The notes under the pieces were generated by a model. That model ran no database searches. It had not been told where the DNA came from and worked only from the letters and a program-made list of their open reading frames with translations. Below, piece by piece: positions 1-64,000 of a stretch of 64,000 nt of DNA. Origin of the DNA: a virus; the IMG/VR virus record IMGVR_UViG_3300024339_000012, positions 1 through 64,000 of that record; one strand, written 5' to 3'. Within the stretch, counting starts at the first letter, position 1, and every line of letters begins with the position of its first letter. A program made the translations under genes and the position numbers.

Positions 1-3000
1 ACTCAAAAGCCTCCGAAATTCGCGCGAATACACCTGAGAAACAACAAAGAGCTAAACTCGACAGTCTCTATAACGAATTCCTAACGAAATTAACAGGTTT
101 AGACTGGTCTGGTTATCTGAACAGTCCAAGTACTGAAGAAGAATACGTAAGCGGTAAAATCGACAAGCCGAATATCATTAAGTATATGAAGATCGGTGCC
201 AACAGATTTGTTGGTTTTGCAGACTCCAAGAAAAAAGCAAGAGATTATTTCATCACTACCCCTGAGCATGTACAGTCTGAATCCAATGTTGTTAAGTTAG
301 TCAACACAGCAAGGGGTACAGACAATATCTCATTCAGGTTTAGGAATGTGGATAATACCATGGAAAGCAGTCTTGAACAGTCTTCCAATTTCTTACGCTC
401 ACTTCATTCTGCAGGTAATAGTATTGACCATGCTGAGTACAAAGAAAATGGCGTTACCCAGCATCTTGCTAAAAATCCTCTTAATTTAATCAAGCATAGT
501 GGAACACTGGGTAACAGCAATAAGAATGTTGCACCAGTAAAATCAATGTCTGATTATGATATAGTTGCTGACCTTGCTTTCTTATTCAAATCAGGTAAGA
601 AAAGTTATTTACAGCACACAGGCCAGTACTCCAATAAGAATCAGTTTTACTTACTTGAAGTTCCTAAATACGACAATGCTGAGAAAGAATATCGTAAACG
701 ATATGAAGATCTATTAGCCCTTGATAAAAAGAAAAAGAAAGGTGAACAGTGGGAAACTTCCTACATGAAGCATCCTGATCAGGTAAAAGATGATATAGGT
801 CTTTTGGAAGAAGTTGTTTCTCGTCAGGGTAAAGTATTTGAAGATGTCAGGTCCGGAGATAGAAAAGCATTTATTAATAACATGCTGTTCAACTATGCTC
901 TTAATAAATTTGACCTTGACTATATTACATTAGGTCGCCCAAGTAACTTCAAAAATGCAATTAAGGCAGCAAAGCGAGCAGGATCTGCAGTTAGTCCTGG
1001 TATTGCCGGTAATGTATTTATTGAGAATGGAGTTGGTCAATTCAACGAGAACCATGTTGTTTCAAATGAAATGAATGGAGCTGAGGAACTGCTTGACGGT
1101 TTACAGCTTGCTATGCCTGAATGGATGGGTAAGAAAGCTATTTCATTAGGTGATGTGTTCTCTCAAGTTGATAAGTACAATGGCAAATACACAAGCACAA
1201 AAGATGTTCATTATGATGTTGTAGAGGGTTCTGCAAAGCTTGATAAGACAAATACGATGGACATTGAGCCTCTTGCACAAGCATTTCCTAATTCTGTATA
1301 CGGCAAAATGTATGCCTACATGAAGATACATGGTATTAATACAATAACATTTACTTCAGGAACTAAATCAACAACCGATACTGTTAACAAATTATTCAAA
1401 GGAACTGAGTTTGATGGTAGCAATGCTCCAGTACTCTCAAGGCGTAACAATAGTAATACATTCATGCAAACTAATTTAAGGCATCAAACTGAACCTGATC
1501 TGGCTAAACAGCCTATTCAGACCACAGCGAACATGATGATCTTTAAAAGTTCTGAAGGTATTGCAAGATTCTGGGAAAAGATACAAGGTGAAATTATTGA
1601 TGAGATGTCCAATTATTTCGGAGATCTTAAAAAGCATGAAGTTGACTTTAAGCTTTTGGAAGATGTTGATAAAGAAACATTGTCGGCATTTCATGATTAT
1701 ATCAAGAGTGGTGGCAACCAAGTAAACCCATATTATGACCGTCTAACACAGAAGATTCGTTCTGCAATTCTTACAAAGAAAGTCCTGAATAAGAATGTAA
1801 ATAGGACAACACTTGTTGAGGTACCAGTCGCTGATATCGGTTTGTTAGGATCAAGACCTACAAAAGATGAACGTCATGTTAGAATGCCACAGGTTAACCT
1901 AAATATTAATGGTATTCGTTATAGCAGTGAGCCAATGACTCGCAAAGAAGCTATGACTAAGATTGAAAAGAATAAAGCACAGTACATTGACATGTACGAT
2001 GTGAATGCTGATCCTAAGCTTGAGAAAATTAAAGAGTGGGCATTGGAAGATGCAGGTGATGGTAAAGTATATATTCCCGGAGAAGTAATATCATATGTAA
2101 ATGTTCCTGCAGAGAACTTGCGTAACCATACATTTGCAAGAGCTCACAAACCTATTCCCGGAGCAGGTAATATTATAATTACTGACAGACAATCCCAGAA
2201 AGATGCTGGCCGTGACTTTGACGGTGATGTAAGATATGCAGAAAGTTCATTCAAGGACAAAAATGGCAGACCGATTACAGGTATTGGTTCAAAAAAGGGC
2301 CTGACTAATCATATTCAAAGGATGCTGCAGGAGGAATTTGAAAACCCTGCAAACTATGATATGATCCATGAGGCCATTGATATAGAAAAGTACGATTATA
2401 TGTTTGAGGATCGCCAACAAAGCGAAACAGATAACCTTTCTTCTAATCACTTATTCGATGTCTTGAGAACGAGAAAAATTAACCTTGCAAGTAATATTGC
2501 CATTGGTATAATTCAGGATTTCTCTACCTCATATGACTTTATCAAAAAGCATAAGCTCCAGTTTAAAGTTGATAAGAATAAAAGAAAACGCTTTTCAATA
2601 TCGCTGTTCGACTATAAGAATCCTAATAAGAGGGTTGGTCAATTAGAAATATCAGGCTTTTCTACTGACAGATTCAATCTTATTAAGAATGACATTGGTA
2701 ACTTTATGAATATAGCCCTTGATAATGCACAAGACCCAAGAGCTATTTACATGGGCATTAATGAATACACAGCACATATGTTTATGACATTTGTGGCAAG
2801 TGATATAACCATTGATTTCAAAGCAACAAAAGAAGAGCAGCAAGCCGCTATAATGAAACGGATTGAGCAGGCTGTAGCTTACTTCAATTCTCCTATTGTC
2901 AAAAGGTTTATCGAACTAAACGAAGAAGTTAAAAGTGTTGACAATAATCTCGAGAAAAAAGATGTGCTTAAAATGCTTAAAGCTGAATTCAAGGATAGTG

Positions 3001-6000
3001 AATACCCTGGCTTTAATAATTTGAGAAAGCTTTCCAACGAGGTTAATAGGATCTTTAACTATGTCCAGATGTCAAGGGAATTTCCAAAGTCCACTGTTGA
3101 TTTTGATATGGCTGTAGTAGCAGGTGAATTCTTGCGTGACAATAAACAGGAATATATAAACACAAACAATCTTTTCAATTATAATGGTACTGATCAGGAT
3201 TCGCCATTCATAAGTACAGCTGATAAGTCAATTGACTATGCAAGAGAGAATAACTTCAGTAAGTCACTTGAGGGTACAGTAAATTCTCAAGGAGTTATAA
3301 AACGGTTCCTAAACATCAAGTCTGGTGGCAATCCATACATATACCTTACTCGTGAGGAATATGATATGATTCTAAAAAAGATGACAGCTACTTTATTGCT
3401 TGATTCTTTTGATACAGGTCAGACTGTTGACAGGGCAGGAAGAGATCTTGAAAAGTATATTGAAGAAAATAAAGACAAAAATTTATTCATAAACTTATTG
3501 GAAGTTAATGACGGTGTTATATCTATAAACGAGAACTATAGAAACAGGCAACTGTCAGATGATCTATTAAGTAGAACACATGAATATTTCGATGACTTAC
3601 CATTAGATATTCAGGAAAAGTTCTTATTTTATTCTGTTGGAAAGTATGGCGTTAACGTAACTAATGCCAGGGGGAACTTTGCAAACTTATTCAGTATTAA
3701 ATTTCAGGTTCATGTAGGTGATGTATTGGCAGATAATACTAAAGATTGGATGGATGCAAAACTCAGTGATTATAAAATTGACAAGATCGCTGAAACTATA
3801 GCAATGTCAACTCCAGCTTTGGACTTTAAGCAACGTTCAGGTGATAATACATACAAACATTCACCCGGCAGTAATTACATAGACTACAATGTACGTGAGG
3901 CTGCTGCATTAGCAATTGTCAATAAAGCTAAAGGTTCAGGATTGAAAGATGTTGAGCAAAGTGTAAGAGATCAATTTAAAAATGATCCACGTAAGTTATC
4001 CATTGTTAATAGGATATTCGTTGAGGCAAGTCACTTTGTTAATAGAACTACCAAAGCTGAAGCTATCAGAGATTATGCTGAAATGATTCTAAGCAAGAGT
4101 GATTTAGTGAGGGGTAACAAAGCTTTGAAAATATCCACAGTCGTAGATATAGCAACTGCTACAAATCATTCAGGTGGCGCATTAGGTTCTGATACTGCAT
4201 GGGATGTTATTGGCAAGGAATTTGGAATGGTTAATAATAAACATTACTATTTTGAAGGTAATAAAACTCCAAACGGTAATACTGAAATTCCAATAGGACT
4301 AAAACATGAAGCTGATGAAAAACTAAAGGCTGCAAATAAAACTCTTGGTAGAAGATTTCCTACTTCTAAAGAATATGTAAATAATCTATTAAGACGTAAT
4401 TGGTGGCAAGTAAAGAATTCTGATGCCGTATTTGCAATATCAACAATAACTAACAACAAAGTCGATGGTGGTACTGGTTGGGCTGTTCATATGGCAATAG
4501 CTGAGAACAAACCTGTATTTGTATTCGATCAGGAAGAAGGACAATGGTTTACATGGAATGGAGATTACTTTGTTAAAGCAGATACACCATCATTAACACA
4601 AAACTTTGCAGGGATAGGAACTCGTAATATAAATCCACTTGGAAAACAGGCTATTCGTGATGTCTATGAAAAGACTATTGATAAAGAGCCTGGTCAAGAG
4701 GAAAAACCTATCGAACATCAACTTGATAGTATCAATGAGCCATTGGCTAACTTGAATCCTAAGTTACAGGAATTTATTCGCAAGCATTTTCAGAAAATCT
4801 TCCCGGAACTTAAAATATTTGAATCCCCTAAAGCATTCCAAAACTATATCCGTAAAATGAACGGAGAAGTTGACAGATTTGATCTTAAATCAATGGGTGC
4901 TGCATTCGGTAAAGCTGTATTCATCGATCCAAATAAATCAGTACAGAGTACTTTCTTTCACGAAAATGCTCATATCTATTGGAACATGCTACCTGCCGAC
5001 AATAAGGCTAAACAAGAACTTGTGGAGTTATATGGTTCCAAAGAAGATGCCATTCAGGAAATTGGTAAGATAGGTTCTATGATGGCAGAGAATGAAATGA
5101 ATTCTCCTTTCTTAACTAAGGTCAAAAATTCACTTCGTAAATTCTGGATAGCTGTCAGAAAATTCTTTGGTAAAAAAACAGCAGTAGATCCTGCATTACA
5201 ATTTGCACAAGACATCTGGGCTAATAAGGATAATGTTTTTTCTCAAGAGGAACAACTTGGAACTATAGAACATCAAAAACAGGAGCTCGACTACGATGAT
5301 CCTACACACACTTACAAAAGTGGTGATATAGAATTCGGGTCCGCAACTACAATTATAAAAAGATTAAAACAAGAAAAGTTTAATCCGGAAGTTGTTGCCA
5401 ACAGATTAGCAGATGCTGAAAGTAGGAGATTAGTAGAAGAGGGTGAAAATGCTCTTAGTACTCCACAGAAAAATGACTTCAGAGAAAATAAACTTCGTGA
5501 ATGGCAACAAGACTCAGAAAGAGGAACTGCAGGTCATAGCATAATCGAAAAGCACCGTAAAGGTCATCAAATTGGTGATGAAGAAAAGCAATATTTCACA
5601 GATGAAGCATTTGAAGAATTTAAGGTAGCAATTGACGATTATTTCGCTGGTCTTGAAGCTTACCCTAATAGTGAGGTGTTTGAAGAAATGACAGCCGACT
5701 TTGATAGCTATATTGCCGGTCATATAGATTTCCAATATGAAAATGATCTTGGTAATCATATACGCGACTTCAAATTCTCTAAGAATAGTAAATGGGATGG
5801 CGACGAACTCTCAACTAAATATACTGAAGCATATGAGGGTAGGACATTATTGCCTCCATTGAATAACCTGAATGACTCTAAAGAGAATGCTGAACGTATG
5901 CAGGTAAATATCTATAACCTCATAAAAGGTGGTAACGCTGATAGTCTCGGTATCATTCCAATTAAGTATGAGCTCAATGATGACGATCTTATTTCAAAAA

Positions 6001-8984
6001 TAGAATTTGAAAGGGATATTCCTGTAAACATAAACAAGAAAACTACTCAGGAACTATTCGATTATAACAAGAATGTAACTGAAAGAAAGATTTCCGCAGC
6101 TGAAAAAATTGCATCTGAAAATAATTATGTCGATGGAATTGCTAAGAACGCAGAAATAGAAAGCATTACTATTCTTGAGGATCTGCTACCACAGGGAGTT
6201 GAATTGTCTGAATTAAGTGATAATCCACTTGCAGTTGATAGATTATTTAAACATAATCGTGTTGATGCTAAGTCAATGCTTATTGATGACAAAGGATTTA
6301 CACAACAAGATCTTGATACTTATTCATTAAATACACTTCTTACTCATTGGTTAGGAGGCCCTAAACCAGAACATGCAAAAGATGATTATGATGTTCCGTT
6401 TATGACAGTCGAAGAATATAATAATAAGTTTCCTGGTGCATTAACTCCATTTATGCTTACAAAATTTGTAAATGATTCTGCTAAGTCTAAAAAGATATAT
6501 GATGAACTGGAAGAAACAGCCCGTAGAAGAGGCATAAATGTACTCTCCCTGCTTGAATCAATGTCATATGATCAATTGTATCACTATGAAAATAGATTGC
6601 GTGGTCTTGAAGAAGAAGCAGCTGGTCCGCTCAGAGAATTTATAAATAGAAAACTTGTCCGGGAAATAATTGTCAATAGAGTAAGTGAAGAAAATTCATC
6701 AGATTTTAGTGGATATCGTTTCTCAACAGTTTTATTAGCTGAAATGATTCAAGGTACTCGTAAAAATACAGACATAACATTACTTGCTAAATATTATATG
6801 AATGACAGATTTGTTACAAGTGATCATAAATTAGTTCAGCAATTAATGATAGTGACAAGAGAACAACTTGATAAGTCTCAGGCTCAGAAGATAAAGGTAA
6901 ACAGGGATATTAAGAAAATATATGATAGTGGTGATATTGATATGAATAATATTACTGAAGTCAAAAGAGGTGTCAAGTATTATAAAGAGATCAACGATGA
7001 TATGACTGATGCTGAGAAGCGTTTAATTCGTTATCTTGAAGATTTTTATGGTAGGTTTAATGACAGGCATAAGTTCATAAAGAATCACCCTATAGCCTCA
7101 AAAAGAAAGACTCCGCCAATTCCTGTATTTAAGCATTATGAATTAAAGTGGAAATGGGGAATGTTTAAAAAGCATGGTCTTAACTGGCCATCATATCACA
7201 AATATTTCAAGCCTCAACCATGGGATAGTTATAATTTAGGTTCTATAATAGATCCTGTCACTTTTGAAGATTACAAACGTAATTTCAACGTTGGTATTGA
7301 TAAATTATCTGATCTGAAATCTGCATATAATCGTGCTAAAGAAATGTACGAAAACGACAAAAAAGATAGTCCTAATTTCAAGCCTGAACAGACACATGTT
7401 AAACTTAAAAATACTTCACAGGCATACAATAAGTTTGAATCTAAAGAAGATATGGTAATAACCATACAGGGTTTAAATTCAATGACTGATAAGCATTTCA
7501 TGGAACACGTTATTCCATTGTATAAGTATGCAACTGAAAGTTATGCAAATACTAAAAATATGCTCAGTGTAATTAAAATATATTCAACGAAACAGATATT
7601 TGGCGGAAATAATGAGCAAAAAAGTAAATTAGAAATGTCATTGTTTACTGTAATGGCTCTTTTAGCAATGAAATCACTTGCTCTTAATGAAATGGCCGCT
7701 ACAATAAATCTATCTATAGGATTAGTGCAAAATTGGATAGAAGCAGTAAAACTTGATGCTACAGGTTGGAGAGCAATAATATCAACAGCTTTTTTCGACG
7801 GAGTATATAGAATTAGTAGATATCCTATGAAATCATTTAATATTTTAAATAAATATCAAGTTGTTAATGTAGCTGATGAACATGGCTTAAGTAAACTTGG
7901 TAAAGTAAAAGAGACTGCATCTACTGCTTCTTTAATATACACAGTAATTGTTGAAAATATATTACATGGAATATCATTTACAGGTGTGATGGATCAGGCT
8001 ACTTGGGATGCTCATGATAAATTTGGTAATTTAGCTCCAAATAAAAAACATTTGTTCGCTCCTCAAAAAAGAAGAGCTACAGAAAATGTTACGAGATCTG
8101 CCCATGGTGACTATGGAACTAAAAATTATATTTTACTAAATTCAATGGCTTTTGGAAAAATGTGGACTCAGTTTAGAAATTGGATGGCTGCTTACTATGC
8201 TTCACGTTTTCTTTCAGCAGGATTAGATCTCAATGGAATAGTGCATGAACCTATGTATAGAGCTTTATTTAATCAGGCAATGATTACAATTTATAACCAT
8301 GGAACAAGTAAAGGACAAAAGAAAAGGATTTATGAAAATGTAAAGCCAAAACCTATTTCAGAAGGTGGTACTAAATTACAACTTAAAAAAAATGATGAAT
8401 TATTAGGAACATTTGCATATCTAAAAAGAGAAGCTGCAGGTGATCGAATAAATTTTTCTGAAATGCCTAAACATCATCAACAAGCAACAGGTAAAGCAAT
8501 AAGAGAACTTGTTGCATATGGTGTAATTATGGGATTACTAAAAGGTTATTTGGATGATGATGATGAGAAGAGTCTATTTATGAGAATATTTTCTGTAAGA
8601 TTTACAGGAGATTTATTAATGTCATTTGACCAAGATTCTTATGCTTGGTATTTACAAGCTCCATCTCCTATATTAACATTTCTTGTTGATATAATGATTG
8701 CCTCTGATCTTGTAGCAAGAACTTCTATTGCATATCTTCAGGAAAATATACTTAATTTTAAGGATAAACCTTACAGTGATCCTAATAATTCTACTATAAG
8801 ATATCAGTCTAATACAGAATATGGTAATGAAGGTGATCTTAAACTTTGGAATAAAGTTATTAAGATACTTCCATTCGGTAGTGGTTGGTATCAAAAGAAA
8901 CTTTTCTATAAGGATGCACAAAATAGTAAAAAGAAAAAAAAGAAAAAAGGTAAAAAAAGTATCTTTAGTTCTGGTAGTATTTGA
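1..8984 (+). CDS. Giant multi-domain virion protein, putative ejected RNA polymerase (5' partial)
   Basis: The frame is open from base 3, so the gene starts outside the window and the Met codon at 186 is internal; at least 2993 residues are encoded. Numbering from that Met: a DFDGD motif at 677-681 in the context DRQSQKDAGRDFDGDVRYAE matches the metal-binding motif of two-barrel RNA polymerases, including those of crAss-like phages. Residues about 1315-1470 look like a SLOG/Rossmann domain (SGGALGSDTAW near 1329, GGTGWAVHMAI and PVFVFDQ later). HENAH at 1592-1596 is a zincin HExxH motif. Residues about 1700-1870 look like a PD-(D/E)XK nuclease (GTAGHSIIEKH, then GHIDF with D1848 and RDFKF with D1861 and K1863). 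The C-terminal third has hydrophobic helices (about 2480-2530) and a Lys-rich tail. Inferred role: virion cargo injected with the genome to transcribe early genes. The polymerase call rests on one motif and the context. Confidence 0.72.
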   Translation, partial: SKASEIRANTPEKQQRAKLDSLYNEFLTKLTGLDWSGYLNSPSTEEEYVSGKIDKPNIIKYMKIGANRFVGFADSKKKARDYFITTPEHVQSESNVVKLVNTARGTDNISFRFRNVDNTMESSLEQSSNFLRSLHSAGNSIDHAEYKENGVTQHLAKNPLNLIKHSGTLGNSNKNVAPVKSMSDYDIVADLAFLFKSGKKSYLQHTGQYSNKNQFYLLEVPKYDNAEKEYRKRYEDLLALDKKKKKGEQWETSYMKHPDQVKDDIGLLEEVVSRQGKVFEDVRSGDRKAFINNMLFNYALNKFDLDYITLGRPSNFKNAIKAAKRAGSAVSPGIAGNVFIENGVGQFNENHVVSNEMNGAEELLDGLQLAMPEWMGKKAISLGDVFSQVDKYNGKYTSTKDVHYDVVEGSAKLDKTNTMDIEPLAQAFPNSVYGKMYAYMKIHGINTITFTSGTKSTTDTVNKLFKGTEFDGSNAPVLSRRNNSNTFMQTNLRHQTEPDLAKQPIQTTANMMIFKSSEGIARFWEKIQGEIIDEMSNYFGDLKKHEVDFKLLEDVDKETLSAFHDYIKSGGNQVNPYYDRLTQKIRSAILTKKVLNKNVNRTTLVEVPVADIGLLGSRPTKDERHVRMPQVNLNINGIRYSSEPMTRKEAMTKIEKNKAQYIDMYDVNADPKLEKIKEWALEDAGDGKVYIPGEVISYVNVPAENLRNHTFARAHKPIPGAGNIIITDRQSQKDAGRDFDGDVRYAESSFKDKNGRPITGIGSKKGLTNHIQRMLQEEFENPANYDMIHEAIDIEKYDYMFEDRQQSETDNLSSNHLFDVLRTRKINLASNIAIGIIQDFSTSYDFIKKHKLQFKVDKNKRKRFSISLFDYKNPNKRVGQLEISGFSTDRFNLIKNDIGNFMNIALDNAQDPRAIYMGINEYTAHMFMTFVASDITIDFKATKEEQQAAIMKRIEQAVAYFNSPIVKRFIELNEEVKSVDNNLEKKDVLKMLKAEFKDSEYPGFNNLRKLSNEVNRIFNYVQMSREFPKSTVDFDMAVVAGEFLRDNKQEYINTNNLFNYNGTDQDSPFISTADKSIDYARENNFSKSLEGTVNSQGVIKRFLNIKSGGNPYIYLTREEYDMILKKMTATLLLDSFDTGQTVDRAGRDLEKYIEENKDKNLFINLLEVNDGVISINENYRNRQLSDDLLSRTHEYFDDLPLDIQEKFLFYSVGKYGVNVTNARGNFANLFSIKFQVHVGDVLADNTKDWMDAKLSDYKIDKIAETIAMSTPALDFKQRSGDNTYKHSPGSNYIDYNVREAAALAIVNKAKGSGLKDVEQSVRDQFKNDPRKLSIVNRIFVEASHFVNRTTKAEAIRDYAEMILSKSDLVRGNKALKISTVVDIATATNHSGGALGSDTAWDVIGKEFGMVNNKHYYFEGNKTPNGNTEIPIGLKHEADEKLKAANKTLGRRFPTSKEYVNNLLRRNWWQVKNSDAVFAISTITNNKVDGGTGWAVHMAIAENKPVFVFDQEEGQWFTWNGDYFVKADTPSLTQNFAGIGTRNINPLGKQAIRDVYEKTIDKEPGQEEKPIEHQLDSINEPLANLNPKLQEFIRKHFQKIFPELKIFESPKAFQNYIRKMNGEVDRFDLKSMGAAFGKAVFIDPNKSVQSTFFHENAHIYWNMLPADNKAKQELVELYGSKEDAIQEIGKIGSMMAENEMNSPFLTKVKNSLRKFWIAVRKFFGKKTAVDPALQFAQDIWANKDNVFSQEEQLGTIEHQKQELDYDDPTHTYKSGDIEFGSATTIIKRLKQEKFNPEVVANRLADAESRRLVEEGENALSTPQKNDFRENKLREWQQDSERGTAGHSIIEKHRKGHQIGDEEKQYFTDEAFEEFKVAIDDYFAGLEAYPNSEVFEEMTADFDSYIAGHIDFQYENDLGNHIRDFKFSKNSKWDGDELSTKYTEAYEGRTLLPPLNNLNDSKENAERMQVNIYNLIKGGNADSLGIIPIKYELNDDDLISKIEFERDIPVNINKKTTQELFDYNKNVTERKISAAEKIASENNYVDGIAKNAEIESITILEDLLPQGVELSELSDNPLAVDRLFKHNRVDAKSMLIDDKGFTQQDLDTYSLNTLLTHWLGGPKPEHAKDDYDVPFMTVEEYNNKFPGALTPFMLTKFVNDSAKSKKIYDELEETARRRGINVLSLLESMSYDQLYHYENRLRGLEEEAAGPLREFINRKLVREIIVNRVSEENSSDFSGYRFSTVLLAEMIQGTRKNTDITLLAKYYMNDRFVTSDHKLVQQLMIVTREQLDKSQAQKIKVNRDIKKIYDSGDIDMNNITEVKRGVKYYKEINDDMTDAEKRLIRYLEDFYGRFNDRHKFIKNHPIASKRKTPPIPVFKHYELKWKWGMFKKHGLNWPSYHKYFKPQPWDSYNLGSIIDPVTFEDYKRNFNVGIDKLSDLKSAYNRAKEMYENDKKDSPNFKPEQTHVKLKNTSQAYNKFESKEDMVITIQGLNSMTDKHFMEHVIPLYKYATESYANTKNMLSVIKIYSTKQIFGGNNEQKSKLEMSLFTVMALLAMKSLALNEMAATINLSIGLVQNWIEAVKLDATGWRAIISTAFFDGVYRISRYPMKSFNILNKYQVVNVADEHGLSKLGKVKETASTASLIYTVIVENILHGISFTGVMDQATWDAHDKFGNLAPNKKHLFAPQKRRATENVTRSAHGDYGTKNYILLNSMAFGKMWTQFRNWMAAYYASRFLSAGLDLNGIVHEPMYRALFNQAMITIYNHGTSKGQKKRIYENVKPKPISEGGTKLQLKKNDELLGTFAYLKREAAGDRINFSEMPKHHQQATGKAIRELVAYGVIMGLLKGYLDDDDEKSLFMRIFSVRFTGDLLMSFDQDSYAWYLQAPSPILTFLVDIMIASDLVARTSIAYLQENILNFKDKPYSDPNNSTIRYQSNTEYGNEGDLKLWNKVIKILPFGSGWYQKKLFYKDAQNSKKKKKKKGKKSIFSSGSI

Positions 8985-9011
8985 CATGCAAAATGCCTTA
9001 ACTTAATTTTG
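8980..9011 (+). promoter_or_regulatory. Bacteroidota-type promoter for the fibre genes
   Basis: TTTG at 8980-8983 is separated by exactly 20 bp from TAATTTTG at 9004-9011. This matches the -33 TTTG and -7 TAnnTTTG pattern of the primary sigma factor of Bacteroidota. It starts at the stop codon of the giant gene and lies 24 bp before the next ATG. Confidence 0.7.
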
Positions 9012-9035
9012 TCGTAAGAATAAATAATAACGCAA

Positions 9036-10773
<1,738 letters not shown>

Positions 10774-10774
10774 A

Positions 10775-11110
10775 ATGTCGGATTTAAACGGAACATCATA
10801 TAGATCAAATGAGGAAAATTCTTCAAATATACTTAACGGACTTTATAAAAGGGGTGACATAAGTATATCTGCTGATTTTCCAACTCCTGTGGAAGCCAAA
10901 GTAAGATTTGTATGGGAGATACTGGTGATCGTAACAGATAATGATGTAACAAAAACAAATACAGGAGACTCATTCGGAGTAGGAGATATGATAATGTGGA
11001 ATGGAAATGGATGGAAACTATTAGGAAACACTCAAGAGGTTCCTGTACATGCACCTCAACATGAAATACTTGGGGATGATATAGTAGATATTGACGGAGG
11101 TTCATTTTAA
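10775..11110 (+). CDS. Small fibre-operon protein, 111 aa
   Basis: Starts 2 bp after the collagen-like fibre stop and ends 10 bp before the next fibre gene. No family is recognised. It contains a compact beta-rich segment (DSFGVGDMIMWNGNGWKLLG), a pattern common in small domains attached to phage fibres. It ends in DIDGGSF, nearly the same as the VVDGGAF end of the next protein, which suggests a shared C-terminal module or interaction. Probably a fibre accessory protein or chaperone. Confidence 0.55.
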   Translation: MSDLNGTSYRSNEENSSNILNGLYKRGDISISADFPTPVEAKVRFVWEILVIVTDNDVTKTNTGDSFGVGDMIMWNGNGWKLLGNTQEVPVHAPQHEILGDDIVDIDGGSF

Positions 11111-11120
11111 ATAAAAAGTT

Positions 11121-12458
11121 ATGCCAAATACAATTCAAATTAAAAGAGGTCTTTTTGCTTCACTACCAACATTAGTTGCGGGTGAGTTTGGATTCTCTAC
11201 GGACACAAAGCAGGTACATATTGGAGACGGTGCTGCTAATCATGAAGTATTGATGCACAGAAAATTCGATGCTAATACAATCTTGGCTGCGAACGCTGAT
11301 AATACACCTTTAGCGTTATCCATTTCTGAACAAAGAATTGTAGGTAGGCTTACAGGTGGTAATATATCTGCTATTACAATTGGTATTGCTGATAACAATA
11401 TGCTTCAGGTAGATGGCTCTCCTAATGATAATGAGTTTGCAAAGTTTACTGCAGCTGGATTAGAAGGAAGGACATATGCTGAGACATTAGCAGACCTTAG
11501 TAATCAAGCAGGTGCAGACTTTGCATGGAACTCGAAAAAACTTACAGGTTTGCTCGATCCGACCTTGGCACAGGATGCCGCAACTAAAGCTTATGTTGAT
11601 TTAATCGCCCAGGGCATTAAAAATAAATCTGTGGCAGATGTAAGAGCTCAAGGAAATGTTGCTGCTTTAACAGGACTGCAAACAATTGATGGTGTCGCCT
11701 TGACTGATGGTGAGCAGATCCTTTGTGATTCACAAACAACCGTTACTCAAGATGGTCTTTACATTGTACGGTCCGGAGCATGGGAACGTGAATCAAGTTG
11801 GTTAGTAGGTGAAGAAGTTGGTGGATACTTTATATTTATCAAAGGTGGTACCGACGATGGAAAAGGATTCGTTTGTACAAATGATGATGGTGCAGATGTT
11901 GTAGGAACTGACAACTTAGTATTCGTTCAATTCTCAAGTGCCGGTGGTGTTATGGCGCATAAGGATACACATGATCCAAATAATGGCTCAGATGCATTGG
12001 ATACTGCCGCTGCTATCGAGATCTCTGCTGTAGTGGCCGCTGGTGTCGGAACGTCTCATTCGTTCTCAAGAGCCGACCACGTACATGCAATTAACCATGG
12101 TATTACCGATAACCATATTGTAACAATAGATGGATCTGCAAACAGTTCTGAATATGCTAAGTTTACAGCCAATGGATTAGAAGGTAAAACCTTTGCCGAA
12201 GTAATGGCTGACTTAAGTGGACAGGCTGGTGCTAATTTCTCAATGAATACTAAAAAGATTACTGAGGTAGTTGACCCGACTTCTAACCAAGATGCAGCCA
12301 CAAAGAAATATGTTGACGACCAAGTTAACACACATGATACATTTCTTGAACTTACAGATACTCCTGCTGGTTATGGATCAGGATATGATTTTGTTCAGAT
12401 GAATGCAGGAGGAACAGCTTTAGTTTATGTATCAGTAGTTGATGGAGGCGCATTTTAA
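11121..12458 (+). CDS. Tail fibre protein with Mtd-type N-terminal domain
   Basis: 445 aa. The N-terminus (NTIQIKRGLFASLPTL, GEFGFSTDTKQVHIGDG) matches the N-terminal domain of Bordetella phage major tropism determinant-like proteins, which anchors adhesins to the tail. The same domain starts the 4144-aa fibre downstream. The rest has internal repeats: LADLSNQAGADFAWNSKKL near residue 130 and MADLSGQAGANFSMNTKKI near 365, each followed by a short run ending in QDAA(T)KAYVD or QDAATKKYVD. It ends in VVDGGAF. Likely a receptor-binding or shaft protein. Confidence 0.75.
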   Translation: MPNTIQIKRGLFASLPTLVAGEFGFSTDTKQVHIGDGAANHEVLMHRKFDANTILAANADNTPLALSISEQRIVGRLTGGNISAITIGIADNNMLQVDGSPNDNEFAKFTAAGLEGRTYAETLADLSNQAGADFAWNSKKLTGLLDPTLAQDAATKAYVDLIAQGIKNKSVADVRAQGNVAALTGLQTIDGVALTDGEQILCDSQTTVTQDGLYIVRSGAWERESSWLVGEEVGGYFIFIKGGTDDGKGFVCTNDDGADVVGTDNLVFVQFSSAGGVMAHKDTHDPNNGSDALDTAAAIEISAVVAAGVGTSHSFSRADHVHAINHGITDNHIVTIDGSANSSEYAKFTANGLEGKTFAEVMADLSGQAGANFSMNTKKITEVVDPTSNQDAATKKYVDDQVNTHDTFLELTDTPAGYGSGYDFVQMNAGGTALVYVSVVDGGAF

Positions 12459-12481
12459 AAACTTTCTAATATATATATAAG

Positions 12482-12943
12482 ATGGAAGATGCAAACGTAA
12501 CTGATTTACCTCAGCCTAATACAAATACAACTCTTAGTGTCGATGACCTGATAATGGAAATCGGTAGGCAACACGTAGACAAAATGAGTGACAGTAAGGA
12601 AAAAAACCTATTCCTTAATGAAATATCCAGACTTAAAGCGAATCAAGCAGGTGCAGAGAAAAAGAGGCTTGATGCGAATACTTATGCTGAAGGGTTTAAA
12701 AAATCAAATGATCAGTATATAGCTAATAACCAAAAGCTGGATAAGGCATTAGTTGAACTTCGTCAGGAACTTAAAGTTGAAAAGAGTAAGATTACTGAAC
12801 TTGAGAATGTAAAAATTGTAAAAGGGAAAGAGATTATTGTAAAAGAAAAAGAGATTCAGGAATTAAAAAGCAAATGCGTTCTTCTCGAAAAACAAGTTAA
12901 GAAATTGACTCCTGCAGTAAAGAGGAAAAGAAATACAAAGTAG
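12482..12943 (+). CDS. Coiled-coil protein of the fibre operon
   Basis: 153 aa. Residues about 35-150 are strongly charged with heptad-like spacing (LRQELKVEKSKITELENVK, KEKEIQELKSKCVLLEKQ), predicting one long coiled coil and a basic C-terminus. No family is recognised. It lies between two fibre genes, so a fibre-assembly chaperone or elongated connector is plausible. The upstream gap contains TTTCTAATATATATATAAG directly before the ATG, similar to the leader at 29526-29545. Confidence 0.6.
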   Translation: MEDANVTDLPQPNTNTTLSVDDLIMEIGRQHVDKMSDSKEKNLFLNEISRLKANQAGAEKKRLDANTYAEGFKKSNDQYIANNQKLDKALVELRQELKVEKSKITELENVKIVKGKEIIVKEKEIQELKSKCVLLEKQVKKLTPAVKRKRNTK

Positions 12944-12955
12944 TAATTAAATGTT

Positions 12956-15900
12956 ATGTCGAACACCATACAAATAAGGAGAGGCCCTTCAGCCTCGTTG
13001 CCAGTCTTGAACGCAGGAGAGCTTGGATTTGCAACTGATACGTATGGAACTTACATTGGCGACGGAGCCGCTAACCACGAACTTTTAAAAGTAGAACATC
13101 ACGAGTACGGAACTGCAGCTGGACAAATGTCCTTTTGGGATGGTAGTAAGTGGGCTCACACAGAAACATCAGAAGTCTTTTGGGATGATAGTAATAAGAG
13201 GTTAGGAGTAAATGAATTATCTCCTACTGCCAGAGTCCATATAACGGGGGATAATTGGGGAGCTGCTAACTTATCTGAGATGTTTGGTTCTAAAAGTTTT
13301 AGACTTCAAACGAGGATAGATTCAGAAAGTTCTATATTAATATCAACAACTGGCAGTTCTGTTATAGGAATACAGGCTGCAACATCAGCAAGTGTGACTT
13401 TTCCTATCACACTACAACCTTTTGGTGGGTATGTAGGTATTGGTACTGGAGTTACTGCTCCATTAGCCAAATTACACATAAACGGTGGAGTAGGTAGCCT
13501 TGCTACAGGATTAGCATTTGGTGATGGTAACACAGGTATTTATGAAAGCTCAGATAATATATTAACAATTGCTCTTGCTGGTAGCGATAAATTCAAATTT
13601 AATGACAGTTGGCTTAGGGGCACGGGTGGAAATCGTTCTGCAGCAATATATTATACTGTTGGAACATTAGCTAATCCCGTATACTCATTTGAAGGCGATT
13701 TTAATACAGGAGTAACAAGTTTTGCTTATGACCAACTCTCCCTTATAACAGGTGGAGTAGAAGCAATACGTATTGATGCTAGCCAGAATGTAGGAGTCGG
13801 AACAACAGCCTACCTTAGCTCTTACGGATTTCACATTAAAAATACCCCTGGAAGAATACGTATTTCTAATGAAGCCGATGTATCAGGAGGACAGTATCTG
13901 TTTTTGGGCAGCCCCAATTATGATTTAGTTAAAGTAGGCTCTGTTGTAACTACAGGAACGGGTAGCGCTTATCTTTCGGTATCTGTAGCGTTAGAGAACG
14001 TTATGCACGAAAGATTGATGATTAATCCATCAGGAAACGTATCAATAGGCAATACTAATAATGCTTATAAGTTAGATGTAGGTAGTGGTTCAGTATCAAA
14101 TGTGGCTTCCTTTACAGGAGATATTGGGGTAATGAATATTATAGGTGGTTATAAATTAGACTTCACGAGAGGTGGTGCTAACTATATAACTGCAACAAAT
14201 GGGGTAGGGTACTTATATTTTAGAACGGCTGGTGGAAATAATTCACTAAGGCTTAACGCTGATACATCTGCTTTATTTTACGATACGGTAACTATTAATA
14301 ATATACCAACATCAACTTCAGATTCCATCATAGTTGAGACTTCTGGAGTAATTCAAAAAAGGAACTTGTCTGAAATGATTACTGGTGACTTGGATAACAC
14401 CTACCTAAGATTAGATACAGCTAATGATCCTTTGACTGACTTATTGGAGATCACAAAACAAGGAGCAACGTCTACATATGTCTCTACTTTAAAGTTAACT
14501 AGTAGTGGAAGTTATGCATCCTCATCGCACGGTATTGATTTTTATAGTGCCACATCTGTTAATTCTGCTAAAATTAGTGTACTAAGGAATGGTTCGGATG
14601 ATAACTACCACCTAACCTTTTCGACCTATGGCACTTTGGATGTACTCACAGAAAGAATGCGAATATCTGATGATGGCAACGTACTAATAGGAACTACTAC
14701 AGATAGTGGATCTAAAATTACAATACAACAAACTTCCGATAGTAATGGTATACGTGTATATGGTTATGACGACCAATCAGGTAAGGATTCACGATGGTAT
14801 ATTAACAGTAGCGGTAATAGTTATCTTACAAGCTCAGGAGCATTAGCATTAGCGGTTAATGACGGAACAAGTGATTTAGCTCTTAGGGCAGGATCAACTT
14901 CAGGTATAGTTGATATTGATCAAGGTCTTGGTTTAAGAGTAAGAGACGGGAAGACAGTTTATATAGCAGGAACTACGCCCTTAGTATTCAATGGAACTAC
15001 AAGTAAAATATGGGGCTCTCTAGGGGTGGAGTTGTCTATACAAACTAGTCAATTAGCATTCAGGAACACTAGCGGTACTGTGATAATGTTGATGACGGGC
15101 GGTACATTCACAATGAAGAACGGAATGGATTTGGTACTTCATCATGACGCAGTGCTTGATATGGAAGCTGTCACCCTGCAACAAATGGAAGCTGCAGTAG
15201 CAACAGAAAACTTGTGGGACAGAGATAGCGCAGGGTTTTTATACCCTGCTACGGGGACAGACAAGGTAGTGGTAGGAGGTTCAACGCAAGTGAACTCAGA
15301 CTACCAGTTTCAAGTTAAGACAAGTGGTGCTCATGCTGCTATACTCCAAGGAGCAGGAGATACTTTCCTTACAATAAGGAAAGCAGGCACTCCTGATAAA
15401 GATTATAATATAGTAAACGAGGGTAACAGATTAACTTTCAGGAAAGATAATACTTCATTTGCCGGGTTTGGAAATACAGGAGGATTGGGTATAGGAACAA
15501 CTGCTGCATATCAGTCTCCTACTGTAAATCAACTGTGGGTAGAAGGCAACGTAGGAATAGGTACTACTAGTCCTGCCTATAAGTTAGATGTTAGTGGTAC
15601 AGGTAGATTTACAGGGACGATAAGTAGCACCAGTACAAATGGTTGGACTATAGGTAATTTAACTAATACAGCTAGAATTTATTATACATCGGGTTCAGGT
15701 TTATTCTCAGCTTTAACTCATTGGAATTCTTACGCAACTTTAGCTGTAGGAAATGCTACAGTAAACGGCCAGTTAACAGTTACCACGATTAACAATGCTG
15801 CAGATACTGTAGAAAATATCCTCGTAGAAGATAGTGGAGTTGTTAAATATCGCACAATCTCTAGTGTTATAGGAGACGAACTTGATTCTGTTTACCTAAG

Positions 15901-18900
15901 ACTCGATACAGCTAATGATCCACTAACAGGAAACCTTGAAATTAGAGGCGCAACAAACCCTTATTTATTGGTTAAAGACTCTACGAATAACTTAGAATTA
16001 TTACATCAAGCCTTTGATTCATATGCCATTGTTGGAACAGGAAATAACTATGCCTTTAGCTTATACCAAAACAGCACAAGGGTACTTACTATTGATACTG
16101 CACAAAATATAGGAATAGGTATCGCATCTGGGATAGACCAAAAATTACATATTGAAGGAACAGGAACTACCTTAACTCAAATAGAAACAACGGCTATTAA
16201 TACAGAATATACTGGAGTAAAGATTAAAACTCCTGTTGGTTACTGGGGATTATTTGTTGGAGCCTCAGCACATTCTACTATAGCAGGGGATTTAGGCTTT
16301 TATGATGGCGATGCAGGCGAGTACAGAATGACTCTTAAAGATTCAGGCAACCTCTTAGTTGGAACTACTACAGACAGTGGATATAAGTTAGATGTTAGTG
16401 GTAATGCTCAGATTGGTGATGGGGGTGGTGCTAGTGTACTGAATTTCAACAATACTAGTTACGGTGCAGTTCAATTTGCTGGGAATACAAGATTCGCAGT
16501 CAATAATATAGGAACAACATTTGGAACTGTTACTAATGATGGAGTTGGTCAAATCCAAGTTAAGTCAATCTCAGCAAGTAGGTACTTCGCTAACTTCTAC
16601 GCAAGTACAGGTAGTGGATTCGCTAAGTTCTACCAAGATTCAAATAATCATGTTGGGCTTTATATGGCTAACTCTGCTGGAACTTCGAATGTTTATATTA
16701 ACCCAGCAGGTTTTTCTTATTTCAAAGGTGGTAATGTAATGATAGGCGGCTCTGCTGACACTGGACACACCTTCCAAGTTAATGGTAACATGTCCATTGC
16801 AACAATAGCAAATGCAGCCGACACAGTAGAAAACCTCTTAGTAACAGATGGCGGAACAGTCAAGTACCGTACAATAGCATCAGTAATAGGAGATGAATTA
16901 GATAGTGTATATCTAAGACTCGATACAGCTAACGACCCGTTGACCGGAAGTCTAAGACTTAATCAGACAGCAGATAGTGTTGGTTATAGTGTATATGGCT
17001 ATGATGACAAATCTACAAGCTCAGCAACTATTTCTATTAATGCAATAGGACATACCGTTATAACCTCTACAGGAGACTTGCTACTAAACAATGCTGCAAC
17101 CAAACTTGGCATATTGGGAGTATCCAGTTATATATATAATCATAACTATGGTAGTGCTAACGGCAAGTTAACCTTTGATAACGCAAAAATTTATTTTGAG
17201 AATGCTAACGTAGGAATAGGGACAACTACTCCAGTCTTTAAAACTCAGATAAAAGGAGAAGCTGTAACTTTATTATCAATACATCGTCAAAATTCTGACT
17301 TATTAGAAACAAGTCCTGTTGGTATTTCTTTTGGAATGAGAGGTGATACAGGAAGTGGTTCAAGTGACCAAAGAGCAGGTATCTATTATGAATATAATGG
17401 AGATTTATACATATCAGCAAAGAACTCAGTAACTGATTTAGCTACATCTCCAAAGCAATATGCAAGAATATTTATAGACGGCAATAATGATAGAGTAGGA
17501 ATAAATACTACAGCTCCACAGGCGACATTCGATGTTAGATCTGCTTATAGCCACTTTGGAGCAAATTCTGGCGACTCATATTTTAAGGGTAATGAATTAA
17601 ATTTCGGATATTATGCCGGAGCTAACTATGTAGGTTATATAAATTGGAATGGTTATAATCATGGAACATCACAATTCAGAGATTTACATATTTCTGACGG
17701 TAAGAACGGTGTAATAGCTTTCTTTGATGGTTCTACTAAGGAAGTAGGATTCGGTACTGTTAATCCTGAAAGAGCAGTCCATGTATTGCACACTGACCCG
17801 TATATTTTAGTAGAACAAGCAGCTGCTTCAGGTAGTGCTGGAATGATGTTTCGTTCAGGCGATTCTACTGGATATACCATGATTCGTACAACTGACGGTG
17901 ATGATTTTCAGATTCTCACAAGAATAGGTGGTGATACACAAAGATTTAGAATAGCAGGAACAACTGGTTATGTAACAATAAACAATGTAGCCAATGCCCC
18001 AATAACAGATGATAACATATTAGTATGGGCAGCAGATAATAGTATTAAATACCGTACAGTAGCTTCTGTAATAGGTGATGAATTAGATAGTGTATATCTA
18101 AGATTAGACACAGCTAATGATGCTACATTAAATAGATTCGATTTATCAGGTACTTTTGCTGGCACAACAGTTAGTTCATTTACAAATCTAAGTGCTACTG
18201 GATATGGCTTGGGAGTACGAGCTGGGACAGGATCTTTATATGCTTTTAACGTTGTAGATTACTCTAATAGCTACGATATATTTACTGCCAAAGGTTCTGG
18301 TGAAATATATATGAAAGGCAACGTAGGTATAGGAACTACTAGTCCAGATACTAATTTGGAGGTTGAAACTGGAGGCCTAACTTATACAAGATTTACTGGT
18401 AATCGAGGCGATGGTAATGATTTACATATTGCTAACCTAGAGTTTAGCAATTCTTATACATCTGTAGGCGTAATAGCAGAGATAAGGGCTATAACTGGAA
18501 ATACAGGAACACAGAGTACTAAAGGTCAATTAGCATTTTATACAGACGATGGATTAACATATGCTGAAAGAGCTAGAATAGATAGCACAGGTAACGTAGG
18601 AATAGGTACTACTAGTCCTGATACATTATTACATCTATATAGAGCAAGTGGTGACACTTTCCTTAAGATTGAAAGCGTAGCATTGGGCGATCCAACAATA
18701 CTTTTCCAAAGTGGTAATGATAGATTAGGTGTTATTGATTTTAATGATGGAACAACTACTGCAAGATTTAACTTTGACCATAGTACTTCTAAGTTCGAAT
18801 TTAAACCTCGTAACAGTAGTACTGTAGATGCTTTTATAAGCGAAACCACAAATTACTTTGGAGGCAACGTAGGGATTGGAACAGCTACACCTGCTACTAA

Positions 18901-21900
18901 ATTAGATGCAGCAGGAACGATTAGAAGTACCGCCCAGACAATTCCTACAAGTGGAGCAGGAGTAGAACTTATTTATGATAATAGCACTGGATATGTAGTT
19001 TCGTACGATAGAACTGGTAGCTCTTATAAAGCACTACGATTGTATGGTAGTACAATAGCATTGATGGAGGGCAACGTTGGAATAGGAACAGCAAGTCCAA
19101 GGGGTTTGTTAGATATTACAACCACAGGTTCAGACGCTGAATTACATATCGGTACAACAACATACCCAGCCACAAACCTTATAATAGGGCATACTAGACG
19201 ATATAATTATTATGATGTAATAATAGGGAGAAATCTAAGCGGAACTGATGGTTCTGATGTATATAAAACGGTATATACACACTCTTCTGGTGGGTACAAT
19301 GGTATTGAATATAAAAATGGTTCAGATATAGTATTTTACGCATTTGATGGGGCTACTGTTGCAGGAGCTACTGTTGTTCCTACAGCTAGGATGATGATTA
19401 ATGGCAGTACCGGCAACGTCCTAATAGGAACTACTACAGATAGTGGATACAAGTTAGCTGTTTTAGGAACTAGTTTCTTCAGCGATGACATACAAATGTC
19501 TTCAGGCAAGAAAATCTATTTTAGAAGCGGAACGGACTGGTCAATTGGGCAAGAGCTAACACCGGTGGTTGGAGCAAGTAATGTAACAGACGGAGCATTG
19601 GTATTGGAGGTATACAACGTCGCTGCCCAAGGTTTACTAGTCAGAAACAATGGTAATACTGGTTTATTTGAAATTGGAGGAACTGGGATAATAAATATTC
19701 CCGTAACCCCAGCAGATGCAGGAGCTACTGATGAAGTTCTTAGGATAACAAGTGGTGGCGATATAGTTGCTAGTAGTGTAGCAGAACTTATAGGGGATAT
19801 GGGTTACTGGGATAGAACGGGTAGTACCCTTACACCCGCTACAGTAGGAGATGATATCTTAATGAGTGGAGGAGATTTCTATATCAAGACTTCTGGAGGT
19901 ACAGCAAGAGCACGATTAAGGGAATCAGGTGACTTATCTCTATATAATAGCGTGGGCACAGGAACAGTATTTATCTCAGGCGACCAAGGCACAGCATCTT
20001 ACATCAATAACGCCGGCAACGTAGGAATAGGCACTACTAGTCCTTTAGCTAAATTGCATGTTAAAGACGGTAACACTTTATCTTCGGCTTTAACAAACAC
20101 ATCTGCGCTTATAGAAGGATTTAGTCAATCAATACTTCAAATTGCTTCTCATAGTTCAGGTTATTCTCAGATAGCTTTTGGAGATCAAGACGATGGTTTT
20201 GATGGAGGTTTTATTTACAGCAATGCTTCAAGATATTTATCTATAGAAACTGCCAACGCTGAAAGAATGCGTATCACCTCTGGAGGCAACGTAGGAATTG
20301 GAACTACTAGTCCAGATTACTTATTGGATCTCTATAAGTCTACAGGAACATCCTCTTCTGCTACAGGTACTACACTACAACAATTGTGGAATTATGTAGG
20401 TAGTGATCTAAGTCAACAAAAGACATTTGTGGATTTTGTATTTCAAGATGATAACAGTAATGAATATCCTCAAGTAAGAATAGGGGCGGAAGTTGGTCAA
20501 AATGGAGACGCAAACAGTCTAGAAAAAGAAGGTAGCGGTGCCTTTGTTATATATACAAACAACGCTACAGGTGTTGGGCCTGGTACACCAACTGGTTTAG
20601 CGGAAAGATTTAGAGTTGATTATCAAGGCAACGTAGGAATAGGTACTACTAGTCCTGCCTATAAGTTAGATGTAAGTGGTTCAACACGTATTCAGACACC
20701 AGCCGCAGCAGGGTATGCTCATATCTTTAGTGATAATAATGGGGCAATCTATTCTTCAAATGGAGACTTACAATTTTATACAAATAATGCAGCGTATAAC
20801 ACGAGATTTTTTAGTGCTAACAAAGGAACGCCTTTACTTAATATTGCAGAGAGTGGTATTATTAATATAGCCACAACCCCAGCAGATGCAGGAGCTACTG
20901 ATGAAGTTCTTAGGATAACAAGTGGTGGCGATATAGTTGCTAGCTCAGTAGCTGAACTCATAGGTGATGCAATAGCTATTCCTGATACACAGATAGCCGT
21001 AGGTACTGGTACGGGTATAACAGGTAACGCTAATTTTATATGGAACGATTCTGCAGCAACATTCAGACATGGTACTGCAAATGAATTTAGTTCTACAATA
21101 TTCGGTTCAGTCTTTGTTCCAACAGGTGATGGTACAACAAACCTAACCTCAACAGGATTTACTGCCGCTGAGAAGTCACAGTATAAATTAAAAGTATTTA
21201 TTACCGGTGATACGAGTACACAAACTGGTGTAACATACCTGATCAGAAATGACAAAGCATATACTGCAGACCCCGACAATTTTACAATGAGATTAGTTTC
21301 TCGTTCAGGCTCAGCTTCCAATCATCTTAGAGCCGTAATAGATTCTTCAAGCGGTCTTGTAAGTGTTGCTCATTATCACCCATCTGCAACTTATACGTTA
21401 GCTTGGGAATTTGAAGAGTTAGGAACTAATAATGAAAATTCATTCCATTTATTCGGTGCTCATTATGGTTGGGTAAGAGATGTTAATACTTTATACTATG
21501 CCGAGGGCTCTGTTGGTATAGCTGTAACAGATCCAGAGGCGCAATTAGAATTAGGCGCACAATCAGGAAAGATATTTCAAGCTGGTATTACAAGCAATAA
21601 TTGGGCAGCTAACTATGCGCTTGGTCTTGTAAATGCTAATGGTATGTTGTTGAGTAAAAATGCTACTTCCAACAACTCATACAGATTATTCCTATTTTAC
21701 AGACATGATACTGCAGGAAATCAGTTTCAGATATATAATAACAGTAATGTAAACACTATTAACCTCAACGCTGCTGGGCATTCATGGCTTAATGGTGGAA
21801 ACATATCAATAGGTACGTCAACAGATAATGGTGAAAAGTTACAAGTATTAGGAGCAACAAGATTCGACTCATATAGTTTAACAGATCCTGACAGTACATC

Positions 21901-24900
21901 AAGAACAAACTACGCAGCTGCTCACATGTTTACTCATTATAATGAAGCTAATGGAGTTTCTATTATCGGTGGGGAAGGGGGTTTTGACGGTACTACTTTA
22001 ACGGTAGGAGAAGAAACAAGTGCAAGTTCAGCCTTTAATTTATTTAGGGCAATTGCAGATACTAATGGAACTCCAATAACACAGTTTGTTGTGAGAGGTG
22101 ATGGATATACTGCTATTGGGCAGACTACACCTATTGACCAATTAACAGTTAAGTCTGCTAATTCAACAGGTATCACTTTGATTGATGGGAACAGCCGTAA
22201 ATTTATTCTGCGAAAAAGAACTACGGATAACTCAGCGACAATGTATGTTGACAATGGAACTGAGAGGGCATTTATGGTAGTTGGGGAAAGCAATACTTGG
22301 ATGCATCTTAAATCCGATGTTGTCAGCCTAACATCTACACCAGCCGATGCAGGTTCTACAGATGAAATTTTGAGAATTACTTCTGCGGGAGCAATTGTTG
22401 GTTCAAGCGTTACCGAACTCGCTGGAGATATAGGATTAACAGGCAATTATGTTCTGAAGTCTGGTGACAGTATGCAAGGACATCTTGTAATGGATAACCA
22501 AGTTGAAATTAGAAGTAAAAATGCTGCGTTAGGAGAAAGAACCTGGTTCAGATATATTGGGGATGATACCCTTGAATACTGGAATAGTTCTGGGAACATA
22601 AATGTAAAAGGAACGGGAGCATATCTATTTACCGTTGAAAGAGATTTATGGGTAAGCACACCAAATCCATTAATAAAACTTAATGACACATCGGGTTCAG
22701 CGGCAGATGCCCTAATTCAAGTTGAGGATAGCGAATTTAAAATAGGAACTGGTTCTGTTCCCACAATGTTTACCCTTGACTTAACCTCTGATGTAGGGAC
22801 TGCTTATTTCTACGGAAATATTGGGTTGAAGACTACTCCTGAAGATTGGTACAGTGCTGGTTCTGTAATAGAAGCACCCAAGACATCTTTCTTTATGGGG
22901 AATGTTACTGACATACACATGAACAGTAATGTTTACATAGCTGCTGCTGGAGGATGGAAATATAAGTCCTCAAATAAAGCAGCAAATTATTATCAATATT
23001 TAGGAGAACATTTTTGGAGAGTCGCTGGTAGCGGATTAACAGATGCAGCGGTAAACTGGAACTACGCTATGAAACTCCATAACTCCGGAAATCTATCTGT
23101 AGGGAATCAAACAGATAGCGGATACAAAGTTGACATTAGCGGTTCTTTTAGAGCAGGGACTAACACCGAAATGATTATTTCAGGTTCATATCCTTATACA
23201 GCCTCTATTATTAATTCAGCAAATGCTGGAAATGTTTATTTCCAAGCAGGCTCAACATTAGAAACTAAAATAATCTTGGGTGGACCGACCCACGCTGATG
23301 CTGGATTAGGAATTTACACTAACGCTATTGAGCGAATAAATGTGAATCTCGCTGGAGATGTTAACATAACTAATAGGCTTCTTATTAATAACGCATCTGA
23401 TGCCGCTTTAGCCAAATTATTAGTTGGAGATGCAATGCATACAGGTTCAGCAGCAATAGCCCAATTCGCAGGATTTATTCGTGTGATTGACCAAATAGGT
23501 TTTCACGGAACTTCAAGTGGGGAAGCTTGGTTGGGTGTTGATGCGTCAGCCTCAGCTTTTGATATGGATAAAGTATTAATCCATCCTGCCGCAACAGACC
23601 CAACACACTCAGCTTTACTATCACAAGTAACAAGTGCTGTATCAGGAATGGTTACAGGCACAGGAACAGCCTCTTATATACCAGTTTGGCAAGATGCGAA
23701 TACATTAGGTAATAGTGCAATGACCTCAGATGCCACGTACATAAACGTATTAAGCAGAAGATTTAAGGTTTCTACAGGAACAGCTACACTTACTTTAGGA
23801 CAGTGGGACGGTACAAATAATAGAATAGAATCAGCAAATATGCCTCTGTTCTTAACAACCTATACAGGAACAATTAAATTGGGTTTACTCGGAAGTGTAG
23901 GATATGAAATGCAGGCTGGAAGTAACCACGACTTCAAAAGTGGTACAGCTACTTTTGGTGGGACGGTTAGTATAACAAAGGGTACTGCCCTTAGGCTAAT
24001 ATCTGTATCAGCAGGTACACCTGTGAATATGGGATTTTTTGATGGCTCAACAGAGAAATGGAGATTGTATAAAGAAACAAATAATCATCTTTATCTATAC
24101 AATCCAACAACAAGCAAATTTCCTTTCCATATAGATCCCAGCGATAATATGTTCCTTAACGAAGATGCAGGGAATCTTAATGTTGGAATTAATACAGACC
24201 AAGGTTATCAATTACACGTACAGGGAACATCTAATAGCTTGGACGTAATAACAGGAGGCTTAAGGGTTACCGATAATAAAGCTACTGGCTACATTGCAGT
24301 TAGTGATGGTTCTGGAAACCTTATATGGACTGATCCAAGTGCTTATATCTATACTCTACCTGTAGCATCAGCATCAGTATTAGGTGGTGTTAAAATATCA
24401 TATGTTGGTACTCCACAAGAAATACCATTAGAAATTGCTGGTACAGATAAAGCATATATTACATTAACTAAAGCTGGTATTGAAGCTGTACTCACAGGAG
24501 CAATAACAACACACACTCATGCCGGTGGTGTAACAATTAACAATAATGCAGATAATAGATTAATCACAGGTTCTGGCACAGCTGATACTCTAAACGGAGA
24601 ATCTACCTTAACTTATAATGGTTCATCATTATTCCTCTTAGATGCAGCTACTAATGCCACTATCCAAGTTCAAAGTAATGAAGCTTCGGTTAATGGAACA
24701 TCATTCGTTGCAAAACACAGTAGGGCTGGCTCTTACTTACTAAGTGGTGACGCAATAGGCTCTTTTAACATGTATGACAGTCATGGCCATACTGCAGGAA
24801 TGTCTGCATATGCCACTCAGAACCATGCAAGCAGTGATTACGGGTCTGAATTAAGATTTATGACTACTATCATAGATGAGCAAACTGCATCGCTTAGAGC

Positions 24901-25390
24901 TACTATAAATGACTCCGGACTAAGTTTAGTTGAAGGTCTAACTGTTAATAGTGGATTGGGTAATTATGATACTCAAATAAGTGGTGACAGTATTGAAAAT
25001 CTATTCTATGTTGATGCCAGTGCAGATTCAGCAGGTATCAAGATCAGTACACCAAAATCAAGTTGGCATGTTTATAGCAACCAGAGCTGGAAAAGTAGTG
25101 TTCTTGTTTCTGAAGAAGAAGAGCCAACACCTGCAATAACAAATACATTAGCAGACGAAACAATAGTCTATTTAGAGCCTGATGCTGGGAAAACAGCATA
25201 TTACTTACCTTCGCCAGCTTCTGATAGGGTATATTTTATTACAATATTTTCAACAAGAGGAGCAACATTATATCCACAAGGAGGACTCGTTTCTATAAAT
25301 GGAGGTGCATCTTTAACATTACCTCTAAGTACTTCATGGTTTATTCACATGAAGACAGCAACAAGATGGGTAGCAGTACAAATAAGTTAA
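12956..25390 (+). CDS. Giant repetitive tail fibre, 4144 aa
   Basis: The N-terminus (SNTIQIRRGPSASLPVL, GELGFATDTYGTYIGDG) is the same Mtd-type anchor domain as in the gene at 11121. The body contains well over a dozen copies of a beta-repeat with core GNVGIGTTSP(A/D)xKLDV(S)G, typical of long fibres in Bacteroidota phages and hosts. Two larger modules recur: GDELDSVYLRLDTANDPLTG (about residues 475, 970, 1310 and 1705) and TPADAGATDEVLRITSGG (about 2255, 2645, 3125). The C-terminus is beta-rich with no visible S74 intramolecular chaperone, so autoproteolytic maturation is not indicated. Expected role: very long adhesive fibre for binding surface glycans. DNA-level repeats suggest growth by recombination. 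Confidence 0.85.
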   Translation: MSNTIQIRRGPSASLPVLNAGELGFATDTYGTYIGDGAANHELLKVEHHEYGTAAGQMSFWDGSKWAHTETSEVFWDDSNKRLGVNELSPTARVHITGDNWGAANLSEMFGSKSFRLQTRIDSESSILISTTGSSVIGIQAATSASVTFPITLQPFGGYVGIGTGVTAPLAKLHINGGVGSLATGLAFGDGNTGIYESSDNILTIALAGSDKFKFNDSWLRGTGGNRSAAIYYTVGTLANPVYSFEGDFNTGVTSFAYDQLSLITGGVEAIRIDASQNVGVGTTAYLSSYGFHIKNTPGRIRISNEADVSGGQYLFLGSPNYDLVKVGSVVTTGTGSAYLSVSVALENVMHERLMINPSGNVSIGNTNNAYKLDVGSGSVSNVASFTGDIGVMNIIGGYKLDFTRGGANYITATNGVGYLYFRTAGGNNSLRLNADTSALFYDTVTINNIPTSTSDSIIVETSGVIQKRNLSEMITGDLDNTYLRLDTANDPLTDLLEITKQGATSTYVSTLKLTSSGSYASSSHGIDFYSATSVNSAKISVLRNGSDDNYHLTFSTYGTLDVLTERMRISDDGNVLIGTTTDSGSKITIQQTSDSNGIRVYGYDDQSGKDSRWYINSSGNSYLTSSGALALAVNDGTSDLALRAGSTSGIVDIDQGLGLRVRDGKTVYIAGTTPLVFNGTTSKIWGSLGVELSIQTSQLAFRNTSGTVIMLMTGGTFTMKNGMDLVLHHDAVLDMEAVTLQQMEAAVATENLWDRDSAGFLYPATGTDKVVVGGSTQVNSDYQFQVKTSGAHAAILQGAGDTFLTIRKAGTPDKDYNIVNEGNRLTFRKDNTSFAGFGNTGGLGIGTTAAYQSPTVNQLWVEGNVGIGTTSPAYKLDVSGTGRFTGTISSTSTNGWTIGNLTNTARIYYTSGSGLFSALTHWNSYATLAVGNATVNGQLTVTTINNAADTVENILVEDSGVVKYRTISSVIGDELDSVYLRLDTANDPLTGNLEIRGATNPYLLVKDSTNNLELLHQAFDSYAIVGTGNNYAFSLYQNSTRVLTIDTAQNIGIGIASGIDQKLHIEGTGTTLTQIETTAINTEYTGVKIKTPVGYWGLFVGASAHSTIAGDLGFYDGDAGEYRMTLKDSGNLLVGTTTDSGYKLDVSGNAQIGDGGGASVLNFNNTSYGAVQFAGNTRFAVNNIGTTFGTVTNDGVGQIQVKSISASRYFANFYASTGSGFAKFYQDSNNHVGLYMANSAGTSNVYINPAGFSYFKGGNVMIGGSADTGHTFQVNGNMSIATIANAADTVENLLVTDGGTVKYRTIASVIGDELDSVYLRLDTANDPLTGSLRLNQTADSVGYSVYGYDDKSTSSATISINAIGHTVITSTGDLLLNNAATKLGILGVSSYIYNHNYGSANGKLTFDNAKIYFENANVGIGTTTPVFKTQIKGEAVTLLSIHRQNSDLLETSPVGISFGMRGDTGSGSSDQRAGIYYEYNGDLYISAKNSVTDLATSPKQYARIFIDGNNDRVGINTTAPQATFDVRSAYSHFGANSGDSYFKGNELNFGYYAGANYVGYINWNGYNHGTSQFRDLHISDGKNGVIAFFDGSTKEVGFGTVNPERAVHVLHTDPYILVEQAAASGSAGMMFRSGDSTGYTMIRTTDGDDFQILTRIGGDTQRFRIAGTTGYVTINNVANAPITDDNILVWAADNSIKYRTVASVIGDELDSVYLRLDTANDATLNRFDLSGTFAGTTVSSFTNLSATGYGLGVRAGTGSLYAFNVVDYSNSYDIFTAKGSGEIYMKGNVGIGTTSPDTNLEVETGGLTYTRFTGNRGDGNDLHIANLEFSNSYTSVGVIAEIRAITGNTGTQSTKGQLAFYTDDGLTYAERARIDSTGNVGIGTTSPDTLLHLYRASGDTFLKIESVALGDPTILFQSGNDRLGVIDFNDGTTTARFNFDHSTSKFEFKPRNSSTVDAFISETTNYFGGNVGIGTATPATKLDAAGTIRSTAQTIPTSGAGVELIYDNSTGYVVSYDRTGSSYKALRLYGSTIALMEGNVGIGTASPRGLLDITTTGSDAELHIGTTTYPATNLIIGHTRRYNYYDVIIGRNLSGTDGSDVYKTVYTHSSGGYNGIEYKNGSDIVFYAFDGATVAGATVVPTARMMINGSTGNVLIGTTTDSGYKLAVLGTSFFSDDIQMSSGKKIYFRSGTDWSIGQELTPVVGASNVTDGALVLEVYNVAAQGLLVRNNGNTGLFEIGGTGIINIPVTPADAGATDEVLRITSGGDIVASSVAELIGDMGYWDRTGSTLTPATVGDDILMSGGDFYIKTSGGTARARLRESGDLSLYNSVGTGTVFISGDQGTASYINNAGNVGIGTTSPLAKLHVKDGNTLSSALTNTSALIEGFSQSILQIASHSSGYSQIAFGDQDDGFDGGFIYSNASRYLSIETANAERMRITSGGNVGIGTTSPDYLLDLYKSTGTSSSATGTTLQQLWNYVGSDLSQQKTFVDFVFQDDNSNEYPQVRIGAEVGQNGDANSLEKEGSGAFVIYTNNATGVGPGTPTGLAERFRVDYQGNVGIGTTSPAYKLDVSGSTRIQTPAAAGYAHIFSDNNGAIYSSNGDLQFYTNNAAYNTRFFSANKGTPLLNIAESGIINIATTPADAGATDEVLRITSGGDIVASSVAELIGDAIAIPDTQIAVGTGTGITGNANFIWNDSAATFRHGTANEFSSTIFGSVFVPTGDGTTNLTSTGFTAAEKSQYKLKVFITGDTSTQTGVTYLIRNDKAYTADPDNFTMRLVSRSGSASNHLRAVIDSSSGLVSVAHYHPSATYTLAWEFEELGTNNENSFHLFGAHYGWVRDVNTLYYAEGSVGIAVTDPEAQLELGAQSGKIFQAGITSNNWAANYALGLVNANGMLLSKNATSNNSYRLFLFYRHDTAGNQFQIYNNSNVNTINLNAAGHSWLNGGNISIGTSTDNGEKLQVLGATRFDSYSLTDPDSTSRTNYAAAHMFTHYNEANGVSIIGGEGGFDGTTLTVGEETSASSAFNLFRAIADTNGTPITQFVVRGDGYTAIGQTTPIDQLTVKSANSTGITLIDGNSRKFILRKRTTDNSATMYVDNGTERAFMVVGESNTWMHLKSDVVSLTSTPADAGSTDEILRITSAGAIVGSSVTELAGDIGLTGNYVLKSGDSMQGHLVMDNQVEIRSKNAALGERTWFRYIGDDTLEYWNSSGNINVKGTGAYLFTVERDLWVSTPNPLIKLNDTSGSAADALIQVEDSEFKIGTGSVPTMFTLDLTSDVGTAYFYGNIGLKTTPEDWYSAGSVIEAPKTSFFMGNVTDIHMNSNVYIAAAGGWKYKSSNKAANYYQYLGEHFWRVAGSGLTDAAVNWNYAMKLHNSGNLSVGNQTDSGYKVDISGSFRAGTNTEMIISGSYPYTASIINSANAGNVYFQAGSTLETKIILGGPTHADAGLGIYTNAIERINVNLAGDVNITNRLLINNASDAALAKLLVGDAMHTGSAAIAQFAGFIRVIDQIGFHGTSSGEAWLGVDASASAFDMDKVLIHPAATDPTHSALLSQVTSAVSGMVTGTGTASYIPVWQDANTLGNSAMTSDATYINVLSRRFKVSTGTATLTLGQWDGTNNRIESANMPLFLTTYTGTIKLGLLGSVGYEMQAGSNHDFKSGTATFGGTVSITKGTALRLISVSAGTPVNMGFFDGSTEKWRLYKETNNHLYLYNPTTSKFPFHIDPSDNMFLNEDAGNLNVGINTDQGYQLHVQGTSNSLDVITGGLRVTDNKATGYIAVSDGSGNLIWTDPSAYIYTLPVASASVLGGVKISYVGTPQEIPLEIAGTDKAYITLTKAGIEAVLTGAITTHTHAGGVTINNNADNRLITGSGTADTLNGESTLTYNGSSLFLLDAATNATIQVQSNEASVNGTSFVAKHSRAGSYLLSGDAIGSFNMYDSHGHTAGMSAYATQNHASSDYGSELRFMTTIIDEQTASLRATINDSGLSLVEGLTVNSGLGNYDTQISGDSIENLFYVDASADSAGIKISTPKSSWHVYSNQSWKSSVLVSEEEEPTPAITNTLADETIVYLEPDAGKTAYYLPSPASDRVYFITIFSTRGATLYPQGGLVSINGGASLTLPLSTSWFIHMKTATRWVAVQIS
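19705..19773 (+). repeat. 69-bp exact direct repeat, copy 1, in the giant fibre gene
   Basis: Identical to 20875-20943, 1170 bp downstream and in the same reading frame (1170 is divisible by 3). It encodes the TPADAGATDEVLRI module. Exact identity at DNA level implies recent duplication or gene conversion inside the fibre. Confidence 0.85.
20875..20943 (+). repeat. 69-bp exact direct repeat, copy 2
   Basis: Second copy of the repeat at 19705-19773. A third, diverged version of the same protein module lies near 22335-22400 (TPADAGSTDEILRITSAG), showing older copies of the same unit. Confidence 0.85.
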
Positions 25391-25413
25391 ATAATGAAAA
25401 AAACAAAATAGCC

Positions 25414-26046
25414 ATGTCAGTAGTAGTAGAGTCAATACAAATAATAGGCAGTTCAGCAACAACATTGTTGTTAACCTTCCTTGGATTTAAAGGAAAGTTT
25501 AGATTTGATAAGTTCGACACTAAACTTGAAAACCTGGAGATGAAAAATCAAGAAGAGTATGAACAGATCCAACGAACTATAGCCTATGTTAATTCAAGGG
25601 ATAGTTTAAGCCATGCACTTGCAAAAGTCTGTAATAGTAGTATTTCATATACAGTAGGAGATAATGACCTGAATACCTTTAAAACAATGTTCACTAACTC
25701 AATAATTAAGCTTGGTACTTCAACAGTACGTACAGGTTTTAAGCATTTGAATAAAGATATCTTTCATGGATACATGGTTGTAGGTGGTACTGAAATAAAA
25801 AAATCATACGCTGAATTGGATGATGTATTTACTGCTTTAGTGGATAATCATATTCAGGAAGCGTCTGAGGTTTACTATACTGGAATCCTTGCATTGATTA
25901 ACGATGATGTGTTTAACGACAAGTATGACAGGTTTGTTGATGCGACAATTTCTTTCCTAAGAACTGAGCTTATGATTATAACAAAACACTGGTGGAGTTA
26001 TAAAGCAATGAGTGACCCTATTATTGAAAAGGAGGCAAAAAAATAA
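25414..26046 (+). CDS. Unknown protein with N-terminal hydrophobic segment, 210 aa
   Basis: The frame is open from 25336, but that part overlaps the giant fibre gene, so the ATG at 25414 (MSVVVESIQIIGSSATTLLL) is preferred. It has a hydrophobic N-terminal helix (about residues 5-27), then a charged helical region (FDKFDTKLENLEMKNQEEYEQI). No family is recognised. It is the first gene of a run of small membrane-linked proteins leading into the lysis genes. A membrane-anchored lysis or superinfection protein is possible but inferred only from topology and position. Confidence 0.6.
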   Translation: MSVVVESIQIIGSSATTLLLTFLGFKGKFRFDKFDTKLENLEMKNQEEYEQIQRTIAYVNSRDSLSHALAKVCNSSISYTVGDNDLNTFKTMFTNSIIKLGTSTVRTGFKHLNKDIFHGYMVVGGTEIKKSYAELDDVFTALVDNHIQEASEVYYTGILALINDDVFNDKYDRFVDATISFLRTELMIITKHWWSYKAMSDPIIEKEAKK

Positions 26047-26054
26047 ATTCTTTA

Positions 26055-26062
26055 TATATTTG
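26055..26062 (+). promoter_or_regulatory. Bacteroidota-type -7 element TATATTTG
   Basis: TATATTTG at 26055-26062 fits TAnnTTTG and lies 28 bp before the ATG at 26090. No good -33 TTTG is found at 19-20 bp spacing, so this is a partial match. Confidence 0.5.
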
Positions 26063-26089
26063 CAATTAAATAAACTTAAAATCAAAACG

Positions 26090-26446
26090 ATGGGACTAAT
26101 TAATTCAAACGGTAACTATGCTATTATCACTAATACTGACAAGCATAGAGTAGATGTTCAGGTTTACAAAGACAAAGCAGAACACGATGCAGGGCTAAAT
26201 CCTTTCTTCGATACGTTCACTGCTGCATCTTTCCAATGTGGTGAAGACTTGAACACAAAATATAGTACAACTGGGGCCAGTGGTGCAGGTGGTAAAACTG
26301 TTGCTGACAATGTAATCTTAGCTGCTGAAGCATGTGTTGCTGAACAGGCTGCTGTTGATGCTGATCGTCACAGAGTAGCAAAGCATGTTGATGGAGCAAC
26401 CGAATATCTTGCTGGTGATTGGACTGTTTGGGCAGCTGCTGCCTAA
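26090..26446 (+). CDS. Small unknown protein with its own promoter, 118 aa
   Basis: The start at 26090 (MGLINSNGNYAII) is chosen because it follows a TATATTTG promoter element; the upstream in-frame ATG at 26012 lies inside the previous gene and before the promoter. The protein starts with a small beta-rich segment (VDVQVYKDKAEHDAG) and has an Ala-rich C-terminal half. No signal peptide or membrane segment. Function unknown; a separate promoter between fibre and lysis genes suggests an abundant product. Its stop overlaps the next start as TAATG. Confidence 0.6.
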   Translation: MGLINSNGNYAIITNTDKHRVDVQVYKDKAEHDAGLNPFFDTFTAASFQCGEDLNTKYSTTGASGAGGKTVADNVILAAEACVAEQAAVDADRHRVAKHVDGATEYLAGDWTVWAAAA

Positions 26447-26694
26447 TGTCCGAACCGGGCAACATAGAGCATCAAAAGACCTTTACTAACGCACAAGTAA
26501 TAAGGATAGTTATAGCAACCATTCTAATTACTTTTACGCTTACAGGTATCTTCTTTCGTTTTTTAGAGCTTGAGAAAGATATGAAATCTATGCAGACAAT
26601 TCATGACTTAGAAACTCAAGTTTTGAAAGATAAAATTGATTATGTTAATGAGAGATTATCACGTAAAATAGGAAAAGATGAACCAACTGATTGA
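26446..26694 (+). CDS. Single-pass membrane protein of the lysis block, 82 aa
   Basis: The start at 26446 (MSEPGNIEHQKTF) overlaps the upstream stop as TAATG, so it is preferred over the in-frame ATG at 26419. One membrane segment (VIRIVIATILITFTLTGIFF, about residues 19-38) is followed by a charged helix likely to form a coiled coil. The topology resembles small holin-associated or antiholin proteins. The end overlaps the next gene by 17 bp. Confidence 0.6.
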   Translation: MSEPGNIEHQKTFTNAQVIRIVIATILITFTLTGIFFRFLELEKDMKSMQTIHDLETQVLKDKIDYVNERLSRKIGKDEPTD

Positions 26695-27061
26695 TTACTT
26701 AAAAGAACTTGACTGGTTACTATTAGGGTTTATTGCCCTGTGTGGATTAGCCAATAGGTTATTCGACGAGTTACAAGACCATTCAATGACTAACAGGTGG
26801 ACAAAGTTCACTTGGTTTCTGAATACTAATGAGGGATGGAAAAGGAAGTGGAAAAAAGGCAGTACAACAATTCCTCGATTTTGGTTATCCTCTACAGCCC
26901 TCGTATTTGTCACTGATGGCGAACACCTTTTCCAATTCCTTAAAAATAGAATGATTGAAGTAGCCTTACTGATCATATGCTGGCAGTTTGCTGTTGTATG
27001 GATAGTTGGCTCAATACTCATGTCGTTCATTAAAGAGAAGTTCTTAAAAAGAGTACAATGA
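26678..27061 (+). CDS. Membrane protein of the lysis block, 127 aa
   Basis: Two or three hydrophobic stretches: LDWLLLGFIALCGLA (about 11-25), a weaker central one (FWLSSTALVFV) and a C-terminal pair (VALLIICWQFAVVWIVGSIL). A basic loop (GWKRKWKKG) separates them. No family is recognised. Between a single-pass protein and a two-pass holin-like protein it probably takes part in lysis timing. It overlaps the next start by 4 bp (ATGA). Confidence 0.6.
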   Translation: MNQLIDYLKELDWLLLGFIALCGLANRLFDELQDHSMTNRWTKFTWFLNTNEGWKRKWKKGSTTIPRFWLSSTALVFVTDGEHLFQFLKNRMIEVALLIICWQFAVVWIVGSILMSFIKEKFLKRVQ

Positions 27062-27312
27062 AACAGTCAATAATAAAAGATGAAAGAGGAAAGACCAGTA
27101 GCAAACGAGTTACAGGTCTTTTGCTCATTGTATATGCCTTGGTTGTGACTACACTTGATGGATTTGATTTCTTTGATGTAGATGCCACTATAATCATATC
27201 ATTACTATCCTTGGCTGCAGCTATGCTAAGTTTAGATTCAGTAACAGATATTTGGAAACAAAACTCAGGAAATAATGGCACGACAACGAACACTCAAGGG
27301 GAGCCGGACTAA
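27058..27312 (+). CDS. Putative holin, two membrane segments
   Basis: 84 aa with two closely spaced hydrophobic helices (VTGLLLIVYALVVTTLDGF about 18-36; TIIISLLSLAAAMLSL about 44-59), a charged N-terminus and a polar C-terminal tail. Size, topology and position directly before a DUF5675 candidate endolysin fit a holin. It overlaps both neighbours (ATGA upstream; 38 bp with the next gene). Confidence 0.6.
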   Translation: MKQSIIKDERGKTSSKRVTGLLLIVYALVVTTLDGFDFFDVDATIIISLLSLAAAMLSLDSVTDIWKQNSGNNGTTTNTQGEPD

Positions 27313-27739
27313 TTACTATTCTCGCACTACTATTGGAAAACTCCATGTAGAAGGACAGTATTTCGGTTTCACATTAGAAGATACCGTAAGACCTTTTGGT
27401 ATCAAACTCTACGGAGAAACAGCAATACCTGAAAATCCCATCGAGGGTTACAAAATAGGTATTCATTACTCAGCAAGATTCAAAAGAGAAGTTCTTATTA
27501 TTTATACCGAAGCCGATGGCAAGACACTCAAGTACGGGGGGATCTCCTTTGAGTACACTTACTTTCATGGTATGAATACTCACGAACATACTTTAGGCTG
27601 TGTTGGTATAGCTAAGAACCATAATGCAAATACTATTCAAGGCTCATTGGAAAAGGAACTATTTGATAAAGTAGCACCTTGGGTAAGAGCTGGTGATGAT
27701 GTTCGTTATTTCGTAGAGAACCAACCTCAAGCAGCATGA
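27275..27739 (+). CDS. DUF5675 family protein, candidate endolysin
   Basis: 154 aa. The N-terminal pattern IGKLHVEGQYFGFTLEDTVRP followed by KLYGETAIP, then the C-terminal HTLGCVGI, matches DUF5675, a family found in lysis modules of Bacteroidota phages. The conserved His and Cys in a TxGC setting suggest a peptidase or transpeptidase-like activity on peptidoglycan, but the activity of the family is not firmly established. No signal peptide, so export would depend on the holin. It follows the holin-like gene and precedes spanin-like genes, a classic lysis order. Confidence 0.75.
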   Translation: MARQRTLKGSRTNYYSRTTIGKLHVEGQYFGFTLEDTVRPFGIKLYGETAIPENPIEGYKIGIHYSARFKREVLIIYTEADGKTLKYGGISFEYTYFHGMNTHEHTLGCVGIAKNHNANTIQGSLEKELFDKVAPWVRAGDDVRYFVENQPQAA

Positions 27740-28074
27740 TACAAAAAAATCTATTCCTAATATGCGCCCTAATTGCTATGGGCATATTTGCTTACCTGTA
27801 TTTCACTAAGGAAACCCTAATTGTAAACACCGGTGATGCTGAGATACTGAAACTAAAAACTGAAATTTCCACTCTTGAAAATGCATACAATCTGGATATT
27901 GAAAGATTGCAGGATAGTATTGCCAGGGAAATACATGTAAAGGATTCAATCATAAAACAGAAGAATGTTAACTACTGGTACTTAAAAAAGAAGCATGAAA
28001 AAGAACTTGCTGATATTATGGATATGCCTATTGACAGTCTCTATAAGCTATTCTCAAGACTCACTACAGAGTAA
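27736..28074 (+). CDS. Putative inner-membrane spanin (Rz-like)
   Basis: 112 aa. An N-terminal membrane segment (LFLICALIAMGIFAYLYF, about 5-22) is followed by a periplasmic charged helical domain with coiled-coil character (LKTEISTLENAYNLDIERLQ). This is the Rz topology. It starts 4 bp before the DUF5675 stop, and a second, out-of-frame secreted gene starts inside its 3' end, the usual nested Rz/Rz1 layout. No sequence match is claimed. Confidence 0.55.
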   Translation: MIQKNLFLICALIAMGIFAYLYFTKETLIVNTGDAEILKLKTEISTLENAYNLDIERLQDSIAREIHVKDSIIKQKNVNYWYLKKKHEKELADIMDMPIDSLYKLFSRLTTE

Positions 28075-28399
28075 GAAATACTTTGTTACAGCAGACCAGC
28101 TCAGGGTATCTGTATTCAAGATGGTACGATTTGAGCAGTTAGAAATTGAAGTGGATTCTCTCGTTAAGATTAATGAAGACCTGTCCGTTTTAAACCTTGA
28201 CTATTTCAACCAGAGCGAGATTGATAAGCGTGCCATTGAGAACCTTAAAAAACGCGTTGTTCACTATAAAGATTACGTGGTCCGGGATAGTATTCAAGAT
28301 GTGAAAATAAAAAAAGATAATAAAAAGAAAAGAGTAAAGCAGGGTATAGTTGCTGTTTCTGCAGGTATAATTGTTGGACTATTATTGTCTTTGCTTTAA
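27995..28399 (+). CDS. Exported protein nested with the Rz-like gene, candidate spanin partner
   Basis: 134 aa starting inside the 3' end of the Rz-like gene in another frame (80 bp overlap). A signal peptide is clear (MKKNLLILWICLLTVSISYS, cleavage near residue 20), followed by a helical charged region and a C-terminal hydrophobic segment (GIVAVSAGIIVGLLLSLL). There is no lipobox Cys at the cleavage site, so it is not a standard Rz1 lipoprotein. The signal plus C-terminal anchor could still bridge membranes. Confidence 0.55.
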   Translation: MKKNLLILWICLLTVSISYSQDSLQSKKYFVTADQLRVSVFKMVRFEQLEIEVDSLVKINEDLSVLNLDYFNQSEIDKRAIENLKKRVVHYKDYVVRDSIQDVKIKKDNKKKRVKQGIVAVSAGIIVGLLLSLL

Positions 28400-28452
28400 A
28401 TGAAAATTAAGTACATTTACCAAATATTTATATAAATTAAATTCTCTCTCTA

Positions 28453-29496
28453 ATGAAAAAAATTATTATTAATGCAGATCTCGCTTTCATGCAGACTGCC
28501 CTACAGGGTAAAGGAATTAACTCCAAGCCAAAAGCCACACACAGGATCACCGTATCACGTAGACGTAAGCAAATAGATGCTGAATTAAAGCATATTGGCG
28601 AAGCTATGGCAGCTGACGACGACTACAAAGAATACATTACCGAACTTAAAGAATTAAAGGATAAGTACTGTGATAAAACCGAATCAGGTAAGCCTGTTGA
28701 GGAAGAAGTCGGCACCGGTAAGGAAAAAGTTAAAATCCCTGTTATTACCAAAAAGCTCGATACTTATATGAAAGCAATGCAGAACCTTAAAAAGAAACAT
28801 AAGGTTGCTATTGATAAGTACGATACTATTAATGAAACCTATGAAGAAAGTTTACTGGAAGTTGCTGATGTGAAACTCGCACCTGTTGTATTGGCTGACT
28901 TTGTACAGGAAAAAACAGCCTTCGGTGAACTGTTTGGTTTGTTCCCACTAATTGATGATTTTGAAGATGATAAACTGTTAAAGACCAAGGTTGATATTAC
29001 TCTTACTGTACGTGAGATAATGGGTCGTGAGAATGTGGTTGGACTATTCAGCCCTCAAACTGTCACACAGCTTAATTCATTCATTAATTGGGATCTTAAT
29101 CTTATACTTGCTTTTAACTTGAGATCAATACGTTCTCATGGATTTTTGATCAAAAAGGAAAAAGTATATGCCGATTACTTTGATGGTTACGAAAATAAAC
29201 GTAACAAGCTAATTATTAAGCATTCGAAAAAGAACATTGACGATATGCCAATAGTAAGTGAAAATAGCTATGTCCTTGAAGATGCATCATTATTCAACAA
29301 GGAAATGGCTGTACTTGAAAAAGAGTCAAAAGGTATTATAAAAGCCTTTGATAAATTCTTAGACAAGGAAATAATAGTCAAAGCTGTAATGATTCCTGAT
29401 GTTCTGTTAACAGAGCTTGATAAATTACTTGAAGACGATGAATTCAAGATAAGTATCCAGCAGTCTGACATTCTCGACTATTTTGTAAAAATTTAG
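28453..29496 (+). CDS. Unknown protein, 347 aa
   Basis: Soluble and highly charged. Residues about 30-140 are helical with coiled-coil character and a Lys/Glu-rich insert (KPVEEEVGTGKEKVKIP). The rest mixes helices with a hydrophobic core (FGELFGLFPLIDDF). No family is recognised. It stands alone between the lysis and glycosyltransferase units. The leader has TTCTCTCTCTA directly before the ATG, a string also found before the gene at 60976. Confidence 0.6.
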   Translation: MKKIIINADLAFMQTALQGKGINSKPKATHRITVSRRRKQIDAELKHIGEAMAADDDYKEYITELKELKDKYCDKTESGKPVEEEVGTGKEKVKIPVITKKLDTYMKAMQNLKKKHKVAIDKYDTINETYEESLLEVADVKLAPVVLADFVQEKTAFGELFGLFPLIDDFEDDKLLKTKVDITLTVREIMGRENVVGLFSPQTVTQLNSFINWDLNLILAFNLRSIRSHGFLIKKEKVYADYFDGYENKRNKLIIKHSKKNIDDMPIVSENSYVLEDASLFNKEMAVLEKESKGIIKAFDKFLDKEIIVKAVMIPDVLLTELDKLLEDDEFKISIQQSDILDYFVKI

Positions 29497-29517
29497 TTTA
29501 GAACAGAATAATTTCTT

Positions 29518-29525
29518 TACTTTTG
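29518..29525 (+). promoter_or_regulatory. Bacteroidota-type -7 element TACTTTTG
   Basis: TACTTTTG at 29518-29525 fits TAnnTTTG and lies 26 bp before the glycosyltransferase ATG. The -33 region shows only a weak TTTAG near 29492. Confidence 0.5.
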
Positions 29526-29551
29526 TTTCATATATATATAAAATTTATGAA

Positions 29552-31432
29552 ATGAAAGAAAAAACAATTTGCCTTACATTTATCTGCAAAGACAACGAAG
29601 ACACTATCAAAAGAATGATTGATAGTTGTCTTCCTCTTGTCGACGAGATCATTGCCTGTGACACCGGATCAAAAGACGACACAGTAAAACTGATCCATAA
29701 ATTCAAAAAAAACCTCCCCGTAACCACATACTACCACAAATGGAAGAATTTCGGTCATAACCGAACCCTTATGATGCAAGCAGCTGCTAAGTCCAAATGC
29801 GATTATATATTAGTAATGGACAGCGACGAAAAGATGATGCATTTAGAATCCTTTGATTTTAAGAATATGGTTGGTGACGTTGTTATGATAAAAACTGTTT
29901 CAGGTAGCATGGAATACTATAGAGACAGGATGTTCAAAAATAGCCATGACTGGAAATGGATAGGCTATGCCCACGAGTACCCACATTCAGAAACATTCAA
30001 ACTAAAGCAGCATGCCAAATCAATACAGCTCGAACTGTATCCTAAACATAACTCAAACCACATTACCCGTAACTACAACCTATTACAGGAAGAGGAAAAA
30101 GACGGCCTCGCAACTTCAAGAACATATTTCTACTTAGGACAATCTGCTAAAGACCTCGGCTTACTTAATGAAGCTTTGGAATATTACATGAAGTGTATTG
30201 GTCTTGCAATTTGGGATCAGGAAAAGTTCTTTGCATTGTATGACATTGCCAGGATAAATCATCAGCTAAATAAATTCGATATTGCTCAGGAGTATTATCT
30301 CAAAGCACATGAAGTATTACCTGAAAGGGCAGAGCCTTTATATAATCTCGCTAAGTGCCTAAGAGAGCAGGAACTATACAATCAAGCACTAATATATTTA
30401 AAAGTCGCTTTAGGCATTCCTATTCCATCTGATGGACTATTCCTTGAGTGGGCTGTATATAAGTATTTGATCGAATTTGAAATGTCAATTTGCAGTTACT
30501 GGACAGAAGATTATATGAAAGCATTAATCTGTTCTAAAAAGGTAAAAGAAACGATTACAGCTGACAAAATATCTGATCATGGGGTAGAAGTACAAAATCT
30601 AAAGAACATATCATATACCCGTCTTAAATTGATTGCTCAGGGAAATTTGGACATACTTATAATAGAGCTTCCTGAAGGATATGACGGACTTGGTGATCAT
30701 TTGTTATTTTCACACATTCCGGAACTTGCAAAAAAGAAAGGTTTTAAGGAAGTTCTTGTAAGTGACCATAACAAATATAAGACTGCAGGAACTAAAGAAG
30801 CAGTATGGGAAACCAATCCTTTTGTTGATGGATTCATTGATGAGAGAGGAACCCACTTTGATGCAGCACAGCTATTCGAAATACTCAACGGTAAACCTAT
30901 TGTAAATAACATGCCAATGCTTAAACAGATATCAATGGTCTATGATGTGTACGATGATGACTACAATGGTTTGCCAATACTGTATATGGGTGAAAGAAAG
31001 TCTGTATTTGACAATGTACAGGAACTTGTTGATTTAGAAATGAAAAAAACAAGAGAGGGTAAAAATAAACACTTGTTTTATGATGGTAACTGGAAGCATT
31101 ATGCCGGTATTGAACAGAAAGATGTGGATGATTATTTTTTAACAAATTCTGAAATATATGACCTTGAATATCCTGTTAAGTATCAGGCTGAAAATTTAGG
31201 AAGTTGTTTAACTGCAAAAGTTCTTGGAATGGATGAATGGGAAACGGGAACACTTGAAACCTACATACTAAGAATACTTGCCTGTCACAGATTCATATGC
31301 CTTATGTCAGGTGGAAGTGTTGTATCCGCAGCGATAGGAAAACCATGTGTTGTTATTGATGATAAATCAAGTAGCAAATACTATAAATTTCCACAGATTA
31401 ATTTTTATTTATCCGATATACCAGATGCTTAA
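29552..31432 (+). CDS. Two-domain glycosyltransferase with TPR linker
   Basis: 626 aa. Residues 1-100 are a GT-A family 2 domain: the start ICLTFICKDNEDTIKRMIDS, the CDTGSKDDT nucleotide-sugar loop (36-44) and the metal-binding DSDE (90-93). Residues about 170-300 contain TPR-like helical repeats (YFYLGQSAKDLGLLNEALEY, AEPLYNLAKCLREQELY). The C-terminal part from about 375 looks like a GT-B, heptosyltransferase (GT9)-like domain (GYDGLGDHLLFSHIPELAKK; near the end CLMSGGSVVSAAIGKP). It overlaps the next methyltransferase gene by 8 bp. Likely adds sugars to phage structural proteins, DNA or host surface glycan; the acceptor cannot be read from sequence. Confidence 0.8.
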   Translation: MKEKTICLTFICKDNEDTIKRMIDSCLPLVDEIIACDTGSKDDTVKLIHKFKKNLPVTTYYHKWKNFGHNRTLMMQAAAKSKCDYILVMDSDEKMMHLESFDFKNMVGDVVMIKTVSGSMEYYRDRMFKNSHDWKWIGYAHEYPHSETFKLKQHAKSIQLELYPKHNSNHITRNYNLLQEEEKDGLATSRTYFYLGQSAKDLGLLNEALEYYMKCIGLAIWDQEKFFALYDIARINHQLNKFDIAQEYYLKAHEVLPERAEPLYNLAKCLREQELYNQALIYLKVALGIPIPSDGLFLEWAVYKYLIEFEMSICSYWTEDYMKALICSKKVKETITADKISDHGVEVQNLKNISYTRLKLIAQGNLDILIIELPEGYDGLGDHLLFSHIPELAKKKGFKEVLVSDHNKYKTAGTKEAVWETNPFVDGFIDERGTHFDAAQLFEILNGKPIVNNMPMLKQISMVYDVYDDDYNGLPILYMGERKSVFDNVQELVDLEMKKTREGKNKHLFYDGNWKHYAGIEQKDVDDYFLTNSEIYDLEYPVKYQAENLGSCLTAKVLGMDEWETGTLETYILRILACHRFICLMSGGSVVSAAIGKPCVVIDDKSSSKYYKFPQINFYLSDIPDA

Positions 31433-32060
31433 GCAATATGAAAAATTACCCAGCGGCGTTGTCAAACAGAAACGCATACGACAATCAGGATCTTCTCTGG
31501 TTGACTACAAGAAAGCCTACAATGATTTAGGACAGATCGTTGAGAATATGTCATATCTTAGACTTGGCTATATTTTAGGTGTTATTAACAAGCCCGGAAG
31601 TTTACTCGATGTTGGATACGGCAATGCATCATTCCTTAGAGTAGCAAGTAGTGTTATTACCAGATGTTACGGCTATGACATTAATGACTATCCAGTACCA
31701 GATAATGTACAGCGTATTAATAATATGAAAAACTCATACTATGATGTGATAACGTTCTTTGATAGCTTAGAACACTTTACTAACATAGACTTTGTTGGAG
31801 ATTTAAGATGCAGTTTTATAGTTGTGTCAGTTCCGGAGTGTCACTATCCTGAAAACACAGAATGGTTTATCGGGTGGAAACATAGAAGACCTGACGAACA
31901 CATATTTCACTTCAGTAGAAAAGCACTACTTAGGTTTATGGCCTCTCATGGATATACTTGTGTAGGTATTGGCAATGTTGAGGATTCTATACGTGGTAAT
32001 CTCAATGGAGAAACCAATATTTTAACGGGAGTATTTAAGAAGATAAACGTACAGGTATGA
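31425..32060 (+). CDS. SAM-dependent methyltransferase-like protein
   Basis: 211 aa from the ATG at 31425, which overlaps the glycosyltransferase stop; the longer open frame from 31347 lies inside that gene. The class I methyltransferase core is visible: motif I LLDVGYGNASFLRVA (about 53-67), an acidic strand end CYGYDIND, and VITFFDSLEHFTNI at the motif IV position. The C-terminal half (HIFHFSRKALLRFMASHGY) resembles small-molecule and sugar methyltransferases. It probably methylates a product of the adjacent glycosyltransferase. Confidence 0.7.
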   Translation: MLKQYEKLPSGVVKQKRIRQSGSSLVDYKKAYNDLGQIVENMSYLRLGYILGVINKPGSLLDVGYGNASFLRVASSVITRCYGYDINDYPVPDNVQRINNMKNSYYDVITFFDSLEHFTNIDFVGDLRCSFIVVSVPECHYPENTEWFIGWKHRRPDEHIFHFSRKALLRFMASHGYTCVGIGNVEDSIRGNLNGETNILTGVFKKINVQV

Positions 32061-32545
32061 TCGATATTATAAAATACAAAGGCGATATATATCCTGAATT
32101 TCAAACAATAGGATTTGCATCACAATTTGCTATTCCTTATGCAAAGCATGTATGCAAAGGCAAGGGCGTTGACATAGGTTGTGGTAAAGAAGAATGGGCT
32201 TTTCCGGGAGCTATGATTGTAGATACTAAGATTAGCTATAATGCAATGGAATTTCCTCATTCGAATTTAGATTATATCTTTTCCTCTCATACGTTGGAAC
32301 ATTTACCTTTATGGGTAGAGGCATTAGATTACTGGACACACAAACTAAAATCAGGTGGTACATTGTTTTTGTACCTGCCCGACTATTCTCAAGAGTATTG
32401 GAGACCATGGAATAACAGAAAACACTTCAATATATTTACACCTGAAATAATTGAAGATTACATGGAAGAACATGGGTATCACAAGATATTTCGTTCATGT
32501 GTTGATCTTAACAATTCATTTATGATAATGGGAGAGAAGTTATGA
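32057..32545 (+). CDS. Small SAM-dependent methyltransferase
   Basis: 162 aa with motif I GVDIGCGKEEWAFPGA and the DYIFSSHTLEHLPLWVEALD segment typical of type 11 methyltransferases, followed by LKSGGTLFLYLPD. The fold is short but has the core strands. It overlaps the preceding gene by 4 bp and the next by 4 bp (ATGA), so the four genes 29552-32775 form one coupled operon. Confidence 0.75.
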   Translation: MIDIIKYKGDIYPEFQTIGFASQFAIPYAKHVCKGKGVDIGCGKEEWAFPGAMIVDTKISYNAMEFPHSNLDYIFSSHTLEHLPLWVEALDYWTHKLKSGGTLFLYLPDYSQEYWRPWNNRKHFNIFTPEIIEDYMEEHGYHKIFRSCVDLNNSFMIMGEKL

Positions 32546-32775
32546 CAGAACAGTATAACCAAGTATGTGAGTGGCATGGGGATTTAGCAATACATCTGCT
32601 ATGGTGGCCTGTTGGGTTTGTTGATAAGCATGTTTATGATGGTATTGGCGTTCTTAATTACATGGAAAAAGAAATGAGTAGAATGTCAGGAATACCGAAG
32701 GATATGTTTGGCCCTAAGACATCAACCAGTTTATTATTACTTGATATGTCAAAAAAAGTACCCCGACTTGATTAG
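32542..32775 (+). CDS. Unknown small protein, 77 aa
   Basis: Overlaps the methyltransferase stop by 4 bp. Aromatic-rich N-terminal half (CEWHGDLAIHLLWWPVGFVD). No family is recognised. Its stop codon lies inside the hairpin of the terminator that ends the operon. Confidence 0.55.
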   Translation: MTEQYNQVCEWHGDLAIHLLWWPVGFVDKHVYDGIGVLNYMEKEMSRMSGIPKDMFGPKTSTSLLLLDMSKKVPRLD

Positions 32776-32790
32776 TCAGGGTACTTAACT
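32756..32790 (+). terminator. Rho-independent terminator of the glycosyltransferase operon
   Basis: AAGTACCC (32756-32763) pairs with GGGTACTT (32779-32786); after one C-A mismatch GACT (32765-32768) pairs with AGTC (32774-32777). The stop codon of the last gene lies in the apical part. T-rich sequence follows. Confidence 0.75.
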
Positions 32791-32798
32791 TATTTTTG
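32768..32798 (+). promoter_or_regulatory. Promoter overlapping a terminator, possibly leaderless
   Basis: TTG at 32768-32770 and TATTTTTG at 32791-32798 are 20 bp apart, the expected spacing. The ATG at 32803 begins only 5 bp after the -7 element, near the expected transcription start, so the mRNA would be leaderless or almost so. The -33 element sits inside the terminator hairpin. Confidence 0.55.
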
Positions 32799-32802
32799 CA
32801 GT

Positions 32803-33060
32803 ATGACACAAGATCAATTAGATATCCTTTGCGTAAATACTCAGTCCGATATTGGAGATCAGGCAGTAGTACTGGTAAGGCTCATTAAAAATGTAGACCT
32901 AAGCGCACAAGCCTATGCAGCAAATTTCTTTGCCCTGCATGCACACATGAAATCTATTCAACATATGGACATTGATTCAGGAGACCTGACCGATGAACAA
33001 ATGTTCCTGTGCCAACAAAATATTACATGGTTGGTAAACAATGCCCAGCGTTGGCATTAA
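32803..33060 (+). CDS. Unknown small protein, 85 aa
   Basis: Mostly helical, acidic protein with no membrane segment (VVLVRLIKNVDLSAQAYAANF). It has its own promoter directly upstream and is the last plus-strand gene before the minus-strand early region. Its 3' end overlaps the 3' end of a small opposite-strand ORF (33023-33151). No family is recognised. Confidence 0.55.
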   Translation: MTQDQLDILCVNTQSDIGDQAVVLVRLIKNVDLSAQAYAANFFALHAHMKSIQHMDIDSGDLTDEQMFLCQQNITWLVNNAQRWH

Positions 33061-33151
33061 TCATGTACCTGCATAATCCTTGCCGGGGCGTCAACCAATC
33101 TGTTTCGTGATTCAGCCCCATAAATTCTGCGATTCTTTTATTGTTTTCCAT
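33023..33151 (-). CDS. Small ORF, possibly truncated phage NNK-IAEFMG family member
   Basis: 42 aa beginning MENNKRIAEFMGL, an N-terminus I associate with a common family of short uncharacterised Bacteroidota phage proteins. The second half (HETDWLTPRQGLCRYM) soon stops, and the usual longer C-terminal half is missing, so this may be a truncated copy. The start lies 15 bp after the stop of the upstream minus-strand gene, as expected for an operon member. Its 3' end overlaps the plus-strand gene. Confidence 0.4.
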   Translation of the reverse strand: MENNKRIAEFMGLNHETDWLTPRQGLCRYMINANAGHCLPTM

Positions 33152-33166
33152 ATTATATATTTTTAT

Positions 33167-33760
33167 CTATTTATTGTTTTCTTCCACTTTATGCATGGCG
33201 TCATTATATATTTCTTCTATTTCCTCCTTCTTTGCGTAAGGACAATCTTCTAAAGCATCTTCTAAAGTAAGGTGCTCATCAGCAAACATCGAACTTAAAT
33301 CAGATTCCCAACCTATAATATTTTCTATGTATCGCCATTCCCCATAAGAGTACTCCTCATCTTTTACTATTCCGCTTTGATTAAATGTTGTCCTACCTGC
33401 GAAATCACATCCAGGTTCTTCATACTCTATACATGCTTCAAGTTCGTACTTTTTACAAATTTCTTCGACAAGTTTAATTGGGGGGGACCAAGCAGAATCA
33501 CCAATGACTATTAATCCATTATCATTCCATTCAATTTCAAAATCAAACCATTTAGTCCCATACATATAGTAGACACCAAAGTCAGTTCCATACTTTTTTT
33601 CAAAGCCTTCGCCTCCATCAAGTTCACCTTTACCTATAACATATTCACTCCACTCCGTAAAGTATTCAGATTTGTCATAAGTTTTTAATTTCTCTTCTAA
33701 TTTGTTGAGAGCAGTTTTACTGCCATCAAACGATATCCAGTTGTAACAATAATTTGCCAT
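33167..33760 (-). CDS. Api92-like / YubB ferredoxin-like domain protein
   Basis: 197 aa. The start MANYCYNWISFDG and the central GDSAWSPPIKLVEEIC, followed by EACIEYEEPGCDFAGRTTF, are hallmarks of the Api92-like (DUF1281/YubB) family found on phages and plasmids. The N- and C-terminal parts form ferredoxin-like alpha-beta layers; the C-terminal quarter is acidic and helical. Function is unknown. It is near the end of a minus-strand run of small accessory genes. Confidence 0.75.
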   Translation of the reverse strand: MANYCYNWISFDGSKTALNKLEEKLKTYDKSEYFTEWSEYVIGKGELDGGEGFEKKYGTDFGVYYMYGTKWFDFEIEWNDNGLIVIGDSAWSPPIKLVEEICKKYELEACIEYEEPGCDFAGRTTFNQSGIVKDEEYSYGEWRYIENIIGWESDLSSMFADEHLTLEDALEDCPYAKKEEIEEIYNDAMHKVEENNK

Positions 33761-33799
33761 ACTATATAGTTTTATTATATTCGTTTTTAATTCTTTTAG

Positions 33800-33976
33800 T
33801 TATTCACTTGTTATCAGTAGTACTTCTCCTTCTGGATATCCACTACTTCCTTTTCTATACTCTTCAACTTCAACAACCCAATAATTAGTCGGATCATCGC
33901 TGCCGCTCATGACTGTGTTTACTTCACTATCAGGGTCACAAAACTGTAACTCGTGTATTAATTCTTGTACTGTCAT
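33800..33976 (-). CDS. Small protein, 58 aa
   Basis: Starts MTVQELIHELQFCDPDSEV, a pattern common in short phage proteins (helix, then PDxEV, then a beta strand), and continues VVEVEEYRKGSSG. It lies between two genes of the same strand with no competing frame. The gene at 34267 shows the same layout (LNDFLNKNPECKEMEV), suggesting two members of one family. Function unknown. Confidence 0.6.
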   Translation of the reverse strand: MTVQELIHELQFCDPDSEVNTVMSGSDDPTNYWVVEVEEYRKGSSGYPEGEVLLITSE

Positions 33977-34009
33977 AATGCTTAGTTTAAATTTTTAAGT
34001 CTATTTTGT

Positions 34010-34261
34010 TTAATCAAAATGTGAATACAACCCTTGTAAGAAATTAGGAACAGAGTTGTGTTGTTCAATTCCATCTTCATCGCCTGAATGTTCAACCATA
34101 GAGGTGCCACCGACTTTTAGGGTAACTGTTATGGTTTTATCTCTACGAACTATTGAATCTATACCAATAGAGGCATATCCTTCCCAACAGAAAGCATCTT
34201 CAATTCTGAGTTCTTCGTCGACTGACTTTATAAACTCTTCATTCACTGTTAATTTTTTCAT
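34010..34261 (-). CDS. Unknown small protein, 83 aa
   Basis: The start at 34261 (MKKLTVNEEFIKSV) is chosen because the in-frame ATG at 34279 lies inside the upstream gene. Acidic alpha-beta protein with strands such as TITVTLKVGGTSMV. No family is recognised. Part of a tightly packed minus-strand operon. Confidence 0.6.
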   Translation of the reverse strand: MKKLTVNEEFIKSVDEELRIEDAFCWEGYASIGIDSIVRRDKTITVTLKVGGTSMVEHSGDEDGIEQHNSVPNFLQGLYSHFD

Positions 34262-34266
34262 ATCTC

Positions 34267-34482
34267 TTAATTTATGCAAACTGAATTAATTGGTTGGTCA
34301 TCTTGTAAGTCATCTGTACTGAAATCATCATTCTCATCCAAATGTCCTTTTGTTGGTGTAAACAGAACTTTGTTGTAGGAGTTTCCTTCATCGTCTGAAC
34401 TTGAAACAACTTCCATTTCTTTACACTCAGGATTTTTGTTCAGGAAATCATTAAGTGTTGCTACGTAATCTATAAATTTCAT
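34267..34482 (-). CDS. Unknown acidic small protein, 71 aa
   Basis: Helix (FIDYVATLNDFLNKNPEC) then a strand (EMEVVSSSDDEG), resembling the layout of the 58-aa protein at 33800. Very acidic C-terminal third (DENDDFSTDDLQDDQ). It starts at the stop of the upstream gene (1-bp overlap). Confidence 0.6.
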   Translation of the reverse strand: MKFIDYVATLNDFLNKNPECKEMEVVSSSDDEGNSYNKVLFTPTKGHLDENDDFSTDDLQDDQPINSVCIN

Positions 34483-34733
34483 TATTCTATGGGTTTAGTA
34501 GGCTTAATAGCCTGTAAGTAATCATCATAACCTATTCGTATTCCATCGTACTTTATAAAGCTACATCTTCCAATGTGAGCCCAATAAATAGAGTCTTTCC
34601 AATGCTGATATTTTACTAATTCTGTAATACTATCAGTTAGGATTGTGTTCTTTGATTGCTCGTCATGTACCTGTCTTACAGATACAACACATACAGCAAC
34701 CAATAATGCAATTATTACTACCGATACTTTCAT
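34482..34733 (-). CDS. Small membrane-anchored or exported protein, 83 aa
   Basis: A hydrophobic N-terminus (VSVVIIALLVAVCVVSV, about 3-19) with little positive charge before it acts as a signal anchor. The remainder is polar with aromatic residues. No family is recognised. The leader upstream contains TTTTTAACTAA 15 nt before the ATG, matching the recurrent early-region element. Confidence 0.6.
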   Translation of the reverse strand: MKVSVVIIALLVAVCVVSVRQVHDEQSKNTILTDSITELVKYQHWKDSIYWAHIGRCSFIKYDGIRIGYDDYLQAIKPTKPIE

Positions 34734-34751
34734 AAATAATAAGTGTTAGTT

Positions 34752-34787
34752 AAAAACAAAAAGCCCCATAACTTTCGTTATGAGGCT
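34752..34787 (-). terminator. Rho-independent terminator after the 34808 gene
   Basis: An 11-pair stem (34762-34772 with 34777-34787, one wobble on the minus strand) and a 4-nt loop, followed on the minus strand by TTTTGTTTTT. It separates the 34808 gene from the downstream unit. Confidence 0.75.
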
Positions 34788-34807
34788 CACAGATGAAATA
34801 TTCCCTA

Positions 34808-35293
34808 TTATTTAATAGGCTCTTTTTGTTCAGGCAATGGATTGCTGAACAGTATGTTTTGGTTTACTCCAAGTATATCCTGCCAATGAATTATGGCAAA
34901 GATAGTTTGTTCTTCTCCAAATTTTATAGGTTCCCAGTTAGGTGACAGCGTTATTTCATCGCCAAGCTGTAGTTCATCCTCTTCTGAAAATTCTGCAATT
35001 TGCTTTTCATTCTTAACGTATTCCGGAATAAGGTTTACTTTGTTCATCCTGAGCTGTTCATTAACTTCAGGAGCCATTGCTACAACAAAGTATCTGTTAC
35101 CGGCATCAGGATTTTCAGTTGCACGGTTGTCCATATTCTTTTCTATGGCAAGATCTTTAGGTATGAGTATATCAACGCCTTTAGCCTTAGTATATCTATC
35201 ATCCCTCATTATATTCAGGACTATACGACCGTTAACAGGTCTTAGTCGTGGTGACTGTAATTTAAAATCATCTTTTTTTTCTGATTCTTCCAT
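34808..35293 (-). CDS. Possible GroES-like co-chaperonin, 161 aa
   Basis: The layout recalls GroES: an early strand VNGRIVLNIM, a loop ending GVDILIPKDLA, then RYFVVAMAP (like the GEVVAVG strand of GroES), LQLGDEITLSP (like VGDRV) and a C-terminal FAIIHWQDILGVN (like the REDDILAV end). At 161 aa it is longer than GroES (about 97) because of inserts and acidic/Lys tails. No groEL was seen in the window; a phage co-chaperonin would work with host GroEL. Similarity is by pattern only. Confidence 0.45.
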   Translation of the reverse strand: MEESEKKDDFKLQSPRLRPVNGRIVLNIMRDDRYTKAKGVDILIPKDLAIEKNMDNRATENPDAGNRYFVVAMAPEVNEQLRMNKVNLIPEYVKNEKQIAEFSEEDELQLGDEITLSPNWEPIKFGEEQTIFAIIHWQDILGVNQNILFSNPLPEQKEPIK

Positions 35294-35296
35294 TGG

Positions 35297-36142
35297 TTAA
35301 GTTTTAAAATTGATTTCGTATAACTTTCTAATCTTTGGATCGTTCATGGCAATAAATTCTCCAATACGACCGTTGACAAATTTAATAGTATTTGTGAGGT
35401 TTTCTTCCTCGATGCTGATATTCTTTATTTGTAGCCATTCCCTTATATGATCTGACAGGTCTTTCCAGTCATATCGTTCAGTAATCAGATCTCGCATACT
35501 CTCAAAGAATATCTGTTGTAGCAGGGCCTGTATTTGTGTAAAGTGACCATTGCCAAAGAATCCTTTGTCAGCTGACAATGGTGAGGGGTGTACACCTGTA
35601 AGAACAAAGTGTTTAAATGAATCTATTTCACATTCAAGGTTTTTAGCATTGTTTCCCCATAGAACGAATATTACACGTCTGGGATACTTTTCAGAAATTT
35701 CATGAATAACCTTGGTAGTAAAGTACTCCCAGCCTTTGTCTTTATGGCTATTACTTGCACCCTCGACAACGGTAAGCACTCTATTCAAAAGCAGTACTCC
35801 CTGTTCTGCCCATGGCGTAAGATCATTACTCTTAAATAAATCGTGTTTTCCACCATACAGTTGAGCAGAGATCTCTTTAAATATGTTTCCTAATGATTTG
35901 GGTGTCTTAGGTGATTTTGAGCTAAATGACAGCCCATGTGCATCCTTTGAATTTGGATAGGGGTCTTGGCCTATTATGACAACTTTAAGTTTGTCATATG
36001 GACATAGCTTAAAAGCATTGAGTACTTCCTCTTTTTTCGGTAGTACTTCTTTGTATTTACGTTCATAATTTACAAACGCTCTAAGGTCAGCCATCTTTGG
36101 CTCTTTCAGTATCGGGCTAATTATATGATCCCAGTCTTTCAT
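35297..36142 (-). CDS. ung: Uracil-DNA glycosylase, family 1 type
   Basis: 281 aa. Removes uracil from DNA. Family 1 motifs are in order: GQDPYPNSKDAHGLSFSS (58-75, catalytic D60), TPWAEQGVLLLN (109-120), FVLWGNNAKN (159-168) and HPSPLSADKGFFG (185-197, with the catalytic-loop His). The usual His of GQDPYH is Pro here. A C-terminal extension of about 65 residues after the conserved core is not part of the standard enzyme (about 225 aa). It sits in the recombination/replication operon, downstream of SSB- and Sak4-like genes, suggesting repair or uracil exclusion during phage replication. Confidence 0.9.
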   Translation of the reverse strand: MKDWDHIISPILKEPKMADLRAFVNYERKYKEVLPKKEEVLNAFKLCPYDKLKVVIIGQDPYPNSKDAHGLSFSSKSPKTPKSLGNIFKEISAQLYGGKHDLFKSNDLTPWAEQGVLLLNRVLTVVEGASNSHKDKGWEYFTTKVIHEISEKYPRRVIFVLWGNNAKNLECEIDSFKHFVLTGVHPSPLSADKGFFGNGHFTQIQALLQQIFFESMRDLITERYDWKDLSDHIREWLQIKNISIEEENLTNTIKFVNGRIGEFIAMNDPKIRKLYEINFKT

Positions 36143-36333
36143 ACGAATAGTCTTTGTCGTGATTCTGTATTATCGAGTTCGTTTCTGAGAAAACTGACAC
36201 TCTTATTTTTACTGAATACTCTACTGAAAGTATGTATCATTTTCACAGTACACATTAGTTGTGTATATGTTTTACATGATTCTATACATTTCTCTATCTT
36301 GTCGAAATGCACATAAATGTTAGGATTTGTCAT
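36139..36333 (-). CDS. Unknown small protein, 64 aa
   Basis: Joined by ATGA overlaps to both neighbours (stop over the UDG start, start over the stop of the 36330 gene), which supports a real gene. Helical, Cys-containing (IEKCIESCKTYTQLMC), basic. No family is recognised. Confidence 0.65.
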   Translation of the reverse strand: MTNPNIYVHFDKIEKCIESCKTYTQLMCTVKMIHTFSRVFSKNKSVSFLRNELDNTESRQRLFV

Positions 36334-36647
36334 AAGTTCAGATTTTCAATTGCATTAAGCAACCCTAATTCAAATGTGCCGTCCTTTCTTGTAAATTCTC
36401 TGATTTCTCCTACAAGATTATTTGCGATTTCTCCGAATCCTGCTAATTGTTCATCTTTAGCATCACAATCACTTATCATATGATTAGTGCGTTTCTGATA
36501 TTCTGCTATTCTATATATTTCAATAGCTTGATTCATTGTAACATTTGATGATTTCATCAAATCTTCACATACCATTGTTATCTCTTCAAGATATGGTAAT
36601 GTCATGAAATTGTTTTTTCTTTGTGATTGATCAAATAGTGTTCCCAT
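36330..36647 (-). CDS. Unknown helical protein, 105 aa
   Basis: Mostly helical with no membrane segment (VTMNQAIEIYRIAEYQKRTN). Overlaps the next gene by 4 bp and the previous by 17 bp, inside the recombination operon. No family is recognised. Confidence 0.6.
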   Translation of the reverse strand: MGTLFDQSQRKNNFMTLPYLEEITMVCEDLMKSSNVTMNQAIEIYRIAEYQKRTNHMISDCDAKDEQLAGFGEIANNLVGEIREFTRKDGTFELGLLNAIENLNL

Positions 36648-37107
36648 CGTTTTTATTTTTAATTTGTAAATTAACTCCGTATTTGTAATGATCAGGTGGT
36701 AACGGGTGTATATCCTTTTCTGCTAAGAAATTCAATACATCCTCAATATAAACAGCCATCTGACCAACGCTGTACTGTTTAAGATCATCAACATATCTTA
36801 AGATGTTTTCTGATCCATCCGGAAATACAACAACCTTGGTATTTGTTCTCAAATGAGCAACAATAGCCTGGTGTATTTCATCGTATGTCCAACCAGCAAA
36901 TGCTGTTGATTTCATACATGTACCCTTGATAATACCTCCGAAATAATATGCCCATTGATATTTAGTTACAGGCTCATGCTCAAGCTCAAGAGAAACATCC
37001 ACACGCTTACCCTCAAGTGACTTTAACTTGCCAGAATATAGTTTCGGATAATCATAAACTATTATACCATTCCTTACAGTTCCTTTATGTAGTACAGTAA
37101 CATCCAT
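36631..37107 (-). CDS. Possible NinB-like recombination protein
   Basis: 158 aa. The segment KYQWAYYFGGIIKGTC followed by DEIHQAIVAHL and then LKQYSVGQMAVYIEDVLNFL with a final DIHPLPPD recalls the layout of phage NinB-type proteins (QxxYYxG, EIHxxL, then an MxxYIExxxxxAxxxxIxxPxP tail), which bind DNA and assist recombination. The N-terminal 50 residues are beta-rich. Its neighbours are SSB-like, Sak4-like and UDG genes. Only the pattern supports this. Confidence 0.45.
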   Translation of the reverse strand: MDVTVLHKGTVRNGIIVYDYPKLYSGKLKSLEGKRVDVSLELEHEPVTKYQWAYYFGGIIKGTCMKSTAFAGWTYDEIHQAIVAHLRTNTKVVVFPDGSENILRYVDDLKQYSVGQMAVYIEDVLNFLAEKDIHPLPPDHYKYGVNLQIKNKNDGNTI

Positions 37108-37119
37108 TTCGTTATATTA

Positions 37120-37153
37120 AAAAGTTAAGGAAGGAAATAACTCCCTCCTTAAC
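37120..37153 (-). terminator. Hairpin terminator/leader between SSB-like and NinB-like genes
   Basis: GTTAAGG (37124-37130) pairs with CCTTAAC (37147-37153), with further partial pairing inside. On the minus strand TTTTTAATA follows and the next ATG is 13 nt after the T-run, the same hairpin - T-run - start layout seen at other minus-strand genes. Confidence 0.6.
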
Positions 37154-37161
37154 TCTAATGA

Positions 37162-37812
37162 CTAAAAATCGTCTTCTGCAATTTCCATGTCTGGATTAGC
37201 GTTCGTAGTTGCAGCTGGTGCATCACTCTTTGGCTGTGCTTCTTTTCTTTCAATGGTAGGTTCTGGTTCTGCAGGTGCTCCTGCAGGTGGTCTTTTATCA
37301 TCAGTTCTTTTGTAAAAGTCTCCTGACGGTACTCCTCCACTTTGTTTCAAAGAAGGATCTCCAATTATTGCAGGTGGTGTATCTCCATCGGAAAAGAACT
37401 TCTTAGCAAGAAAGCTATATTCTTTACCTGTAGGTTTGCCATTCCAATAATGTACATCAAGACCAACGATTCCCCAACATTTAGCTTTTGCAAGCTGTTC
37501 TTTAGAAACTTCACCTTCAGGAAAGCCTAATGCTTTCTTCATATTGGTTAACAGGAATTCGCTTTTACAACGAATATTGTCATCTTTCCTGCCAGGATCT
37601 CCAATTGGTAGAGTTGAGTAATAGAATCCGCCGTTTATGGTTTCTTTATTGACATTAATAAATGTTATATCCAATCCGGGGTTTCCATTTTTATCCTTTA
37701 ATTCTTTTCCACTCTTATCCACAAAGGGTTTAATAGATAAGATTTTCATTCTGTGCAATCCGGGGCTCATTATGCCTCCAGTTGACTTTTCAGTTGCTGG
37801 TAATCCACTCAT
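37162..37812 (-). CDS. Putative single-stranded DNA-binding protein with acidic tip
   Basis: 216 aa. Residues 1-140 are beta-rich and fit an OB-type core (HRMKILSIKPFVDKSGKELK, LDITFINVNKETINGG). A Pro/Ala/Glu-rich linker follows (PPAGAPAEPEPTIERKEAQ), then the acidic tip EIAEDDF. An OB-like core, disordered linker and acidic Phe-ended tip is the SSB design; the tip recruits partner proteins. It lies directly upstream of a helicase/recombination-poor stretch and directly downstream of the Sak4-like ATPase, a pairing known in phages. Assignment is by layout, not family match. Confidence 0.6.
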   Translation of the reverse strand: MSGLPATEKSTGGIMSPGLHRMKILSIKPFVDKSGKELKDKNGNPGLDITFINVNKETINGGFYYSTLPIGDPGRKDDNIRCKSEFLLTNMKKALGFPEGEVSKEQLAKAKCWGIVGLDVHYWNGKPTGKEYSFLAKKFFSDGDTPPAIIGDPSLKQSGGVPSGDFYKRTDDKRPPAGAPAEPEPTIERKEAQPKSDAPAATTNANPDMEIAEDDF

Positions 37813-37829
37813 AAGTGTAAGTATTAGTA

Positions 37830-38567
37830 TTAGTTATAAAATTCTTCAAATTTAGCAAAAACCTCAACCAAATCATTAGGAATGAATTGATCATCAAACA
37901 TTCCAAGAGGTGATTTAGCCTGTGTGCCATTTCCTTTTTGTGTACGGAAAACATATTTGTTTCCTTGATCAGATTCCTGAACTTCTGCCCAGAATACTGT
38001 TGTGAATAATCCTTCAGGAGTAATTGCCTCTCTGGTAAACTGTCCTGATGGTATTTTAAATTCACGAGTAGGAGTTGTATCATTAGTACTCTTACTTTGA
38101 GTAACATCTTCATGTGACATGATAACAACGATGAAGTCATTACGCAGTTTCTTAATGGTATCAACGAGATCTTTAAACTCTTTTGCAAACTTCTTATATT
38201 TGCTCCAGTTGTCATCCTCAAGCACGTCAAGAACACTTCTCAGCATTGCGTAAGTAAATGTATCAATGATGACATAATCAATCGGACGTGCCTTTATTTG
38301 GTTTTCAGGCATATTGTGGATATCGATCAGAATCTTTTTTATTTCAGGAATGTAATCTTCCGGAATATAATTAGACTTCAATGAATACTTAGAAGTTCCT
38401 TCTTTAACTTCCTTTTTGTAAAGAGTTCTGAAATTCTTTGCAAATCCACGAAAAGGTAGTTCCTTGTCTTCAGGTACAATCCATATGCCCCTTTCGGGAT
38501 CAAGGTTTCTCCCGCTTGTTGTTTTGCCACTACCCGAAGGTGCAACAACTAAAATTGCTCTCGCCAT
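37830..38567 (-). CDS. Sak4-like / AAA_24 RecA-fold ATPase, putative recombinase
   Basis: 245 aa. Walker A APSGSGKTT at 9-17 right after the first strand, Walker B YVIIDTF at 98-104, and DFIVVIMSHEDV as the sensor-type strand near 145. Single-domain RecA-core ATPases of this size next to an SSB gene are Sak4-type single-strand annealing proteins. A C-terminal extension (PLGMFDDQFIPNDLVEVF) is typical. Expected role: homologous recombination and replication restart with the SSB. The start follows a leader with TTATTTTTTTAC. Confidence 0.75.
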   Translation of the reverse strand: MARAILVVAPSGSGKTTSGRNLDPERGIWIVPEDKELPFRGFAKNFRTLYKKEVKEGTSKYSLKSNYIPEDYIPEIKKILIDIHNMPENQIKARPIDYVIIDTFTYAMLRSVLDVLEDDNWSKYKKFAKEFKDLVDTIKKLRNDFIVVIMSHEDVTQSKSTNDTTPTREFKIPSGQFTREAITPEGLFTTVFWAEVQESDQGNKYVFRTQKGNGTQAKSPLGMFDDQFIPNDLVEVFAKFEEFYN

Positions 38568-38606
38568 CTTTTATGATTTTAATTAAAATATTTAGTAAAA
38601 AAATAA

Positions 38607-38942
38607 TCACTTCAATTTCATTTTGTATTTCTCTATTAAGTTTTTGTATGCATTTTTATTCTCAAACTTGCGCCTGATCTTATACCTTAGCTTTTCGTTA
38701 TACACTTTTTTGTGGAAATAGAATTTCCCAAATCCATATATACTTATTTCTATGCCCAACTTAATGAAGTATTTAATCCCATACTTTCCAAAGAATGCAT
38801 CTACATACTGCTTTACCTTTACTGGTGGTAAATTCATATCAGATGCTATTCTCTGGATAGCCTTGAAATTACTTGTAGGTTCTTTAGAATAGTGTGATAT
38901 CCTCTGATTCCTGAAAACTTTCTTTTTGTTCATTTTTCGCAA
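38607..38942 (-). CDS. HU/IHF-like DNA-binding protein
   Basis: 111 aa, very basic. Residues about 28-75 fit HU: helices IASDMNLPPVKVKQYVDAFF, then IKLGIEISIYGFGKFYF, which matches the conserved xVxIPGFGxFxV strand pair. The rest is a Lys/Arg-rich C-terminal tail (LRYKIRRKF). Likely binds and bends phage DNA in replication or packaging. The start overlaps the 3' end of the primase-helicase gene by 59 bp; an internal ATG at 38933 (MNKKK) is also possible. The stop TGA runs into the leader of the Sak4-like gene. Confidence 0.7.
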   Translation of the reverse strand: MRKMNKKKVFRNQRISHYSKEPTSNFKAIQRIASDMNLPPVKVKQYVDAFFGKYGIKYFIKLGIEISIYGFGKFYFHKKVYNEKLRYKIRRKFENKNAYKNLIEKYKMKLK

Positions 38943-40752
38943 TTAATATTGGATCGGTTTCATTGTAATTCAAGAAGTGATGATCACGACCTCTGAAACG
39001 TAATAATACTGGATATTCCTTTCTTGTCTTAACTCCAATTAGCTTAGGTGTTTTAACTTTCTGGACATGAACTTCACTTATAACTTCCTCTTTATTTTCA
39101 TCTTTCAAATGAACACAAAGGATCTCATAAAACTTCTTATTCCATACTGCACCACCAGTAATCTGAAACACTGATGGAGCTGATGGATTCTTTCTATCCT
39201 CACCTTGAGGTGTTGGGGGATGCACTACAATAACTTTAATGATATTGTGAGTAGTACAGAATCTCTGTTCGGCTGATAATTCATTTTCAAGATACTGATC
39301 TAATGAGCCAGTATATCTATGATTTAATGCGTTCCAAGGGTCTGTAACAAAACCTATAATACCACGTTGACGTATCATTCTCCTTGCTACCTGACGTAAT
39401 TCTTCAGGTGTATATCCCTCTTCACGATCAATAAATTCGAAATGCTCAGATATAAACTTCTTAGCAATAGCCATGTCCTTTTCAGTAGCACGCCCATTAA
39501 CATCTAAATCTATGGTGTTACCAATATAAATTTCAATGAATATTATGTAAGCATCTTCTACGGGATAGTTCTCTGGTAGGTAACATCCGAATTTATAACC
39601 ATATTTTATAGCGGCTAATATTAACAGATTAAACATGAATGTACTCTTACCCATATTACCATAACCATTGAATCCTACTAAGTGGCCAGTCTTCCATCGG
39701 AAATGAGCCTCAAGATCTCTTACACCTGTAGGCTTACCCTTTTTCAATCCATAAGTATATTGTTCATTGATTTTATCGCTAACATCATCAATAGTAACTA
39801 CATCATCCAAAGGAAAGCTTTCAGCTCTGTCAAATGCTTCCTGTAATGCTTCAGGACCGATATGCCAAAGCACATCATTACCATCATTGCAGACAATCAT
39901 TTTACCCTTCTTATCTTCATAAGTGTAATTATGGAACTTGATTATCCTGCATTTGTCATAGCCAAAACGTCTGCCTATTTCATTACGCAGTTTAATGCCA
40001 GCGCCATCATTGTCAGTTGCAATGTAAATGATCTCAACCTCTTCAAAATACTGATATGTATGATCAAAGTAGGATAGTGCTAAGTGATTACCTGAGTCAA
40101 CTTTACCAGTCTTTACATAATACTCATTTTCCTCAACAGATATTGACGATCCATTAGGAACACTGCAGGAATGTACTATTCCTATTTCATGGAATGATAG
40201 TGTGTCAATTTCTCCTTCAGTAATAACACAATAGTTCTTGTTATTGCGTACCCAGTCAATACCCCATGGTATAAGTTTACTACCTTTCTCAATCTTAAAA
40301 TTCTTCTGACCATCACGATATTTAATCATGGTTAGCCAGCCATTTTCACGATACGAGAATGCTATACAGGGCTTCTCTACAAATGTATTGTTATGCTTTT
40401 GCCTGATAGATACTGTGGCATTACGAACTTCTCTTGAATCAAGCGTTTGGTTACTGATACCACGCTTATTAAAGTATTCACGTTGCTTGTCAGTAAGGTC
40501 TTGTAAGTGTTTTTTCTCGATTATAGGTTTGTTCTTAACCCAGTCTTTAGGAGTAAGTCCACCAGTATGACCACAATGCTGACAATACCACGTTCCTTTA
40601 ACAACGTTTACAGCAAGTTTCTTCTGACCTTTCTTCTTACGGTGAGGTTCACACTTAGGACATATAACATACGCTTCGTCCTGTTCGTTTACTTTTGCCT
40701 CTACAACTCCTACAATACTAAATTCCTGATAATTATTTGCGAATTCTGTCAT
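38884..40752 (-). CDS. Replicative DNA primase-helicase
   Basis: 622 aa, similar in plan to T7 gp4/Twinkle. A zinc ribbon at the N-terminus (C31, C34, C57, C60), a Toprim domain with CVITEGEID (175-183, catalytic E179 region) and IATDNDGAG (244-252), then a RecA-type helicase domain with Walker A GYGNMGKST (363-371) and a Walker B-like IIGFVTDPWNA strand. Unwinds DNA and primes the lagging strand at the fork. It ends in SEDITLF, an acidic tail like that of SSB. It forms an operon with the winged-helix protein upstream (stop and start 4 bp apart). No DNA polymerase is visible nearby. Confidence 0.88.
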   Translation of the reverse strand: MTEFANNYQEFSIVGVVEAKVNEQDEAYVICPKCEPHRKKKGQKKLAVNVVKGTWYCQHCGHTGGLTPKDWVKNKPIIEKKHLQDLTDKQREYFNKRGISNQTLDSREVRNATVSIRQKHNNTFVEKPCIAFSYRENGWLTMIKYRDGQKNFKIEKGSKLIPWGIDWVRNNKNYCVITEGEIDTLSFHEIGIVHSCSVPNGSSISVEENEYYVKTGKVDSGNHLALSYFDHTYQYFEEVEIIYIATDNDGAGIKLRNEIGRRFGYDKCRIIKFHNYTYEDKKGKMIVCNDGNDVLWHIGPEALQEAFDRAESFPLDDVVTIDDVSDKINEQYTYGLKKGKPTGVRDLEAHFRWKTGHLVGFNGYGNMGKSTFMFNLLILAAIKYGYKFGCYLPENYPVEDAYIIFIEIYIGNTIDLDVNGRATEKDMAIAKKFISEHFEFIDREEGYTPEELRQVARRMIRQRGIIGFVTDPWNALNHRYTGSLDQYLENELSAEQRFCTTHNIIKVIVVHPPTPQGEDRKNPSAPSVFQITGGAVWNKKFYEILCVHLKDENKEEVISEVHVQKVKTPKLIGVKTRKEYPVLLRFRGRDHHFLNYNETDPILIAKNEQKESFQESEDITLF

Positions 40753-40755
40753 TGG

Positions 40756-41421
40756 TTATTCAAATTTCTTGTCAACATCATCTCTACTGGTAATAGTGTT
40801 GGCACTTTCTTGTTGCTTGTCGCCACCACTTTCTTTTACAATCGCCTCTTCTAAGTATTCCGTCCAGTTTTCGGAAAACCGTTGTGTTTCAAGATTAAGA
40901 AAAGTCGTTATATTCATTATGCTCCTGAAACCGGTACTTGGATGGTTCAGGTATTTAAAGTAAGCCTCTTTCTGATCATTTATGTACTGTGATCCTACTC
41001 TGGCCACCACTTTATTATAGAGTTCTTTTCCAGCTTTTTTACTGCCATGCCATTTCCTGTCACCACGTTTTTGCCAAAAGAATTCATAGTCATCGTCAAG
41101 CTCTATTTTGTGAGCTTTCTGATATCGCTTGCTAACAAAGAATTTATCTTCTCCATCAACAACTTTAACCTCGTACAGTCCTTTACTTTTAAGACTGCTG
41201 AGTATGGGTCTTACTTCATCAACTTTCATTGCAATCCACCTCAAAAGCCTACCTTCAGTAAACTCTTTATTCTGAATGGATAATCTGTGAATTAAGTCAA
41301 TGACAACATATTCATCATTAGACAATTTTAGTCGGTGTCTAACCTTATGATTTATCACGGATTTACCATGTATGCCTCTTGTTGTGGAGAGGAACTTTTC
41401 AAACATATTACCTGTAGTCAT
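40756..41421 (-). CDS. Winged-helix replication protein, possible helicase loader
   Basis: 221 aa. An N-terminal winged helix-turn-helix (YVVIDLIHRLSIQNKEFTEG, then LSSLKSKGLYEVKVV as recognition helix and wing, about 37-95). The C-terminal half is helical with aromatic pairs (EAYFKYLNHPSTGFRSI), the general layout of DnaD-like or replisome-organiser proteins. Gene order (immediately before the primase-helicase) supports a role in replication initiation or helicase loading. Ends in a short acidic tail. Confidence 0.6.
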   Translation of the reverse strand: MTTGNMFEKFLSTTRGIHGKSVINHKVRHRLKLSNDEYVVIDLIHRLSIQNKEFTEGRLLRWIAMKVDEVRPILSSLKSKGLYEVKVVDGEDKFFVSKRYQKAHKIELDDDYEFFWQKRGDRKWHGSKKAGKELYNKVVARVGSQYINDQKEAYFKYLNHPSTGFRSIMNITTFLNLETQRFSENWTEYLEEAIVKESGGDKQQESANTITSRDDVDKKFE

Positions 41422-41456
41422 TGTTATGAGATTAGGGATAAAAATAATGATATTCG

Positions 41457-42926
41457 TTACTCTGCATTCTGACTAACAATCTTCTTAGCCTCGTAGTACT
41501 GACCAGCTGTGATATTACCTTTCAGATCATAATTCCATTTTCTGAGGTCTCTAAGCTGCCATGGCTTTGCAGGTAGGTTACTAATGAATTCACTTGCCTG
41601 ACCTTTAGTATAAGTTATGTCGTCAGTCCATATTCCTTCATTTTTGAGCCAACCTAATTGTTTTTCAGTTGCAGGTTCGTTGAGTCTTCCAACGTGCCTT
41701 ATACTGCGTTTCTTTGGTAGATTGAACAGATCAAATCTACCTGTCTCTTGAGTTAACCGTTTAATTCTGGCTTCTCTTACTACGCGAATCTTTTCAATGT
41801 AAATATCTCTTTGTTCTTCAGAAATAAGCACACGCTCTTCCATAGGAACATCTTTTTCGATAGTCCAGTGATTTACTAAGCGATGCTGTCCAAAGTTGTC
41901 AACGAAGTCAACGATAGTACAATCAGCACGACCAAATATAGATTTATATAGTTCTGATTTCAAACGAGTACCACGACCTATCATTTGCATATATAATGCA
42001 AGTGATTCTGTTGGCCTTGCCATAAGGATAATACCTACATCACTGTAATCAAATCCTTCAGTCAGGATATTAACATTAGTGAGTACTTTAATGTCGCCGT
42101 TCTTAAACTTACGAACTAAAGCTTTACGTTCATCAGGATCTGTCTTACTGGTTATACATTCGCAACTAATACCATGGTTATGCTTAAATACATCTCGTAC
42201 ATTTTCAGCATGCTTGATATTAGCACAGAATACTATTCCCTGCCTGTCAGCACCATATTGCTTATACTTTGTAACAATAAGGTTATTACGAACAGAGATA
42301 TCTACCTTGGTGGACAGTTCCTTTATGTTAAAGTCTCCCATTGACCTTTTCACTCCTGCAATATCAACATCGGTCTTTACTCTATATGCTTCAAGTGCAC
42401 ATAGCCAGCCCTCGTTGATTCCTTGCTGAATAGTATATTCAAATGATATTTTCTCAAACAGATCAGTAAAGTTCAATCCGTCTAATCTTATTGGAGTAGC
42501 AGTAAAACCATATCTGTGTTTAACTTCAAAATACTCAACTGATTCTTTGTATGTTGGCGCAAGATAATGGTGCACTTCATCAATCAATATACAGTCGAAA
42601 TGTTTTGGTTTTATTTTATCCAGGCGATTGTATATGGTCTGAACAGATGCTATTACTATTTTACGATCTATTTCAAATCGTGGGCCTTTCACAATGCCAA
42701 CTTCCATAGGATACATCTGTGCGAAATCAATGTATGCCTGTTCTATTAGTTCCTCTCTATGACAAAGGAATAGAATCTTTTTGTATGACTGAGATATACC
42801 CACTGAGAGTATTCTCTTGCCTGTACCGGTTGCCATAACAATAAGATGGTTTACTATACCATTACCTATCTCTTTGGCTACAGACTCAAACATCCTATCC
42901 TGATAGGGTCTCCATGTTATATTCAT
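41457..42926 (-). CDS. SF2 DEAD/DEAH-type helicase
   Basis: 489 aa. Motif I MATGTGKR (31-38), motif Ia-like LCHREEL, motif II DEVH (116-119), motif III FTATPIR (141-147), and in the second RecA domain VLTNVNILTEGFD, then motif VI QMIGRGTRLKS. The layout matches phage UvsW-type or type III restriction-like helicases that act in branch migration and recombination-dependent replication. The C-terminal 80 residues are unassigned. A leader with a TACCTTTG element lies upstream. Confidence 0.88.
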   Translation of the reverse strand: MNITWRPYQDRMFESVAKEIGNGIVNHLIVMATGTGKRILSVGISQSYKKILFLCHREELIEQAYIDFAQMYPMEVGIVKGPRFEIDRKIVIASVQTIYNRLDKIKPKHFDCILIDEVHHYLAPTYKESVEYFEVKHRYGFTATPIRLDGLNFTDLFEKISFEYTIQQGINEGWLCALEAYRVKTDVDIAGVKRSMGDFNIKELSTKVDISVRNNLIVTKYKQYGADRQGIVFCANIKHAENVRDVFKHNHGISCECITSKTDPDERKALVRKFKNGDIKVLTNVNILTEGFDYSDVGIILMARPTESLALYMQMIGRGTRLKSELYKSIFGRADCTIVDFVDNFGQHRLVNHWTIEKDVPMEERVLISEEQRDIYIEKIRVVREARIKRLTQETGRFDLFNLPKKRSIRHVGRLNEPATEKQLGWLKNEGIWTDDITYTKGQASEFISNLPAKPWQLRDLRKWNYDLKGNITAGQYYEAKKIVSQNAE

Positions 42927-42951
42927 GTTGTTTTGATTAAAATTTGATTGA

Positions 42952-42959
42952 CAAAGGTA
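42952..42959 (-). promoter_or_regulatory. -7 element TACCTTTG upstream of the SF2 helicase
   Basis: On the minus strand TACCTTTG (42959 down to 42952) fits TAnnTTTG and lies 25 bp before the helicase ATG. It directly touches a 15-bp hairpin. No TTTG is found at the -33 position. Confidence 0.45.
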
Positions 42960-43005
42960 GCCTTTTTATTTCACATAACGGTTAATTAAATGAAATAAAA
43001 AGGCT
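42959..43005 (-). terminator. 15-bp perfect hairpin after the ThiF gene
   Basis: 42959-42973 pairs fully with 42991-43005 (AGCCTTTTTATTTCA and its complement), loop 17 nt. It follows the E1-like gene stop by 6 bp. The T-run is inside the stem, so termination efficiency is uncertain; an mRNA-stabilising 3' end is another option. Confidence 0.6.
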
Positions 43006-43011
43006 GAGTAT

Positions 43012-43818
43012 TTATACACTCATGGCTGTTATCGGTTGACTCTTTTCAAGGTCAATGAAATATCCATGATGTTTAATTTGGTGATCTTTGACAAGTTGCC
43101 ATATGATCTTTGCAGCATAAGTTGCTACAATAGAATTAATGAAAGGGTCTTGTCTTTTCAAGGCTTCGAATGTACTACAGCTTGCTTCTTTATCTTCAGA
43201 TTCAGATGCTTTATTCAGGTCATTACTGCTGAACACATCAAATATCCCGCGCAGTCTTTTCTTATAACCTTTGCCGGGCTGTTTAATATCTGCAGTAGTT
43301 CCACAAATTACCTGACCTTTATCGTATGAGTTACCACAATCAATGTGATAGTATATCTGATCAGAATTATGATATCCATGCCTATATGTACTCGGACCTT
43401 TAATGATATGATCCATTTCAAATCTTGCTGACACATTATCAACACAGCACACATTGAAGTTAGACGCCTTATACACTATATGATCAAAATCATCACTGTA
43501 CTTCATGTATCTGTCAATAGCAGACCAGTTAAATCCAAAGTTCCTGTTTATGCGCTCGATGGTTGTACTTGCCTTTTGCTTTCCAATATCTTCCACATAA
43601 TACAGCTGTCTACCAACATTAGAATCAGAAACTATATCACCATCAATGACTGTAACATGTAGTCCTACATGATCAAGTTTTCTAAGCATGATGTTCATTC
43701 TGACAAGTTCAGAAATTAGCCTGGTACCGGTTCCTCCACATCCTACGATTGTAATAGAAATTACTTCGTCAGGATTCGTGATCTTTGCAGGAGCAAAGTG
43801 TGTATAAGTCTTTTTCAT
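43012..43818 (-). CDS. PRTRC system ThiF/E1-like adenylyltransferase
   Basis: 268 aa. Nucleotide-binding GCGGTG (26-31), the acidic VIDGDIV (57-63), SNVGRQLY (66-73) with the N and R-Q of E1/ThiF enzymes, DIGKQKA (77-83), CCVDNVSAR (124-132) and a candidate catalytic Cys in EASCSTFEA (C214) before FINSIVATYAAKI. E1-like enzymes adenylate the C-terminus of a ubiquitin-like protein and pass it on as a thioester. It overlaps the E2-like gene by 4 bp (ATGA) and closes the PRTRC operon. Partners would be the ubiquitin-like protein at 45785 and the E2-like protein at 43815. Confidence 0.85.
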   Translation of the reverse strand: MKKTYTHFAPAKITNPDEVISITIVGCGGTGTRLISELVRMNIMLRKLDHVGLHVTVIDGDIVSDSNVGRQLYYVEDIGKQKASTTIERINRNFGFNWSAIDRYMKYSDDFDHIVYKASNFNVCCVDNVSARFEMDHIIKGPSTYRHGYHNSDQIYYHIDCGNSYDKGQVICGTTADIKQPGKGYKKRLRGIFDVFSSNDLNKASESEDKEASCSTFEALKRQDPFINSIVATYAAKIIWQLVKDHQIKHHGYFIDLEKSQPITAMSV

Positions 43819-44537
43819 ATTAAATCTCCTATCGTTTTATCGTGAGGAATTATTGGCAACAGCCTTATTTCTTTCTTTTTGATATACATATTCCAAGCGT
43901 CTACAAATGTCTTAGGCTTGAATGATTTCTTATACATATCCATTTGCTTATTCATGTGCGTAAATGGACTCTTGAAGAATATCTGTTCCCAATGAATCAG
44001 GAACTCAGCAATAGACTTACATTCATAAAGAGTCATGATATTCTGTGACCCTAAACAAACATTATCTTTGTAATCAACATTCATAAATGGAGTAGGATAC
44101 AGAATAGTATCCATTCCTTCATTTTCCTTTGCGAAATATACATTCAGGTCTCTCTCGCTGGCATGAAATACCATCGCGGGTATCATTATATCATATCTGC
44201 CCTGCTTAATAGTTCCGTATCTATTAACTATTACTGTACGAATACATTTCTCAACGTACCATATGGCATTGTCATAGCTTTTTAGATTAAAGTAAATCAA
44301 GCCTTTTGGAATCTGATTATAAGTAACAGCACTATTCTTTATTAGCACCTCGTCTTTCTGTATGAGAATGGTTAACATGTTCTGAAGTATCTTAGCCTCA
44401 AATGGCCTGAATGAATTATCATTCTCACCTTTCATTTCAGCATAACAAACAGTATTGGCACCATTCTCATAGAAACGCATTTCTGTTTTGAGTGACATTT
44501 TACCAACGGGAATGTCTACGATTTTCTTTTTTTCCAT
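43815..44537 (-). CDS. PRTRC system protein B (prokaryotic E2-like)
   Basis: 240 aa. The central IPAMVFHASERDLNVYFAK (119-137), followed by YPTPFMNVDYKDNVCLG with C161, matches PRTRC protein B, a family classed with prokaryotic E2-like folds; the conserved Cys would be the thioester site. From family knowledge it works with the E1-like and ubiquitin-like proteins of the same cassette. The start overlaps the upstream gene by 38 bp and the stop overlaps the E1 gene by 4 bp, so all are translationally coupled. Activity is inferred. Confidence 0.75.
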   Translation of the reverse strand: MEKKKIVDIPVGKMSLKTEMRFYENGANTVCYAEMKGENDNSFRPFEAKILQNMLTILIQKDEVLIKNSAVTYNQIPKGLIYFNLKSYDNAIWYVEKCIRTVIVNRYGTIKQGRYDIMIPAMVFHASERDLNVYFAKENEGMDTILYPTPFMNVDYKDNVCLGSQNIMTLYECKSIAEFLIHWEQIFFKSPFTHMNKQMDMYKKSFKPKTFVDAWNMYIKKKEIRLLPIIPHDKTIGDLI

Positions 44538-45588
44538 GTTTCTTGTTTATGAAATTATTAACCATTTTACCATTTACAAATTCATTTGCATCTAAGAACC
44601 TGTTTGCTATGTATGCTATTCCGCCATTCCTCCAAATTGGTTTGCAATCTGTTTTCTTTCCGGGCTTATGCAATACAGACCTCATGAACGGATATACATA
44701 TACATTCTTAGAATTCTTAATACCATGCCAATCATGCATTGTTAATCCACCTTTTGTACATGACCAAACAAATTTAATCCTGTGCTGATTATCTGCAAGT
44801 TTCATATTCTCAGCATTACAAAAATCAAGTATTACATCATCAACATTGTACTTAGATAATTTGAATGAATCTCTATTAAATATGCTGTATAATTTCTTCT
44901 GCAGCTTTCGTACTGTTCCAAACTTCCTTTCTTTCTTAAAGTATGCAGTTATTGATGATTTCCTCATAGTAGCGCCTTTATTGAGTAATTTGATAGCACG
45001 ACTAAGTTCCGGAGTTTCTTCACGACCTTGCATATATTCCTTGAAATAAGGATCATTTGCAGGACAGTATAGTTCAAAGTTTTTAGACATCCATCCAATT
45101 GCTTTGAACATATCGTCAACAAATTCAGGATCTCTTTCCTTTATGCTGTAGATTATATCCAATGGTATTGTCGATGCTAATTCAAGCCATGTAAAACAAT
45201 CTGTTATCATTACAGCAAGTCGTACATCATATGATTTTTCACAGTAATACTGTACAAATTCATATGTATAACTGAACGTATCCAATGGAACGTAAAAGTT
45301 ATGCCTGATCTTTATATCACAAGCATCCCTTGTCATCTTAATTATTCGATGTGATTTGAATCCTTTATTGAAATACTTAATAATTGTATCGAATACATCC
45401 AACCAAGACCTACTACTTGAAAATTCAGTTATAATAGGCAGTTTAGGATTGAGTCTGCAATACAGGTTATAAGCATCCTTAATAAGAACTTGTGGGGCTA
45501 TCTGGAGTAATTCTTTATTATTGCCAACATCAAGCATCCCCGGCTTTGCGTTTGTACCCATTAGGGCCATTATGTTATTTATGCTCAT
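44500..45588 (-). CDS. PRTRC-cassette protein, candidate protein F
   Basis: 362 aa, mostly helical and basic, with no membrane segments. Length and position between PRTRC C and B fit PRTRC protein F, but I cannot confirm it by motif. Segments such as CDIKIRHNFYVPLDTFSYTY and the C-terminal NGGIAYIANRFLDANEFV stand out. It overlaps the upstream 66-aa gene by 4 bp (ATGA) and protein B by 38 bp. Confidence 0.5.
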   Translation of the reverse strand: MSINNIMALMGTNAKPGMLDVGNNKELLQIAPQVLIKDAYNLYCRLNPKLPIITEFSSSRSWLDVFDTIIKYFNKGFKSHRIIKMTRDACDIKIRHNFYVPLDTFSYTYEFVQYYCEKSYDVRLAVMITDCFTWLELASTIPLDIIYSIKERDPEFVDDMFKAIGWMSKNFELYCPANDPYFKEYMQGREETPELSRAIKLLNKGATMRKSSITAYFKKERKFGTVRKLQKKLYSIFNRDSFKLSKYNVDDVILDFCNAENMKLADNQHRIKFVWSCTKGGLTMHDWHGIKNSKNVYVYPFMRSVLHKPGKKTDCKPIWRNGGIAYIANRFLDANEFVNGKMVNNFINKKHGKKENRRHSRW

Positions 45589-45785
45589 GGTAGTTCCTGT
45601 TTAAGTTCAGCTATTGGAAGTATTCTCTTTTCCTTCATAACCTGATCAGTAGTGTGTCTGTCGTGGTATTTCAAATGATTGGTCTCTTTAATGATCAATG
45701 ATATTTTTATACCACTTTCCTTAATAGAAAAAGGCAGGTCAATCAACCTGCCTTCTGTCTGTTTAAAATACTCTTCGATTTTCAT
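45585..45785 (-). CDS. Unknown small protein inside the PRTRC cassette, 66 aa
   Basis: Shares a TAATG overlap with PRTRC C upstream and an ATGA overlap with the candidate F gene downstream, so it is translated as part of the cassette. Basic and mixed alpha-beta (GIKISLIIKETNHLKYHDRH). No family is recognised. The His-rich stretch could bind metal, but there is no known motif. Confidence 0.6.
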   Translation of the reverse strand: MKIEEYFKQTEGRLIDLPFSIKESGIKISLIIKETNHLKYHDRHTTDQVMKEKRILPIAELKQELP

Positions 45786-45988
45786 TACCCTTTAGGTTTA
45801 AATGATAATGTAAATACGTATTCAGCTTTTCCTGTCTTGTATTCAGGGCCTTTTATGGTCGCTGTTGCAAGTTCCGGAAACTGATTAGCATAGAAGCTCT
45901 GGACTTCTTTCGGAGACATGTTCGGATTTGGATCCGTTAAGTCTTTCTTTTCAAACTTGAAAACTCGAGGTATAGTCTTAGTCGCCAT
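45785..45988 (-). CDS. PRTRC system protein C (ubiquitin-like)
   Basis: 67 aa. The start IPRVFKFEKKDLTDPNPNMS, followed by EVQSFYANQFPELATATIKG and a C-terminal AEYVFTLSFKPKG, matches PRTRC protein C, a family related to prokaryotic ubiquitin-like proteins. It ends in an exposed single Gly, as needed for activation by an E1 enzyme. Full length for the family. It lies 9 bp after PRTRC E and is coupled to the next gene by TAATG. Confidence 0.85.
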   Translation of the reverse strand: MATKTIPRVFKFEKKDLTDPNPNMSPKEVQSFYANQFPELATATIKGPEYKTGKAEYVFTLSFKPKG

Positions 45989-45997
45989 AGTCGTAGT

Positions 45998-46582
45998 TTA
46001 AAAGTCATCTTCAATATCATTATTCATACCAGCAAATGCATCACCTTTTTCTTCAGGTTCAACTGCTTTTGGTTCAACAACCTTTTCAGCTGCTTTTTCA
46101 AGTGGAGCTTTTGGTTTTTCTTTAACCTCTTCTTCAACCTGTTTGAACATATCACCAGTTTCACCTGTTGGAGCAACCTTTTCCTTAACTTCTTCCACTG
46201 CTTTCACATCAGTCTTAGTTTCAGTAGTTTTAGTTTCAGTAGTCTTTGGAACAGGTTTCTTTCGTGGTGTGGTAGTCTTTGTGCCAGTAGCTTTCTTTTG
46301 CTTCTCGTCTGCAACTCTTTTGATTTGCTTATCGAAAAACTCTACATTGTCAGTCATTTCAACAACTTTATTCAATGATGGTTTTAAAGCATCATAGAAG
46401 TTATCTTCTAACTGTTCGGGAGTGCCTGATATTACTAAATTAGGCATGTGAGTATCTTTGTCCTTTGACTTAAAGAATATAGCCATAGTGACAATTCCAT
46501 TCTTACTTGAGAATATGATATTCATATCCAACTTCTCACAATAGTCGGATATGAATTCAAAAAACGTAGGTATATTTTCCAT
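45998..46582 (-). CDS. PRTRC system protein E
   Basis: 194 aa. The N-terminal 100 residues (TFFEFISDYCEKLDMNIIFS, then PNLVISGTPEQLEDNFYDAL) fit PRTRC protein E, which has a small alpha-beta domain with a conserved GTPEELxxxF signature. A long low-complexity Lys/Thr/Glu linker (about 100-175) follows, then the acidic tip MNNDIEDDF. The tip resembles that of the SSB-like protein at 37162. The start overlaps the upstream stop as TAATG. Function of the family is unknown. Confidence 0.8.
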   Translation of the reverse strand: MENIPTFFEFISDYCEKLDMNIIFSSKNGIVTMAIFFKSKDKDTHMPNLVISGTPEQLEDNFYDALKPSLNKVVEMTDNVEFFDKQIKRVADEKQKKATGTKTTTPRKKPVPKTTETKTTETKTDVKAVEEVKEKVAPTGETGDMFKQVEEEVKEKPKAPLEKAAEKVVEPKAVEPEEKGDAFAGMNNDIEDDF

Positions 46583-47610
46583 TACGGTAGTCCTTGTTCG
46601 TTAGTTTCACCAGATTTATCTTTATCCTCTTCTTCAAGAGTATTTGGAGTAGGCTCATCTTCCATGATGTCCTTAGCATTTTCAGCATCTTCTTTTTCAA
46701 GATCAATAACTTCAATTATTTCGCCCAGGCGATATCTGTCAGTAAAGAATTTACCGGTTGCAGCAGATTGAATTATTCTTGCTTCTAATCTGTTACTGGA
46801 AGAGGTTACAGCTGTTATGTGATTAAAGAAATCCCACAACGGTACGAGGTTGTCACCTTTGTCATCATAAGAAAGCATATTTGCAGCAAGTTTGGAACAT
46901 TCGCTTATGTTCAATGGTACTTCAAGAGTACTGTCAATATAAGCACCTTTAACCGCAAGTGATAGTAAGCTACCAAGGATGCTGTTTCTCTCTGTTATAG
47001 CAGGTACGCGCATCATAATAAGCCTATTAATGAATGCACCCTGTTCTTGCCAAAACTCTTTGATATTATCAATACGCTTTTCAATCAATTCAAGAATGTG
47101 ACTGAAATCCATACCGTCTTTACCATAATTTCTGAAGATGTGATTAGCACCCATTATAGTGAAGTTTGAGCATATTGTAACACGAGCACCAACACCAAAG
47201 ATAAAACCCTTTTCATTCTGAGTAATACCAATAACAAGACCAATCTCATCATTAGTAAACTCACCAAGTACTCTTATCGAGCATATCATTTCACGAATGA
47301 TAGTAACGGTTGTGTCATTAACCTCAACAAGATCTTTAGATTCTGGATTGTCCTTGAGGGCTCTTTTGTTCATTCGATCAACTTGCTTCTGTGTTCCTGG
47401 AATTGTTCCTTTTTCGGTTATGAATAAATCACACACCTCGAAAGGTATTTTCCTTGAGTCAAGCATATCAGTTATTTCAGCGATAACATCATAATGCGAC
47501 ATTGGAAATTTCTTTTCATTTTGGTTACGATAGTCCGCAGACTTCTCCAAAGTCTCAAGATCAATTTCCATTACTTTTTGGCCTTCACCAAAGACAATTT
47601 GTTTTTGCAT
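46582..47610 (-). CDS. Unknown protein heading the PRTRC operon, DUF932-like pattern
   Basis: 342 aa, no membrane segment. The central GLVIGITQNEKGFIFGVGAR followed by TICSNFTIMGANHIFRNYG recalls the strand-turn-strand core of DUF932 proteins of phages and plasmids (which share a CSNGxxxG-like motif), but the match is loose. The C-terminal 60 residues are acidic. It is coupled to PRTRC E by TAATG and preceded by a leader carrying the TTATTTTT element, so transcription of the cassette probably starts here. Confidence 0.5.
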   Translation of the reverse strand: MQKQIVFGEGQKVMEIDLETLEKSADYRNQNEKKFPMSHYDVIAEITDMLDSRKIPFEVCDLFITEKGTIPGTQKQVDRMNKRALKDNPESKDLVEVNDTTVTIIREMICSIRVLGEFTNDEIGLVIGITQNEKGFIFGVGARVTICSNFTIMGANHIFRNYGKDGMDFSHILELIEKRIDNIKEFWQEQGAFINRLIMMRVPAITERNSILGSLLSLAVKGAYIDSTLEVPLNISECSKLAANMLSYDDKGDNLVPLWDFFNHITAVTSSSNRLEARIIQSAATGKFFTDRYRLGEIIEVIDLEKEDAENAKDIMEDEPTPNTLEEEDKDKSGETNEQGLP

Positions 47611-47624
47611 TTTTATAAAGATTA

Positions 47625-47653
47625 GTTAAAAATATTAAGAAGAAAAATAATCA
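47625..47653 (-). promoter_or_regulatory. TTATTTTT leader element for the PRTRC operon
   Basis: On the minus strand the stop codon TGA of the 47651 gene runs into TTATTTTTCTTCTTAATA, then TTTTTAAC, with 14 nt more to the ATG at 47610. This is the recurrent early-region element. Confidence 0.5.
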
Positions 47654-48016
47654 ATTTGGAAGTATTGGGAAGAGGTTTGCCATGTCACTCATGGATACGT
47701 TGGGGGCTGTTTCAACCTTGCGTATGAACGCTCTCACGTTGTCTATAACCTCATTTATGTTCGGGAATGCATGAAGGGTAGCAATGGATCGTATATAGCT
47801 TACAATAGCTTTCTCGTCATCGGTTGTTATAGCCATAAATGTATTGTCTGGCATTCTAAATAGTAGGTGAATGATATCACCACTTGATATTAATAATGAA
47901 TTCACCACACCTGTATCCTTAGAAATGTTATTAAACCACTTCATGGTTTCATCATTGCGTACATTCTTACGAATCCACTCTTCGATATCTTGTGTATTAA
48001 ATGTAGTAAAAAACAT
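47651..48016 (-). CDS. Unknown protein, 121 aa
   Basis: Soluble alpha-beta protein (NSLLISSGDIIHLLFRMPDN, TDDEKAIVSYIRSIA). No family is recognised. Its stop codon forms the first bases of the TTATTTTT leader of the PRTRC operon. A bidirectional terminator lies about 85 bp upstream, so it starts its own unit. Confidence 0.6.
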   Translation of the reverse strand: MFFTTFNTQDIEEWIRKNVRNDETMKWFNNISKDTGVVNSLLISSGDIIHLLFRMPDNTFMAITTDDEKAIVSYIRSIATLHAFPNINEVIDNVRAFIRKVETAPNVSMSDMANLFPILPN

Positions 48017-48094
48017 ATTACAGAATTATTGGGTAAAATTAACATTAATTATTAGATTAAATAATGAAGTCACAGCCTGTGAATCTATATTACA

Positions 48095-48133
48095 AATAAA
48101 ACCCCAAACTGGGTAGATAGCTTGGGGCTTTTT
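48095..48133. terminator. Bidirectional terminator
   Basis: CCCCAA (48102-48107) pairs with TTGGGG (48122-48127), loop 14 nt. A plus-strand CTTTTT (48128-48133) and a minus-strand TTTTATTTG (48101 down to 48093) flank it. It would end the DUF6150 transcript on the minus strand. Confidence 0.65.
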
Positions 48134-48206
48134 ATGTTTATCTGTCAATCAGATATTCGGGAATCATATGGCTCGAACACTTGCCTTGTTAAAGGACTTT
48201 CAGGAT

Positions 48207-48599
48207 CTAATTGACATTGTAAAAATTTGATAGGTCAGTTTCAAATGAAAGACCGATCGCCTCTCTTTCTTGCTTATAGATATCAGTACCGGTTTTAGTG
48301 GCTGATGGGGTCTCAGAGTAGTAGATCTTTTTAGTTGCCTCAAACTCATTCGATGTGTAATAAACTTTGACATCTGCTTCGAGCATAAACGTGGTAAAGT
48401 ACCAACTGTTCTCATTTTCCTGGGCAGTGAACTTAGAGTCCGTTATAGTTATAATGTCATCAGCTGTAAATTCGCTGTCAACAACATAGACAATTTCATC
48501 TGCCTCGCTCTTCGCATCGGTGATATAGATCACGTCCGCGGCAACTGATAAGCTAAACATTAGCGCAATCAGGAATAAATAAACCGTTTTCATAAGCAT
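48207..48599 (-). CDS. Secreted DUF6150-like repeat protein
   Basis: 130 aa. A signal peptide (MKTVYLFLIALMFSLSVAAD after an initial ML) is followed by about five short repeats of the form (V/I)xYITDSKFxAD: VIYITDAKSEAD, IVYVVDSEFTAD, IITITDSKFTAQ, then SWYFTTFMLEAD, VKVYYTSNEFEAT. These match the DUF6150 family of Bacteroidota, predicted small beta-repeat proteins. It has its own promoter and lies between terminators. Export implies a role in the periplasm or at the host surface, for example superinfection exclusion, but function is unknown. Confidence 0.7.
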   Translation of the reverse strand: MLMKTVYLFLIALMFSLSVAADVIYITDAKSEADEIVYVVDSEFTADDIITITDSKFTAQENENSWYFTTFMLEADVKVYYTSNEFEATKKIYYSETPSATKTGTDIYKQEREAIGLSFETDLSNFYNVN

Positions 48600-48625
48600 T
48601 GATTTTAATTAGTAATAAAGTGATA

Positions 48626-48654
48626 CAAATATAATATAATTGAGATATTTACAA
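48626..48654 (-). promoter_or_regulatory. Bacteroidota-type promoter for the DUF6150 gene
   Basis: Minus strand: TTG (48654-48652), 18 bp, then TATATTTG (48633-48626), 26 bp before the ATG at 48599. Spacing is 1-2 bp shorter than consensus. Confidence 0.6.
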
Positions 48655-48658
48655 TAGC

Positions 48659-49012
48659 TTATATCAGACCATTGTAAAGTATAACACTTGGATGACCATG
48701 TTCACAATGACCATCTGGTTCTGTTACGCAGCCCTGAGAACAGCAAGCATCAACTATACTGTCCAAAAGAAGTGAGGGATTATCCATATAAGAACTTAAC
48801 CCTATTGGCTGGAAATAGGACTTGTATCGTTTCTGTTTAGCCTCTTCCATTTTGAGGATCTTACTGGCACGAGATTGAAGTTTCTTTTCGACATTATCAG
48901 GGAGCATTACTACACCCCCTGCTCTTTCAATATCGTCAATCTTTTCTTTTAGCCTATCAATTTCACCTGTTTTCATATCAGGTATGTATTGACCAGCCTT
49001 TGCTGTGTTCAT
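48659..49012 (-). CDS. Unknown protein with Cys/His-rich C-terminus, 117 aa
   Basis: The start at 49012 (MNTAKAGQYIPDM) is preferred; the in-frame ATG at 49030 lies deeper in the upstream gene. Helical middle, then a C-terminal CCSQGCVTEPDGHCEHGHPS that is likely to bind metal. The CxxGxPS(x)xL ending is a pattern seen in small phage proteins. Overlaps the 48978 gene by 35 bp. Confidence 0.6.
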   Translation of the reverse strand: MNTAKAGQYIPDMKTGEIDRLKEKIDDIERAGGVVMLPDNVEKKLQSRASKILKMEEAKQKRYKSYFQPIGLSSYMDNPSLLLDSIVDACCSQGCVTEPDGHCEHGHPSVILYNGLI

Positions 49013-49241
49013 GATAAATAATGCCACCATTCATTTTATGCCCTTCTCTTTCAATAGCAAATGACATTGACATATGAGCAAAGTCTGTACCTATTACTAC
49101 ATCATAGCCTTCAGATAAGTATCTGTACAGTCTTGACATTGTTAACCAGAATTCATCAGTTAAGTTGTTCGTATCAGCAAAGTCAATGATTTCCTTGAGT
49201 CTGCCATTGGTGTAATCTGTAATCGTTTTTTCTTTTTCCAT
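48978..49241 (-). CDS. Unknown small protein, 87 aa
   Basis: Soluble alpha-beta protein (TDEFWLTMSRLYRYLSEGYD, VVIGTDFAHMSMSFAIE). No family is recognised. Operon member between genes at 49253 and 48659. Confidence 0.6.
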   Translation of the reverse strand: MEKEKTITDYTNGRLKEIIDFADTNNLTDEFWLTMSRLYRYLSEGYDVVIGTDFAHMSMSFAIEREGHKMNGGIIYHEHSKGWSIHT

Positions 49242-49252
49242 GATTTAATTGT

Positions 49253-49573
49253 TTATGAATTATCGCCAGCAAATTGAGCTGCAAATTTACCATGAAATAT
49301 CTTCCAGTCTTCGTCTAAGCCATATCTACAGAACCTTGTTATTCGTTTAGGTCTGTTCTTTTGAGTATCATTATCAAACCAGTCATCCATAATGGCATAA
49401 CCAAGTTTCTTATCATCAAAGTTTGGTACATCAAACATTCTTAAGTTGAAGTTCTTTCCATCACATACCTGTCTTGTTTCGGAGATCTTTATACAGTAAT
49501 GAAGCATCCCTTGAGTCCACTCGTCCAGTGGTACTTCTTTAAGTCCTTCCGGAGTTTTATTATAGTCGTTCAT
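49253..49573 (-). CDS. Unknown protein, 106 aa
   Basis: Aromatic-rich soluble protein (KLGYAIMDDWFDNDTQK, RFCRYGLDEDWKIFHG). No family is recognised. Lies 12 bp downstream of the RadC-like gene and probably shares its transcript. Confidence 0.6.
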   Translation of the reverse strand: MNDYNKTPEGLKEVPLDEWTQGMLHYCIKISETRQVCDGKNFNLRMFDVPNFDDKKLGYAIMDDWFDNDTQKNRPKRITRFCRYGLDEDWKIFHGKFAAQFAGDNS

Positions 49574-49585
49574 AGCTATGCTTTT

Positions 49586-50041
49586 TTAGTGAATTAATCC
49601 TTCATCTGCAAATGAATAATATTTATAATTCTCTGATGAGAGTATTATATGGTCAAGCAACCTAATGCTAAAATAGTTTAATGCTTTCTTAATATTATTA
49701 GTTATTCTTATGTCTTGATCACTGGGTTTCATTCTTCCCGATGGATGGTTATGACATAGTATAACTGCTACACATAATGATTCAATAGCATATTTAGTTA
49801 TTAATCTTTCATCAACGACTGTGCCCATGAGACCTCCTTGACTTATCTTAACCCAACCAATAGTATTGTTAGCACTGTTAAGGAATACGGTAAAGAAACT
49901 CTCATAGATAGCAATATCATCATGATAGAACTGCCTTGCATATTCATCAATATCTCCTGACTTAGTAATTTTTACTTTTTTAATATTTGTTGGTTCTTTA
50001 ACTAATCTGTACTGTGGTGTATTTGATTTATAAGTTTTCAT
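49586..50041 (-). CDS. RadC-like JAMM/MPN+ domain protein
   Basis: 151 aa, a single domain. The JAMM metal-binding motif CHNHPSGRMKPSDQD (H97, H99, D110) is intact, with an upstream acidic residue candidate in IAIYESFF (E47). RadC-family proteins are common on phages and mobile elements; the fold is shared with de-ubiquitinating JAB proteases. In many PRTRC cassettes a JAB protein is a member; here it is 2 kb upstream of the cassette, so a role in processing the ubiquitin-like protein is possible but unproven. The leader contains a 33-bp exact repeat. Confidence 0.8.
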   Translation of the reverse strand: MKTYKSNTPQYRLVKEPTNIKKVKITKSGDIDEYARQFYHDDIAIYESFFTVFLNSANNTIGWVKISQGGLMGTVVDERLITKYAIESLCVAVILCHNHPSGRMKPSDQDIRITNNIKKALNYFSIRLLDHIILSSENYKYYSFADEGLIH

Positions 50042-50089
50042 AATAAATAGTTTAGTTAATAAAAAAAATAAGTAGAGCGTTAGCCCTAC
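50039..50089 (-). promoter_or_regulatory. Hairpin plus TTATTTTT leader of the RadC-like gene
   Basis: Minus strand: a 7-bp hairpin (50089-50083 with 50078-50072, loop TAAC), then TTATTTTTTTTATTAAC (50071-50055), then 13 nt to the ATG. Bases 50039-50071 are identical to 50907-50939. Confidence 0.6.
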
Positions 50090-50322
50090 TTAGTGTCATC
50101 AATGTTAAAGAATTCAATTTCTTTGGTATGTCTTGTAATCTTTTTGTATTCCAAAGCATTGAAATTGTTCTTGTTAATTTTGTCGGCAATAAGAGTAATC
50201 CCTTTTGCCATTTCGAAACTCATTTCTCCGCGCCTTACATCAAGTAAAGCACCCGTAAGCATCTTGGTTAGATTCTCTGATGAGTCTGCCTTAATCTTTG
50301 TTAAATCTCTTTCCATGTTCAT
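50086..50322 (-). CDS. Unknown helical protein, 78 aa
   Basis: Mostly helical: ENLTKMLTGALLDVRRGEMS, FEMAKGITLIADKINKNN. The pattern (short helix, VRxGxxSxExAxxI) is seen in small phage proteins that may regulate transcription, but function is unknown. Start could be 50322 (MNMERD) or 50316 (MERD). Overlaps the upstream gene by 4 bp. Confidence 0.55.
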   Translation of the reverse strand: MNMERDLTKIKADSSENLTKMLTGALLDVRRGEMSFEMAKGITLIADKINKNNFNALEYKKITRHTKEIEFFNIDDTK

Positions 50323-50909
50323 GATTGCATAGTTTTAAGTTCACGTTTTATAAGTATTGTTAATCTTTTCTGTTCAATTAATTCTTTAGGAATATCTAAA
50401 GATTCCAATCCATTATTATATCTTTTAATACTTTTTATGATATAATGATCAGGTAATTCTTTGGTTCGTTTATCATCTTTCTTTTTATTCCTAACTTTCC
50501 ATTTTTGAGGATTGGTCTTTCGGTCATTTCTTAATCTCTCATTTATACTATCCCTATTGTTCTTTTCATATTTACGTCTTATTTCAACAATCTTTTCAGG
50601 ATACTTTTTATAATATTTATCTCGTCTTATTTTATCGTTTTCCTTTATCATTAAGTCAGCTTTTTCAGGATCTGATTTTCTAAGCTCCATTATAATAACT
50701 TTTCTTTTATATGTACTGTCAGTTTTCATTCTTTCTTTTCTGTATTCCTTTTGTTTCTTTGCATTTCGGACTCTATTTGCTTTAGCTATACATTTTTTAC
50801 AAGCATAAGTAAAATAGACTCTATCATATCCTTTGCATTTAACTGGTTTGAAGTTTTTCTTAGTTAATGGCAATTCATCACCACATTGCTTACATATTCT
50901 GGTTTCCAT
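50319..50909 (-). CDS. Zinc-finger protein, possibly HNH-endonuclease-like, 196 aa
   Basis: The start at 50909 (METRICKQCGDEL) is preferred because the leader repeat ends there; the ATG at 50945 is upstream of it. The N-terminus has a zinc knuckle (CKQCGDELPLTKKNF, then YACKKC), typical of the first part of phage HNH homing endonucleases, but the HNH catalytic part is not seen. A long very basic helical middle follows, and a C-terminal DIPKELIEQKRLTILIKREL helix, a motif found in several phage DNA-binding proteins. Probably binds nucleic acid. Confidence 0.55.
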   Translation of the reverse strand: METRICKQCGDELPLTKKNFKPVKCKGYDRVYFTYACKKCIAKANRVRNAKKQKEYRKERMKTDSTYKRKVIIMELRKSDPEKADLMIKENDKIRRDKYYKKYPEKIVEIRRKYEKNNRDSINERLRNDRKTNPQKWKVRNKKKDDKRTKELPDHYIIKSIKRYNNGLESLDIPKELIEQKRLTILIKRELKTMQS

Positions 50910-50975
50910 AATAAATAGTTTAGTTAATAAAAAAAATAATCTCAAAAGAAAAAAGCCTGGCTAATTGCCAAGCTT
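50907..50975 (-). promoter_or_regulatory. Terminator hairpin plus TTATTTTT leader of the zinc-finger gene
   Basis: Minus strand: a 9-pair stem (50975-50967 with 50961-50953) followed by TTTTTTC, then GATTATTTTTTTTATTAAC, then 13 nt to the ATG at 50909. 50907-50939 is identical to 50039-50071. Confidence 0.6.
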
Positions 50976-51440
50976 AGTTTTAATTTCCATAACATACTTC
51001 TTCGGTTTCTCTCCTGGTCGGAGTCGTTCCAAGTTAATTCCTTGCATCGTCATAATACTGTCATGATAGTGCATAGCCTCAATTACTTTCATGTTGGCTG
51101 AGTTATTACTATCAGAAATGATCTGAGTATATAACTGCAAGTATTTCATTGCCTGCTCTTCGGTAATTAACTCACCTTTTACCCGGTTACATGAGAACAT
51201 GCCATGATCAGAACTACCAAAGAATCTACAAATAAATGGTCTGTTCTCATACTGTGAACAGCCCTCATCAGTCATGAATTCACATTCATATTTGTCATTC
51301 CAGTTGGTGTACAGTCTACCTTCAGGTAAACCCATTGCTTTAGCCTCACTCGGAAGCATATAAACAGGACTGCAACACACGTTACAGTCCTTCTGACATT
51401 CAACGTCAGGTAAGCATTTGTTAAGCTTTTTTAAGTTCAT
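50961..51440 (-). CDS. YkgJ-family cysteine-cluster protein
   Basis: 159 aa. The Cys pattern CQKDCNVCCSP near the N-terminus, then CEFMTDEGCSQYENRPFICR matches the YkgJ / putative zinc- or iron-chelating family (CxxxCxxCC ... GCxxYxxRPxxCRxF). Metal or Fe-S binding is expected; the cellular role is unknown. The C-terminal half is helical. Its stop is in the stem of the downstream terminator hairpin. Confidence 0.75.
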   Translation of the reverse strand: MNLKKLNKCLPDVECQKDCNVCCSPVYMLPSEAKAMGLPEGRLYTNWNDKYECEFMTDEGCSQYENRPFICRFFGSSDHGMFSCNRVKGELITEEQAMKYLQLYTQIISDSNNSANMKVIEAMHYHDSIMTMQGINLERLRPGEKPKKYVMEIKTKLGN

Positions 51441-51606
51441 CTTCTTTTAGTTCTTTAATCCAACGCTTGAGCCTTTGGATACGTGCAATTAAATTTGTTA
51501 TTTGAAGTCTTACATCAACAGTTTTCTTGAGTTTCTTAAGCTCTGTAAGCCTTGCAGGTAATGGTACAAGTTTCTGTTCAATGAATGCTATGTCTGCTTT
51601 ACTCAT
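51421..51606 (-). CDS. Small coiled-coil protein, 61 aa (tandem paralogue A)
   Basis: Helical and basic: RLTELKKLKKTVDVRLQITN, IARIQRLKRWIKELK. It aligns with the 56-aa protein encoded just upstream (TEL-x-x-L, LK-T-x-DV, then I-x-x-L/I and R-I at the same spacing), suggesting tandem duplication. Overlaps both neighbours; the start overlaps the upstream stop within ATGAGTAA. Confidence 0.6.
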   Translation of the reverse strand: MSKADIAFIEQKLVPLPARLTELKKLKKTVDVRLQITNLIARIQRLKRWIKELKEDELKKA

Positions 51607-51769
51607 GTGCTGACTCCTTTCTGATTATCCATGCATGTGCAGTTTTAATACGTCCGCGAATGTAGTTAATTCTTGACTTAACATCACTGGTGCGTTTGAG
51701 TGGCAGTAATCTTTGCAACTCTGTTTTCTTACTTTTCAGTAATCTTTTAACAATTTTGATTTCACTCAT
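51599..51769 (-). CDS. Small coiled-coil protein, 56 aa (tandem paralogue B)
   Basis: MSEIKIVKRLLKSKKTELQR, then LKRTSDVKSRINYIRGRIK. Basic helical protein similar to the one at 51421. Preceded by TTTTTAACC and 15 nt before the ATG, and by the structured region at 51794-51923, which would form its 5' leader. Confidence 0.55.
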   Translation of the reverse strand: MSEIKIVKRLLKSKKTELQRLLPLKRTSDVKSRINYIRGRIKTAHAWIIRKESAHE

Positions 51770-51793
51770 AATTTCATATTTAGAGGTTAAAAA

Positions 51794-51923
51794 GGAAGCT
51801 ACCCTTCAAAAGATCAACAGCGAGATCAACCGAAGCTAACCTGTCAGGGATTTGACATTGGGCTAATACGGGTCGTTTTATCCCGTAAATTTCATGAAGG
51901 CATCATTGATCTTTACAGCTCCC
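51794..51923 (-). ncRNA. Candidate structured RNA or structured 5' leader
   Basis: No ORF. Two long-range helices close the region: GGAAGCT (51794-51800) with AGCTCCC (51917-51923, one mismatch) and AAAGATCAA (51809-51817) with TTGATCTTT (51906-51914, 9 bp perfect). Inside are two local hairpins: TGTCA/TGACA (51842-51846, 51853-51857) and TACGGG/CCCGTA (51867-51872, 51882-51887). On the minus strand the closing helix is followed by TTTTTAACC and then the ORF at 51769. It could be a leader element, a small RNA with its own terminator, or an RNA decoy. No known family is recognised. Confidence 0.5.
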
Positions 51924-51943
51924 TTTGTAATAATTATCAACAA

Positions 51944-52116
51944 GAATAAAAATAATCATTGCTTACAACCAAGAGAATAGCAAGCCTTTTGTACTTACTG
52001 CTACCATAAGGTTGGGGCCTGCTATCTCTCAATCAAAGTATTATGAGCCGATCCAAAATGTTACCAAAAAACGGCACGCACAGCTTCACAGACAATGCGA
52101 TACTTTAATTTATTCA
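51944..52116 (-). other. Non-coding stretch with second structured segment
   Basis: No gene seen. 51973-51986 pairs with 52016-52030 (14 pairs, one bulge, one mismatch). 52035-52041 (AAAGTAT) pairs with 52100-52106 (ATACTTT), enclosing GCCG/CGGC (52047-52050 with 52072-52075). On the minus strand TGATTATTTTTATTC (51958-51944) follows the first stem and precedes the structured RNA candidate, so transcription toward 51769 may start here. The 72-nt closed segment has tRNA-like size but no canonical arms. Confidence 0.4.
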
Positions 52117-52386
52117 CTAAACTAATCTTGTATTGTTCTTCCTATTGAATTCGCTCAATGATATGTAAGTTCTATCGAAATCATCTTCCTCTTTACAAAA
52201 TTCAGCCAGTTCTTTCTCTTTGTTATCAATCTTATCAGTTATCATTGTAGGTATATCTTTCGTGTATTCTATATACGATATGGCTGTGTTGTTAATGGTA
52301 CGAGCATATCGTTTAGTTACAGTTACCAGCTTTCTTGAAAAGATATTGATAAACCTATTCTTTTGATTGGGGTCTTCAAATAACAT
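52117..52386 (-). CDS. Unknown protein, 89 aa
   Basis: Basic first half (NRFINIFSRKLVTVTKRYAR), acidic second half. No family is recognised. Preceded by the leader element TGATTATTTCTATTTTTAAC starting at the stop codon of the DUF1064 gene. Confidence 0.55.
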   Translation of the reverse strand: MLFEDPNQKNRFINIFSRKLVTVTKRYARTINNTAISYIEYTKDIPTMITDKIDNKEKELAEFCKEEDDFDRTYISLSEFNRKNNTRLV

Positions 52387-52400
52387 GGTCGTAAATATTG

Positions 52401-52420
52401 GTTAAAAATAGAAATAATCA
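52401..52420 (-). promoter_or_regulatory. TTATTTTT-type leader element
   Basis: Minus strand TGATTATTTCTATTTTTAAC; the TGA is the stop of the upstream gene. It lies 14 nt before the ATG at 52386 and is almost identical to 58876-58895 on the plus strand. Confidence 0.55.
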
Positions 52421-52978
52421 TTTTATGATAACCGATAATATCATGCATTCGTTTTTATTCTTAGGAAATTCAAGCTTCTTAATATGGCTGTAACCTCCTT
52501 TGTACTGCATATGCTTGAACATTTTGAGCTTCATCTTGAATATTTCTGTTCCCCAGCCTTTGGTATCAACAATCATGTTGTGGTCCGGGAGATAGAAGTC
52601 AGCTACCCATTTAATGGCTCGGATGGTCTTACCGTCTCGCTTAAATGAAGGCTGAAGTGTAATTACATACTGTAGCTCCATTTTGATGTTTTTAGCCTTA
52701 AATAGCTTATACATGTATGCCTCAAGCTTTGAATCAAACTTGATCTTATTAACCTCGACTTTGGTTGCATTTCTTACTCTGGCATTACCTTTCTTCATCT
52801 TATTTGGATTGAATTTAACTGGTTCCAATGGTGTAGGATCTACGTTGATCTTCAAATTCGATTTAGGGCCATAGTCGAGCATGGGGCTCTCCTTAGACAC
52901 TAACCTGCCTTTAATGATTACGATGCGACCATCAGCAATCATTTCCTGTAGTTCTTGACCTGTCATCTTATTCTTCAT
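52418..52978 (-). CDS. DUF1064-like PD-(D/E)XK endonuclease (possible Holliday junction resolvase)
   Basis: 186 aa from the ATG at 52978, which overlaps the upstream stop; the in-frame ATG at 53017 lies inside that gene. The nuclease core is visible: FDSKLEAYMYKLFKAK (E in the first helix), then LQPSFKRDGKTIRAIKWVAD with FYLPDHNMIVDTKGWG (D of ADF and D-x-K of VDTKG). This order fits DUF1064 phage nucleases, related to RusA/VRR-type resolvases. A role in branched-DNA processing fits the surrounding recombination genes. Confidence 0.75.
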   Translation of the reverse strand: MKNKMTGQELQEMIADGRIVIIKGRLVSKESPMLDYGPKSNLKINVDPTPLEPVKFNPNKMKKGNARVRNATKVEVNKIKFDSKLEAYMYKLFKAKNIKMELQYVITLQPSFKRDGKTIRAIKWVADFYLPDHNMIVDTKGWGTEIFKMKLKMFKHMQYKGGYSHIKKLEFPKNKNECMILSVIIK

Positions 52979-53135
52979 TAGTGAACATATCTGTTTGTCC
53001 TGATAACTCTTTATCAACCTTTGCTTCTAATTCCTTAGCTATTGGAAGAATGATAAATTTATCTCTTGTCCTGAAATACTCTTTCTGAGCATCACGCATA
53101 GCTTTTACAAGCTTCTTAAATTGTTCGTCTTTCAT
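52968..53135 (-). CDS. Unknown small helical protein, 55 aa
   Basis: The start at 53135 (MKDEQFKKLVKAMRD) is fixed by an ATGA overlap with the upstream 48-aa gene. Helical and charged. No family is recognised. Confidence 0.6.
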   Translation of the reverse strand: MKDEQFKKLVKAMRDAQKEYFRTRDKFIILPIAKELEAKVDKELSGQTDMFTNEE

Positions 53136-53278
53136 AACATTATGTGGTATAGTGCGAACATTACAACAAAACAAAGCAGCATGAAATACATCAGTGCTGA
53201 AAACATTTTGTCAAGGAAGTCGCCTCTAAATAATGCAACATCTCTTACTTCATCAAAAATAATTCTGAATAGTTTCAT
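53132..53278 (-). CDS. Small membrane protein, 48 aa
   Basis: MKLFRIIFDEVRDVALFRGD, then a hydrophobic helix (LMYFMLLCFVVMFALYHIML) at the C-terminus. The stop overlaps the next start (ATGA). First gene of this minus-strand unit, divergent from 53374; the shared 95-bp gap holds the promoters. Confidence 0.55.
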   Translation of the reverse strand: MKLFRIIFDEVRDVALFRGDFLDKMFSALMYFMLLCFVVMFALYHIML

Positions 53279-53321
53279 ATTTGGTATTGTTATTAAGTGA
53301 GTGTAAAATTAGTTTAAATAA

Positions 53322-53352
53322 TTGAAGTTAGATAGTAAAATAAGTATATTTG
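53322..53352 (+). promoter_or_regulatory. Bacteroidota-type promoter
   Basis: TTG at 53322-53324, 20 bp, then TATATTTG at 53345-53352, 21 bp before the ATG at 53374. It shows that the start upstream at 53350, inside the -7 element, is not used. Confidence 0.65.
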
Positions 53353-53373
53353 CTTCAAATTAAAATACTAAAC

Positions 53374-53919
53374 ATGAAACCGTCAACGACACTGCGCTAC
53401 AAAGAGAAGTATGAATTCAATCCTTTGACCAAATCAAATGAGATATATCTGACTAAGGATACTAAACTTATCAACGTGGATGGTAAGGAAATAGATATTG
53501 TACATGATATCCCTGCCATAGATATTTATGAAGCGTTTGTAAAATATATAACAACAGCTCTCAAGCTATCTAACAAAGCCAAAGCTGTGCTTAGGTATAT
53601 TGTAATGTACAGCAAACTCACTGATGATATAACCGTTATTGATATGGATAAGCTCAAAGAGAATACAGGTTATAACTCTCTTGGGCCAATATATGCAGGA
53701 TTTAATGAGCTTATCGAAGCACAGCTACTAGCAAGGACTAAGTACGATGATCAGTTCTTTATCAATCCTAACTTCATTTATGACAAGGTAAATGTTATTG
53801 CATTAAACAATAAATATCTTATCGAGAAATACACTGAAGCACCAGTTCCAAAGAAAAAACAAGATCTACCTGCTGGTTTTGATATTTCCAGCAAGATAGA
53901 TCCAGGGGAAGACTTTTAA
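53374..53919 (+). CDS. Possible winged-helix regulator or replication protein, 181 aa
   Basis: Lone plus-strand gene inside the minus-strand early block, with a clear promoter. Helices and a winged-helix-like segment (LKLSNKAKAVLRYIVMYSKL, then KLKENTGYNSLGPIYAGFNE as recognition helix, LIEAQLLARTKYDDQFFINP as wing) suggest DNA binding. It ends in DPGEDF, an acidic Phe tail as in the SSB-like protein. Solitary, divergent placement fits a regulator, but the layout also resembles phage replication initiators. Confidence 0.55.
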   Translation: MKPSTTLRYKEKYEFNPLTKSNEIYLTKDTKLINVDGKEIDIVHDIPAIDIYEAFVKYITTALKLSNKAKAVLRYIVMYSKLTDDITVIDMDKLKENTGYNSLGPIYAGFNELIEAQLLARTKYDDQFFINPNFIYDKVNVIALNNKYLIEKYTEAPVPKKKQDLPAGFDISSKIDPGEDF

Positions 53920-53922
53920 AGG

Positions 53923-54195
53923 TTAGTGTTCATAACCGGTGTCGTGTACTACCATATCATCACCATATATTTGTTTCAGCTGTTCTGCGCTGGTATCAAA
54001 GCATAGATCACAATGGTCGTGGTAAACTTTACGTGCAAGCAATTGTGTCTCACAACGAGGACATTCTTTAAATGAATGTTTCTTGGCTAGCTTCCATAGA
54101 TATTCAATTAATACCCAGAATAGGAATATGCCAATAACGAGAAGTATCCACCAATACTGATGGAAGTTGTCGATTAAATTAAATGTGTTTTCCAT
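53923..54195 (-). CDS. Membrane-anchored zinc-ribbon protein, 90 aa
   Basis: One N-terminal membrane segment (YWWILLVIGIFLFWVLIEYL, about 14-33), then a cytoplasmic zinc-ribbon-like motif (CPRCETQLL, later CDLCFD). His-containing C-terminus. No family is recognised. Converges with the 53374 gene, 3 bp apart. Confidence 0.6.
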   Translation of the reverse strand: MENTFNLIDNFHQYWWILLVIGIFLFWVLIEYLWKLAKKHSFKECPRCETQLLARKVYHDHCDLCFDTSAEQLKQIYGDDMVVHDTGYEH

Positions 54196-54197
54196 GA

Positions 54198-54263
54198 TTA
54201 CTCTTCTTTTAACTGTTCATACTGTAATTCGGTCATGGCTACATAGCCAGTGTTCTTACTCAT
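54198..54263 (-). CDS. Tiny ORF, 21 aa
   Basis: MSKNTGYVAMTELQYEQLKE followed by one more Glu. Starts by ATGAGTAA overlap with the preceding tiny ORF and ends 2 bp before the 53923 gene start, so it fits a coupled chain. Could be a leader peptide. Confidence 0.35.
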   Translation of the reverse strand: MSKNTGYVAMTELQYEQLKEE

Positions 54264-54321
54264 AATGTATATCGCCTACTTTAATCTCTTCAACGATTAC
54301 GTTCCCTTTGGTGTTTGTCAT
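54256..54321 (-). CDS. Tiny ORF, 21 aa
   Basis: MTNTKGNVIVEEIKVGDIHY plus Glu. Beta-strand-like. Overlaps the next tiny ORF within ATGAGTAA. The chain suggests real translation, but length gives little support. Confidence 0.35.
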   Translation of the reverse strand: MTNTKGNVIVEEIKVGDIHYE

Positions 54322-54365
54322 ATTTATTAAGTTTAGTGAATGTCTGCCATAGTTAAGAAAGGGCG

Positions 54366-54396
54366 ACAAAAAACATACCCGCTCGCGCGGGCTATG
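54366..54396 (-). terminator. Rho-independent terminator after the 54411 gene
   Basis: CATA-CCCGC (54374-54382) pairs with GCGGG-TATG (54387-54396, one bulge) around a TCGC loop; on the minus strand TTTTTTG follows. Confidence 0.75.
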
Positions 54397-54410
54397 CTTT
54401 ATTAGCAATA

Positions 54411-54968
54411 CTAATATGTTTCTTGCTTTACTGCAACTTGTTTCAATACTCTGAAACCAGTTACCTTATCGGAAGTCTTACCGTCAAACTCTTCTGCCTC
54501 TATGATAATGTTAAGCTCGCAACTTACTAAGTCACGATAACCACTACCCTCTGGCAAAGCACATGCCTCAAAGAATTGATTAACGATGTTGGCACAACTT
54601 GCAGAACGGTCAGTATCCTCAAGACGCATCTTGGTTACTTTGTCTACTGCATATCCCTCACTACCGAGTTCATCATATGACTTACGGTCTTTCTTAGCCA
54701 ATTCGTCAAAACGAACAAACCCTTTACCGTTAAATCTGCGTACTGCAACGCCTTGCTTATTGTGAAACACAACAGCCATTTGTGGAGTGGCATCCAACCA
54801 TTCAGGAAGATTCTTCTTCTCAATTGGGTTTTTCAAACCAGACTTACGGTCATCAATGATGTACACTTCATGTACCTTTACTGAATGAGTTCCTACTGGA
54901 AGACGACTTACACCTTTGTCGTCAAAATTGTTTTCTGATGGTGCACTAACATGTTTAATAAAATCCAT
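54411..54968 (-). CDS. Unknown protein, 185 aa
   Basis: Soluble, beta-rich (GVAVRRFNGKGFVRFDELAK, ELNIIIEAEEFDGKTSDKVT), without membrane segments. The mixed beta layout could be an OB fold and hence DNA-binding, but no motif supports this. Single-gene unit: its own leader (TTATTTTTCTTTTTAG upstream) and a strong terminator, next to the candidate origin region. Confidence 0.55.
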   Translation of the reverse strand: MDFIKHVSAPSENNFDDKGVSRLPVGTHSVKVHEVYIIDDRKSGLKNPIEKKNLPEWLDATPQMAVVFHNKQGVAVRRFNGKGFVRFDELAKKDRKSYDELGSEGYAVDKVTKMRLEDTDRSASCANIVNQFFEACALPEGSGYRDLVSCELNIIIEAEEFDGKTSDKVTGFRVLKQVAVKQETY

Positions 54969-55347
54969 TTTATAAATGTGTTTGTTATTAATAAAAAACT
55001 AAAAAGAAAAATAATAAAAGCTGACTACTATAAATGTGGAACAAAATGAAATGACACATAATGTGAATGAGGTACTCGAAAAGAGTGTTGGGGATGTCCT
55101 CTCACTTAACCGAGCGTTAACGTGTTATTTATTTTATTAAGAATATTATTATTATTATTATATATATATATATTATACTAAGAAATAGCTGTGCGCACGC
55201 ACACGCGTACACGCGCACGCGAGGGTTACATTTCTGACATAGTAAACGTGAAGTGGTAAAAACAAAGAGCCACATAATGTGATCCTTTTATTGTTTACTG
55301 GTTTTGTCATCCGAGGATTTATTATTTGAACCAGCATCCTCTGTATC
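54969..55347. other. Non-coding AT-rich and alternating-GC region, candidate replication origin
   Basis: No convincing gene in 379 bp. From left: the leader element of the 54411 gene; CACATAATGTG, an 11-nt inverted repeat, at 55055-55065; an AT-rich run with TATTATTATTA and (TA)n about 55130-55185; a run of alternating purine-pyrimidine GC sequence about 55190-55222 (GTGCGCACGCACACGCG), which can adopt Z-form; GTAAACGTGAA at 55242-55252, whose reverse complement recurs at 56830-56840; and a second CACATAATGTG at 55271-55281. Paired palindromes flanking an unwinding-prone tract fit an origin or a regulatory region. Confidence 0.45.
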
Positions 55348-55776
55348 TTACAACCAATCTTCTAATTCCTCGATTGCATCATTCAGTTTACTCTTTGCAA
55401 CACTCTTTTTGTATATGATAATATCTTCTGGTGAGAAACAAAGTAGTGTGTTATCAATTCTTTTACCACGTTCACAAAGCATGAGGTATTCCTCTTTCCA
55501 TGTGATAGCCTCACGGATATCACTCTTCATGGCACGAGCCTCATCCATTTCTTTGTCCATTACATAGCTAATGTCAGTACCACTGGCTTTAGCATATTCA
55601 GCGATCTCTCTGATCTTCTGTGTTTGGATTGCCATAGCGTAAAAGAGGTATTGTAGGTCAAGCTCTGACCAGTACCTCTTAAGTTTGTGACATGCAACCT
55701 TTGGTTTTGTTTCATCAAGCTTAACCTGATCATCAATGTTCTTGTCACGTAATTCAATAACATCTGCATAATTCAT
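55348..55776 (-). CDS. Unknown helical protein, 142 aa
   Basis: Almost fully helical and charged (YLFYAMAIQTQKIREIAEYA, SYVMDKEMDEARAMKSDIRE). No family is recognised. It is preceded by a hairpin and TTATTTTTCTTTTTAAC, 16 nt before the ATG. Confidence 0.6.
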   Translation of the reverse strand: MNYADVIELRDKNIDDQVKLDETKPKVACHKLKRYWSELDLQYLFYAMAIQTQKIREIAEYAKASGTDISYVMDKEMDEARAMKSDIREAITWKEEYLMLCERGKRIDNTLLCFSPEDIIIYKKSVAKSKLNDAIEELEDWL

Positions 55777-55792
55777 AAAGCGTATAGTTTAA

Positions 55793-55831
55793 GTTAAAAA
55801 GAAAAATAACTCTTGCGATGATCTGCAAGAG
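55793..55831 (-). promoter_or_regulatory. Hairpin plus TTATTTTT leader
   Basis: Minus strand: CTCTTGC/GCAAGAG hairpin (55831-55825 with 55816-55810), then TTATTTTTCTTTTTAAC (down to 55793), then 16 nt to the ATG at 55776. Confidence 0.6.
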
Positions 55832-55840
55832 CCACTCAAA

Positions 55841-56218
55841 CTAATTCATACTTAACCATACTGCCATGGGATAACCTGTCTTATTAAGTTTATAATAACA
55901 GTACTTGCCCTTTGGACTTTTGTGAACAATGAAACCTTTGTACTCGTGTTCTGTCTGCTCGTGAATCCAAACGGGGTATTCATTGCCACTCTTGGCACTG
56001 ATGCACTTCACGAAGTTAGCGCCACTCTTAGTTTCGAATACAGGAAACACTGTTCCCTCAACATCTATTGTTTCGCCGATGTCAATGGCGATGTTCAGGT
56101 CAGTTTTAAATGGTTGTGCCTCCGAGAAGGTCTGACCGGTACAATTAAATACTCCAATGAGTAATAATCCAACAACTGATATTGCAAGCAGTAAAGCTTT
56201 TGCACGATGATTTTTCAT
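55841..56218 (-). CDS. Exported or membrane-anchored protein, 125 aa
   Basis: The N-terminus AKALLLAISVVGLLLIGVFNC is a signal peptide or anchor; a Cys follows but the preceding residues (VFN) are not a good lipobox. The rest is beta-rich (IDIGETIDVEGTVFPVFETK, EYPVWIHEQTEHEYKGFIVH). No family is recognised. A cell-envelope role in early infection is plausible. Confidence 0.6.
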   Translation of the reverse strand: MKNHRAKALLLAISVVGLLLIGVFNCTGQTFSEAQPFKTDLNIAIDIGETIDVEGTVFPVFETKSGANFVKCISAKSGNEYPVWIHEQTEHEYKGFIVHKSPKGKYCYYKLNKTGYPMAVWLSMN

Positions 56219-56238
56219 GATAATAGTGTTTGTTAATA

Positions 56239-56270
56239 GTTAAAAAGAAAAATAACTCCCTACTGGGGAG
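56239..56270 (-). promoter_or_regulatory. Hairpin plus TTATTTTT leader
   Basis: Minus strand: CTCCC-CAGTA-GGGAG hairpin (56270-56256), then TTATTTTTCTTTTTAAC, 20 nt before the ATG at 56218. The stop codon of the 56260 gene is in the hairpin. Confidence 0.6.
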
Positions 56271-56424
56271 CTATTGGTAAAGGGTTATTCTGAATGTGTT
56301 CATAGTGTTCCTGTGCTTGTGCCTCAGCTATAGCCTCAGCATCTGCACGGGTATGACCGTCATCCATTAAGTGTACTATGTACTCTGCATCACTAATGCA
56401 ATGGTATGTCTCTTCTGTACTCAT
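56260..56424 (-). CDS. Unknown acidic small protein, 54 aa
   Basis: The start at 56424 (MSTEETYHCISDAEYIVHLM) is chosen because the leader element ends just upstream; the longer frame from 56493 overlaps the leader and the previous gene. Acidic, helical, Ala/Glu-rich C-terminal half. No family is recognised. Confidence 0.55.
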   Translation of the reverse strand: MSTEETYHCISDAEYIVHLMDDGHTRADAEAIAEAQAQEHYEHIQNNPLPIAPQ

Positions 56425-56440
56425 GGTAGCATATGTATTG

Positions 56441-56473
56441 GTTAATAAGAAAAATAAGCACGCGTTAGCGTGC
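56441..56473 (-). promoter_or_regulatory. Hairpin plus TTATTTTT leader
   Basis: Minus strand: GCACGC-TAAC-GCGTGC hairpin (56473-56458), then TTATTTTTCTTATTAAC (56457-56441), 16 nt before the ATG at 56424. Confidence 0.6.
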
Positions 56474-56479
56474 CTACTA

Positions 56480-56686
56480 CTACATACGTACACCTACACT
56501 CACACCTGTTGTACCTACACCTATGGCCTTGGCTCTGTTGCTGGCCTCAGTAGTAAGTGCATCATGCAAGTAGTACAATTCATTCCAACGTATAGTGTCC
56601 TTACCGTGCACCTTATACATTTCCTCTTGTACTTCATTGATCTTGTTGTTTAACTCTTGATAAGTCATCTGCTTAATGTGTCTCAT
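56480..56686 (-). CDS. Unknown small helical protein, 68 aa
   Basis: MRHIKQMTYQELNNKINEVQ, then LYYLHDALTTEASNRAKAIG. Helical, first gene of the minus-strand early region and divergent from the plus-strand accessory island. No family is recognised. Its leader holds TTATTTTTTTAATTAAC. Confidence 0.6.
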   Translation of the reverse strand: MRHIKQMTYQELNNKINEVQEEMYKVHGKDTIRWNELYYLHDALTTEASNRAKAIGVGTTGVSVGVRM

Positions 56687-56917
56687 GTCTGTAAGATTAA
56701 ATTAGTTAATTAAAAAAATAAAAAGTCTTAGCTACACAAAACAAGCCCCCCTACCCCGATCCAAAAAGAAAAGTTGAAAAACCCGTATATGACCCTCTCG
56801 AAGTTTTCTAAAATTAAATTTTTTTTGGTTTCACGTTTACGTGCCTTATTATGGATTCGCTTATAAGTTGTATATTTGTAGTGATTATTTTTCTTTTAGA
56901 ATTTAAAATTTTAATTT
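56687..56917. promoter_or_regulatory. Divergent control region between the two early units
   Basis: No gene in 231 bp. For the minus strand: TTATTTTTTTAATTAAC (56721-56705). For the plus strand: -7 element TATATTTG (56871-56878), then TGATTATTTTTCTTTTAG (56882-56899) and the ATG at 56918. CACGT-TT-ACGTG at 56832-56843 is an inverted repeat upstream of the plus promoter and could be an operator; TTCACGTTTAC (56830-56840) recurs inverted at 55242-55252. Confidence 0.55.
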
Positions 56918-57172
56918 ATGAAAACGTATATTGATAGTGCTGGCAGTTCTCATCATATTGACGAGAATAATATTTTTGGATTGGCTTATATAAAACCTGT
57001 AATGATTATTGTAAATGGTTTGTGTGTAAGTTTTAATGGTAAGGATGCGGCTACTGATGCTTATGAGGAGTTATTGCATACTATGATGGCTAAGGCTCAG
57101 AAGGAGAAGGATAGGCTTGCTGTAAAGGCTAATAATGAGAGGGTGGAGAAGTTGAGGGAGTTGTATGGGTAA
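56918..57172 (+). CDS. Accessory-island protein, 84 aa
   Basis: First plus-strand gene after a host-type promoter. The N-terminal beta part (YIDSAGSSHHIDENNIFGLA, then YIKPVMIIVNGLCVSFNGKD) is followed by a charged helix. No family is recognised. Its codon use looks different from neighbours, with frequent GAG, AGG and GGT near the end. The stop TAA is part of TAACGG, the first of three such strings at gene ends in this island. Confidence 0.6.
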   Translation: MKTYIDSAGSSHHIDENNIFGLAYIKPVMIIVNGLCVSFNGKDAATDAYEELLHTMMAKAQKEKDRLAVKANNERVEKLRELYG

Positions 57173-57237
57173 CGGTTTGACTATGTTTAGTGCCGACAAA
57201 AAGAAACGAAATTTTTATAAACTTAAACACTTTAGAA

Positions 57238-57474
57238 ATGAAAAAAGGAACTAATAAATTACCACAAAATGAGGCATTAAATATAAGTATTGTTATGCCC
57301 CGTTTTAAGGTTTTCACCTACTCGGTATACAAAACAGATAAAATAGGATATTGCCATTGGGCAAAGGGGCTTAATATGATTATTGAAAAAGATGGTGTAA
57401 AAATAGAGCTAAGTAGTGATGAGGTGCAAAAGATAGTAAAATCTTTGCCCCGTACAATAGGGGGCAGATACTAA
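57238..57474 (+). CDS. Accessory-island protein, 78 aa
   Basis: The start at 57238 (MKKGTNKLPQNEALNIS) is preferred; the in-frame ATG at 57190 sits in the attC-like spacer. A small beta-rich protein (WAKGLNMIIEKDGVKIELSS) with a short C-terminal helix. No family is recognised. The GGGGCATAACGG string follows the stop by about 5 bp. Confidence 0.6.
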   Translation: MKKGTNKLPQNEALNISIVMPRFKVFTYSVYKTDKIGYCHWAKGLNMIIEKDGVKIELSSDEVQKIVKSLPRTIGGRY

Positions 57475-57541
57475 ATGGGGCATAACGGTGTTGGTATGTT
57501 GTCGTTGCGTAATTATAATACAAATTTTAAAAATATAGCAA

Positions 57542-57832
57542 ATGATACAGTTTATTAAAAACCTATTTAATGGCAGTAAGCAGCAATGCAATATACCTGT
57601 TGTTAGGCGTATGTGCCTTGAGCAGGAGGAAATGAATGAATACCAATACACGGATGTAGTTATTAATGTACTGAATGTCCCTTTTATGACTTTAACGGAG
57701 AGTAAAATGGGAAACGTATGGTATCATGATGAAATTGATGCATTATTTTGTTTAACAGCAAGAGGCTTTAAGGTTATAAAAGGTAGTAAGAAAATATTGT
57801 TTGAGCGTGGACTTGGGAGGCATTACGCCTAA
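57542..57832 (+). CDS. Accessory-island protein, 96 aa
   Basis: Mixed alpha-beta protein (IPVVRRMCLEQEEMNEYQYT, GNVWYHDEIDALFCLTARGF). No family is recognised. The stop TAA is in GCCTAACGG, the left end of a complete attC-like hairpin, so the gene has the form of an integron cassette. Confidence 0.6.
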   Translation: MIQFIKNLFNGSKQQCNIPVVRRMCLEQEEMNEYQYTDVVINVLNVPFMTLTESKMGNVWYHDEIDALFCLTARGFKVIKGSKKILFERGLGRHYA

Positions 57833-57914
57833 CGGTTTGTGTATGGCAAGTAGCCCAAGCCAACGAATTAAAAACTAAATATTAATAGGCTATTTGCTAT
57901 ACACGTTGTTATGT
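57827..57914 (+). repeat. Integron attC-like site
   Basis: GCCTAAC (57827-57833, fits RYYYAAC) starts at the stop of the previous gene; GTTATGT (57908-57914, close to GTTRRRY) ends it. TAAC/GTTA pair; an inner 17-pair stem (57839-57855 with 57888-57904, two G-U pairs) encloses a 32-nt loop. This is the layout of a folded attC site. Half-sites TAACGGTTTG (57170) and CATAACGGTGTTGG (57481) follow the two upstream genes but lack a right arm. No integron integrase is seen. Confidence 0.55.
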
Positions 57915-57948
57915 GTTGTGCGGATTTAAAGCAAAAAACTTAATTAAA

Positions 57949-58359
57949 ATGACTGATAAAGAGATTTACGAAAGATTTATGTTATGGATGGGAATGAAGC
58001 CTTCTAAAACAAAACAAGTAGAAGAAAACACAGTAATAAGATATGAGGATATTGACAACTGTGATGTTAGATTTACAAAAACTGGTTATGGTGAATTTTA
58101 TGCTGGTGCTGCTATAAAGGGTGGTAAGAAAGTTGCGAGAGCTGGTTGGAACGGCAGGGATATGTATGCTGTTATAATGCCAGGGTATCCAGATGGCGTT
58201 ACTGTGAATGAAGTGACACAGAAAGCGCATAATCTTCCGGAAGGAACTGTTTTGTATTACAGGCCCTATTTCCAATTGTACACAGCACAGAAGGATGTGG
58301 CGATGTGGGCACCGAGTGGATCGGATGCATTGGCAGAGGATTGGTTGATTGTTGAGTAA
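57949..58359 (+). CDS. Tad2-like (DUF2829) anti-defence protein
   Basis: 136 aa from the ATG at 57949, right after the attC-like site. Residues about 52-136 match the Thoeris anti-defence 2 / DUF2829 domain: GAAIKGGKKVARAGWNGRDM (53-72), a central insert, RPYFQLYTAQKDVAMWAPS (105-123) and SDALAEDWLIVE at the C-terminus. Tad2 proteins bind and sequester the cyclic ADP-ribose signal of Thoeris defence. About 50 extra N-terminal residues are not part of the usual domain. Likely neutralises a host nucleotide-signalling defence; the exact ligand cannot be read. Confidence 0.85.
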   Translation: MTDKEIYERFMLWMGMKPSKTKQVEENTVIRYEDIDNCDVRFTKTGYGEFYAGAAIKGGKKVARAGWNGRDMYAVIMPGYPDGVTVNEVTQKAHNLPEGTVLYYRPYFQLYTAQKDVAMWAPSGSDALAEDWLIVE

Positions 58360-58399
58360 TCAGCGATAATTATTTTCTTTTTTGTTTGTTATTAATACT

Positions 58400-58442
58400 A
58401 CAGTCCGTTGGTTGTCATGATTGATCAACGGGCTGTTTTTTA
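58400..58442 (+). terminator. Rho-independent terminator of the accessory island
   Basis: An 11-pair stem, 58400-58410 with 58426-58436 (one G-U), loop 15 nt, followed by TTTTTTT. It lies between the Tad2-like gene and the next ATG at 58455. Upstream at about 58367-58385 is a copy of the early leader string (AATTATTTTCTTTTTTG). Confidence 0.85.
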
Positions 58443-58454
58443 AACCTGATAAGA

Positions 58455-58835
58455 ATGTTAAGTAAAGTAAAACAAATTGCGATACAACCGATAGTTGAAT
58501 ATCTGAAAGAAAATGCTGTTGGAAAAGAAAATGAAGTTAAGAATATAGAACTTAAATGCTACATATCCGACTGGTATAATATTTCTCTTGAAGATACTGA
58601 TGTAAGAAGAATAATTAATTTGATCAGATTGAATAGATTAATTAAAGGATTACTTGCGGGAAAGAAAGGTTATTACATTTCTACCAAGGTTGAAGAGGTT
58701 GACGCTTATGTAACCTCACTTAAGAAAAGAATAATGAAGCTACAGCAACTGGCAGGCTCATTTGAGAAAGGATATGACGAGATACTGAATCCAAAACAAA
58801 TATCAGAAAATAAGGATGTCGATGCTGACTTCTAA
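58455..58835 (+). CDS. Possible winged-helix protein, 126 aa
   Basis: Helices with a winged-helix pattern: YLKENAVGKENEVKNIELKC, then TDVRRIINLIRLNRLIKGLL as recognition helix and GKKGYYIST as wing, then a helical C-terminus ending in VDADF, an acidic Phe tail. Likely DNA-binding. It follows a strong terminator and precedes the nuclease/terminase genes. Confidence 0.55.
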   Translation: MLSKVKQIAIQPIVEYLKENAVGKENEVKNIELKCYISDWYNISLEDTDVRRIINLIRLNRLIKGLLAGKKGYYISTKVEEVDAYVTSLKKRIMKLQQLAGSFEKGYDEILNPKQISENKDVDADF

Positions 58836-58846
58836 GATAATTACTT

Positions 58847-58898
58847 TATATTTGTAGCCAATAAGTGAAACGATGTGATTATTTTTATTTTTAACCAA
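58847..58898 (+). promoter_or_regulatory. -7 element TATATTTG and TTATTTTT leader element
   Basis: TATATTTG at 58847-58854 is followed by TGATTATTTTTATTTTTAAC at 58876-58895 and the ATG at 58915. No -33 TTG at the right distance. Here the TTATTTTT string lies downstream of the presumed transcription start, as at 56882. Confidence 0.55.
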
Positions 58899-58914
58899 AC
58901 AATAGTAATAGTGT

Positions 58915-59205
58915 ATGAATAGAATGTTTAGTGTCGATGAAATAATCGATCAGAATGCATTTCGAGTATCAATCCAAAAATACGCTACCGAGTTTACCCC
59001 GCGCTCAATTGAGAAATTTGAGAATCAGGCAATGTCATGTAGTAGCATTGGCCCTGTTATATGGTGGTGTGAAATCGGAAGAGTATTCTCCGGAACAATA
59101 TATATTTTCGAAAGTGTAGAGGACTATAACAAGTTCACAAAATTAAACCAGGATCTTAAATTTAAAATAAACTTTATACCATGGGCAAAAAAATTAGAAT
59201 CGTAA
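58915..59205 (+). CDS. Unknown small protein, 96 aa
   Basis: Mixed alpha-beta protein (SIGPVIWWCEIGRVFSGTIY). No family is recognised. Overlaps the next gene by 25 bp. Confidence 0.6.
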   Translation: MNRMFSVDEIIDQNAFRVSIQKYATEFTPRSIEKFENQAMSCSSIGPVIWWCEIGRVFSGTIYIFESVEDYNKFTKLNQDLKFKINFIPWAKKLES

Positions 59206-59951
59206 GTATTAAACTTCTCAACGATGGAATGAGAGGCGTTGAATATGTGGCTGACAGCCCAGTATTCAAACAGAACGTTGAGATTAAAACCTCGGCAAAA
59301 GTAACATATCCATTACCGGTACCAGACGAGATCAAGAATTTGATCCAACGCATGAAACGCTACATGCTGCATCTATCAGGACATTGGATTAAGGAATACG
59401 ATAAGTTCCTTAGCAAAGGTGAAATAGTTGATACAGGTGATAATGATGAAAATTATTACAAACTTGTATCACTGATGCAGAAAACTAAAGTTGAAACAAT
59501 AGCTCGCGTCAATAACAAGTTTGATATAAAAGGCATCTTCATTAATGAATGGCATCTTGTAGTTAAAATCGAAGTTAAGGGAATTACAATAAATACAGGA
59601 TACAGTGATTATACCAAAGTTAATAAAGGTATGAATCATATATTCGACCTTACAACAGCTTGGATTTTTGAGGATAATATCCGTAAGATGAATTCTACAC
59701 AGTACATGCTGAAACTATGGGAGGGCAAAGAGGAATTGCTTGAACGCCTTAATGATCTTGATGAAGGTCAGATTGACGAGTTAATGATTAAACACCTTGA
59801 GGAAAAAGGCCATCTTGTATTGCAGGAAGATCTCGAACATAAGACTGACGAGAAAGTTCAGGATACCGGTACTACAGAAAAAACAGATGACAGTGTTGCT
59901 CCTGAACCTGAAGAAAAGGATTTAGAAAGCGACAAAAAGGTTGAGCTGTAA
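59181..59951 (+). CDS. Unknown protein, 256 aa
   Basis: N-terminal beta-rich half (IRIVSIKLLNDGMRGVEYVA), helical middle, and an acidic low-complexity C-terminus (VQDTGTTEKTDDSVAPEPEE). The layout (beta core plus acidic tail) recalls DNA-replication accessory proteins, but no motif supports a function. Its stop and the nuclease start overlap by 1 bp (TAATG), so the two proteins probably act together. Confidence 0.6.
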   Translation: MGKKIRIVSIKLLNDGMRGVEYVADSPVFKQNVEIKTSAKVTYPLPVPDEIKNLIQRMKRYMLHLSGHWIKEYDKFLSKGEIVDTGDNDENYYKLVSLMQKTKVETIARVNNKFDIKGIFINEWHLVVKIEVKGITINTGYSDYTKVNKGMNHIFDLTTAWIFEDNIRKMNSTQYMLKLWEGKEELLERLNDLDEGQIDELMIKHLEEKGHLVLQEDLEHKTDEKVQDTGTTEKTDDSVAPEPEEKDLESDKKVEL

Positions 59952-60841
59952 TGATAGCCAGAACTAAAGATATTGTTTTTGAACCAATAAAGCATACTTA
60001 CACCCATGTAGAAACTGGTCTCCTATTGAGATCGGTTTCTCGTGTATATAGAGAGTTCATTGAACCCTTTGATGCAGAAAAGATAAGTTGGTTTGTTGCT
60101 CAAAAAGAATTACGACTTGAGATAAGTCCTACATGGCAGAAAGGTGATCCACAACCCAGTGATCAAGCAATCTTGGAAAGACAGAAGATTGTAAAAGCTC
60201 AATGGGAAAAGAAGCGTGACGATGCTGGTGGATACGGAACTACTATTCATGACATCTGTGAAAAGATAATGCTTGGTCAGGAAGTTGATCCTGTCTATGG
60301 CAAATTAGTAGTTGCTCTTAATGGCTTATTCGGTCACTACCACAAAACATTTCCTGAGTTCATTGCATACTCTATGAAATGGGGAGTGGCTGGAACACCC
60401 GACTTGCCACTTGTAAGGCAACGCTCAGATAAATCTATTATTGATATTGATGACTTTAAGACCAATGTTGAAAAAGGAATTGTCTTTGACTCTACGAGCC
60501 TTGATAAAAAATCAGGCAAACTAAAACATTACAACCGATTCATGTTAGATCCTGTATCTCACCTTGAAGATTGTAATTATAATAACTATGCTCTTGCCGA
60601 GAGTATTTACGGTGTACTATTGGAAGATATGTTTCCAACTCATAAGATTGGGCGAATCAGTTTAACATTTGTCGAAGAGCATATATTGCCTGGTCTAAAC
60701 GACTACACTATTACTACTATACCCATGCCGTACTTGAAACTTGAAGCGATCGCTATACTAAATGCGTTTAATAAAAAGTATCCATTCAAGAGTGAAAAGA
60801 AGATAAAAGTTGTCGAAACGTCGGGAACTGAAGATTTTTAG
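59951..60841 (+). CDS. PD-(D/E)XK nuclease, RecB/Cas4-like
   Basis: 296 aa. GGYGTTIHDICEKIMLG (an early helix with a conserved G..H), then WGVAGTPDLPLV with the active-site Asp, DIDDFKTN with D-x-K, and later NYNNYALAESIYGVLLED as the final helix (YxxYxxxE). This is the order of RecB-type and Cas4-type nucleases. The same domain plan occurs inside the giant protein (1700-1870). A role in recombination or DNA-end processing before packaging is likely. Ends in SGTEDF, an acidic Phe tail. Confidence 0.75.
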   Translation: MIARTKDIVFEPIKHTYTHVETGLLLRSVSRVYREFIEPFDAEKISWFVAQKELRLEISPTWQKGDPQPSDQAILERQKIVKAQWEKKRDDAGGYGTTIHDICEKIMLGQEVDPVYGKLVVALNGLFGHYHKTFPEFIAYSMKWGVAGTPDLPLVRQRSDKSIIDIDDFKTNVEKGIVFDSTSLDKKSGKLKHYNRFMLDPVSHLEDCNYNNYALAESIYGVLLEDMFPTHKIGRISLTFVEEHILPGLNDYTITTIPMPYLKLEAIAILNAFNKKYPFKSEKKIKVVETSGTEDF

Positions 60842-60849
60842 TACTTTTG
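60842..60849 (+). promoter_or_regulatory. -7 element TACTTTTG
   Basis: TACTTTTG at 60842-60849, directly at the stop of the nuclease gene, fits TAnnTTTG. No TTTG at the -33 distance. A terminator hairpin lies between it and the next gene, so it may be followed by attenuation. Confidence 0.4.
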
Positions 60850-60896
60850 CAATGTTTCACACACTAAACAGCATTTGGTTAAATGTTAAACATCGG

Positions 60897-60927
60897 AACC
60901 TCTACCACTCGGTAGGGGTTTTTTTTT
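60897..60927 (+). terminator. Rho-independent terminator before the terminase genes
   Basis: AACCTCTACC (60897-60906) pairs with GGTAGGGGTT (60911-60920) around ACTC, followed by seven more T residues. Confidence 0.9.
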
Positions 60928-60975
60928 GACACAAGAATTGGTTTATGCTTTCTTTGTTGAAAATCTCTCTCTATT

Positions 60976-61533
60976 ATGCCCGGTATATTTACAGTCAACA
61001 ATAGCCATACGGTTATTCTTTCCTCAGAAGCAGTTAAACTCTGCACAGAACTTTCCAAACTTACAGAAGAACAGGTGCTCTATATAATCTTAGCTTATGA
61101 TTATTTAGATAGTCCATGGCGTAGATATCCACTTGAGGATCGGAAACGACTTTCTAAAAGAAAAATTTGGGGTGATCAGGAATTTGTCCCGGAAGAATTT
61201 GCCAACATGCAATTGGCGATCGACGAATACAAAGGATTGATTTACGATATAGATTATGAGATGCGTGATGCATTGCTCAGTAAATTAAAAACCTTAGATC
61301 ATAATCTGATTATCGAAACAGATACAAGTAAGATTAATTTGATATTACGTTCTCAGGATATTTTAAAAGCCAGGCTCGATGAACTTGATATAAAAATTGA
61401 TATAAAGCAGGAAGCTATAAAACTTAAATCCAGTAAGAAGCTCAGTTATATTGAAATGTTCATGCGTAATCGCGAACAGTACAATATAAAAATGGCTGAA
61501 GTAATGAGATTAAAGGAAGAAGCTGATGCTTAA
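60976..61533 (+). CDS. Possible small terminase subunit, 185 aa
   Basis: Helical, acidic and basic protein directly before the large terminase gene and overlapping it by 8 bp, the usual place for a small terminase subunit. An N-terminal segment (LSSEAVKLCTELSKLTEEQV) is followed by long amphipathic helices (LKARLDELDIKIDIKQEAIK) that could oligomerise. No DNA-binding motif is obvious. TCTCTCTCTA sits 2 bp before the ATG. Confidence 0.5.
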   Translation: MPGIFTVNNSHTVILSSEAVKLCTELSKLTEEQVLYIILAYDYLDSPWRRYPLEDRKRLSKRKIWGDQEFVPEEFANMQLAIDEYKGLIYDIDYEMRDALLSKLKTLDHNLIIETDTSKINLILRSQDILKARLDELDIKIDIKQEAIKLKSSKKLSYIEMFMRNREQYNIKMAEVMRLKEEADA

Positions 61534-63553
61534 TCTTGACAGGACAGAGTATATCTATACTCCCATAATTAAACAGGGTGGGTTTAATCCCTCTCCTGTA
61601 GCTGGCAGAATTCCTTACTGGGCGGATTCTATATCGAATCCAAAATGTGCAGGAACTAAAGCATGGGAAGATTTCTGGCTTGAGCAAATATATTATTGTT
61701 TCAATGGATACGATACTGGTGGCATACATATACCCGGGCCATATTATCACTACCTGAATTTCAATTCGATTAAAGGATTACATGGAACGATATACCCTCA
61801 CTTTCTTGACGTTCACCAATCCTTATTTACCATTCGTGAAGAGATTAAAGCAGATGACACTCTTGTAGGAGCGATCATACCAAAGGCCCGTAGAAAGGGT
61901 CTTTCTTTATTTGGTAATGCACTGGCCGCTTATGGCATGCGCTTTATTGAGGATTACCGAATGGCTGTAGCTGGTGGTCTTGAACGCTATGTAAATGGTT
62001 TCCGTGCCAAGTTATATATGTCGTACAATAACGTTCCTCCGGAACTTGCCTTGAATCACATTCGCAGAAATAGCGAAGAGATAGTTGTGGGTTATGAGGA
62101 AATGATCAACAATCAATATGAAGATGTAATTAATGCAATTGGTCTTTTCAAAACTTTACAGGACAAAGCATCAAAACTTGAAGGTGAGTTTTTCCATGAT
62201 TGTATTTTTGAAGAGATGGGCGAATTTGAGAACTCAAGACCGGCATATGAGTCTATACGTCCAGCGCTTGAAATTGGTGAACAAACAAAGGGTACGTTCT
62301 GGTTCTACGGCACAGGTGGTAACATGCTTAAAGGATCAGGTCCGTTCAAACAATTCTGGCATGAGGCTGAATCATACGGATTAGTAAAATTCTTTATCAG
62401 TGGTGCTCGTTACTATTTTCCATATTATCGTGGAGCTGTAAACCAAGATGGAATAAGCGAAGCCAAGACTCCAATACTCGACGCACAATATCCAGATCTA
62501 AAACCTGAACAGCTATTAGGTTGTGAAGATGTTAAAGCTGCTACTGATTCAATCAAGACTGAACGTTTAAAGAGAGCTAAGAATCCAAACAAAAAAGCAT
62601 TAGCCGAATGGAACCAAAAATATCCACTAACAGTTGAGGAAGTATTTACATCTTCAGGATTTAATAATTTCAACAGCGATCTTCTTTATAATCAGCAATA
62701 CCAAAATGATTCTAAGGAACGCAGATGGACTGAGCATGTACTTGACTTTGTAAAAGATGACAAAGGAAATATTCAGTTACCACTTGAAGTAACAGCAAGA
62801 CCGGCAAAGAAAACTGATAAGGAATGGGAGATTGTAGATATATACCTGCATCCTAAAAAGAATTATAAAAATCTTGACATTGGTGGTTTCGATGGTTATA
62901 ACGAAGATCTAACTTTAACAAGTAAATCCCTGGGGGGAATTGTTGTTGTCAGAAGATTCGACGAATTTGAATATGCCGAAAAGGAACATAATGAAAAAAC
63001 GGTTATCTGCCATTACATGAAGCGACCACCGAGAAAAGAACTTCATTGGGATATTGGATTAAAGGTTGCTGTTTATTATGGCCTGCTAAAAAATATGATG
63101 ATATCTGCAGAGAGTGATCTTGTCATTGGATACTTCAAAGCAAACAACGGCAGAAAGTTTTTATCACCACGTCCTAAGTCATTCGAATCACAAGATTCAA
63201 AATTAGTTCATGACTATGGTGCAAAAATGACGACATATTCTAAGCCAAGGATGTTAGGTTTACTACAAAGTTTTGTAGAAGATTCTATAATGACATGTTT
63301 CTTTAATGTGCTTATACAAAACTTCCTTGCTTATGACTATGAGAACATCGGAACTGACTGGGATGATGTTGATGCACTCGGGCTGGCACTCATGAGAATC
63401 AGCGACATGAAACAAAAACCTGAGAAGACTGGAGATGCAGAATCATATGAAATTGAGATGGGCTTAGGTGATTTTAAACTGGTAAATGGTGAGATCGTAA
63501 TGGAGGGAGAATATGATGATTCTCTTGATCAGGATTTCAGTTCTATGTTTTAA
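61526..63553 (+). CDS. terL: Terminase large subunit
   Basis: 675 aa. Packaging motor ATPase and nuclease. Walker A-like PKARRKGLSLFGN (119-131), Walker B CIFEEMGEF (226-234) with catalytic E following, coupling motif FYGTGGN (260-266), and a nuclease domain from about residue 400, with LDIGGFDGYNEDL near 450 as the first acidic metal site and WDDVDALGLALMR near the C-terminus. Length and order fit TerL of large tailed phages. It overlaps the upstream gene and precedes the portal gene by 54 bp. Ends in DQDFSSMF. Confidence 0.9.
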   Translation: MLNLDRTEYIYTPIIKQGGFNPSPVAGRIPYWADSISNPKCAGTKAWEDFWLEQIYYCFNGYDTGGIHIPGPYYHYLNFNSIKGLHGTIYPHFLDVHQSLFTIREEIKADDTLVGAIIPKARRKGLSLFGNALAAYGMRFIEDYRMAVAGGLERYVNGFRAKLYMSYNNVPPELALNHIRRNSEEIVVGYEEMINNQYEDVINAIGLFKTLQDKASKLEGEFFHDCIFEEMGEFENSRPAYESIRPALEIGEQTKGTFWFYGTGGNMLKGSGPFKQFWHEAESYGLVKFFISGARYYFPYYRGAVNQDGISEAKTPILDAQYPDLKPEQLLGCEDVKAATDSIKTERLKRAKNPNKKALAEWNQKYPLTVEEVFTSSGFNNFNSDLLYNQQYQNDSKERRWTEHVLDFVKDDKGNIQLPLEVTARPAKKTDKEWEIVDIYLHPKKNYKNLDIGGFDGYNEDLTLTSKSLGGIVVVRRFDEFEYAEKEHNEKTVICHYMKRPPRKELHWDIGLKVAVYYGLLKNMMISAESDLVIGYFKANNGRKFLSPRPKSFESQDSKLVHDYGAKMTTYSKPRMLGLLQSFVEDSIMTCFFNVLIQNFLAYDYENIGTDWDDVDALGLALMRISDMKQKPEKTGDAESYEIEMGLGDFKLVNGEIVMEGEYDDSLDQDFSSMF

Positions 63554-63607
63554 CAGTTGACATATTTCTCATAATTTGTTTTTTTTGTATTAAATAAGAA
63601 CAAAATA

Positions 63608-64000
63608 ATGTCATTACCTATAGCGACAGTTGAATCTGAAAAGACCAAGGATAAGAATATGGAATACATTGATTCCATAATTCAATTCCATAAAAACAAT
63701 GCAGGTGTTAGGGAAACAGTCATAAACGACCTATATGATTCCTATAATGGCATTGTTAAAAAGAAAACTAAAGTTCTACTTGAGAAGAAATTCGGAAAAC
63801 AGATATCAACCCAATTCCTCGACTACAAGTTGGGGCATGCTAAAATAAAGCTCTTAAAGGGCGAGTACTTAGGTATTGAATTCTCTCCAACCGTAACATC
63901 AATAAACCCAGACATACTTGACAAAAGGATAAAGTTCGCCAACAAATTACGTGGCGCAGCTAAAATGAAAAAATTCCTCACTGCATTAAAGAAGCAACAT
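63608..64000 (+). CDS. Portal protein (3' partial)
   Basis: 131 residues are present before the window ends. Placement right after TerL and the N-terminal layout (INDLYDSYNGIVKKKTKVLL, then DYKLGHAKIKLLKGEYLGIE) fit portal proteins of large Bacteroidota podoviruses. Would form the dodecameric DNA channel of the capsid. No fold-defining motif lies in the visible part, so the call depends mostly on gene order. Confidence 0.65.
   Translation, partial: MSLPIATVESEKTKDKNMEYIDSIIQFHKNNAGVRETVINDLYDSYNGIVKKKTKVLLEKKFGKQISTQFLDYKLGHAKIKLLKGEYLGIEFSPTVTSINPDILDKRIKFANKLRGAAKMKKFLTALKKQH

What the first reader, a model, noticed from the sequence alone, without database searches (positions are those of the whole stretch)
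43012..47610. A phage carries a PRTRC ubiquitin-like conjugation cassette
Seven overlapping minus-strand genes encode, in order, a DUF932-like protein, PRTRC E, PRTRC C (ubiquitin-like, C-terminal Gly), a 66-aa protein, a candidate PRTRC F, PRTRC B (E2-like, C161) and a ThiF/E1-like enzyme (GCGGTG, SNVGRQ, C214). Six junctions are overlaps of 1-38 bp. PRTRC cassettes are known from plasmids and integrative elements; their function is unknown. In a lytic-type early region next to replication genes it could modify host or phage proteins during takeover, or mark DNA-replication proteins.
Basis: partly seen in the sequence, partly recalled or inferred. Interest (0 to 1): 0.9.

Follow-up and report, generated by a model that had tools for sequence, protein, structure and literature searches.

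The report
Ubiquitin-like tagging cassette in a phage
A crAss-like virus of bacteria carries an apparently intact set of genes for attaching a small ubiquitin-like protein to other proteins, a set known mainly from plasmids; related phages carry the same set, often directly beside the gene for the ring that holds the copying machinery on DNA, so the tag may act on DNA replication.

Summary
Confirmed, with corrections. The window is part of an 89-kb crAss-like phage record. Window 43012-47610 (minus strand) holds a PRTRC cassette (ParB-related, ThiF-related): E, ubiquitin-like C, a small gene (here "S"), a candidate F, E2-like B and E1/ThiF. A DUF932-like gene stands in front and a terminator-like hairpin follows. 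C and ThiF pass their NCBIfam cut-offs; C, B and ThiF pass Pfam's; E only just passes Pfam's. Catalytic residues are conserved: ThiF C214, B N153, C161 and H194, C Gly67. F is supported mainly by position. PRTRC A (JAB) and ParB are absent.

The phage location is not unique. At least 113 IMG/VR contigs carry relatives, including several unrelated tailed phages, a second crAss-like phage and the isolated Burkholderia phage BgVeeders33, where it is unannotated. I found no paper in the held library describing PRTRC in phages.

Two observations go further. The small gene between C and F is a conserved, apparently overlooked member with a hydrophobic C-terminal tail. In 22 fetched PRTRC loci a beta sliding clamp gene (dnaN) lies nearby, often within 20 nt of the cassette; plasmids have parB upstream. 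I propose conjugation of C to a DNA-bound replication or partition factor. Chemistry is likely, the target inferred; this record has no detectable dnaN.

The parts
46582..47610 (-). 342-aa DUF932-like protein with acidic C-terminal tail; first gene of the run, in the slot held by ParB (plasmids) or DnaN (many phages) elsewhere. Membership of the cassette uncertain.
   Evidence: No convincing HMM hit itself; relatives L196/L197 (22-24% identity) score just below the DUF932 cut-off; overlaps E by 1 bp.
45998..46582 (-). PRTRC E (194 aa, charged low-complexity C-terminal half)
   Evidence: PF19556 26.4 bits (cut-off 26), TIGR03741 below cut-off; BLAST to E of other loci; position directly before C.
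45785..45988 (-). PRTRC C, ubiquitin-like modifier, 67 aa, ends ...KPKG with no processing needed
   Evidence: PF14454 79.3 bits, TIGR03738 68.6 bits, both over cut-off; terminal Gly invariant.
45585..45785 (-). Small conserved cassette gene between C and F (named S here), 66 aa, tail RILPIAELKQELP
   Evidence: No HMM; same slot and similar C-terminal tail in most loci; dN/dS 0.10-0.38 in 13 usable pairs of relatives.
44500..45588 (-). Candidate PRTRC F, 362 aa, predicted mostly helical
   Evidence: Position and length; weak collinear match to Bacteroidota F profile, score 30.3 versus 12-24 for control proteins; low-confidence helical model, pLDDT 57.
43815..44537 (-). PRTRC B, E2-like (Prok-E2_D), Asn153-x7-Cys161 active site, His194
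   Evidence: PF14460 71.7 bits; invariant N153 and C161; AlphaFold model pLDDT 81.4.
43012..43818 (-). PRTRC ThiF, E1-like adenylating enzyme, GCGGTG loop, predicted thioester Cys214
   Evidence: TIGR03736 198.5 bits; invariant catalytic residues; profile matches NEDD8/ubiquitin E1 structures best.
42959..43005 (-). 16-bp-stem hairpin just after the ThiF stop, probable transcription terminator of the cassette
   Evidence: RNA fold of the stretch -22.6 kcal/mol, z-score -6.9.

Best explanation
The locus is a PRTRC-type E1-E2-ubiquitin-like conjugation cassette (the operon type of row 6d in Iyer et al. 2006), in the Bacteroidota form that lacks the JAB protein A, carried in the early replication region of a crAss-like phage. 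Inferred mechanism: ThiF adenylates the C-terminal Gly67 of C and holds it as a thioester on Cys214; the modifier passes to Cys161 of E2-like B, with Asn153 as the oxyanion residue; it is then attached to a lysine of a target protein, with F, E and S as specificity or scaffold subunits. The most likely target is a DNA-bound replication or partition factor, such as a sliding clamp, ParB or helicase, rather than a host-takeover target. Shown: gene content, order, active-site residues, recurrence in phages, linkage to dnaN and parB in other loci. Inferred: activity, order of transfer, target. Rough probabilities: protein conjugation 0.75; target in DNA replication or partition 0.4.
For: HMM matches; invariant E1, E2 and Ubl residues; H194 agrees with the conserved His C-terminal to the Cys that Iyer 2006 describes for this operon type (PMC1779556); conserved order in phages, plasmids and bacterial chromosomes; phage identity. 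Target: dnaN in 22 fetched PRTRC loci, 4-20 nt upstream of E in 12 of them, between C and S in L015/L095, and overlapping the ThiF stop by 4 nt in crAss-like G014/L031; the ThiF tree needs 9 changes to explain adjacent dnaN. dnaB-like in 16, parB-like in 14 and radC-like in 9 of 95 non-redundant loci (clusters named by their sequences and members). In the window the neighbours are a ResIII helicase, a Toprim-domain primase-helicase-like protein, an AAA_24 ATPase, uracil-DNA glycosylase and RadC. Phage dnaN is otherwise rare: 79 of 50,697 phage records at the tblastn threshold used, against 14 of 80 PRTRC-bearing IMG/VR loci.
Against: The window record has no detectable DnaN, ParB, PolA or PolB, and its upstream gene is DUF932-like of unknown function, so the clamp link is not shown in this phage. 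Seven dnaN-bearing phage-labelled records show no PRTRC nearby, so the association runs one way only. Location in a replication region could be mere convenience. Foldseek matches of B to E2s are weak (E above 0.1). The dnaN base rate and the PRTRC count come from different collections and methods. No close relative covers the cassette, so selection on it could not be measured in this lineage.
Confidence: 0.6

Rival explanations
1. Superinfection exclusion: the cassette is a defence module, like Bil, Bub or type II CBASS, and tags proteins of competing phages or plasmids.
For: Related E1-E2-Ubl systems (CBASS Cap2, Bil) act against phages (PMC10097602; Bil and Bub cited in PMC13373217); ThiF has weak PADLOC E1-E2 and BilD matches.
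Against: PADLOC matches are low (at most 32 bits) and only in the shared adenylation domain; no PADLOC match for B, C or F; neighbours in many loci are replication or partition genes; no toxin or effector recognised in the cassette.
Confidence: 0.2
2. Anti-defence or host takeover: C is attached to host proteins (defence sensors, RNA polymerase, host replisome) early in infection.
For: Position in the early-type gene block next to replication genes.
Against: The same cassette is in plasmids and chromosomally carried elements that do not kill the host, which favours an element-maintenance role.
Confidence: 0.15
3. Virion or structural protein modification: C is attached to a structural protein during assembly.
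For: A diverged set in Salmonella phage Arash (E1-like, JAB, very weak E2-like) has members annotated 'structural protein'.
Against: The Arash annotation is of unknown basis, its E2-like match is below cut-off and no C was recognised there; in the window the cassette lies in the replication block on the opposite strand to the structural genes.
Confidence: 0.08
4. Sulfur transfer rather than conjugation: ThiF makes a C-thiocarboxylate used in a small-molecule or nucleic-acid modification.
For: ThiF/MoeB relatives do this (established knowledge); PAPS-reductase-family genes lie near some plasmid PRTRC loci.
Against: Conserved E1 Cys214 in its SCS motif and an E2-like partner with an invariant Asn-x7-Cys site; the ThiF profile is closer to NEDD8/ubiquitin E1s than to ThiF/MoeB; no sulfur gene among the window proteins scanned.
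Confidence: 0.1

Closest known systems
PRTRC (ParB-related, ThiF-related) cassettes of plasmids; NCBIfam TIGR03736/03737/03738/03741 and Pfam PF14454/PF14460/PF19556
   Same: E, C, B and ThiF homologues in the same order; same catalytic residues; candidate F.
   Different: Here in a crAss-like phage; no ParB and no JAB protein A; B and E below the NCBIfam cut-offs; DUF932-like gene in the ParB slot.
Operon type 6d of Iyer, Burroughs and Aravind 2006 (PMC1779556)
   Same: Ub-like, E1-like, E2-like with a conserved His after the Cys, and a diverging helical protein; includes Bacteroides.
   Different: JAB missing here; no phage listed in the row as quoted; the small S gene is not listed there.
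Burkholderia phage BgVeeders33 (OK665841) genes at 25952-30438
   Same: E-C-S-F-B-ThiF order in an isolated phage.
   Different: Has JAB protein A between B and ThiF; 33.5% identity in ThiF; a 33-kb phage, not crAss-like; all but ThiF deposited as hypothetical proteins.
IMG/VR contig 3300029268_000010 (G014/L031, 90.5 kb)
   Same: crAss-type terminase and portal PHROGs with E-C-S-F-B-ThiF.
   Different: DnaN directly downstream of ThiF; terminase only about 23% identical to the window's.
Type II CBASS Cap2/Cap3 and Bil/Bub systems
   Same: Bacterial E1-E2 ubiquitin-like conjugation logic.
   Different: Defence operons; E1 and E2 fused in Cap2; different gene families; a dedicated protease is usual.

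Membership tests
PRTRC system | ThiF/E1 of family TIGR03736 | tested here: met
   198.5 bits, cut-off 144.75
PRTRC system | Ubiquitin-like C (TIGR03738 / PF14454) with terminal Gly | tested here: met
   68.6 and 79.3 bits, over cut-offs; Gly67
PRTRC system | E2-like B (TIGR03737 / PF14460) | tested here: met
   PF14460 71.7 bits over cut-off 25; TIGR03737 71.3 bits, E 7e-20, below its own cut-off 131.45
PRTRC system | Protein E (PF19556 / TIGR03741) | tested here: inconclusive
   PF19556 26.4 versus 26; TIGR03741 26.8 versus 37.95; position and BLAST to other E proteins agree
PRTRC system | Protein F | tested here: inconclusive
   No curated match; weak collinear profile match above control proteins
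PRTRC system | JAB protein A | tested here: not met
   B and ThiF overlap directly; only JAB-like hit in the record is RadC. A is also absent from the Bacteroidota loci examined, so it is not universal
PRTRC system | ParB-related protein | tested here: not met
   No PF02195 match in the 89-kb record; parB also found in only 14 of 95 non-redundant loci. I therefore file it as a variant of the PRTRC cassette, not as the full plasmid system
Operon type 6d (Iyer 2006) | E2-like protein with a conserved His C-terminal to the Cys | tested here: met
   H194, at least 90% of rows in A8
Ubiquitin-like conjugation | E2 fold of B | tested here: inconclusive
   Pfam E2 family match and Asn-x7-Cys site; confident model, but best Foldseek E2 match E 0.26, TM at most 0.40
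Ubiquitin-like conjugation | Covalent protein conjugates formed | not testable with these tools
   Needs biochemistry
Bil / Bub / CBASS defence | Match to defence-system models across the cassette | tested here: not met
   Only the shared E1 domain of ThiF matches such systems, weakly
Crassvirales (host genome of the cassette) | crAss-type terminase, portal, capsid | tested here: met
   PHROG matches; terminase tblastn hits are crAss-like phages or unnamed phage records

The most novel reading that the evidence does not exclude
PRTRC is a mobile-element system that attaches a ubiquitin-like protein to DNA-encircling clamps (DnaN in phages, ParB in plasmids) to control replication or repair, a prokaryotic counterpart of PCNA ubiquitylation and SUMOylation, with the small S protein as an adaptor whose C-terminal tail docks on its partner.
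Probability: 0.2. Interest if true: 0.95.

Novelty: new variant of a known kind. Interest (0 to 1): 0.62.

Why it matters
PRTRC cassettes are widespread (372 plasmid records with a ThiF match) and I found no study of their function in the held library. Finding them in unrelated phages, including one isolated phage, gives a tractable experimental system. Repeated placement of dnaN beside or inside the cassette, and parB in plasmids, points to a testable class of substrates. A conserved small gene that the models used here do not cover is an added component to test.

Tried and rejected
(1) Single-protein scans of viral contigs with window ThiF and C found no relatives; a 4-sequence alignment was needed. 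(2) A 9-sequence ThiF alignment was too diverse to search with. (3) PF03237 terminase as a test of phage identity of the contigs was too insensitive; replaced by PHROGs. (4) ThiF phylogeny does not place the window (long branch, no supported group). (5) Close relatives found by major capsid protein (L198, L199) do not show the cassette: no ThiF match, and similarity ends around 53 kb of the record, so absence cannot be told from contig ends or divergence. (6) Whether the 342-aa protein is a diverged clamp: no profile match to DnaN. (7) Reverse test, phage dnaN to PRTRC: negative in seven records, most of them short unverified fragments. (8) beta-clamp-binding motif in S tails: 6 of 76 fit a loose pattern versus 0.4 in shuffles, but the pattern was chosen after seeing the tails and differs from the published motif, so it is not used as evidence. 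(9) Bacteroidota promoter motif TAnnTTTG is not enriched, so it says nothing about the host. (10) Structure of F too poor for a fold search.
Full report
WHAT THE WINDOW IS. The window is bases 1-64000 of an 89,236-bp IMG/VR virus record. Terminase, portal and major capsid match PHROG head and packaging families. All named terminase hits in GenBank phages are crAss-like phages at about 22% identity, so the record is a divergent crAss-like phage. G+C is even across 36-56 kb, with no composition break at the cassette.

THE OBSERVATION. The seven ORFs are present as described. Five junctions overlap (1, 1, 4, 38 and 4 bp) and E-C is a 9-nt gap, so 'six overlaps' is slightly wrong. ThiF and C pass both curated NCBIfam and Pfam cut-offs; B passes Pfam Prok-E2_D but not the stricter NCBIfam cut-off; E is marginal. 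F, the 66-aa and the 342-aa proteins match no model convincingly. A hairpin with a 16-bp stem follows ThiF at about 42959-43005, so the cassette has a natural end there.

ACTIVE SITES. Among 9 ThiF proteins (26-35% identity to the window's), the GxGG loop, N67, R70, Q71, K82, D127 and C214 are invariant. Among 31 B proteins, N153 and C161 are invariant and H194 is in at least 90%. An Asn eight residues before the Cys is the spacing of the HPN motif of eukaryotic E2s (own knowledge), and a His after the Cys is the feature that Iyer et al. (PMC1779556) give for this operon type. C ends in an invariant Gly. The ThiF profile matches NEDD8 and ubiquitin E1 structures better than ThiF or MoeB. No solved structure resembles B or C by sequence. 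The AlphaFold model of B is confident (pLDDT 81); E2 enzymes recur among its Foldseek matches, but with E above 0.1, so the fold test alone is inconclusive.

HOW WIDESPREAD. tblastn finds PRTRC ThiF relatives in 372 plasmid records, but C in only two of 50,697 phage records: Burkholderia phage BgVeeders33 and a fecal fragment. In BgVeeders33 all of E-C-S-F-B-A-ThiF is present; only ThiF carries a functional name, the rest are hypothetical. IMG/VR yields 113 related contigs; in the 80 kept, C, B and ThiF are nearly always together and in fixed order. About 23 of these resemble BgVeeders33, with DnaB at 50-98% identity. Other carriers have phage hallmarks of different kinds: G015 and G010 (terminase, portal, tape measure), G002 (major head protein, tape measure), G005 (tape measure, tail protein, integrase), and G014, whose terminase and portal match the same PHROGs as the window's. 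PRTRC in phages is therefore recurrent. Bacterial genomes, mainly Bacteroidota and Pseudomonadota in this scan, carry it too. The ThiF tree does not resolve where the window belongs.

A SMALL CASSETTE GENE. In most loci a short ORF sits between C and F, often overlapping the C stop by 1 or 4 nt. In 76 non-redundant candidates, 48 end in Phe or Pro (7.2 expected from shuffled sequences, maximum 18 in 2000) and 66 have a Pro near the end (34.7 expected). Typical tails are RLRLPSADLPVLP, RQPLLPPSAPLLF, IAAPSGAVILF and RRQLPSSQIPFIP; the window's is RILPIAELKQELP. Nei-Gojobori dN/dS is 0.10-0.38 in 13 usable pairs. I conclude that this is a real gene of the cassette (here S); some of the 76 picks are spurious, as the selection was by position alone. 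Its function is unknown.

LINK TO DNA CLAMPS. Pfam identifies the gene directly upstream of E as the DNA polymerase III beta clamp in four loci over cut-off (L016, L018, L027, L034) and weakly in L019. A profile built from these finds DnaN in 22 PRTRC loci: 4-20 nt before E in 12 loci (about 9 after removing duplicates), between C and S in L015/L095, and overlapping the ThiF stop by 4 nt in crAss-like G014/L031 (PF00712 29.3 bits, cut-off 24.4). On the ThiF tree adjacency needs 9 changes, so it was probably gained or lost repeatedly, and in three different positions. In plasmids the upstream slot holds ParB, a family that includes DNA-sliding clamps such as KorB (KorB as a clamp: PMC11790492, abstract; its family membership is own knowledge). 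DnaB, RadC, an AAA ATPase and helicases also recur nearby, and RadC, AAA_24 and a ResIII helicase are near the cassette in the window. DnaN is rare in GenBank phages at the threshold used (79 of 50,697), against 14 of the 80 IMG/VR loci; the methods differ, so this is an indication, not a measured enrichment. Seven phage-labelled records with DnaN had no PRTRC, so clamps do not imply PRTRC.

WHAT THIS DOES NOT SHOW. The window's own record has no match to DnaN, ParB, PolA or PolB. Its upstream gene is DUF932-like, supported by two relatives just under the DUF932 cut-off, and has no profile match to DnaN. The clamp hypothesis for this phage is thus by analogy; it could act on the host clamp or another protein. 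The record may be incomplete. No conjugation has been demonstrated.

VERDICT. A genuine PRTRC conjugation cassette, a JAB-less and ParB-less variant, in a crAss-like phage. It is a new variant of a known kind; the phage occurrence appears unreported in the held library, which lacks most subscription journals. The most useful new points are its recurrence in unrelated phages, the conserved S gene, and the linkage to sliding-clamp genes.

Noticed in passing
window 49586-50041: RadC-like JAB-domain protein (PF04002 120.6 bits) 2 kb upstream of the cassette on the same strand. In L100 a RadC protein 45% identical to it ends 66 nt before PRTRC E, so RadC might replace JAB protein A in A-less cassettes.
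   Followed up: partly
L004 7949-8239 and similar ORFs in L081, L083, L131, L135: A conserved Cys-rich, zinc-ribbon-like small protein lies just upstream of PRTRC E in BgVeeders33-like phages; a possible E3-like or DNA-binding partner.
   Followed up: no
L005 375-4539 (Salmonella phage Arash) and L007 (Vibrio phage D69): A diverged module with an E1/ThiF-like protein, a Prok-JAB protein (over cut-off) and, in Arash, a very weak Prok-E2_D match; in Arash two of these genes are annotated 'structural protein'. Not PRTRC by the tests here.
   Followed up: partly
L008 15450-17259 (Tunicatimonas pelagia plasmid): The plasmid with the closest PRTRC ThiF also carries a second ubiquitin-like system (multiubiquitin protein, ThiF-family enzyme, DUF6527 protein) about 7 kb away.
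   Followed up: no
L015 6335-7953: In a Sphingobacterium mizutaii element dnaN and other short ORFs are inserted between PRTRC C and the S gene, that is, inside the cassette.
   Followed up: yes
L180 10869-14045 (G014): The crAss-like terminase ORF is 1058 aa; its N-terminal half also matches primase and DnaC-like helicase-loader PHROGs, its C-terminal half crAss-type terminase.
   Followed up: no
L023, L026, L029, L040, L076 about 1-6 kb after ThiF: A shared gene block after PRTRC includes an amidoligase-family protein (phrog_2443 in L076) and, by sequence, dehydrogenase-like and ATP-grasp-like proteins.
   Followed up: no
window 12956-25390 and 186-8984: Giant ORFs of 4144 and 2932 aa; the former has two tail-fibre PHROG matches.
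   Followed up: no
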